Shown piece by piece: positions 1 to 32,849 of a DNA stretch of 32,849 nucleotides. Every line of letters starts with the position of its first letter. Within the stretch, counting starts at the first letter, position 1. Under the pieces are notes generated by a model. It made no database searches and was not told where the DNA came from. It saw nothing but the letters and a program-made list of their open reading frames with translations. The position numbers and the translations under genes are program-made. Source of the DNA: Fibrobacteraceae bacterium. Lineage in GTDB: Bacteria; Fibrobacterota; Fibrobacteria; Fibrobacterales; Fibrobacteraceae. The stretch spans positions 27,767 to 60,615 of the forward strand of contig JABUUT010000008.1 of assembly GCA_021443045.1 (NCBI GenBank). The letters run 5' to 3'.

Positions 1-56
1 CTTCTTTCGTCTATAGGTGCGAAGCTCCGTTCTTTCGTCTATCGTCTTTCGTCTAT
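1..56. repeat. Triplicated TTTCGTCTAT-type intergenic repeat
   Basis: The motif TCTTTCGTCTAT occurs three times (about 3-14, 31-42, 45-56), with GCGAAGCTCC between the first and second copies. The array runs up to the stop codon of the first minus-strand gene. The same motif returns in inverted orientation at 32826-32840, and GCGAAGCTCC recurs at 11775-11784, so this belongs to a dispersed mosaic family. Its function is unknown. A window starting and ending in the same family could also mean that an assembly contig broke at repeats. Confidence 0.8.
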
Positions 57-928
57 TATAGCTCCTCTTCCACGCCCATGAGTTTCATGGCCTGCTTCCA
101 GGTTTCCTTGTTTTCAAAGGCATCACGCTTGCCGCCACCGTAGCGGGCTTGGGCAAACACCTCCACCAGTTCCTCCCAGCCTTCCAAAAGCCCTTCCCTG
201 GCCAAAACCTCCAAGTTCACCTGGGCCACGTCCATATTGAATTTATCCGCCGCAAAGCCCTTGCACACACTTTCAAGTTCCAAAAGCCACTGGCGGCTGT
301 CTGCTGCAGCCACCCTCTGTTTTAATACCTTCATATTTTCACGCAACTGCCGGCTTCCCTCTTTTTTAGCGTCACAAATGAGCTTTGCTTTTGCCTTTTG
401 ACGCATACGCCACAAAGCAGCCACAACAACAACAAGACCCACCATCACCCCCGAAATCACTGGCAGGGGGTTAAAAGGAACCTCCGACCTAAAATCAACA
501 GGTTCCGCCTTAAGAGGAATAGCCCCTGCTGGAGTAGGAATCTCAAAACGGATTCCCGGTATATGCAACATTCCCGTATCCGAAGCCACCAGCTTAAAGG
601 TAAATGTCTGGCTCGCCACTTCCCTTCCGTCTTTTAACGCCCTTGCCGACTCCTGAGATACGCCCAACTGGGTAATTCCCTTGGAATTGGCGGAACTTAC
701 AGGAACCACCAACACGGCACTACCCTGAACATTCCATGAAACAGTTACGGAAAAATCAAAGGTGTCACCCACAGCAACCGGAGCAACACTACCCGCCACA
801 ACAGAAATGCCCAACTGCTCAGCCGTTGGCATTTGAGGAATCAAGGCAGAATCAGCAGCCATCAAAGAATCTACTTCCGGCAAAGAATCCGCAACATCTA
901 CTAGAGAGGAATCAACATTATTTTTCAT
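56..928 (-). CDS. BatD-like single-pass membrane protein
   Basis: From the ATG at 928 the product is 290 residues: an N-terminal beta-rich region of about 150 residues, one strong membrane segment (PVISGVMVGLVVVVAALW), then a basic stretch and a helical cytoplasmic tail containing ARYGG. This order (beta-sandwich outside, one membrane helix, helical tail ending near an ARYGG motif) resembles BatD/oxygen-tolerance proteins, but it is much shorter than full BatD, so the family call is tentative. The ORF track starts at a TTG inside the terminator hairpin of the upstream gene, which is not credible. A GTG at 967 would add a short hydrophobic leader (VGRGFFIFLL) that could act as a signal anchor, so the true start lies between 928 and 967. 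Its usual partners BatA/BatB, if present, would lie outside the window. Confidence 0.6.
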   Translation of the reverse strand: MKNNVDSSLVDVADSLPEVDSLMAADSALIPQMPTAEQLGISVVAGSVAPVAVGDTFDFSVTVSWNVQGSAVLVVPVSSANSKGITQLGVSQESARALKDGREVASQTFTFKLVASDTGMLHIPGIRFEIPTPAGAIPLKAEPVDFRSEVPFNPLPVISGVMVGLVVVVAALWRMRQKAKAKLICDAKKEGSRQLRENMKVLKQRVAAADSRQWLLELESVCKGFAADKFNMDVAQVNLEVLAREGLLEGWEELVEVFAQARYGGGKRDAFENKETWKQAMKLMGVEEEL

Positions 929-1036
929 AAGCAGGAATATAAAAAAGCCCCTGCCCACAAATTTCACATTTTGCCCACAATTCCGTAATTTTTTTGTAAA
1001 GGCCCCCAACCACCGTTTACTAACCACCAGCCACCT

Positions 1037-1077
1037 AAAAAAAGAGCCGAGGGTTTTCAACCTTCGGCTCTTTTTTT
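1037..1077 (-). terminator. Rho-independent terminator of the GH8 lipoprotein gene
   Basis: An 11-bp stem (AGAGCCGAGGG / CCTTCGGCTCT, one G-U pair) with a 7-base loop is flanked by A- and T-runs on its two sides, so it could act in either direction. It lies 15 bases beyond the stop of the minus-strand GH8 gene, which it most likely terminates, and it separates that gene from the BatD-like gene. Confidence 0.85.
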
Positions 1078-1091
1078 ATTAAGATTCCATA

Positions 1092-2495
1092 TTAAATACC
1101 CATATTCGATGGTTTTACATACAAGCCATTCATCAACTGGCTAAACATCATCTGCAATATATTGGGGAAGTAGCTGGTTAAAGAGGTTTCCATAGGCATG
1201 GTGTTAAACAAGGTGGTGCAGTTAGAGAGCCATGTGGGGTTGTTGCCCATACCCGTCAAGCACCAGGCACCTAGCCATTGCACAGACAACTTGGTGTTGG
1301 TCACATCAGCACCGTAAGCCGAAGCGTAGGAGAAATTGGTTGCAGGAATGTTGTTTACATTGCCACCAGACTTGCCCGAAATAAAGGTGTTGAGCGTGGT
1401 AAGAATTTGAGTAGCGCGAGGGTCCTGGAACCAGTACTGATCCCAAGCAATGCGCCATGGAATGCGAACCGATTCCTTGTTAAATGTCCAGTAGGTTTTG
1501 GTGGCACTGCCATTCTTTGGATCAATGGGGGCTCCAGTTACACTTGTCCAATCGGGAAACACGCCCACACCAGCCTGCTGGATAGCAGTCATGTAAGCAT
1601 ACTCGCCATCCAGAATATCCTTCCAATTATGAGTAGGATCGGTATCAACCAAGGCAAACAACCTTAAAGCCACAGGAGAGAAGTAGCTTAAGTTGTATGC
1701 AGAAGTGGCCTTTTTCCAAACAGGAGTGTCGCCCGAATAAAGAATTTTGGCTTCGGTATTTACTAAATGCTTCCAAATGGCATTCACAATAAGCTTGGCA
1801 TCGTTCAGGTAGGCCGCGTTGCTGGTCATGTAGTAAGCCAAAATAAGGGACGTGGCCACATCCAAATCGGCATCGGTTGCGGCAACGGCACTAGGAACGT
1901 TGGTAATGTCAAAGGTGCCCACAAGCCAAGGCATCAGCTCAGTGCCGTTAATGTAAGGCGACTGCCTAAAGGCCCTGTTATATGTCCAAATGCGGTTGAA
2001 GGTATCCCAGTCACCCTGGAACAGCGAAATAAGCATGCCGTAGCCAATGCCTTCAGACACAGTGCAACCCCGTTTGTACTTTGGCGTACCCTGGGCTTCT
2101 GGAATCCAGCAGTTTTCGTCGGTGGAGGTAGACCAAATTACACGGCCAGCATTGCCAAATGCGGCAAAATTGGCGGCAAAGCCACTACCCATAGACGGGT
2201 AGGCAACAGCTTCTTCTTCAAGGGTTACATAGTGGTATGGTTTCCAAATGCCATAGAGCGATGTGGGCATGGCAAGATTGGCAGCCCCACTGGGAGGATT
2301 CGTTACAGCAACACCACTTCCAGAAACAGAAGACTCAGGAACTGGAATAGGCGTAGAAGAATCCGATGAAGCAGTAAGTTCATTCCCAGGAATTGGATCT
2401 ACAGGCTGAACCGATGAAGACGAGCCACTGTCGCAAGCCGTCAGCAAACACAAGGAACCGCATACAAGCGATGTCAATATTCTTTTCGCATTCAT
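1092..2495 (-). CDS. GH8 family endoglucanase-type lipoprotein
   Basis: This is a 467-residue protein with a lipoprotein signal (LLTAC, Cys21), a Ser/Pro-rich linker to about residue 75, and a GH8 catalytic domain to the end. The GH8 signatures are SEGIGYGM (putative general acid Glu148) and DADLDVAT (Asp208/Asp210 region), plus a late RIPWRIAWDQYWF block. GH8 enzymes are inverting (alpha/alpha)6-barrel hydrolases acting on beta-1,4 glucans, xylans or chitosan; the exact substrate cannot be read here. The ATG at 2495 is chosen over the track start at 2525 because AAAGG lies just upstream and the lipoprotein signal begins there. Unlike the second GH8 gene (4921-7092), it has no sorting domain and is probably anchored by lipid to a membrane. 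Confidence 0.9.
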   Translation of the reverse strand: MNAKRILTSLVCGSLCLLTACDSGSSSSVQPVDPIPGNELTASSDSSTPIPVPESSVSGSGVAVTNPPSGAANLAMPTSLYGIWKPYHYVTLEEEAVAYPSMGSGFAANFAAFGNAGRVIWSTSTDENCWIPEAQGTPKYKRGCTVSEGIGYGMLISLFQGDWDTFNRIWTYNRAFRQSPYINGTELMPWLVGTFDITNVPSAVAATDADLDVATSLILAYYMTSNAAYLNDAKLIVNAIWKHLVNTEAKILYSGDTPVWKKATSAYNLSYFSPVALRLFALVDTDPTHNWKDILDGEYAYMTAIQQAGVGVFPDWTSVTGAPIDPKNGSATKTYWTFNKESVRIPWRIAWDQYWFQDPRATQILTTLNTFISGKSGGNVNNIPATNFSYASAYGADVTNTKLSVQWLGAWCLTGMGNNPTWLSNCTTLFNTMPMETSLTSYFPNILQMMFSQLMNGLYVKPSNMGI

Positions 2496-2527
2496 AATAC
2501 TAACCTTTATTAAATTACCCTGCATAA

Positions 2528-2556
2528 TATATATTCTTTGTGGGTATAGGGGTAAA
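2528..2556 (-). promoter_or_regulatory. Putative promoter of the GH8 lipoprotein gene
   Basis: On the minus strand TTTACC and TATATA are 17 bases apart, which would place the transcript start about 25 bases before the ATG at 2495. Called by pattern only. Confidence 0.4.
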
Positions 2557-2634
2557 AGGTATTAAAAAAACACCTTTCTAAAGCATAAAATATTAGCTTA
2601 GTCACATTTTTTTGAAAGGCATTCCCATTATACA

Positions 2635-2668
2635 CAAAAAAGCAGAAGCCGCTACGCAACTTCTGCTT
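2635..2668 (-). terminator. Rho-independent terminator after the first beta-sandwich paralogue
   Basis: A 9-bp perfect stem (AAGCAGAAG / CTTCTGCTT) is followed by a T-run in the minus direction and lies just past the stop of the gene at 2687-3589. Confidence 0.8.
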
Positions 2669-2686
2669 CGAAAACCCAAAGAAGAA

Positions 2687-3589
2687 TTACTTCAAGAAAA
2701 TCTTCTGGCTAAAGTCTACAGACTGGTCGGAAACGCGAACCATGTACACGCCAGCGTCGAGGGCAGCCAAGTCGAGAGAAGCATCAGAGCTTACTGCAGC
2801 CTTCTTAACAATACGCCCCTGGAGGTTGATAACTTCTACGTTAGCAACAGTCTTGATGCCAGCAACATTGAGTGTGCGGCCAGCGAGAGTTGCCTTAACG
2901 GGATTTGCCCTAAGAGAAGAAATAGCCGCTGTACCGCATGCTCCAGCAGCACAGCCAACTTGTGCAGGGCCAATCTTCATAATATTGAAGTGGCCAGAAG
3001 TACCTGTGGCACCAGAGAACTTTATTCTTACAGCAGCAACCATAGTGAGGTAATCAGCTTGGTCCACCGGTACTCCCCATTCTGTTTCTTGCTTAAACTT
3101 GGACCAGTCAAGGGTCAAAGGATTAGCAGAAGTAGCAGCTGGAAGCTTGGCAGCGTAGTTGTTGTATCCGCTTGTGTTCAACTCGTCTTCTGGTACAATT
3201 TCAAGAGATGCGTCCACATCGGATATGTAAGTGATGCTGAGGCCACCCCAAGAAGTAACATCATTGCCCAGTTGCTCTTCACCAGAAACGTTAAAGCCAA
3301 CACCTGCAAAGGGTTTTTCGTAGCCTTCACCAAAAACAACATCACCACAAAGGCCACCACACAGGTCAATGATTGGGTCAAGAGCACCGTCATCATATTC
3401 GTTACCGGTGGAACAAGGCCACGCAACAGTAGTTGTCCCTCCTAGATAGTTGTCATCATAAGGATACCAGTAACCGTAAGTATCGGAACCATCGTCAAAT
3501 TCAGTTTCAATGCGGTAGTCTCTATTGGCACCAGACCATTGAATGAAACCAAAAGACAAGGAAGTTGCCACCGCAACAGCAATCGTCAA
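2687..3589 (-). CDS. Secreted beta-sandwich (carbohydrate-binding-like) protein with Por-type sorting domain; start disrupted
   Basis: This is a paralogue of the next gene (3753-4649). Its main domain is about 200 residues and opens with an aromatic/acidic stretch (DGSDTYGYWYPYDD), followed by a Cys-rich CGGLCGD loop, a DVTSWGG motif and a GHFNIMKIGP strand. This resembles CBM11/CIA30-like beta-sandwiches found in cellulolytic secreted proteins. The last 70 or so residues (AGRTLNVAG ... FSQKIFLK) look like a type IX secretion sorting domain. In this frame the ORF can only open at TTG 3589, which removes the charged start of the signal peptide. An ATG at 3601-3603, with AGGG upstream, is followed by nine A's and then an in-frame TGA; ten A's would restore MKKKILTIAV, matching the paralogue. 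The gene is therefore frameshifted, phase-variable or affected by a sequencing error. Substrate binding is inferred only from the domain type. Confidence 0.75.
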   Translation of the reverse strand: MTIAVAVATSLSFGFIQWSGANRDYRIETEFDDGSDTYGYWYPYDDNYLGGTTTVAWPCSTGNEYDDGALDPIIDLCGGLCGDVVFGEGYEKPFAGVGFNVSGEEQLGNDVTSWGGLSITYISDVDASLEIVPEDELNTSGYNNYAAKLPAATSANPLTLDWSKFKQETEWGVPVDQADYLTMVAAVRIKFSGATGTSGHFNIMKIGPAQVGCAAGACGTAAISSLRANPVKATLAGRTLNVAGIKTVANVEVINLQGRIVKKAAVSSDASLDLAALDAGVYMVRVSDQSVDFSQKIFLK

Positions 3590-3668
3590 AATTTTTTTTT
3601 CATAAATTCAACCCTTTATTAAACAAGTCCACCTCTATAAATTCTTTTTTAAAAGAGGCCTTGTTTAT

Positions 3669-3696
3669 AATATACTTTATTTTCGGACATTTTGAA
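3669..3696 (-). promoter_or_regulatory. Putative promoter of the first beta-sandwich paralogue
   Basis: On the minus strand TTCAAA and TATATT are 16 bases apart, giving a leader of about 58 bases to the ATG at 3603. Pattern only. Confidence 0.4.
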
Positions 3697-3704
3697 TAAC
3701 ATAA

Positions 3705-3732
3705 AAAAGAAGTTGCGTGTGCAACTTCTTTT
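3705..3732 (-). terminator. Rho-independent terminator after the second beta-sandwich paralogue
   Basis: A 12-bp perfect stem (AAAAGAAGTTGC / GCAACTTCTTTT) with loop GTGT sits just beyond the stop at 3753 in the minus direction. With the promoter at 3669-3696 it makes the two paralogues separate transcription units. Confidence 0.85.
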
Positions 3733-3752
3733 CTTTTAAACCCAAAGAAGAA

Positions 3753-4649
3753 TTACTTCAAGAGGATCTTCTGGCTAAAGTCAACAGACTGGCCGGAAAC
3801 GCGAACCATGTACACGCCAGCGTCGAGGGCAGCCAAGTCGAGAGAAGCAGCAGAGCTTACAGCAGCCTTCTTAACAATCTGGCCCTGGAGGTTGATAACT
3901 TCTACGTTAGCAACAGTCTTGATGCCAGCAACATTGAGTGTGCGACCAGCGAGAGTAGCCTTAACGGAAGAAGCAGACTTAACACCCTTGATACCTGGTA
4001 CTGCAGAGCCAGGACCTATGGAAATGATGTTGAAGTGGCCAGCGGTACCAGCAGTACCAGCAAACTTTACCTTAACGGCAGCAACCATTGTGAGGTAGGT
4101 AGCTTGGTCAACCTTAACGCCCCAACCAGATTCCTGCTTGAACTTGGACCAGTCCAGTTGCAAAGAATTAGCAGAAGCAGATGCTGGGAGCTTGGCAGCA
4201 TAGTTGTTGTATTCAGTAGTTGTAGCTTCGTCTTGAGGAGCAACTTCGAGAGTAGCAGCAATTTCGGAAGTGTAAACGATGCTGATGCCACCCCAAGAAG
4301 TAACGTCGTTACCGAGCTGGTCAGCACCGGAAACGTTGAAGCCAACACCTACGAATGGGTATTCGTAACCGTCACCCAGGGAAACATCGCCACAGAGACC
4401 ACCACACTGGTCAATGATTGGGTCAAGAGCGTTGTCATCGTATTCGTTACCGGTAGCACAAGGCCATGTGAGGGTAGATGTACCACTGTTGTTGGCATCA
4501 TCATAAGGATACCAGTAACCGTATGTATCGGATCCATCGTCAAATTCAGTTTCAACACGGTAGTCGCCATTAGCGCCAGACCATGTAATGAAGCCGAAAG
4601 ACAAGGAAGCTGCTGCTGCAACAGCAAGTGTCAAAATTTTTTTATTCAT
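3753..4649 (-). CDS. Secreted beta-sandwich (carbohydrate-binding-like) protein with Por-type sorting domain
   Basis: The protein has 298 residues with an intact signal peptide (MNKKILTLAVAAAASLSFGF) beginning at ATG 4649. A beta-sandwich domain covers about residues 22-215 with the same landmarks as its neighbour (DTYGYWYPYDD, CGGLCGD, DVTSWGG, GHFNI). The C-terminal 70 residues form a sorting-type domain with the pattern of three short beta-strands ending VDFSQKILLK. The fold type is seen in non-catalytic carbohydrate-binding modules, and the protein carries no enzymatic domain, so a role in holding or scaffolding glycan at the cell surface is the likeliest reading. It has its own promoter and terminator. 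The DNA of the sorting domain is nearly identical to that of the neighbour, whereas the binding domain has diverged more. Confidence 0.8.
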   Translation of the reverse strand: MNKKILTLAVAAAASLSFGFITWSGANGDYRVETEFDDGSDTYGYWYPYDDANNSGTSTLTWPCATGNEYDDNALDPIIDQCGGLCGDVSLGDGYEYPFVGVGFNVSGADQLGNDVTSWGGISIVYTSEIAATLEVAPQDEATTTEYNNYAAKLPASASANSLQLDWSKFKQESGWGVKVDQATYLTMVAAVKVKFAGTAGTAGHFNIISIGPGSAVPGIKGVKSASSVKATLAGRTLNVAGIKTVANVEVINLQGQIVKKAAVSSAASLDLAALDAGVYMVRVSGQSVDFSQKILLK

Positions 4650-4676
4650 AATCTCTCTCTCTTGTTAATTGTGAGC

Positions 4677-4730
4677 GCCCTTTTTGGGCAGTTTGTGTGG
4701 CTAATATACCTTTTTTTAAAAAAAAGAGAA
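4677..4730 (-). promoter_or_regulatory. Putative promoter and leader hairpin of the second beta-sandwich gene
   Basis: On the minus strand TTCTCT (4725-4730) and TATATT (4703-4708) are 16 bases apart. The leader of about 47 bases contains a small hairpin GCCC-AAAAA-GGGC (4677-4689), then GAGAGAGAGA before the ATG at 4649 as a likely ribosome-binding region. The long T/A tracts upstream (about 4710-4755) could be an UP-like element. Confidence 0.45.
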
Positions 4731-4849
4731 TACTTTTTTTTCGTAAAAACAAAAAAAAGTGACCAATCTCAACAATTAGCCATAGGGGTCTATTGTTTGT
4801 TTATAAACTTTTACACCGTAACATCTTACAATTAATTTACGATTTGTGT

Positions 4850-4877
4850 TTTATCACAAAAAAAATGAGGATATAAT
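4850..4877 (+). promoter_or_regulatory. Putative promoter of the GH8/binding-module gene
   Basis: TTTATC and a perfect TATAAT are separated by 16 bases, about 43 bases upstream of the ATG at 4921. The 271-base gap from 4650 to 4920 between the divergent genes holds this element, the minus-strand promoter of the neighbour, and AT-rich tracts only. Confidence 0.45.
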
Positions 4878-4920
4878 ATTTTACATAGTGTTCTCAAAAA
4901 AGTTGTTTATCTTTACCCCT

Positions 4921-7092
4921 ATGAATAAATTTTATACAACTATCGCCTCTATCGTTGCTATTACGGCTTCAACATGCTTTGCAGCCCCTGCATTCCCATT
5001 TCCACAAAACAAGGCCCACCCCTTTGGAAACACCTTTAAAAATGCCAAAACCAGCGTAATCAAAAGCCATTTTGATGCCTGGAAAAAAACATGGTACACC
5101 GAAGCAGGCTCGCAGGTAGACCTTTCCAACACCGACAGCCAGAATGCCAACAAGGGTATGCCGGGAGGCACAGCTCGCGTTATTAGCCCCAATGAAGACC
5201 GCAAAATGACCGTTTCCGAAGGCATTGCCTACGGCATGCTTATTATGGTGTACATGTCCGACAACACCAACGACTACTCCTCCCAATTTGAAAAGTTATG
5301 GAAATTTTGGAAGAGCTACATGGTTAGTGGCGGCAGCGTGTCGGGCATGCATTGGAAAATCAACAGTTTTGATGGTAAAACCGAAGGCCAAGGTTCGGCC
5401 AGCGACGCCGACTTTGATGCAGCCACCGCTTTGATTATGGCTTCTAAGCAATGGAACAACGCCACCTACCTGAACGATGCCAAAACGCTGATTAACTGGA
5501 TTAAGAGCAACGACATGGAAAGCGACGGCAGGGTGCGCCCCGGAAGCAACTGGAACGATGCCTTTAACCCAAGCTACTCCACCATTGCCGCATTCCAGCT
5601 TTTCTACAACGTAACTAACGACTCCTTTTGGCAAACAGCCATTAAAACAACCATGGACCACTTGCTCAAGTGCCAAGACGCCACCACCGGCCTTATGCCC
5701 GACTGGTGCGACTGGAGTTCTCATAAAGCCACCTCCACCAGTGCCGCCGTTTCTGGGGGTTACAAAGGCTTTTACGACGATGCCGCCCGTACGCCATGGC
5801 GCATGGCATGGGCCTATTACTGGTACGGCAACGAAGAAGCCAAGCAGTCCAACGACAAAATTATCACTTGGCTAGACAAGGAAACTTTTGGATACCCAGC
5901 CCTGATTCTCCCTGGCTACAACCTAGACGGTTCATCTCCTTCCGACATTTTTGTTTCTTCTACCTACGCTGGGGGCCTAGGGCTTTCCATGGCTTCGGCC
6001 ACAAACCCAGGGTGGTTCCTTGAAAACCTCTACTACACCTTGGCTAACACAGAGGGCAAAGATGCCATTAACGCCAAAAAAGGGGAAAACTACTTTGCTG
6101 CAACCTTAAATATTCTCTATATGCTTCTGTTTACAGGAAACATGCCCGACTTTAACAATATAGACAAATTCACTACATTCACACCAGACCCCGACGGAGT
6201 GCGAAAACCTAAGGCCCCCGAAGGCACTTTAATGCCCGAAAATTCTGGTGCAACGGTCTCTGGATTTGAACACTGGGGCTCCTATTGCGACAAGTTTGGC
6301 ATGGGCACCGTAATGTACCCCGACTCTGGAAGCACCGGTATTTATAAAATGGCAGATGGTTCCTACCAAATTCAAACAGAACTGTTTGTGGCCTCGGAAC
6401 CTACCTACGAACCCAACAAACAACTTAACTACCCATTTGCTGGCCTAGCCGTGTCTTTTGACAAAGACCACAAATACTACGACTTGTCCGACCTGCAAAC
6501 CGTACGCGTTACATACAAAAGCCAAGGGTTAATGCGCTTTGCCATTCTCGATGAAGAGACTTTAATCCAGAAGCAGGAAGGTGGCGAGCCAGGGGCTTAC
6601 CTGCACCCCACCGATGACTTTATTACCGTGGACATAGATATTTCGGGAGACGCCAGCGACGAGTTTAAAAGTTTAGATTACCCAAGCTGGGTGAACTACG
6701 AAAATTCGCGTTCGGCCACTCTTAAAGCGGTTCGCGGAGTTAAGTTTGATGCCAAGATGATTAAGGGCGGATACGCTTCATTTAACCTTAAGGAAGTTAT
6801 GCTGCTAGACGGAAACGGAACTATTATTTCCGCCTTAAAAGGAGTCAATGCGGTTCCTAAAAGTTTACCCACTTCAAGGCAAACATTTATGCACGAAGCA
6901 GGCCAAATTATGTATAGCGGATTTGGAAAAAATGCCAAAATTTATATTTTTGACTTAAACGGTACTCAAGTATACTCTAGACACGCTGGTAGCGCAGGCT
7001 CCCTGGACTTAAATAAGATTGCAGCCAAGGGTGCCTACATTGCCAGAATCGTGGATGGGGTGAACTCCAAACAAGTTCGTATACTTAAGTGA
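4921..7092 (+). CDS. GH8 endoglucanase-type enzyme with beta-sandwich module and sorting domain
   Basis: A 723-residue secreted enzyme. The signal peptide is residues 1-21 or so (TCFA/APAF). The GH8 catalytic domain spans about 30-440 with SEGIAYGM (putative acid Glu100), SDADFDAATAL (Asp162/164) and RTPWRMAWAYYWYG. A Pro-rich linker (PDPDGVRKPKAPEG) leads to a beta-sandwich module (about 465-650) with GFEHWGSY, LNYPFAGLAVSF, DLSDLQTVRVTYKS and GYASFNLKEVML, the same order of landmarks as in the stand-alone proteins at 2687 and 3753. The last 70 residues are a Por-type sorting domain. The ATG at 4921 is chosen because the signal peptide begins there; the track start at 4846 lies upstream of the probable promoter. 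There is no clear Shine-Dalgarno. Cellulose or mixed-linkage glucan are the likely substrates, by family. Confidence 0.9.
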   Translation: MNKFYTTIASIVAITASTCFAAPAFPFPQNKAHPFGNTFKNAKTSVIKSHFDAWKKTWYTEAGSQVDLSNTDSQNANKGMPGGTARVISPNEDRKMTVSEGIAYGMLIMVYMSDNTNDYSSQFEKLWKFWKSYMVSGGSVSGMHWKINSFDGKTEGQGSASDADFDAATALIMASKQWNNATYLNDAKTLINWIKSNDMESDGRVRPGSNWNDAFNPSYSTIAAFQLFYNVTNDSFWQTAIKTTMDHLLKCQDATTGLMPDWCDWSSHKATSTSAAVSGGYKGFYDDAARTPWRMAWAYYWYGNEEAKQSNDKIITWLDKETFGYPALILPGYNLDGSSPSDIFVSSTYAGGLGLSMASATNPGWFLENLYYTLANTEGKDAINAKKGENYFAATLNILYMLLFTGNMPDFNNIDKFTTFTPDPDGVRKPKAPEGTLMPENSGATVSGFEHWGSYCDKFGMGTVMYPDSGSTGIYKMADGSYQIQTELFVASEPTYEPNKQLNYPFAGLAVSFDKDHKYYDLSDLQTVRVTYKSQGLMRFAILDEETLIQKQEGGEPGAYLHPTDDFITVDIDISGDASDEFKSLDYPSWVNYENSRSATLKAVRGVKFDAKMIKGGYASFNLKEVMLLDGNGTIISALKGVNAVPKSLPTSRQTFMHEAGQIMYSGFGKNAKIYIFDLNGTQVYSRHAGSAGSLDLNKIAAKGAYIARIVDGVNSKQVRILK

Positions 7093-7165
7093 ACGAAAAT
7101 TATTGGGCTGGGAACTACAAAGGGTCAAAAAAAAAGGTATTTATAGATATTAGAGAGAAAAGATT

Positions 7166-9346
7166 ATGAATATAGCTAAAGCACTTCTATTATCTTCCCT
7201 GCTTGCATTTGGCGTGACCAGCGCCCTTGCAGATGCAGCGTCGGCAAAACCGCTCCGCGTGGGTCCAGTTCAGATCCATGGTGCCTTAGGCACTTCTGGT
7301 GGAAAAATCATTGGCCAAAAAAGCAACCGGCAGGTAATGCTTCGTGGTATGAGCCTTTTTTGGTCTGATGCCACCGGCATTCAATACTATAACCCCAATG
7401 TAATTGCATGGGCCGCCAATAGCCTTGGTATTGACGTATTCCGCTTTGCCATGGGTATTGAATATTACGATAGCAATGGAGGAACTTCCAATAAGCTAGA
7501 CGCCAACTACTCCTACAAGGGTAACCCATCCATGTACATGAACAAGTTGGACCAAATGGTTGAAGCCGCCATTGAAAACGACATCTACATTATCGTGGAC
7601 TGGCACAGCCACCGTGCAGAAAACGAAAAGTCTTTGGCTCAAGACTTTTTTAAGACCGTAGCCCAAAAGTACGCCAAAGTTCCTAATGTTATTTTTGAAG
7701 TGTACAACGAACCGGTGAACACAGGGTGGTCTACCATTGTGGACTATGCCAACAGCGTTATTTCGGGCATTCGGGCCCACTCCCAAAATTTGGCCTTGGT
7801 GGGCACCCCCAACTGGTCTCAGCTCACTAACGTAGGCGGAGTTTCGGGCACTAACGTTGGATATGTTTTCCACTTTTATGCTGCCACCCACTCCCTAGGT
7901 TCCTTCCAGAGCCGAATTACCAGTGCCATTAACGGTGGAAACGCCGTGTTCATTACAGAATGGGGTACCACCAATGCAGACGGTGATGGCGAACCCTCCG
8001 CCAACAACACCAGCCAGTGGACTTCGTTTATGGACCAGAACAACATTTCAAACTGCAACTGGAGTTTGCGCAACCAAACCAGTTCCATTGATGGTGCTTC
8101 TGAAAAATCGGCCCTGCTGGCTGGAAGCAACACCTTGACAACCCAAAGTGATTTGGAATCGGCTTCATATACTACCTCGGGCAACATTGTAAAAAGCTAC
8201 CTTACCGGCAAAAAGAGAAACTGGGCGGACTCCCTGATTGCAGGAAAAACCTCCGGTTCTTGCCATTTTGCAACACAGTCCGTAAAAGAAACTGCAGGTA
8301 CGGTTACTCTTAAGTCTGGATGCACCTACACTTCTAGCGATGAATCTGTTGTTACAGGAAGCGGTGCAGTAAAAAGTGCTGGCTTTGCCATTCTTACCGG
8401 CAACGACAACTCCCAGTCCATTGTACTTGTTACCAAGGAACCAAAGCAGACCATAGCTAAATTTGCCTCCACAATTTGCCGTTACAGTGGTTCTTGTGGC
8501 AACGGCTGGATGCTCTACGATTTAACCAATTCCGGCAAGCTGGAAACCTTGATTTCAGCTTCTGGTGAAACAGCCGAAGGAAGTAAGGTTACATTCAAGT
8601 CTTTAAACACAGACATTGTAGATTACAAAAAAGCCGTTTGCAACAATTCCTCCAAGTGCTACGGCGACACAAAGGGTGCCAGCGTACACATGCTGGAATT
8701 CAAAACCTTTGGGGACGCTAAAATTGTGGCAACAGCCCCAGCAACCACAGGTTTCCAAGCCATGAACGATACCATTGTGGTGACCTACGGAAAGGGATTA
8801 AACAAGTTCCACTCCAAGGTTAAATTTGGGGATGCCGTAATTCCTCTGGGTGGCTCTAGCGTAGACAACTTCTTCTGCGACACTCTGCTCTACGAACACG
8901 CTAAAGTAAGCTACACCTTTGATGGAGAAGCCACTTCTATCTATGCTTCCCGCAGCGGTAATATTTTGAAGGCCGCCAACAAGAACGCCATTGTAATGGT
9001 CACTGCAAGTTCTCCTGAAACATCCAAGTACGAAGCCTTTAACAAAACCGTTCGCATTGTAATTGGTGATAGCACCAAGGCCGAAAACGTGGCTATTCCA
9101 GTATCCAAGCCTTTGATTCCGTTCCGCGCCGAGGTACAGAACCAGGGACTAATGCTTCAAGTAGATAAGGCTGGCCTTGTAAGCTGGAGCATCCGAGGAA
9201 TCAATGGTGTTACCTACATGGAAAACAGTCAGGTTTACCAAAGCGGTTCACACTGGATTTCTTTGGATAAGATTCCTGCAGGGTTCTACATTATGAACGT
9301 AAAGCAGGGTTCCAAATCTTACAACTTCAAGTGGAATAAACAGTAG
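7166..9346 (+). CDS. GH5 endoglucanase with Ig-like modules and sorting domain
   Basis: A 726-residue protein with a signal peptide (about residues 1-22). The GH5 (subfamily 2-like) barrel covers about 35-350: LRGMSLFWSD at the start, FEVYNEP with putative acid/base Glu182, VFHFYAATH, and VFITEWGT with putative nucleophile Glu265. Residues 350-640 look like three degenerate Big2-type Ig-like modules; the TYTSSDESVVTGSGAVKS unit is typical, and two contain Cys pairs. A Por-type sorting domain closes the protein (LDKIPAGFYIMNVKQG). The gene follows the GH8 gene by 73 bases with no terminator between, so co-transcription is plausible, and a terminator follows. It should cleave internal beta-1,4-glucan bonds at the cell surface or outside. 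The architecture matches Fibrobacter-type Cel5 enzymes, but I do not assign a specific gene name. Confidence 0.9.
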   Translation: MNIAKALLLSSLLAFGVTSALADAASAKPLRVGPVQIHGALGTSGGKIIGQKSNRQVMLRGMSLFWSDATGIQYYNPNVIAWAANSLGIDVFRFAMGIEYYDSNGGTSNKLDANYSYKGNPSMYMNKLDQMVEAAIENDIYIIVDWHSHRAENEKSLAQDFFKTVAQKYAKVPNVIFEVYNEPVNTGWSTIVDYANSVISGIRAHSQNLALVGTPNWSQLTNVGGVSGTNVGYVFHFYAATHSLGSFQSRITSAINGGNAVFITEWGTTNADGDGEPSANNTSQWTSFMDQNNISNCNWSLRNQTSSIDGASEKSALLAGSNTLTTQSDLESASYTTSGNIVKSYLTGKKRNWADSLIAGKTSGSCHFATQSVKETAGTVTLKSGCTYTSSDESVVTGSGAVKSAGFAILTGNDNSQSIVLVTKEPKQTIAKFASTICRYSGSCGNGWMLYDLTNSGKLETLISASGETAEGSKVTFKSLNTDIVDYKKAVCNNSSKCYGDTKGASVHMLEFKTFGDAKIVATAPATTGFQAMNDTIVVTYGKGLNKFHSKVKFGDAVIPLGGSSVDNFFCDTLLYEHAKVSYTFDGEATSIYASRSGNILKAANKNAIVMVTASSPETSKYEAFNKTVRIVIGDSTKAENVAIPVSKPLIPFRAEVQNQGLMLQVDKAGLVSWSIRGINGVTYMENSQVYQSGSHWISLDKIPAGFYIMNVKQGSKSYNFKWNKQ

Positions 9347-9374
9347 CAACTGAGAATTGGCTTGGGCTACTCTC

Positions 9375-9402
9375 ACGACCGGCATTTGTCGGTCGTTTTT
9401 TA
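9375..9402 (+). terminator. Rho-independent terminator after the GH5 gene
   Basis: A stem ACGACCGGC / GTCGGTCGT with loop ATTT (one G-U pair) is followed by TTTTT on the plus strand. It closes the GH8-GH5 unit. Confidence 0.85.
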
Positions 9403-9435
9403 GGTAGGGTGGTTTGTGGTCTGTCACCAAAAAGC

Positions 9436-11142
9436 TTATTCATGCTCCCGAGCCCATAACAAACGATTAAATTCAATGCTACTAGGAACTTCTCTAATTA
9501 GTTTATTCAGAGAATCAGCGCCATACATTTCTAGCAATGTTTTTTCATTACTAAAGAGGTTTACACCAAAACCTAAACGATTTCCCTCTATTTCATAGCC
9601 AAGGGCACTTAAAATGGTTGGATACATATCCATATCCGAAAAATAATGTGTTGAATTTACTGGAACTTTCACGGAATTCAAAAAGATATTTATCCATTTT
9701 CGGTTTGATTTATTTTGGACTAAATGTTTTCCCATAAAATTATGGTCACCAACAATTACAATCGTAGTATTTTCATAAAAATCTTTTTTCTTTAAATAAT
9801 CTATAAAATCAGCCGTTAACGCTGATGTACATTGCACTATAGATTTATATGTTTCCGATTCGTTGGCACCCCAAAAATTATTTTCACAGCGTTCATCATA
9901 CATTCCATCTGGTGTATGCGTATCGATGGTAAATAAAGTCAATGAAAAAGGTTCTTTAATTGTATCTAAAACCGATTTTGTAAAGGAAAAAGTATGTCGA
10001 TCACTAACAGACCGAAAAGCTCTATTTTCTACAATCCTGCGGTCTATTGAATATTCAGTAATAATATTTTCATAATCATAGATTTCATCAATGCCCCTAT
10101 TTTGCAAGAATTGATCAGTGCCAGCAAAACCTATTGATGTGCCAAGAACAATATATTGTCTATAATTTTGTTCATGCAAAAAATCGTATAGACTTTTAAA
10201 ACCCTTATACCCGTTTCTGTACGAATTTCCACTAAAGATTGGAATACCTGCTGTTTTTGCTACATACGCACCAAAAGTAAAACCAGTTCCAAACACATCA
10301 TCACCACCACCAATGGGAGTTCTTTTCTCCCCAAAAGATAAATTTTGTTTTGCCAATAAATTTAGCTCTGGAGTTAAATCAGAAAACGTTGTTTCCATCG
10401 ATTCTAAAAAAATGAGGACTAAATTTCTCCTTGATGTTGGAGGCGTGACTATCACCTTATTCGGGTGAATATATTCTTCTTCAAACAAAATAGAATTTTT
10501 TAATTTATGTTGAGTGTTATAATTTTTATATGTAATTATATACTCACCCACAGGAAGTTTATAAAACAAAAAACATATAGAACATACAAAGTAACAAATT
10601 AAGCCACAATAGCGATAACAATTCTTTCTTAACCCAAGAATTAAAAACAAATAAAACAGCAGTGTAATTTTAAGGGAATCAACAGGAATAAAATCAATAT
10701 ATTTTTTTACATAATAATCAACAAAACCGTCTATTGGCATTTGTAATGTAAATAAAACGGTATTAACATCAGTCAATGGAAATGTTGAAACTACCCATAC
10801 AAGACTTTTTTGAGTTAAAACACAAAGATAAGCAATGAAAAAAAACGCTATACCAGATTTTATATTTACCTTTTGATACGGAAGTTTTCTAAAAAAATAC
10901 ACCAAGGAGGTCGCAACAAAAGCACAACATAAAATCAAATTCCATTCAGGCAAATATCCTGTATTCATAAAAGATGTAGAAATTAAATAGGCAAGGCATT
11001 CTTCTAACACCAATATGTATAAGAGCAAAAGAATTATCCGCCAGCGTTTAGGCATTTTCTCAATACAGATAAATTTAACTTGTTCAGAATCAAATCCAAC
11101 TTTTTTCATCATACAGTAGATTTTTGATTTTATATGATTCAT
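9436..11142 (-). CDS. OpgB/LtaS-type membrane phosphoglycerol transferase-like protein
   Basis: 568 residues. Five predicted membrane helices lie in the first 195 residues (around 33-52, 68-84, 95-118, 156-171, 176-194), followed by a periplasmic alkaline-phosphatase-superfamily domain. Motifs match the phosphoglycerol transferase family: LIFLESMETTF (metal-binding Glu247), GTGFTFGAYVA (candidate nucleophile Thr289), TIDTHTPDG and VIVGDHNFM (Asp466/His467). The TIDTHTPDG block and the Cys after it are especially like E. coli OpgB (MdoB), which moves phosphoglycerol from phosphatidylglycerol to periplasmic glucans; LTA synthases or phosphoethanolamine transferases are alternatives. The ATG at 11142 follows GAGAG; internal Met codons are possible. 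The gene is much richer in A/T than its neighbours and lies between repeat DNA and a foreign terminator, which suggests horizontal acquisition. The acceptor molecule is unknown. Confidence 0.75.
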   Translation of the reverse strand: MNHIKSKIYCMMKKVGFDSEQVKFICIEKMPKRWRIILLLLYILVLEECLAYLISTSFMNTGYLPEWNLILCCAFVATSLVYFFRKLPYQKVNIKSGIAFFFIAYLCVLTQKSLVWVVSTFPLTDVNTVLFTLQMPIDGFVDYYVKKYIDFIPVDSLKITLLFYLFLILGLRKNCYRYCGLICYFVCSICFLFYKLPVGEYIITYKNYNTQHKLKNSILFEEEYIHPNKVIVTPPTSRRNLVLIFLESMETTFSDLTPELNLLAKQNLSFGEKRTPIGGGDDVFGTGFTFGAYVAKTAGIPIFSGNSYRNGYKGFKSLYDFLHEQNYRQYIVLGTSIGFAGTDQFLQNRGIDEIYDYENIITEYSIDRRIVENRAFRSVSDRHTFSFTKSVLDTIKEPFSLTLFTIDTHTPDGMYDERCENNFWGANESETYKSIVQCTSALTADFIDYLKKKDFYENTTIVIVGDHNFMGKHLVQNKSNRKWINIFLNSVKVPVNSTHYFSDMDMYPTILSALGYEIEGNRLGFGVNLFSNEKTLLEMYGADSLNKLIREVPSSIEFNRLLWAREHE

Positions 11143-11302
11143 TTTTTTACTCTCTTAAATGCTGATTTTAGACAAACCAGAGTAGGGCATTTTTGGATAT
11201 GAAACAGCAAAAGCAAACGATGTTGCAATAAAACCAACAAGATTGTTTGATATTCTTATATTTTGTGATGGTACTAAAAAATTGGAACTATTTAGGGATA
11301 AC

Positions 11303-11333
11303 AAAAAAGCCCCTAAAGAAAAGTCTTTAAGGG
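11303..11333 (-). terminator. Minus-direction terminator hairpin in the gene-poor islet
   Basis: TAAAGA/TCTTTA plus CCC/GGG pairs form a hairpin with one mismatch, followed in the minus direction by TTTTTT (AAAAAA at 11303-11308). No convincing gene lies upstream of it, so it may be the relic of a lost gene or the end of a small RNA or read-through transcript. Confidence 0.5.
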
Positions 11334-11574
11334 TAAATTTCGTAATTACCAAAGAATCGTTTATTACGGATAGCTCAAATGAGCAGCCCCCCCGCAAGAT
11401 TCGTGCCAAACGCATAGAAGCCAATGCTGCCGTGGTAAAGGAGGTTAGATAACTAAAATGTAATTGCATATTACTAATATAGATTTTACAAAAAACAAAT
11501 GTCAAATAGCATTCTTCAGGCAAGCATATTCGCATGGACATTCTCTGGTTCCTATCACTTCACTGCGTTTCGTT

Positions 11575-11795
11575 CCAGGATGACGCGGGCTACTGATAAC
11601 CGATAAATGAACACATTTCCTGGATCCTTCAGGGCTACGCCCTTCAGGATGACACCGATTACTGATAACAGACTACTTCCTTTGACCCTAGCTGTCCTTC
11701 GGACAGTTCCGCTTGCAGCTCGGTCATGGACAAGCAAGCTTATCCGCGACTCTCGCCTTGGGGCGTAATCGGTCGCGAAGCTCCTCCAGGATGAC
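11575..11795. repeat. Mosaic of short dispersed repeats (CAGGATGAC and ACTGATAAC units)
   Basis: CCAGGATGAC occurs at 11575-11584 and 11786-11795, and TCAGGATGAC at 11644-11653. The first two in order are each followed, after a short gap, by TACTGATAAC (11591-11600 and 11660-11669). An imperfect palindrome CCTTCAGGGC-TAC-GCCCTTCAGG lies around 11627-11648. GCGAAGCTCC (11775-11784) also occurs at 19-28. GTTATCAGT, the complement of ACTGATAAC, is the core of the 14-base tandem array at 32776. These look like decayed copies of one or more interspersed repeat families. Confidence 0.7.
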
Positions 11796-11814
11796 TCAAT
11801 TCATAATCCACCCC

Positions 11815-11838
11815 TGTGAAAGTCGTTAGACTTTCACA
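11815..11838. other. Perfect 10-bp inverted repeat
   Basis: TGTGAAAGTC-GTTA-GACTTTCACA is a perfect stem with a four-base loop and no following T-run, so it is not a standard terminator. A second perfect palindrome, AAAAATGC-TT-GCATTTTT, follows at 11863-11880. They could be protein-binding sites, repeat ends or parts of a structured RNA. Confidence 0.6.
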
Positions 11839-11930
11839 ACAAATGCGTAGGGCGAATAAAACAAAAATGCTTGCATTTTTACTTTTGAGCCCAGCATTTG
11901 GTACATAGTACAATTCGTGTGATAACAAAA

Positions 11931-11959
11931 AAACACCTTCGCGAGGAAGGTGCTTTTTT
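11931..11959 (-). terminator. Terminator of the six-gene surface operon
   Basis: A 7-bp perfect stem CACCTTC-GCGAG-GAAGGTG is bordered by A-run and T-run, so it works in the minus direction after the GH18-like gene (stop at 11979). Confidence 0.85.
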
Positions 11960-11978
11960 TGTGTGAAAGCCGTTAGAA

Positions 11979-13166
11979 TTACTTTTTCTTCTTTGGCTTG
12001 TAGCTAATTTCTGGACGAAGTTCCAGACCAATGGTCACCAACAGGGAAACGATTGGTTCGTGGTGGTCCTGAGAAATGTCGTACACCGCCACACCGCCAA
12101 AGTCTCCTGATTTAATGTTCTGGGCAACAGACTTTACAGAAGGAATACCCATAAACACGATGGATTCCATGGCACTGACAGCCACTTCAGACTTGGAATC
12201 TTCATCGAAAGACACCTTATAGTCTGGAGTGTCAAAGAGGCTCATCAATTCCTTGTATGGAATGTAACCTTCGTTACCGCTACCGATACCATTGTGGGAA
12301 GATCCCAAGCCGGTGGCACCGGCAAAGGTACGGCCATAGAGGTTAATCACAGGAATCAACTTGGAAGCCTCCACTCCCTTGCCAGTAAGTTTTTCCAGCC
12401 CTTCAGAAATCAGGGTGGCACTTTGGCTTGGTTTAAGTGTAGTTTCTTCTTCGGACATTTGGTCTGGAATAAACACCGTGGCATAATCCAAATCGTTAAT
12501 GACATCGGAAGAATAAGCCTCTAGAGAGCTAAATGGATAAACCGTTGCAGACAAAGTGTACTTGCCAGCAAAAGCAGACTTTAACGCACTGAGCAAAGTA
12601 CCAAAACCATTGCCACCGGCTGCTGCAGGAGCGGCAACTGGTTCAGAGGCAGGCTCTTCGCTTGAAGCCCCTTCTTCAGTAGCACCTTCTTCGAAGTTTG
12701 GTTCTTCTGCAGTGGGAGCTTCTTCAGCAACAGGAGCCGCAGATTCGGCACTTAGATTCTGCCAGTCAATTTCAACGCCAGAACCACCATGCTCATCTAA
12801 CCAAGCAACCACATTGTTTGCAAAGGTCTGTGTCAATTCGGAGTTGGCGGAAATTTCTTGGAACACGCTTTCCATTTCAATGCCACCAATGGTAACCACC
12901 ACCTTAACATTGTGGTTGGCAGCAGAATCCACCAAAGCCTTAAAGTTACCTGCATCATTTTCATCGGCCCAAGCAACGGAGCCATCGGAAGATGGGGTTA
13001 GGGAAACATAGTTGACATGCGTTACAAAATCGTAGCGAATATCCTTAGGATAGAATTGGGAATATTGGCTCCAGTAGGGGTAAAAGCCAACAACCTTATC
13101 AGCGGCTGCCTGAGCACTAATGGCAAAGGAAGCAGCAACAGCAAGAGTAAGAACTTTAATATTCAT
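11979..13166 (-). CDS. GH18-like protein lacking the catalytic glutamate (pseudo-chitinase)
   Basis: 395 residues from ATG 13166, which has a strong GAGGTGG ribosome-binding site; the track start at 13211 overlaps the upstream gene. A signal peptide (about 1-21) precedes a GH18-like barrel: VVGFYPYWSQY, VTHVNYVSLTP, and VKVVVTIGG, the usual third-strand motif. At the fourth strand, where active GH18 enzymes have DGxDxDxE, this protein has SGVEIDWQ, so the catalytic acid is Gln136 and other acidic positions are changed. An acidic Ala/Pro/Glu-rich insert of about 45 residues follows immediately, at the expected mouth of the active site. The C-terminus is basic (YKPKKKK). It is most likely a non-catalytic glycan-binding or structural protein. 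It is the last gene of the operon, 13 bases after the lipoprotein gene. Confidence 0.75.
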   Translation of the reverse strand: MNIKVLTLAVAASFAISAQAAADKVVGFYPYWSQYSQFYPKDIRYDFVTHVNYVSLTPSSDGSVAWADENDAGNFKALVDSAANHNVKVVVTIGGIEMESVFQEISANSELTQTFANNVVAWLDEHGGSGVEIDWQNLSAESAAPVAEEAPTAEEPNFEEGATEEGASSEEPASEPVAAPAAAGGNGFGTLLSALKSAFAGKYTLSATVYPFSSLEAYSSDVINDLDYATVFIPDQMSEEETTLKPSQSATLISEGLEKLTGKGVEASKLIPVINLYGRTFAGATGLGSSHNGIGSGNEGYIPYKELMSLFDTPDYKVSFDEDSKSEVAVSAMESIVFMGIPSVKSVAQNIKSGDFGGVAVYDISQDHHEPIVSLLVTIGLELRPEISYKPKKKK

Positions 13167-13179
13167 AAAACCACCTCGC

Positions 13180-14064
13180 CTAGTCAATTTCTCGGGCATC
13201 GCCATTTTCATCGGCGCAATACAACTTGGTTATGTTAGGATATTCTTCTGTCAAAAGGTTGTTATCCTTTTCGTTATCATCACACTTGCGGTAAGGCCAT
13301 CCATATTCGCGACCATACAAAATGTACTGGTAGCTAATGGCAACAACATCCGGGAGAATGCTGTCCAACCTTGCAATATCGTTATCGGTATCGTAGAAAT
13401 TATAGCGCTTTAACTGAACCTTTTGAAAATCTGTGAACCCTACAATACTGCGAGCAGTGTCACGGGAAAGTGTGTCGCTCTTGACTTTAGTACCCAGGCT
13501 CACAATCTTCAAGGTTTCAGACAAAGTGTAAGAAACTTCCTGAGTTCTTGCCGAGTCTGAATAACCAGCAATGGAAACAGGCTTTTTACCTTCCATGGTC
13601 ACCTTTGGATCGTAGACCGTCAACACACTTGTGTCGGCGGCCGTGGTGTCGCCAGCTATGGAATCCAGCTTCATGGAAATGGTATCTGTTTTAATATTGT
13701 AAGTCACCTTCACCTTGGCGGTATCCGTCGTATCCACAGTCCATACTTTTTCCCAATCCACTTCTCTAAAGCCAGCATACTTTCTGGTAACAAATATTTT
13801 GTGGATTTTTGCAGTATCGGCAAGATACAGGGAATCGTTTAGGTTGATTTCGGCCCTAGACAAGCCCAGAGCCTTGTTGTAGGCACTGACAGAATCCATA
13901 ATTTGCAGAGCAAATAATTCCTGGTGCAACTCTACATATTCGTTGGCATCAAAACGATCTGGAAAGTTTTTTGACAAAGCTTCTTCTTCGCTCACTTCCA
14001 TGGAAGAACAAGCGGCAAGCACAGCTGCGGTCAAAATCATTAAGAATTGATTCATCTTTTTCAT
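13180..14064 (-). CDS. Operon-encoded lipoprotein of unknown function
   Basis: 294 residues with a lipoprotein signal (VLAACSS, Cys19), then a mixed alpha/beta region with no domain I recognise. The middle is rich in Thr/Asp/Ser (VDTTDTAKVKV, AGDTTAADTSV), suggesting an extended or beta-stranded periplasmic or surface region. A second half has repeated beta-type patterns and ends with a Cys-containing, charged tail (PYRKCDDNEKDNN, LYCADENGD). The start has AGAGG seven bases before ATG. Gaps of 11 bases upstream and 13 bases downstream place it firmly in the operon. By position it may be an accessory lipoprotein of the barrel proteins. Confidence 0.75.
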   Translation of the reverse strand: MKKMNQFLMILTAAVLAACSSMEVSEEEALSKNFPDRFDANEYVELHQELFALQIMDSVSAYNKALGLSRAEINLNDSLYLADTAKIHKIFVTRKYAGFREVDWEKVWTVDTTDTAKVKVTYNIKTDTISMKLDSIAGDTTAADTSVLTVYDPKVTMEGKKPVSIAGYSDSARTQEVSYTLSETLKIVSLGTKVKSDTLSRDTARSIVGFTDFQKVQLKRYNFYDTDNDIARLDSILPDVVAISYQYILYGREYGWPYRKCDDNEKDNNLLTEEYPNITKLYCADENGDAREID

Positions 14065-14075
14065 TGCAGCACCTC

Positions 14076-16232
14076 TTAGAAATTAACCGTTACGTCGGCA
14101 AGAATTGCAGACTTGTCAATGGAAAGTTCATCAGCAGTTACGGACAAGGCTCCATCGGCAGAAAGCCCGTAGGCATCAAAGGAAACCTTGTCTGTTAGCA
14201 AGGCGTACTGAACAGAAATGTAAGAATTTGGAGCGATTCTGAATCGTGGTCCTGCAAGAACAACGGATTCTTCAGCCTTCTTGAGCCCTGCAAAACCAAG
14301 GTTCAAAGGATTGCCGTATTCCTTGGTTACTTGCTGGTAGCCACCCCAAATACCTATTGGACCCCAAATATCTACGGTTAGACCAGCCATAATACGGTCG
14401 CTGGAACGCTTGTACCATTCCGATTCCTCGCCATGAGCATAGGAACCCTGGAGCTTAATTTTGGATAGGTAGGAACCGGCATCTAGGCCAACCAAGCGAG
14501 CCACATCAATACCCAAACCACCGCCAAATTCGGTAAACTCGTTGTCGATGGCGTCTTGGCTGAATTTGGAGAACTGACCACTAACTTCTACAGCTTCTGC
14601 CCAAGAAAGGTTGAGAGAAGCGGAGAAACCCTTGCGGTCAGGGGTAGCCAAACCGTATGGCAAAGCCAGGTTCAACGACGGATCCATCAAAGCGAGGGCT
14701 TCACCCTGTTCCAACAGTTTCTTTGTATCGGCGGCGTAGCCGTTACGGAAGAAATGCATGTTCTTAAAGTTGTTGTACACACGGGAGTTGGTCCAAGCAT
14801 TTTCGCTGTAGTCGTTCTCGCTAGAAAGAACGTTGGCATACCCAGCAGTGAGAATGTTCGTTCTATTCAACGGGTTAGAATTGTAAACAGAGAAGTATAG
14901 GTTTTCAAGGCTGGAAGCCCCCAAGGCCGAAACTAGAGAACCGTAGGTTTCGTTGGCATAAACCGCATTGGCATTCATAATTACAGCATTACCTTCAAAA
15001 GCAGGAGCAGAAGCCAATTCAGACCAGAACTCCTTATCGTTCATTAAGTACATGCCATTTACATCTACATGCAACTGTGAAAAGTCACCCTTAACGTATG
15101 GTTCTACATAGAAGCTGGAGCCACTGAAATCATCAAATTTTTCTTTGACGGTTTCTGTACCATTGGTGGTGGTGGTCTTTACATAGAATACAGCCTGTTT
15201 TGCACCATTGGCATCTGGAACCGTATCCAGTTTTAACATATAGTTGGTTCCGGTAGTCTTGGAGATGTACCTCTTTTGAGCTTCCCACCAAGCCATGGCG
15301 TATTCAGCATTAAAGCCGAAAGACACAGGGAGGCTAGAAAGCATCTTTTTAGAGTCCCAGCCCAATTGTCCAGAAAATACGCTGTTGTCTTCAAGGTAGA
15401 TGGTATCGCTAGTACCATTGTCATGTATGACAATGTCATGAGCATCGGTAGAGAGCTTGCGATCGAATACATCTATGTAGTTGGCACCCAAATGAGCCCC
15501 AAACAGATCGGCATCAACGCGGCCACCAAACTGGTAGCGGTCAGACCAATCAAAGTCGAAGAAGGTCTGGTCGTTCTTTTTGGAGATGTTGCGGAGACGG
15601 GCTCCGGTAACCTGTGCATGGATGTTGTCCACAGGGCCCACCTCAAAGCTGTTGAAGTTCACATTGACACCCTGGAGCAAGCGTCGAGAGGTTGTATCCA
15701 GATTTCGCCAAGACATGGCTTCAACACGATTGGCGGCAAACACTTCCGGTTCCTGAATCAAGTTGGGTTGCGGAGTCCAGAGGGTTAGTGGAGTCCAACC
15801 CACACGCATGTAACCCAAGTTGAAATCAACATGCTTGTTGAGGATTAAGCCATCGTAACTAAACCAGTGGCCAAGAACTGGATTGTTTGTTTCTTCGTAG
15901 GCACTCTGCCAGTCTTTGTGGAGGCGCATTTCCAAGTGGATTTCGGTTTCGGAGCTTGGATGAGCGGTGAGAACCAGGTTAGCGTCAGTGTATGCCTGAT
16001 TTTCTTGAGTGCCCGAGGTTTTACTGAACTGGTCGGAGGAAGCCATGGAGTTGAGGCCACCGGCCTTAACACGACCATTAAACTTAATGCCAAGCACGGC
16101 GGCATTAAGGGAATCCAACTTTTCCAACAAAGTTTTCTGTTCCTTGACTATTGTTTCCTGGTCATCAGCAAAAGCTGTTGCCACAGAAAACAGGAGAGCG
16201 GAAGCAAAGCAAATTTTCTTATTTAAATTCAT
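14076..16232 (-). CDS. Outer-membrane beta-barrel protein, third barrel of the operon
   Basis: 718 residues. A signal peptide (cleavage near AFA/DDQE) is followed by a short heptad-like helix (IVKEQKTLLEKLDSLNAAV) and then a long run of alternating amphipathic strands ending in DVTVNF. The terminal Phe fits the BAM recognition signal of outer-membrane barrels. The motif WTPLTLWTPQPNLIQEPEVFA is shared in position and pattern with the next barrel in the operon (YTPLTLFAPSVDIMYEPTIFA), showing common descent. GGGAGGGA precedes ATG 16232. No TonB box or plug domain is visible, so a porin-like or adhesin-like role is more likely than TonB-dependent transport. The specific substrate is unknown. 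Confidence 0.8.
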   Translation of the reverse strand: MNLNKKICFASALLFSVATAFADDQETIVKEQKTLLEKLDSLNAAVLGIKFNGRVKAGGLNSMASSDQFSKTSGTQENQAYTDANLVLTAHPSSETEIHLEMRLHKDWQSAYEETNNPVLGHWFSYDGLILNKHVDFNLGYMRVGWTPLTLWTPQPNLIQEPEVFAANRVEAMSWRNLDTTSRRLLQGVNVNFNSFEVGPVDNIHAQVTGARLRNISKKNDQTFFDFDWSDRYQFGGRVDADLFGAHLGANYIDVFDRKLSTDAHDIVIHDNGTSDTIYLEDNSVFSGQLGWDSKKMLSSLPVSFGFNAEYAMAWWEAQKRYISKTTGTNYMLKLDTVPDANGAKQAVFYVKTTTTNGTETVKEKFDDFSGSSFYVEPYVKGDFSQLHVDVNGMYLMNDKEFWSELASAPAFEGNAVIMNANAVYANETYGSLVSALGASSLENLYFSVYNSNPLNRTNILTAGYANVLSSENDYSENAWTNSRVYNNFKNMHFFRNGYAADTKKLLEQGEALALMDPSLNLALPYGLATPDRKGFSASLNLSWAEAVEVSGQFSKFSQDAIDNEFTEFGGGLGIDVARLVGLDAGSYLSKIKLQGSYAHGEESEWYKRSSDRIMAGLTVDIWGPIGIWGGYQQVTKEYGNPLNLGFAGLKKAEESVVLAGPRFRIAPNSYISVQYALLTDKVSFDAYGLSADGALSVTADELSIDKSAILADVTVNF

Positions 16233-16247
16233 TGTTATTCCCTCCCA

Positions 16248-18428
16248 TTAAAATTCCACGTTAATGGAAGCTTCTATAATCGAACGACTGAACTCATGGG
16301 TGTACTTGGTATCTGTTTTTACCCCATCGGCATTAACTGATGGTGAATAGTACAGGGGCAAGTTTGCAACAACGGGTTCAAAGGCACCGGTGGTAGCACT
16401 TCTCTTGGCGTTATCCGATGTAACCGAGGAAACATCGTATTCATTTTTAACAGAGGCTATGCCGTAATTGATGGAGAACCAAGCGTTTTCTTCAAGAGAG
16501 TAGTCTAAGCCAACCATCCACTGCATTTCGGTACCCTTTGTTTTAGGAGCACTAAGAGCACCCAAAGCCGAAGCGATTGCAGCACCCATGGATGCTTCCT
16601 GAGGGTTGTACTCCGTGGTAATGTACTGGAAGCCTGCTGTTACACCCAAGCGAGGAAGATACTGGGCGGAGAAACCTGCGTTAATAAAGTTGCTCTTCAG
16701 TTCAGCAGAACCGGAAGTACCCATAACAGCGGCATCCAAATCCATGGTGCGTTCGGAATGCTTGTAAGAGCCCATCAATTCCAGATTACGCTTAAAGCCA
16801 AACATGTTGGAAGCACTCCACTTGAGACCGCCTCCATATTCCATGTAGGAAACATCGCTAAAGCCTTCCAAAGGAGATGGCTGGCTTAACATGGTGAATA
16901 GGCCCTGGGCTTCAACATAGTTGCTGAGACCTGCTGTAAGAAGGGCACGGGCACCAAGACGGTTGGATGTGGCAAGGCCGTTAGGCAAGGCCAGCTGAAT
17001 GGCTGGGTCAGACAAGGCGGCCACCAAGGCCATTTGGGCCTTGGAGTACACATTGGTGGTCCAGGAATTCTTGCTGAAAGGCGCCAAATCGTAGCTCTTG
17101 GAATCACCTCTCTGGATGTCAGCATCCTTGGTACCCAAGGTAAAGGAAGCTGGAGAATACTTAGGAGTAAAGTTGTAGAGTGCGTCAAAGGTGCTGTACA
17201 ATGGGGAGTTTACAGTGTACTTAATGGTGTAGCCGTCTTTATCCGTATTCAGAATGCGCTGGGCAAAGAACTGGGGAGATTGAGCCACATTGTTGAACCA
17301 GTTGGTGTCGTTCATCAAGAAATCCACTTCCACTACAGCCATGTACTTGTCGTCGGCCTTGTAGCCAGCATTTAAAACGGCCAAGAGAGCAGAACCATTT
17401 ACAGCTTCACCGTCTTGATCGTCCCTAGAAAAGGCATATTCGCCAACCACATCCATAATGATGCTCTTGCTTCCTAGGAAACCCGCAAAATCAACACCTG
17501 CACGGCCACTTATAACTATGGTACTCTGGGCAGTGGTGTCGTATGGGTTAATATTCTGCATCTCGTAATCTTCATCAAGGTTGTAATCTGGATGACGATA
17601 AGTGTATGTGCGGGAATCTTCGTTATCCAAAATCACCATTGGGGTTACACCCACATACAAATTCTTGGAAATGGGGAACAATTCCAGGTTCGCAGAGAGC
17701 AGCCACTTGGCGGTGTTGGAAGCCTGTGTAGAACCAGGAAGGGAATCGTCTGGCAGAATGTTGCCTTCGGCACCAGTGAGGTCCAAAACAGAGGTACGGG
17801 CCAACCGGGCAATCAAGGCTTCGGCACGGAACTCACCTGCCGCAGCACCAAAGTCATTGCGGAACTGAAGGTTTATACCCTGCAAGTTGCGCTGGTTGCC
17901 TTCAAGCAGCTGCTGTTTTTCGGCCATGTGACGCTTGCGGGCGAAAATGGTGGGTTCGTACATAATGTCTACAGAAGGAGCAAACAAGGTGAGTGGGGTG
18001 TACTGCTGACGGAAATCACCCACAACCCAGTAGAATTTGTTGCCAATGTTTCCTTCAACATTAAGCCAGCCTACCGAAAGCATCTTGGAAGCAGAGGAGA
18101 AGTATTCCTGCATGCCGCCTTCCAAGCGAAGCATAATGTTTGCACGAACTTGTTCCCAGGGCCGGAAATGGAAATCAATGTCGGCACTTACAAAGGAATT
18201 GTCTTCCACGTCCGGCATACGATTCACAGCCTTTTTGTCTTGGTCGGTGTCAAAAGAGGACTTTTGAACAACGGCACGGATGCTTCCGCCAATCTGGACG
18301 CCTCTCATTGCATTGATGGAATCGACCCTGCTATCAAGAAGTTCTTGATTTTCCAAAGCCGTTGCTGCAGATGCGGAAACCGCTGCGGCGAAGAGAGCGA
18401 TAAAAGTCTTTTTCATTTTCATATTCAT
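16248..18428 (-). CDS. Outer-membrane beta-barrel protein, second barrel of the operon
   Basis: 726 residues from the ATG at 18428, which sits six bases after GAGGGG; the track start at 18452 overlaps the upstream gene. Signal peptide, short helical segment (ENQELLDSRVDSINAMR), then barrel-type alternating strands ending EASINVEF with terminal Phe. The landmark YTPLTLFAPSVDIMYEPTIFARKR matches the corresponding region of the following barrel, and a parallel late block (NGLATSNRLGARA here, YGLATPDRKGFSA there) supports paralogy. The spacing is 15 bases to the downstream gene and 14 bases to the upstream one. Confidence 0.8.
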   Translation of the reverse strand: MNMKMKKTFIALFAAAVSASAATALENQELLDSRVDSINAMRGVQIGGSIRAVVQKSSFDTDQDKKAVNRMPDVEDNSFVSADIDFHFRPWEQVRANIMLRLEGGMQEYFSSASKMLSVGWLNVEGNIGNKFYWVVGDFRQQYTPLTLFAPSVDIMYEPTIFARKRHMAEKQQLLEGNQRNLQGINLQFRNDFGAAAGEFRAEALIARLARTSVLDLTGAEGNILPDDSLPGSTQASNTAKWLLSANLELFPISKNLYVGVTPMVILDNEDSRTYTYRHPDYNLDEDYEMQNINPYDTTAQSTIVISGRAGVDFAGFLGSKSIIMDVVGEYAFSRDDQDGEAVNGSALLAVLNAGYKADDKYMAVVEVDFLMNDTNWFNNVAQSPQFFAQRILNTDKDGYTIKYTVNSPLYSTFDALYNFTPKYSPASFTLGTKDADIQRGDSKSYDLAPFSKNSWTTNVYSKAQMALVAALSDPAIQLALPNGLATSNRLGARALLTAGLSNYVEAQGLFTMLSQPSPLEGFSDVSYMEYGGGLKWSASNMFGFKRNLELMGSYKHSERTMDLDAAVMGTSGSAELKSNFINAGFSAQYLPRLGVTAGFQYITTEYNPQEASMGAAIASALGALSAPKTKGTEMQWMVGLDYSLEENAWFSINYGIASVKNEYDVSSVTSDNAKRSATTGAFEPVVANLPLYYSPSVNADGVKTDTKYTHEFSRSIIEASINVEF

Positions 18429-18442
18429 TTTTAGCCCCTCCC

Positions 18443-20689
18443 TTAGAACCAAGCCTTAACTTCGGCTGCGATGTAATGGGAATGCCAATCGTTTTCGGAA
18501 ACATTCTCGTCGGAATGGGTCATCCACTTATAGCGGAAGTGGAGGCCTACACGGTCGGCAAAGTCCCAGTCGAAACCGGCACCAATTGCTGTTTCCAAAT
18601 AGTTGATTGGGCTATGCATATAATAGGAGGTTAAAACATTGCTATTGGTAGAGGAAGACATATTGCCTATGGTGTTCATTACATAGGCGTTTTCGGCCCT
18701 GAACATTTCAACACCAAGAATACCCACCGCATGGAATCGTGTGGTTACCGCTACAGCAGGTTCAAACTGCCCGTAGAAGCTCCACAGCAGCATGTCGCTT
18801 TGGCTTTCGCTGTATGCGATAGGAGCGATGGTGGTTGAAATTCCGGAGAGAGCGGCGTAACCGGTCATCATGATGTTGCGGTCGGTGCCGAACCAGTGAC
18901 CAATGTCGTAGCCTCCCATGAAGGACATGTAAGAAGACCACTTGGCGTGGGAAGGAACTTCACCCTTGCGAGCCTGGTCTGCATTTTCGTAGGCTACGAA
19001 AGATTCCCAGAGTTCCCATGTGCCACCATAGAGGCCACCATTACGACGGTAGAGCTTAACGCCATCGTCAGAATTTTGTTCTACACCCAGGCGAGCAATG
19101 TAGCCACCGGCTCTTGGGTCTGCGTTACCGGAGTCGGCAATAAAGATGGGCTTATGCTTTGTCCAGGAGTTGGTGCTTTCCCACATGTTGCGACCGTTCA
19201 GGCGGTAGTTGAACATAATGACATCATCACCATCCTCAACTTGACGATGTTGACCATACTGGAAATCGAAGTATCCACGGTTGAAGGTGGGTTCCAACTT
19301 GAAGTTGATACCAGCCAAGTTCTGGGAATAGCGGAGGGAACCTGCATTCAGGTAGGTTTCATCTTTGCGCCAGCCAGGGAAACGGGATGGGTTGGTAAGA
19401 GAGAATGGAGAGTAAAAGTCTTTAGGGAAGAAAGCCAGTTCCACAGTCATGGGCCAGCCTTCAACATACTTGCTCTGGGCCTTTACATAAACACCAACCT
19501 TTGGTGTGGCCATCTCGGTTTCGTAGGTGTTGTCTTCATAGCCAGAAGGGTCCTTTGAAATCAAGTTGTTCTCATTGTCCTTAGGCTTGTAGAACTTTAC
19601 GGAGTCGGTTATGCTCAAGCCCACATCAGCCATGATGTAGAGCTTTGGAGTAATGTTTCCCTTACCGTCCAAGGAAACCACATGAGTGTTAAGGAGCACT
19701 GGATCGATACCCGCTCTCTTAACCCACTGTGTGTAGTATTCGTTTTCGTACACAATGTCGTTGTCAAAAACCACGCCCATGTAGTTTGCACCAATGGTCA
19801 TGTTTTCGGCAATTTTTTCTTTGGCAATGCGAGCGTGGTAAACAGAACCGCGGTTGTCGTGCAAACCGTTGGTTTCCAGTTCACCAGGCTGACCGCCCCA
19901 CAAGCGAAGACCGTCACGAGTACCCACATCCATATCCATGGGCTGAGACAGCATGAACTGAGCCTTCATGTCGAAGGGAAGCTGATAGACATTGGCGAAG
20001 AGGCCACCAAAGGAACGGTTGGTCCAGAATGCGCGGCCACCTTCCTTAACAGGCTTGAATACCTTTTCCTTGTAATAGGTGCTTACAGTCTTTTCGTCTT
20101 CGAAAAGTTCATACTGCCAGGCAAAGCGTGGCATGGTTTCACGTTCCCACATGGTAAGTGGAGAAGCGTTTGCCCAAATAACGCCACCAGCAGTAAAGTA
20201 GGCCCCAAAGACACCGGCACGAACATCAACACCCACATTCAATTCTTCGTTGATGGTGGATGCGTAGTAGTCTGTAGAGTGATCGTACAACACCCGTTCG
20301 TCTTCGGTAGGAGCTCCGGTAGGCTGGTCGGCAAGGTAGTTGCTGTAGGTACCAGACAAATCAAAGGGGAACGCCATGTTGGTGAACAAGGTGATGTAGG
20401 AACTAGGCATGGCCACAATGGTCATGTTCAAGATAGCATCTACAGCGGTGCGAGCCTCATCAGCAGCAAATGCTGGAGACACTTCGGAGTAGTGGAAGTT
20501 CTTGAGACGGAAGGCCATGTAACCGGAGACTGCCAGTGGCAGATCGTCCTTACCCATGAGAGTCGATTCCAAATTAGAGGACAATGTATCCATGGATGCA
20601 TGGATGGAATCCAGCTGCAGCTGCGGCGTTAAAGCCCAAGATGCACCAACGCAGGATGCCAAAATAAGTGATGTTAATTCTTTGCGCAT
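18443..20689 (-). CDS. Outer-membrane beta-barrel protein, first barrel of the operon
   Basis: 748 residues. Signal peptide (SWA/LTPQ), short helical segment (LQLDSIHASMDTLSSNLES), then many amphipathic strands rich in Tyr/Trp, ending AAEVKAWF with a terminal Phe. It contains ASPLTMWERETMPRFAW where the other two barrels have the PLT motif, so it is a more distant member of the same family. AGAGGA lies just before the ATG, and the gap to the upstream gene is 9 bases. It may form a channel or surface scaffold with the other two. The abundance of aromatic residues would suit sugar contact, but that is inference. Confidence 0.8.
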   Translation of the reverse strand: MRKELTSLILASCVGASWALTPQLQLDSIHASMDTLSSNLESTLMGKDDLPLAVSGYMAFRLKNFHYSEVSPAFAADEARTAVDAILNMTIVAMPSSYITLFTNMAFPFDLSGTYSNYLADQPTGAPTEDERVLYDHSTDYYASTINEELNVGVDVRAGVFGAYFTAGGVIWANASPLTMWERETMPRFAWQYELFEDEKTVSTYYKEKVFKPVKEGGRAFWTNRSFGGLFANVYQLPFDMKAQFMLSQPMDMDVGTRDGLRLWGGQPGELETNGLHDNRGSVYHARIAKEKIAENMTIGANYMGVVFDNDIVYENEYYTQWVKRAGIDPVLLNTHVVSLDGKGNITPKLYIMADVGLSITDSVKFYKPKDNENNLISKDPSGYEDNTYETEMATPKVGVYVKAQSKYVEGWPMTVELAFFPKDFYSPFSLTNPSRFPGWRKDETYLNAGSLRYSQNLAGINFKLEPTFNRGYFDFQYGQHRQVEDGDDVIMFNYRLNGRNMWESTNSWTKHKPIFIADSGNADPRAGGYIARLGVEQNSDDGVKLYRRNGGLYGGTWELWESFVAYENADQARKGEVPSHAKWSSYMSFMGGYDIGHWFGTDRNIMMTGYAALSGISTTIAPIAYSESQSDMLLWSFYGQFEPAVAVTTRFHAVGILGVEMFRAENAYVMNTIGNMSSSTNSNVLTSYYMHSPINYLETAIGAGFDWDFADRVGLHFRYKWMTHSDENVSENDWHSHYIAAEVKAWF

Positions 20690-20698
20690 AAAGTCCTC

Positions 20699-21445
20699 TT
20701 AGATCTCGTTGCGGAATGGATAGTAAGCAGGGCCTTCATAAGGCTTGCCATGCTTCTTAATAACAATATCGTCGATCCAAACCTTGAAGGATTCGTTTTC
20801 ATCCTTGCGGACTTCCAAACGGAAGCCCTTGAAGTTGGACCAGGCAAAGGGGAGCATCACTTCGCGGGTATTCTTCACATCCCAGTACACACCTGTGTTA
20901 CCGAAGAGCTTCAGAGGAACGCTAAAGTGTTTCCATTCGGTGGTAATTTCGCCAAGGCTCTTGGAACGAAGCTTTACCTGAAGGGATTCGCCTCCGCTTT
21001 TTACACCATCGTCCACCAGAACGAACAAAGCGTTTTCGCCACCCTTGGCACCCTTAATCCAGAATTCCAAAACGCCTTCCTCCAGGTAGGGAGTAAGGTC
21101 TACAGAACCTGCAATACAAATAGCCACACCAGAGTAGTCGCTGGCAATCAATTCAATTTCCATAGCCAGAGCACCTTCCATGGCACCTGCTTTTTCGGTG
21201 AGGAATGGTTCCGGATTTTCACGAGGATACTGGTAGGTGTATCCACCACCACGGGGGATAGCTTCGCGCATAACCACAGACACAACTTCCTTGTCTGGAC
21301 GGAACGGCTTGGCTTCTTTCTGTACAAATCGATACTGGTCACGGTCGCGATAATCGCTAAACCCATAGCCAGCAAAAGAAAGCGGGGCACAAAGGAGCGT
21401 GGCTAGTGCGCACGTCCAAATGGCTTTTTTGTATTTTGCATTCAT
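20699..21445 (-). CDS. Secreted small beta-sandwich protein, first gene of the surface operon
   Basis: 248 residues. Signal peptide cleaved near SFA/GYGF, a charged linker, then a galactose-binding-like beta-sandwich (about 80-240). It has EGVLEFWIKGAKGGENALFV, WKHFSVPL, FAWSNFKGFRLEV and the closing FKVWIDDIVIKK strand that is typical of CBM11/CIA30-type domains. There is no catalytic domain and no sorting domain. As the promoter-proximal gene it may be the periplasmic or surface glycan-binding partner of the three barrels. GGAG lies about 13 bases before the ATG, rather far for a strong ribosome-binding site. Confidence 0.75.
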   Translation of the reverse strand: MNAKYKKAIWTCALATLLCAPLSFAGYGFSDYRDRDQYRFVQKEAKPFRPDKEVVSVVMREAIPRGGGYTYQYPRENPEPFLTEKAGAMEGALAMEIELIASDYSGVAICIAGSVDLTPYLEEGVLEFWIKGAKGGENALFVLVDDGVKSGGESLQVKLRSKSLGEITTEWKHFSVPLKLFGNTGVYWDVKNTREVMLPFAWSNFKGFRLEVRKDENESFKVWIDDIVIKKHGKPYEGPAYYPFRNEI

Positions 21446-21482
21446 AATATGTTAGAGTCTCCAAAATTCCGGACTTTGCTAC

Positions 21483-21510
21483 AATATAATTTGTTTTTTA
21501 GGCCTTAAAA
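21483..21510 (-). promoter_or_regulatory. Putative promoter of the six-gene surface operon
   Basis: On the minus strand TTTTAA and TATATT are 16 bases apart, giving a leader of about 30 bases. No other strong promoter is seen in the short gaps within the operon. Confidence 0.4.
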
Positions 21511-21630
21511 TGAATAGTAAACAGGAAAGAAGCCTATACTATGGTTTTTTCTCAAAAAAAAGGCTTTTTTTTAGAAATTTTAACATTTCCCTCGGTTTCC
21601 ATCGTAAACATAAAATTTAAAACCTATCAA

Positions 21631-21658
21631 TTTACATCGTATCAAATTTGTGTAAATT
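21631..21658 (+). promoter_or_regulatory. Putative promoter of the GH5 lipoprotein gene
   Basis: TTTACA and TAAATT are 16 bases apart, upstream of GAGGATATC-ATG at 21683. The divergent 237-base intergenic region also holds an A-run/T-run palindrome near 21553-21573 (AAAAAAAAGGCTTTTTTTT), which could be structural or regulatory. Confidence 0.4.
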
Positions 21659-21682
21659 TATAGTAGCATCATTGAGGATATC

Positions 21683-22948
21683 ATGAAAAAAAGCACTCTG
21701 CTCATTGCATCCATTTTGTCCGCCTTAACGGCTTGCTCCGATGACCCCTCCGGATACGGTAAGGGCACAGAACCGGAGGCTGAGGAGGATGTTGTTGTTC
21801 CTGTGGACTATTCTTTAGGCAGGGCCATGAACAAGCGACTTGGCAAAGGCATGAATTTAGGCAACGCCTGGGATTCACAAAAGTACACCACCACTTTAGA
21901 CACCTACTACGGAGCTTCCATTACCGAAGGCAAGCACATTCCTTTTTACCCCTACAACAACTGCACCTACACATCTCCCGAAATTTATAACCAAATGGGC
22001 AAAGACTACGAGCCGGTAGCAGCAACTGGCTGCATCGATGCTTTGGATAACGGCTGGGGAAACGCTATTAAGGACGAATATTTTACCATACTCAAGCAAG
22101 CCGGGTTCAATTCCGTTCGCATTCCCGTACGCTGGCAGCACAATTCCGACCCCGTAAGCCACACCGTTAACCCAGAACGACTCCAGGGTGTAAAAGAAGA
22201 CATCCAACTGGCTATTAACGCAGGACTTGCCGTGGTGGTCAACTTCCACCACTATGACGAACTAAACGAGGCGGGAAAACAGTACAGCACCCATCCCGAA
22301 GTGTACAATGCAGAAAAGACCCATTTTTTAGGGATGTGGGCTCAAGTGGCCAAAGAAATGGACGCTTTCCCGGATACTTCCCTGGTTCTTGAAATTTTAA
22401 ACGAGCCCTACATGCCGTCTTCCGAAGCTTTGAACGACTTGATGACAAACGCCTACTCAATCATTCGCGCAGCAGCACCAAACAAGACCATCATGTTCGA
22501 GTCCTACCACATGTCCAAATTCGCCGACATCAAGGCTCTCAAGCTTCCTCAAGATGGAAACATCATCTATAGCGGTCACTACTACGAGCCTTATTCCTTT
22601 ACCCATCAAGGTTACGGATACTCCTGTAACCCAAACCTCAATGTTTCTGCGATCTCCGACTTTAAGTCTTACTTTGCCACCATCAAAAAGCTCTACCCCG
22701 ACATAGACGGCACCAGTACAGTTCCCCTGAACATGGGTGAGTTTGGCGTTTCTGCTTTATGCGGCGCCAAAGGCCCTTCCGATTTTATTCGTGCCATGTG
22801 GGCCAAGGATGTTATTGAAAGTGCCAAAAAATATGGGGTAGATAGTTGGCATTTGTGGGGGTTCACGGGAACGGGCTTTGACGCCTACAACACATCCACA
22901 GGCACCTGGCTCAACGGTTTCCTGGATGCCTTTGGGCTTCAACAATAA
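21683..22948 (+). CDS. GH5 family (subfamily 4-like) lipoprotein endoglucanase
   Basis: 421 residues with a lipoprotein signal (LTACSDD, Cys18), an acidic linker to about residue 45, and a full GH5 barrel. Landmarks are GKGMNLGNAWD, FNSVRIPVRW, VVVNFHHYDE, LEILNEPYM (putative acid/base Glu241), YSGHYYEPYSFTHQG and PLNMGEFGV (putative nucleophile Glu353), closing with WHLWGFTGTGFDAY. The GMNLGN opening and NFHHYDE pattern fit GH5_4-type endoglucanases, which act on cellulose, mixed-linkage glucan or xyloglucan. GAGG sits five bases before the ATG. It is transcribed away from the surface operon and has no sorting domain, so it is likely anchored by lipid. No clear terminator lies in the 25 bases before the convergent lpxA. 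Confidence 0.9.
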   Translation: MKKSTLLIASILSALTACSDDPSGYGKGTEPEAEEDVVVPVDYSLGRAMNKRLGKGMNLGNAWDSQKYTTTLDTYYGASITEGKHIPFYPYNNCTYTSPEIYNQMGKDYEPVAATGCIDALDNGWGNAIKDEYFTILKQAGFNSVRIPVRWQHNSDPVSHTVNPERLQGVKEDIQLAINAGLAVVVNFHHYDELNEAGKQYSTHPEVYNAEKTHFLGMWAQVAKEMDAFPDTSLVLEILNEPYMPSSEALNDLMTNAYSIIRAAAPNKTIMFESYHMSKFADIKALKLPQDGNIIYSGHYYEPYSFTHQGYGYSCNPNLNVSAISDFKSYFATIKKLYPDIDGTSTVPLNMGEFGVSALCGAKGPSDFIRAMWAKDVIESAKKYGVDSWHLWGFTGTGFDAYNTSTGTWLNGFLDAFGLQQ

Positions 22949-22973
22949 GGGAACCAAAGCCACCAAAAATGGA

Positions 22974-23741
22974 TTAGGGCCGAATTAAAGAGCCTGTCCA
23001 ATGTTCGTTAAAGAAGTCCCGGAACAGTGTTTCGGGGCCTTTTTTCAACTCCTCAACAACTTGTTCCATGGGGCGAGCACTGCGATACAGCATGCGGTAA
23101 GCCCGGCAAAGAGCATTGATGCGTTCTTCGGAAAATTCTTCAGGGTGGAGCTTAAGGGCGTGAAGGTTCAAGGCCCCCCAGCGTAAGGGGTTTCCAAAGG
23201 CTTTGCTGGCTGGGGGCACGTCCCGGTCCACTTTGAGGGTGCCCCCCACAAAAGCGTATGCCCCTACCCTATTTTTTTGCTGTATAGCCGTTGTGCCACC
23301 TATGGTGGCGTAGGTTCCTATAAAAACATGGCCTCCCAACTGGCAGCCATTGGCAATAACCACATGGTCTTCAATTTGGCAGTCGTGCCCCACATGGGCG
23401 TACGCCATTAAAAGAACATGGTTGCCCACCCCGGTCACACCGCCCCCCTGAACAGTTCCTCGGTTCAAGGTGCAGTATTCCCGAATGGTGCAATTTTCAC
23501 CTACCTGGAGTTTGGTGGGTTCTCCAGCGTACTTTAAATCTTGGGGAGGGCCACCCAAAATGGCACCGTCGTATACTTTTGTGTTTTTGCCTACAAAAAC
23601 CCCAGAATACACATGTACTCGAGACTCCAAAACCACGTTTTCTCCAATTTCTGCATTTTCATCTACAATGCACCAAGGCCCTATGGTTGCCGAAGGGTGG
23701 ATTATGGCAGAAGAGTGGATTAAGGCAGTGGGATGAATCAT
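22974..23741 (-). CDS. lpxA: UDP-N-acetylglucosamine acyltransferase LpxA
   Basis: 255 residues from the ATG at 23741, preceded by AGGTG; the track's start at 23861 adds an unrelated leader and would overlap the divergent gene. The hexapeptide-repeat beta-helix is clear (IHPTALIHSSAIIHPSATIGP). Family motifs are GGPPQDLKY and AYAHVGHDC, which contains the catalytic His, followed by a C-terminal helical part (EERINALCRAYRML). LpxA performs the first step of lipid A synthesis in the cytoplasm. Here the gene stands alone rather than in an lpxD-fabZ-lpxA-lpxB group. It points to a LPS-containing outer membrane. Confidence 0.93.
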   Translation of the reverse strand: MIHPTALIHSSAIIHPSATIGPWCIVDENAEIGENVVLESRVHVYSGVFVGKNTKVYDGAILGGPPQDLKYAGEPTKLQVGENCTIREYCTLNRGTVQGGGVTGVGNHVLLMAYAHVGHDCQIEDHVVIANGCQLGGHVFIGTYATIGGTTAIQQKNRVGAYAFVGGTLKVDRDVPPASKAFGNPLRWGALNLHALKLHPEEFSEERINALCRAYRMLYRSARPMEQVVEELKKGPETLFRDFFNEHWTGSLIRP

Positions 23742-23826
23742 AACCGGGCACCTAGAAAATGTTTTTATCAAGTGATTGGCATCCTTGAGACAACAAGTAT
23801 AGCAAAAAAATGTAAATTTGCGCATT

Positions 23827-24930
23827 ATGAGCGGATATATCATTGCAGGACTCACTTCCATTTATGTGTTGTTGTTCCTGTTTTTTATAGTGGGACTGGC
23901 CAAGACTCGGCGCTATAAGGGTGTAAAAGCCACCCCCAGCGTGTCCGTGGTGGTTCCCATGCGCAACGAAGAACAGTATGCGCTGCGTACCTTGCAGGCT
24001 TTAGCCGCTCAAGACTATGTGGGAGAATGGGAAGTTATTTGCGTAGACGACCGCTCCACCGACAGCACCAAAGAAATTCTGGAAAAGTTTGCGGCGGAGC
24101 ACCCCCGTTTTAGAGTGCTTTCTTTAGCCCAAAATTTGCCCACCATTGCTAGCCCCAAAAAAAGGGCTTTGGAAAGCGCCTTTAAAATTGCTAAAAATGA
24201 AGTTCTCCTAACCATTGATGCCGACTGCATTCCTAAAAAAAGCTGGATTACAGCCATGGCCGGGCGTTTTGTGGGAAACATCAGCATTGTGCAGGGCCCC
24301 AAACAGAACAACGGCAGCCGTAGCATGGCCCACCTTTTTCAAAAGCTGGAAACCCTGGGATACACAGCCATGGAGGCTGCCGGGTTCAGCCTTGGCAACC
24401 CACTGGTTGCCAGTGCCGCCTGCCTGGCCTACAAAAAGGAACTCTTCTTTAAGGCAGGCGGGTTTGGGGACCTGGTAAATTTGAGCAGCGGCGACGACGA
24501 CATGCTGATTCACAAGATGATGAAAATTCCTAACGTAGACGTGTGCTACAACCTGGATAAAGACGCCGTTATTGAAACGGAGCCTGTAAATTCCTGGAAG
24601 GCCCTTTTTAACCAGCGGGCCCGCTGGAGCAGTAACGGGACCAACTACGAAAGTAAAGCCTATGTGCTGCTGTTAACCCTCATCTACACCTTTTATGTTT
24701 GGATGTTCATTAGCCCATGGCTTGTGGCATTTTTAGAAATTCCCTGGCAGTGGTGCGTTTTTTCTATTTTGTCCAAAGTGGCTGTAGATTTTACATTCCT
24801 TAGTATGGCAGCCTATAAGCTCCACACCAAACGCCGCATGCTGGCATTTATCCCCACAGAACTCATTCAGATTCCTATGATTGTATTTGCCGTACCAGCA
24901 GGCATTACCGGCCTTTTCCGCTGGAAATAG
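23827..24930 (+). CDS. Membrane-bound family 2 glycosyltransferase
   Basis: 367 residues from the ATG at 23827; the track's TTG start at 23818 is less likely. An N-terminal membrane helix (YIIAGLTSIYVLLFLFFIVGL) precedes a GT-A domain with SVVVPMRNEE, CVDDRSTD, TIDADCIP (DXD-type) and NQRARWSSNG, the QXXRW-like motif of processive-type GT2 enzymes. Two or three helices form the C-terminus. It would transfer a sugar from a nucleotide donor on the cytoplasmic side of the inner membrane to a lipid or polymer acceptor. The acceptor is not evident. It overlaps the 3' end of the convergent CCA-adding enzyme gene by 26 bases. Confidence 0.85.
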   Translation: MSGYIIAGLTSIYVLLFLFFIVGLAKTRRYKGVKATPSVSVVVPMRNEEQYALRTLQALAAQDYVGEWEVICVDDRSTDSTKEILEKFAAEHPRFRVLSLAQNLPTIASPKKRALESAFKIAKNEVLLTIDADCIPKKSWITAMAGRFVGNISIVQGPKQNNGSRSMAHLFQKLETLGYTAMEAAGFSLGNPLVASAACLAYKKELFFKAGGFGDLVNLSSGDDDMLIHKMMKIPNVDVCYNLDKDAVIETEPVNSWKALFNQRARWSSNGTNYESKAYVLLLTLIYTFYVWMFISPWLVAFLEIPWQWCVFSILSKVAVDFTFLSMAAYKLHTKRRMLAFIPTELIQIPMIVFAVPAGITGLFRWK

Positions 24931-26200
24931 CATTTTGGGCCCAGGCCAAGGCCTCCTCGGCAGAACAAATTTTACCATCCAGCTGCAATTCAAAATTTTC
25001 CTTAATGAGCTGGCCAAATTCCTTGCCCGGTTTTAACCCCAGATCCATCAGCATTTTTCCCGTTAAATAGGACTCTGGGCTCTTGAGGTAAACTCCTAGG
25101 CGGCATGCCGAAACTTTAAAAGCATCGGCATCATCCTTATGCCAGAACGTTGAAAGAAGAAGGTGTAAAAGCTGTAGCCCACCCAGGAACTTTTCGGAGC
25201 GCACGCCTAAACGGCGCATTTCCGCGTCAGAAGGCACCACAGAAAACGTTAAGGATTCCAAGCAAGAAAGAAGTTCAGGAACCCCGCGAAGCACCTTGAT
25301 TTCATTGGTAATGCGGTTTAAAAAAACAAGGGCTTTTTTGGGGCATCCCATCAACAGGGAGGCAAAAGCCAAAATCTGCTTTTGGTCATCATTCAATTCT
25401 GTGGAGCCCGAAACAACCTCATTTACTTTATCTAGCAACTGGCCCAGCTTTTCCCAAGACTCTTCCATCGGCCCAACTTCTGGAAAATATTCATCCAGCC
25501 CCATCTGCAAAAAAGCCTTGAGCCCCATAGAAGGCTTGCCCGGTTTTAAAAGCCACTTCTTAAATTCTTCCAGCAAACGCTCCGACGACAAATCTTCCAG
25601 CGACAACTGCCGGCAAACCCCAGCCGTATCCTGATGCAAAGTCAAATGAAAACGGCTGGCAAACTGGACCCCCCGAAGAATGCGCAGTGAATCTTCGCCA
25701 AAGGCTTCCCCCACATGCCGAAGGGTGCGACTTTTTAAATCGTCTATGCCCCCATAGGGGTCACAGAGGGTTAACTCCGGCAATTCCATACCCATGGCGT
25801 TAATGGTAAAATCACGGCGATAGGCCGCTTGTTTAAACGAAAGTTTGGCATCGGTCTTTACCACAAAACCCCGATGGCCGTATCCCACCTTGCTTTCGGT
25901 ACGGGGGAAAGAAAAATCCAAATCTTCTCCATGCATGGCCAAATGAATAACGCCAAAAGCCTTGCCTACCAAATTGGGGCGGCCGTAATTTTTTAGAATG
26001 GATAAAAGTTGGTCCTGTTCCAAGTCATACACTTCCACATCGTAGTCCCGACAATTTTTCCCAAGAAGAGCATCACGAACCCACCCTCCTACCAAAAAAG
26101 CACGGCCCCCAGCAGACCGGATATCCTCGGCAATAAGAAGGAGCCGCTTGGGCAGTTCTGGAGTAAACTGTTTTCCATCCAAGGTGGTTACAAAGTTCAT
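24905..26200 (-). CDS. cca: CCA-adding tRNA nucleotidyltransferase / poly(A) polymerase family
   Basis: 431 residues. The nucleotidyltransferase head contains AFLVGGWVRDALLG (GGxxR), RDYDVEVYD (catalytic acidic pair Asp52/Asp54) and RRDFTINAMGM, followed by DPYGGIDDLKSRTLRHVG and ILRGVQFASRF, the standard order of class II CCA enzymes. It should repair or add the tRNA 3' CCA end; a poly(A) polymerase activity is the alternative within the family. The ATG is at 26200 with no strong Shine-Dalgarno. It follows the lipoprotein gene by 43 bases on the same strand, so it could be expressed from that unit. Confidence 0.88.
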   Translation of the reverse strand: MNFVTTLDGKQFTPELPKRLLLIAEDIRSAGGRAFLVGGWVRDALLGKNCRDYDVEVYDLEQDQLLSILKNYGRPNLVGKAFGVIHLAMHGEDLDFSFPRTESKVGYGHRGFVVKTDAKLSFKQAAYRRDFTINAMGMELPELTLCDPYGGIDDLKSRTLRHVGEAFGEDSLRILRGVQFASRFHLTLHQDTAGVCRQLSLEDLSSERLLEEFKKWLLKPGKPSMGLKAFLQMGLDEYFPEVGPMEESWEKLGQLLDKVNEVVSGSTELNDDQKQILAFASLLMGCPKKALVFLNRITNEIKVLRGVPELLSCLESLTFSVVPSDAEMRRLGVRSEKFLGGLQLLHLLLSTFWHKDDADAFKVSACRLGVYLKSPESYLTGKMLMDLGLKPGKEFGQLIKENFELQLDGKICSAEEALAWAQNAISSGKGR

Positions 26201-26243
26201 TCTAAAATAACCCGTCTATTAGCGTATTAAAACCTACTGAAGC

Positions 26244-26678
26244 CTACTGAAAATTTTCTACTGAGGCAGAAGAAGTATCCATAACAGATGTATCTGCAAC
26301 GGACGTATCTGCAACAGAAGGCTCCACCGTCTGGTAACGATCATACACCGAAACCGTTTTTTGTTCGGAAGAATCTTGCATCAAAGTTTGCACCGAAACA
26401 GCTTGCGTATCCTTTTTGGTGGTATCAGCCTTAAAGCGATCGTAAATACTCTGCCTGGTGGCGGCCTCGCTCTGCGCCTTTCGTTCTTCGTCAGCACGGC
26501 ACTGCCTCAGTTCCTCTTCCATAAAGGCCCGCTGGTCTGGTGAATACCCCATGGAATTTAACCGATACTCAATTTCTTCGCAAACCACCCCTTGCCGGTG
26601 TGAAGCACAAGACGTTATAGCAGCCACCGCAAAAAAAAGAGTGGTACTTAGAATAAAACATTTTATCGCAACATTCAT
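26244..26678 (-). CDS. Small lipoprotein with Ser/Thr/Asp-rich repeats
   Basis: 144 residues with a lipoprotein signal (ITSCAS, Cys24), a helical charged segment (MEEELRQCRADEERKAQSEA) and two similar blocks (QSIYDRFKADTTKK and VSVYDRYQTVEP). It ends with a tandem VADTS-type repeat (four DTS units). No known function. It lies 16 bases after the PorZ-like gene on the same strand, which suggests a joint role at the cell envelope. Confidence 0.7.
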   Translation of the reverse strand: MNVAIKCFILSTTLFFAVAAITSCASHRQGVVCEEIEYRLNSMGYSPDQRAFMEEELRQCRADEERKAQSEAATRQSIYDRFKADTTKKDTQAVSVQTLMQDSSEQKTVSVYDRYQTVEPSVADTSVADTSVMDTSSASVENFQ

Positions 26679-26694
26679 CTTTTACCCCAACCGT

Positions 26695-28914
26695 CTAATG
26701 CATTATTATAAGTTTTCCCTTTTTGGTTTTCCTACTATTGCGTATAACATAATAGTACACCCCAGGAGCCACATAAACGCCATTTTTATCTCGGCCGTCC
26801 CATTCGGCCATGCCCCCGTACACATTCTGGTCATATAAACTTTTTACCAAGGTGCCACCGCGGTTGTAAATGCTAATCACAGCATCTTCCGCAACCCCCT
26901 GGAAGGTAACCACATTGTGATAATTTATTCTAAATGGATTTGGATACACAAGCACATCAATTTTAGCCTGATCGGTCATAAAGTCCGAGGCATCCCGCAA
27001 ATCATTCCTCTGGTACAGAGAAATCCCGTTTTCATGGGCAAACCAAATCCGTCCCGTTTTAGAATCCACCGCCAAGTCAGACACTGCATTGCTAAGCAAG
27101 CCATCCTTCATAACATAATGTTTAGACACCAAAGAATCGTTGCTTACCCCTGTTTTTGACAACCGAAAAGCACCCTGGGTTGTGGTTCCCAGCCACACAT
27201 TGCTGTGGCCATCCACATCAATAGAAGTAAACTCGGCACTCAGCAGTCCCTTGGTTGAATAAGGCTGCATAACGGAATCCTGCCCTTCGGCCCAATACCC
27301 AAGGCCCGACACGGATGCCAGCCAAAGGGTGTTCGTCTTGTCGTCCATTGTCATGTCTACTATAGATGCACCATTTAAACCGGTGTAAGACCTCATGTCT
27401 TTTATAACCAGCCGGCCCCCATTTTTTCGAGGAGGCGACACCGTAAACACATCCAGCACCCCAAGAGAGCCCGCAGCCAAACCATCCCTGGCTCCAACAT
27501 AAATGTGCCAATCATCACTGCCATCAATAGGCCTTGCCAACAGTGGTCCCGTGGACTGCATGCTACCGACACCATTGGCACAGCTCAGTTCACCATCTTC
27601 AGATATGTAAGCCAAACCATATTTTTCAAAAGTCCCGAGAGCTACAAAAAATCCCTGCGAATCTGGAGCAACCGCAGTACCCGAAGATACGGTATAATGC
27701 GGCACAATCTGATCTAAACAAGTTTCTTCCGACGAGTTAATAGCCTTAATCACTTCAGGGCTCCAGTTTCTATAGATAAAAAATCCCATGCCCCAAACAT
27801 GGTAGATAAAGGTTCCATTGGGCAATGCCGAAAGCACCTTCATTCTGTTGGTGTAAGCCTCCGAATTATTCCCCACATTATCAATAACCGTCCATGGAGT
27901 GCCCCAAACAACACCATCACTGTAAGCCAATCTACCATCCGTAGACGCCACCATTACGCCACCCATTCTAGCAGAAGAAATTTCATAAATGCCTGTAAGC
28001 TGGTAGGGCTCATACTGCGTTAAATCATGTATCATGCCATCCTTGTACATGGCAACCGTATTGGCCCCCACCAGAAAAGTTTTGTCACCGTCACTTTCAA
28101 CCCATTGAATCTGGTTTTTGCCCTCTTTAAACAACAAGGGGTCATCCAAATTTTTTCCTTTCAGCACTACCAAGGAATCGTCTATAAAGAAAGAAGTCTC
28201 TTTTCCATTTTTGTCCGTATACCAGGTTCCATGTTTGGTAAAAGTCTTTAACCCATTTTTACCCCAACCCATAGAAAATACGGGGTCTCCGTAATACACC
28301 TGCGTCCAAGAGTCCGGGTCAATTAGGGAAACATCGTTTTCTATGTGTTTCCAATCCACATAACGGGAATACACATATTTTCCCATAGACACATACAAAG
28401 TGTCATTATGGATGGCCAAGGCATTAGGGCGAGAAACGGTTAAAGACTGATCCCCAATTCGGTCAATGGTGATAATGGAACTTTCCTTTGATAAGCTAAA
28501 AAAAGACAAGCTGCGCTCAAAGGCAAGAACAATCACAGAATCTTTTTCCACAACCTCGCCAGGAACCACCTTCATATTGCCACCAACATAGGAACGGTTC
28601 AAAATCCTCCATACCCCATTGGCTCCATTTAAATTTGCAATAAGGCCATACTGAGAAACAGCATACACGCCACCGTTCTCTGTTACCACCACCGCACTAA
28701 AATTGGAGGTTTCCAAGCCATTTGCAGCGGTATAGACTACATCCATATCGGGAGTGCGAAAACGCATTCCACCATCCGTGGCCATTACAACGCCGCCAGC
28801 ACATGCTTTTGCATCGTTAATCTGGAATGGAGCAGAAAAATTAGTCCACCCCTCTCCAGCGAAAGAAACATGGATTAAGGCAAAAAGAAAAAAGATTCCA
28901 TACAGTAATTTCAC
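26695..28914 (-). CDS. PorZ-like two-propeller secretion-associated protein
   Basis: 739 residues. Signal peptide (HVSFA/GEGW) followed by beta-propeller repeats in two groups (about 25-340 and 345-640), including two-component-regulator-propeller-type units such as WLGTTTQGAFRLSK and IWFAHENGISLYQ. The C-terminal domain (about 655-739) starts with VLVYPNPFRI and ends with a strand pattern GVYYYVIRNSRKTKKGKL, a FlgD-Ig/sorting-like fold. Size and domain order match PorZ, the surface protein of type IX secretion in Bacteroidota that helps deliver A-LPS to cargo; a plain propeller sensor is the alternative. The start is GTG at 28914, with no clear ribosome-binding site, 23 bases after the sigma-factor stop. 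The sorting-domain proteins elsewhere in the window would be its logical cargo. Confidence 0.65.
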   Translation of the reverse strand: MKLLYGIFFLFALIHVSFAGEGWTNFSAPFQINDAKACAGGVVMATDGGMRFRTPDMDVVYTAANGLETSNFSAVVVTENGGVYAVSQYGLIANLNGANGVWRILNRSYVGGNMKVVPGEVVEKDSVIVLAFERSLSFFSLSKESSIITIDRIGDQSLTVSRPNALAIHNDTLYVSMGKYVYSRYVDWKHIENDVSLIDPDSWTQVYYGDPVFSMGWGKNGLKTFTKHGTWYTDKNGKETSFFIDDSLVVLKGKNLDDPLLFKEGKNQIQWVESDGDKTFLVGANTVAMYKDGMIHDLTQYEPYQLTGIYEISSARMGGVMVASTDGRLAYSDGVVWGTPWTVIDNVGNNSEAYTNRMKVLSALPNGTFIYHVWGMGFFIYRNWSPEVIKAINSSEETCLDQIVPHYTVSSGTAVAPDSQGFFVALGTFEKYGLAYISEDGELSCANGVGSMQSTGPLLARPIDGSDDWHIYVGARDGLAAGSLGVLDVFTVSPPRKNGGRLVIKDMRSYTGLNGASIVDMTMDDKTNTLWLASVSGLGYWAEGQDSVMQPYSTKGLLSAEFTSIDVDGHSNVWLGTTTQGAFRLSKTGVSNDSLVSKHYVMKDGLLSNAVSDLAVDSKTGRIWFAHENGISLYQRNDLRDASDFMTDQAKIDVLVYPNPFRINYHNVVTFQGVAEDAVISIYNRGGTLVKSLYDQNVYGGMAEWDGRDKNGVYVAPGVYYYVIRNSRKTKKGKLIIMH

Positions 28915-28937
28915 ATTGTAAAATTACGAAAATACAC

Positions 28938-29489
28938 CTAGGCAGAATATGCCATTTGTATTTTTTGTCTCATTTTTTCCACTGCCTTTCGCCTCTTTTT
29001 GGTAACAGCACTTTTAGAAATGCCTAAAATGCGGCCCACTTCATGTGTACTGGCACCCCCACAAAAACATAAATCCACAAGAAGGCGCTCAAAGGGGTCT
29101 AACACCGCCAGTGCGCGCACCACGTTGTTTTCCATGTTTTCTTCCTCACGGCTCTTGTGAAAGAAAACCGATTTTTCGTTGGGCGCCGCTTCGTAGAAAA
29201 CTCTTTCCGACTCCGACAAACAAGAAACCGGATTCATATGAAATTTTCCCCGCATATAATCGTAATGACAGTTGCGTATAACCACAGCCAACCATGCCAG
29301 TATGGAATCTGGAGAATTTACCCCACCCGCATTTTGACAAAATTTTAACGCAACCTCCTGAAAAAGGTCATCTGCCGAGTCTTCCCCTCCACACCTCATG
29401 GAACATAGTTTGTAAATTTTATCCGAATGTAACTTCCAAACGGACTCCACCCAGTTTGGAAGAGTTGAATGAACTTGCTTTTTGGACAT
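28938..29489 (-). CDS. ECF-type RNA polymerase sigma factor
   Basis: 183 residues from the ATG at 29489 (AGG just upstream). Region 2 is visible as ADDLFQEVALKF and WLAVVIRNCHYDYMRGK; region 4 is a helix-turn-helix (STHEVGRILGISKSAVTKKRRKAVEKMRQKI). No anti-sigma factor is encoded next to it. It is the first gene of a likely operon with the PorZ-like and lipoprotein genes and is divergent from dsbD, with only 54 bases between. It may regulate the secretion-related genes, by analogy with type IX systems that use an ECF sigma factor. Confidence 0.85.
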   Translation of the reverse strand: MSKKQVHSTLPNWVESVWKLHSDKIYKLCSMRCGGEDSADDLFQEVALKFCQNAGGVNSPDSILAWLAVVIRNCHYDYMRGKFHMNPVSCLSESERVFYEAAPNEKSVFFHKSREEENMENNVVRALAVLDPFERLLVDLCFCGGASTHEVGRILGISKSAVTKKRRKAVEKMRQKIQMAYSA

Positions 29490-29543
29490 TATCCTATCCC
29501 CAAAAAGCAAAAACAAAACTTGAACTACAGATGAGTAAAAAAT

Positions 29544-31382
29544 ATGAATTCTATGAATAAAACAAAGGCTAATAAAAATTTAGCCAACATTTGTTGGCAA
29601 TGGGCACTCATCCTGACATGCTTGGCGCTACTAGCCTCAGGCGCTCACGCCCAGGAATTCAATATGAACAATATGCCGCCTCCCCACATTAGCATTGGCT
29701 ACGACAACGGCAGCATTCAAAAAAACACCCTCACAGTAACCATCGTTATTCCCGACAATTGGCATGTTAATTCCAACATACCTGTAGATGAATTTTTAAA
29801 GCCATCCAAAATTGAGGTGGGTGCTCGGGGAATTCAGTTTGCAGACCCAGTTTGGCCAGAACCTTTAGAAGAATATGTCGAAATTCTAGACTTAAAAAAT
29901 AAAGTTTTCAAGGGAATGTTCCAAATTAAAATCCCGGTATCCTCCGTAGAAGATGGCTACGACTCCACCACCACCAATGTCACCTTCCACTACCAGGCCT
30001 GCGACAACTCCATCTGCCTAGCACCAAGCCAGGTGAGTGCAAAAATTGACGGAAGCAGTTCCGCCTTAAAAAAAAACGATAATGAACAGCAGCAAAATCA
30101 ATCTTCCATAGCCGCCACCACCGAAAATCAAGATTCCGTCAACATTTTCCTTCTTCTGTTTTTTGCCTTTGTTGGAGGCATTATCCTAAACTTAATGCCC
30201 TGTGTGCTGCCAGTACTTTCACTTAAACTATTCAGCCTCATCAAGCAGGCCGGCGAAAACCGTGCAAAGCTTTTGGCTCTGGGGCTTGGGACCTCCATAG
30301 GCATTTTGGTTAGCTTCTGGGTTTTGGCCGCCATCATTACCATTGTGCGAATGGGCGGAGGAAACGCCGGTTGGGGAATGCAATTCCAAAGTGCAGGCTT
30401 TATCGCCTTTATGGTTGTAATTCTCACCGCCTTTGCCATGAGTTTCTTTGGCCTCTTTGAAATTTGGCTTCCAGGTAGTGCCGTTACCAAAATGGACAGT
30501 GCCAGCCACAAGCAGGGATTACCCGGCGCCTTTTTCACAGGAGCACTTCTTGTTCTGTTAAGTACTCCCTGTTCGGCCCCATTCTTGGGATCGGCCATGG
30601 GCTTTGCCTTTACCGCCAGCACCCCCGTTCTATTCCTGTTCTTTACCGCTGCCGCCCTAGGGCTTGCCCTGCCCTACATTCTAATCAGCGCCCTCCCAGG
30701 CTTGCTAAAACTCCTGCCAAAACCCGGATCCTGGATGGTGGTTCTTCAAAAAATCATGGGCATCCTTTTGCTTGGCACTGTAGCTTGGCTATTGTGGATT
30801 GTAAGCGAACAGGCCGGAATAGCAGGTCTAATGCTCTTTGCCCTTTTAGCCATCGTGGCCGCCGCACTTTCAATTGCCACTGGAAAAATTGCACCACCCT
30901 ACAAACCCTTTAGTTTTGAAGTAGGCGCCCTTGCAGCGAGCCTTGCCATTGTGGTTACCCTTTGGTTTACATTTGTATCACCCCAGTACGAAGGCACCAT
31001 TACCCAAAAGCAAGCCCAAAGAGCCCAGCAACAAATGACCGAGGACGGATGGTATCGTTACACCCCACAGCTTGTGGAAGCCTTTGCCAAAGAAGGCCGC
31101 ACCTTGTTTATAGATGTTACTGCCGACTGGTGCATAACCTGCAAAGCCAACGAAGCCGCCGTTTTGAGCAGCCAAGAATTCCGCAACACCATGGACAGCC
31201 TTGGAGTTGCATTGGTAAAAGCCGATTGGACACGGGAAAGCCCTGAAGTAAACGCCCTCTTAAGGAGTATGGGTAAAAGTGGTGTGCCCGCCTACGCCAT
31301 TTACCCTCATGGAAACCCTAGCCAGCAAAAAATACTCCCCGAACTGCTAACCACAGGCAGCATTTTACAACTTCTACCATAA
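29544..31382 (+). CDS. dsbD: Thiol:disulfide interchange protein DsbD
   Basis: 612 residues in the usual three-part form. Signal peptide to about residue 36; periplasmic alpha domain with the paired cysteines YQACDNSICLAP (Cys153/Cys158); a membrane domain of about eight helices with NLMPCVLP (Cys220) and STPCSAPF (Cys343); and a C-terminal thioredoxin-like domain with DWCITCK (Cys530/Cys533). All functional cysteines are present. DsbD passes electrons from cytoplasmic thioredoxin across the inner membrane to periplasmic partners such as DsbC-type isomerases or cytochrome c maturation factors. ATG codons occur at 29544 and 29553, neither with a strong Shine-Dalgarno; the choice does not change the mature protein. 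Confidence 0.92.
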   Translation: MNSMNKTKANKNLANICWQWALILTCLALLASGAHAQEFNMNNMPPPHISIGYDNGSIQKNTLTVTIVIPDNWHVNSNIPVDEFLKPSKIEVGARGIQFADPVWPEPLEEYVEILDLKNKVFKGMFQIKIPVSSVEDGYDSTTTNVTFHYQACDNSICLAPSQVSAKIDGSSSALKKNDNEQQQNQSSIAATTENQDSVNIFLLLFFAFVGGIILNLMPCVLPVLSLKLFSLIKQAGENRAKLLALGLGTSIGILVSFWVLAAIITIVRMGGGNAGWGMQFQSAGFIAFMVVILTAFAMSFFGLFEIWLPGSAVTKMDSASHKQGLPGAFFTGALLVLLSTPCSAPFLGSAMGFAFTASTPVLFLFFTAAALGLALPYILISALPGLLKLLPKPGSWMVVLQKIMGILLLGTVAWLLWIVSEQAGIAGLMLFALLAIVAAALSIATGKIAPPYKPFSFEVGALAASLAIVVTLWFTFVSPQYEGTITQKQAQRAQQQMTEDGWYRYTPQLVEAFAKEGRTLFIDVTADWCITCKANEAAVLSSQEFRNTMDSLGVALVKADWTRESPEVNALLRSMGKSGVPAYAIYPHGNPSQQKILPELLTTGSILQLLP

Positions 31383-31405
31383 GTGGACCCTTTTGCAATA
31401 AAAAA

Positions 31406-31431
31406 ATATTTCCCTACCACTAGGGAAATAT
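31406..31431. promoter_or_regulatory. Perfect 11-bp inverted repeat before glgA
   Basis: ATATTTCCCTA-CCAC-TAGGGAAATAT is a perfect palindrome ending 15 bases before the glgA ATG. On the plus strand no T-run follows, so it is a weak terminator candidate for dsbD. It may instead be an operator or an RNA hairpin that affects glgA translation. Confidence 0.6.
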
Positions 31432-31446
31432 GCTATCTTATTGAGC

Positions 31447-32676
31447 ATGAAAGTCGCATTACTCACTAATGAATTCCCACCAGAAATCTATGGTGGTGCA
31501 GGTATACATGTTAAGTTTCTTTCCAAAGAACTTAAAAAACTTTGTGAAGTCGAAGCTTGCTGTTTTGGCTCCCAAAATGAGACCTCAAAAAATCTGCGGG
31601 CCCAGGGCTTTGGCGAAAAGTTAAAAGACTCCCCCACCGACGAACGATTCAAAAAAATCTTAAAACCACTAGACATTAATTTGCAGTGGGCTGGAAACTT
31701 GCAAAAAGTAGACGTGGTTCACTGCCACACTTGGTACAGCCATTTTGGCGGGGTCCTCGTGAGTCGTCTTATGGAATGCCCTCTTATTTTAACCACCCAC
31801 TCTTTGGAACCTCACCGCCCCTGGAAATCAGAGCAGTTGGGAAACGGTGGCTACAACATGAGCTGCTGGATAGAACGTACAGCCTACGAAGCCGCCGATG
31901 GCGTGATTGCGGTTAGTGAAGGTATGAAGCGCGATGTAATGAACCTCTACGGCGTTCCAGAAGACCGAGTAAAAGTGATTTACAACGGCATTGATCCAGA
32001 ATTTTACCAACCCACCTTCAACAAAAAAATTTTGGAAAAATATGGCATTGACGAAAGCCGCCCCTTTGTTCTTTTTGTGGGGCGCATCACCCGTCAAAAG
32101 GGCATAAGCCAGCTCATTCAGGCTATTCCACAAATCAACAAAAATGCACAGGTCGTTCTTTGCGCCGGAGCTCCCGACACCCAGGAACTAGCCAACGAAT
32201 GCAAGCATCTCATTGAAGAAGTTCAAAAAACACGGGACGGTGTCATCTGGATTCAAGAAATGATGCAGCATGAAGAACTCCGGGTTCTGTACAGCCACGC
32301 CACCGTATTCGCCACCCCCTCCCTCTACGAGCCCTTTGGCATCATCAACCTAGAAGCCATGAGCTGTGGCACTCCAGTGGTAGGAAGCGCTGTGGGAGGC
32401 ATTCCCGAAATTATCGTCGATGGAGAAACCGGCTATCTGGTCCCTCTTAAGGCCGTGTCCGAAACCAACTTTGAACCCGCCAACCCCAAGGCTTTCCAAA
32501 CTGATTTTGCAAACAAGCTAAACACCATTCTTACAAATCCCGAACTGGCAAAGAAAATGGGCGAAGTCAGCCGCAAAAGGGCCATCGATGTTTTCAGTTG
32601 GAAAAGCATAGCCAAGCAAACATTCGACTTTTACGCCGAGTGCATCGCCAGATACAAAAAGGAAGGAAAGCGATAG
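31447..32676 (+). CDS. glgA: Glycogen synthase, GT4-type GlgA
   Basis: 409 residues from the ATG at 31447 (the track's TTG 31441 is less likely). The N-terminal domain opens with VALLTNEFPPEIYGGAGIHV, typical of the Corynebacterium-type (actinobacterial-like) glycogen synthase family rather than the E. coli GT5 type. The C-terminal domain shows FVGRITRQKGI and EPFGIINLEAMSCGTPVVGSAVGGIPEII, the E-x7-E motif of retaining GT4 enzymes. It should extend alpha-1,4-glucan from ADP- or UDP-glucose in the cytoplasm; a maltose-1-phosphate-forming role (GlgM-like) is an alternative within the same family. It follows dsbD by 64 bases with a perfect palindrome between. Confidence 0.85.
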   Translation: MKVALLTNEFPPEIYGGAGIHVKFLSKELKKLCEVEACCFGSQNETSKNLRAQGFGEKLKDSPTDERFKKILKPLDINLQWAGNLQKVDVVHCHTWYSHFGGVLVSRLMECPLILTTHSLEPHRPWKSEQLGNGGYNMSCWIERTAYEAADGVIAVSEGMKRDVMNLYGVPEDRVKVIYNGIDPEFYQPTFNKKILEKYGIDESRPFVLFVGRITRQKGISQLIQAIPQINKNAQVVLCAGAPDTQELANECKHLIEEVQKTRDGVIWIQEMMQHEELRVLYSHATVFATPSLYEPFGIINLEAMSCGTPVVGSAVGGIPEIIVDGETGYLVPLKAVSETNFEPANPKAFQTDFANKLNTILTNPELAKKMGEVSRKRAIDVFSWKSIAKQTFDFYAECIARYKKEGKR

Positions 32677-32710
32677 CTGGAAGTTGGTGATTACAGCGGA
32701 GCTGCCAACT

Positions 32711-32754
32711 CTTGTGACTTGGAAGTGGGTCTGCAAGCAGTCCCGTTTCACAAG
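32711..32754. other. Structured intergenic hairpin after glgA
   Basis: CTTGTGA pairs with TCACAAG (32711-32717 and 32748-32754), enclosing an inner hairpin GGGTCTGC / GCAGTCCC with one mismatch (32727-32744). No T-run follows, so it is not a typical terminator. It may be part of the repeat region. Confidence 0.5.
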
Positions 32755-32775
32755 TCTTGACGAGTTGTGGTTGCT

Positions 32776-32820
32776 GGTTATCAGTCATCGGTTGTCAGTT
32801 ATCGGTTATCAGTGATTGGT
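32776..32820. repeat. 14-base tandem repeat GGTTATCAGTNATC (3.3 units)
   Basis: Units at 32776-32789, 32790-32803 and 32804-32817 differ at few positions, and a partial unit follows. The GTTATCAGT core is the complement of ACTGATAAC at 11592-11600 and 11661-11669, linking this array to the mosaic region there. Confidence 0.8.
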
Positions 32821-32825
32821 AATAA

Positions 32826-32840
32826 ATAGACGAAAGAACG
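32826..32840. repeat. Inverted copy of the left-end repeat
   Basis: ATAGACGAAAGAACG is the exact complement of CGTTCTTTCGTCTAT at 28-42, so the two window ends carry the same 15-base element in opposite orientation. Confidence 0.85.
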
Positions 32841-32849
32841 CTGCGCTAT

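Follow-up and report, generated by a model that had tools for sequence, protein, structure and literature searches.

Frameshifted Genes and Slippery A-Runs

The closest described counterparts of the locus presented here are the "pseudo pseudogenes" with runs of nine A's (Baranov et al. 2005, PMC1088944), where the frameshift lengthens a run of eight A's to a slippery nine, thereby partly correcting itself, in an organism that avoids A9 runs in its coding sequences. A transition from enrichment to depletion with increasing run length is the kind of pattern that marks slippage-prone lengths (PMC1088944), and the same work describes the A9 site of Thermus thermophilus dnaX, where transcriptional slippage on nine A's gives mRNAs of mixed length. 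In E. coli, insertions in RNA become exponentially more frequent as runs lengthen, up to 9 nt (PMC5574713). Meanwhile, Buchnera and Blochmannia possess genes with a poly-A frameshift that can be conserved between lineages, slippage being shown for some of them (PMC3017870 and works cited there). Homopolymers near the start of surface-protein genes are also known from slipped-strand phase variation, where a change of one unit restores the frame.

The locus compared with these systems lies in a window of 32,849 nucleotides (the whole stretch of DNA analysed), positions 27767-60615 of its contig (C162), in a draft genome of a Fibrobacteraceae bacterium (3.44 Mb, 173 contigs, 82% complete). Two neighbouring genes on the minus strand, here gene 1 and gene 2, encode related surface proteins, and gene 2 is interrupted directly after its start codon. 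As in the "pseudo pseudogenes", the frameshift itself would have brought the A-run to nine, transcriptional slippage would restore the frame and coding A9 runs are avoided in the organism; in contrast to them, the gene 2 run can result from the deletion of a non-A base, with A2 and A7 becoming fused, and sits at codons 2-4, within the signal peptide. Like the Buchnera and Blochmannia genes, gene 2 has a single poly-A frameshift, is otherwise intact and is under normal constraint, but it concerns one species and a redundant duplicate, with putative slippage. The dnaX site has a function, as an intact gene yields two products through it, whereas slippage in gene 2 would rescue a broken start. 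Like the slipped-strand genes, gene 2 encodes a surface protein and has a homopolymer close to its start, where a change of one unit brings the frame back; however, its run is short and not conserved, and no further such tract is found in the genome.

The Lesion at the Start of Gene 2

The start codon ATG of gene 2 (3601-3603, minus strand) is preceded, 8 nt upstream, by the Shine-Dalgarno-like AAAGGG (3612-3617), overlapping TTTAATAAAGG (3613-3623). Read on the minus strand, ATG (3603-3601) is followed by nine A's (3600-3592), TTT and the stop TGA (3588-3586), giving the frame-0 translation MKKKF*; on the plus strand, positions 3591-3603 are a-TTTTTTTTT-cat. The sequence-only reading had reported nine A's followed by TTTTGA after ATG 3603, with ten A's giving MKKKILTIAV, and direct reading confirms it: one added A yields MKKKILTIAV, a change of one unit toggling the frame. 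The body frame (2687-3589, minus strand) is stop-free over 300 aa, comprising the rest of the signal peptide, the CBM11-like domain and the type IX sorting domain, and its 300 codons contain no further stop or frameshift. Upstream it is closed by a stop just before the ATG region, and its first table-11 start is TTG 3589, with no Shine-Dalgarno in front. Gene 2 has a single frameshift, at a slippage-prone run, and one-base slippage restores the whole frame. Insertion of one A by RNA polymerase and a -1 ribosomal slip on A-AAA-AAA would lead to the same MKKKILTIAV product.

An A9 run is not unusual in itself, as the window holds three against 4.2 +/- 3.2 expected. When the 30 ATG-A8+ sites of the whole draft genome were inspected individually, gene 2 was the sole case with a long out-of-phase frame directly behind the run; it is the position of the run, rather than its presence, that is unusual. 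Reading these 30 sites also ruled out a genome-wide family of A-tract switches.

Gene Family, Fold and Genomic Neighbourhood

Gene 1 (3753-4649, minus strand) is the intact paralogue, encoding 298 aa that are 76% identical to gene 2 and starting with ATGAATAAAAAAATTTTG. Both genes carry the type IX C-terminal sorting domain TIGR04183/PF18962 above curated cut-offs, and for F. succinogenes such domains have been proposed to act in the type IX system (PMC6851124). In the AlphaFold2 model of gene 1 (mean pLDDT 77), the N-terminal part matches CBM11 modules, the top Foldseek matches being 6r31 and 1v0a (prob 1.00, target TM 0.56-0.57), and the remainder matches type IX C-terminal domains, namely those of NucA and RgpB. 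No CBM sequence model of Pfam matches the family, with only a weak CIA30 match in 2 of 18 members; consequently, the CBM11 likeness is one of fold and not of family membership, and the gene 1/gene 2 protein is predicted to adopt a CBM11-like beta-sandwich.

In an alignment-query search, the named relatives with this gene family are Fibrobacter or Fibrobacteraceae, including F. intestinalis ATCC 43854, and the gene family and gene order of the window group with Fibrobacter. The relatives examined have a single copy between the GH8a gene and divergent GH8b and/or GH5 genes; in the window, these correspond to the conserved downstream GH8a glycoside hydrolase (1092-2495, minus strand), the divergent GH8b glycoside hydrolase with a type IX sorting domain (4921-7092, plus strand) and the conserved GH5 cellulase (7166-9346, plus strand). 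As no gene 2 orthologue is found in 79 other species of the genus (E <= 1e-70) and the relatives have one copy, sequence comparison identifies gene 2 as a lineage-specific tandem duplicate of the CBM11-like, presumably type IX-sorted surface protein.

Over roughly their final 55 codons (3756-3930 in gene 1 and 2690-2860 in gene 2, minus strand), the two genes hardly differ at synonymous sites, with a dS of 0.10 against 0.8-1.0 mid-gene, which suggests that the sorting domain has undergone gene conversion. The gene 2 protein differs from that of gene 1 in residues 50-200, for example. Three relatives (L102, L103 and L104, around 7260-10177) have two consecutive GH8a-like genes, a further tandem duplication within this cluster. 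Elsewhere in the window, a small protein whose CBM30 domain scores above the Pfam cut-off (20699-21445, minus strand) adjoins a run of three large frames (14076-20689); about 840 bases without a clear gene (11142-11979) hold short dispersed direct repeats such as CAGGATGACnCnGnnTACTGATAACnGA, and the window edge (2-56) has three copies of TTCTTTCGTCTAT.

Origin of the A9 Run

The starts of the two paralogues align with one gap, ATGAATAAAAAAATTTTGAC in gene 1 against ATGAA-AAAAAAATTTTGAC in gene 2. When all single-base deletions of the gene 1 start were tried by script, only one, removing base 6 (the T in AAT), yielded the gene 2 start exactly; this loss fuses A2 and A7 into A9, the tract being equivalent to codon 2 AA(T) minus its T, joined to the A7 of gene 1. 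The closest orthologues start with ATGAACAAGAAAATT or near it, the orthologues mostly begin, like gene 1, with MNKK (AAT/AAC) and not with ten A's, and a long A-run at the start is absent from every orthologue and close paralogue compared. Given the starts of the closest orthologues and the one-gap alignment, the ancestral start of gene 2 was probably MNKK, and the A9 run can be a by-product of the T loss.

An alternative path is possible, in which a T-to-A change gave A10 and slippage then gave A9. The two paths cannot be told apart, as the step count favours the T loss while mutation rates may favour the slip. Ten A's would restore the frame, as supposed by the sequence-only reading, but A10 has rivals as the intact precursor and is not the most parsimonious among them, because the gene 1 start minus one T is already the gene 2 start. 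A conserved programmed frameshift was discarded, the site being absent in the orthologues.

Leaders, Promoters and Expression Level

The family leader, as seen in the orthologues and gene 1, combines TATATTA, located near -57, with a small GC stem-loop and, before the ATG, AACAAAGAGAGAGAA; in gene 1, this conserved layout of TATATTA, GC stem-loop and AACAAGAGAGAGAGATT occupies 4650-4708 (minus strand). The stem-loop arms change together between the gene 1 leader and those of the relatives (L098-L123), as GCCC/GGGC, GTCC/GGAC, GCTCA/TGAGC and ACCCA/TGGGT. The exact pattern AAGAGAGAGAN{1,5}ATG occurs in this genome only before gene 1.

Gene 2 has its own leader, separate from that of gene 1, and an inverted repeat with a T-run after gene 1 (3700-3730, minus strand) is a probable terminator. 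TATATTA is kept (3668-3674, minus strand), being the probable -10 element common to the family promoters, and the rest of the family leader is absent. In place of the small family stem-loop, another is predicted (3620-3667, minus strand; z -2.63, 3 of 200 shuffles equally stable). The TTTAATAAAGG sequence of this leader is an 11-mer found identically in the GH8a leader (2504-2514); a derivation from GH8a at the duplication junction was considered and is unproved, the intergenic regions aligning clearly at the 3' flank and poorly elsewhere. Among 17 genes measured, codon bias is strongest in gene 1 (ENC 36.0), whereas gene 2 is ordinary (ENC 45.3). The ordinary bias and the missing family leader suggest that gene 2 is probably the weaker-expressed copy.

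Selection on Gene 2

The branch codon model, applied to seven sequences with the C-terminal part excluded as apparently homogenised, treats genes 1 and 2 as sisters and lets all branches except that of gene 2 share one omega. Omega is 0.165 on the gene 2 branch against 0.144 in the background, with a 95% likelihood-profile interval of about 0.10-0.28; an omega of 1 is worse by 17.8 lnL and is rejected, and no more than about 0.12 of the branch, at its end, can have been neutral. With L098 as outgroup, gene 2 shows 33 unique amino-acid changes against 8 in gene 1 (p=0.0001); synonymous change is likewise larger in gene 2, and omega is not raised. The frame is kept under normal purifying selection, and this continued constraint implies a lesion that arose recently, is artefactual or is tolerated; the test is compatible with both rescue and a very recent lesion. 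An old pseudogene is rejected, as the body has no additional stop or frameshift and omega=1 does not fit.

A-Runs in Fibrobacter Genes and the Search for Parallels

A-runs were counted in 456 Fibrobacter genes (583 kb, from the window and the related loci L098-L157) and compared with 100 shuffles of synonymous codons. Runs of A5+ and A6+ are in excess (1.26 and 1.25 of expectation), A8+ runs are depleted (0.52), and A9+ runs number 2 against 8.9 expected (0.23), with no shuffle as low; the change from the enriched A5-A6 to the depleted lengths is sharp and lies at 8-9. Slippage at the DNA level, and not only at the RNA level, could underlie the avoidance of A9.

Among the ATG-A9 sites with a Shine-Dalgarno-like motif in 62 genomes of the genus, no comparable out-of-frame start is found, and a few sites are in-frame signal peptides or lipoproteins. 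Three genomes (L078, L087 and L090) have ATG-A9-TCG-stop with an open frame behind it, but their true start lies upstream, producing MPKQKFYAV..., an RNase H-like protein by eye, and they are not parallels.

Explanations of the Broken Frame

The explanation that we favour, tentatively and at somewhat less than even confidence, is that gene 2, a redundant and weaker paralogue, has suffered a recent frameshift that leaks, making it a "pseudo-pseudogene" rescued by slippage. Tandem duplication of the gene for a secreted CBM11-like, type IX-sorted surface protein produced gene 2, which would then have lost the strong family leader and codon bias, becoming a weaker yet still selected paralogue. The recent loss of one base in codon 2 would have shifted the frame and simultaneously made the A9 run, on which RNA polymerase, by adding an A, or the ribosome, by moving -1 on A-AAA-AAA, would restore MKKKILTIAV... 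in a minority of products. Expression of gene 2 would be lowered and leaky, not abolished. The analysis demonstrates the break itself, how it relates to gene 1, the duplication, the purifying selection and the A9 avoidance in Fibrobacter genes, while slippage on this tract, its level and the export of the product are what we infer.

A plain recent null, in which gene 2 is off in this lineage and becoming a pseudogene, gene 1 covers its function and slippage is irrelevant, is unlikely but the most serious of the competitors. The intact paralogue adjoins gene 2, amino-acid evolution is about four times faster in gene 2 than in gene 1, and the constraint data permit a lesion within the last ~12% of the branch. 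However, the extra synonymous change matches the higher rate without a raised omega, the 300 codons are otherwise unbroken, and nine A's is a slippery length in published work.

It is also rather unlikely that the break is an assembly or consensus error and the true genome is in frame at the start of gene 2. The incomplete and fragmented draft would allow it, homopolymers being classic error sites, as would a frame that is otherwise perfect and under selection. Against this, the window's remaining main genes have open frames, among them dsbD with an internal A9 (30068-30076), an N gap in the assembly (L037) suggests scaffolding from short reads, which seldom carry homopolymer indels, and the gene 2 locus has one assembled copy, no second assembled variant being found.

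The sequence-only reading had proposed an on/off switch, with an error as the alternative, and its premises stand: the frame is really broken in the assembly, within the signal peptide of a surface protein, and slippage restores it. An evolved switch is nevertheless unsupported, as the loss of a non-A base can explain the lesion and gene 2 itself has no orthologue in the other species of the genus. Reversible phase variation, where replication slippage would flip A9 (off) and A10 (on) and so switch the export of the binding protein, is improbable. One unit restores both frame and signal peptide of a surface-sorted protein, long A-runs are mutable, and high slippage rates could make the two steps from T to A and from A10 to A9 equal in likelihood to the direct T loss; but the tract is confined to one gene of one species, Fibrobacter genes avoid long A-runs with no enrichment of them, and a limited literature search recognised no Fibrobacter precedent for phase variation. 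Because the tract is not conserved, and no other A-tract-broken start occurs in the genome and none comparable in the 62, evolved phase variation is unlikely. We give very little credence to an A9/A10 tract that works as a selected switch, through DNA or RNA slippage, keeping a second polysaccharide-binding protein at low or heterogeneous expression. Translation from TTG 3589, or from a rare ATT just upstream, which would leave gene 2 unbroken, is highly doubtful, for although TTG lies in the body frame a few codons past the upstream in-frame stop, only the A-run precedes it, the AAAGGG lies 8 nt ahead of ATG 3603, and the protein would be missing the lysine-rich n-region that every orthologue read retains.

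Implications for the Gene Family

As matters stand, the locus presents one recent lesion in a redundant duplicate. Were the tract a true switch, a cellulolytic gut genus would be seen to have a fibre-binding protein subject to phase variation. Should slippage indeed rescue gene 2, automated annotation would lose or shorten a working surface protein in error, and the locus would show that the loss of a single base can partly remedy itself through the slippery run that it creates.
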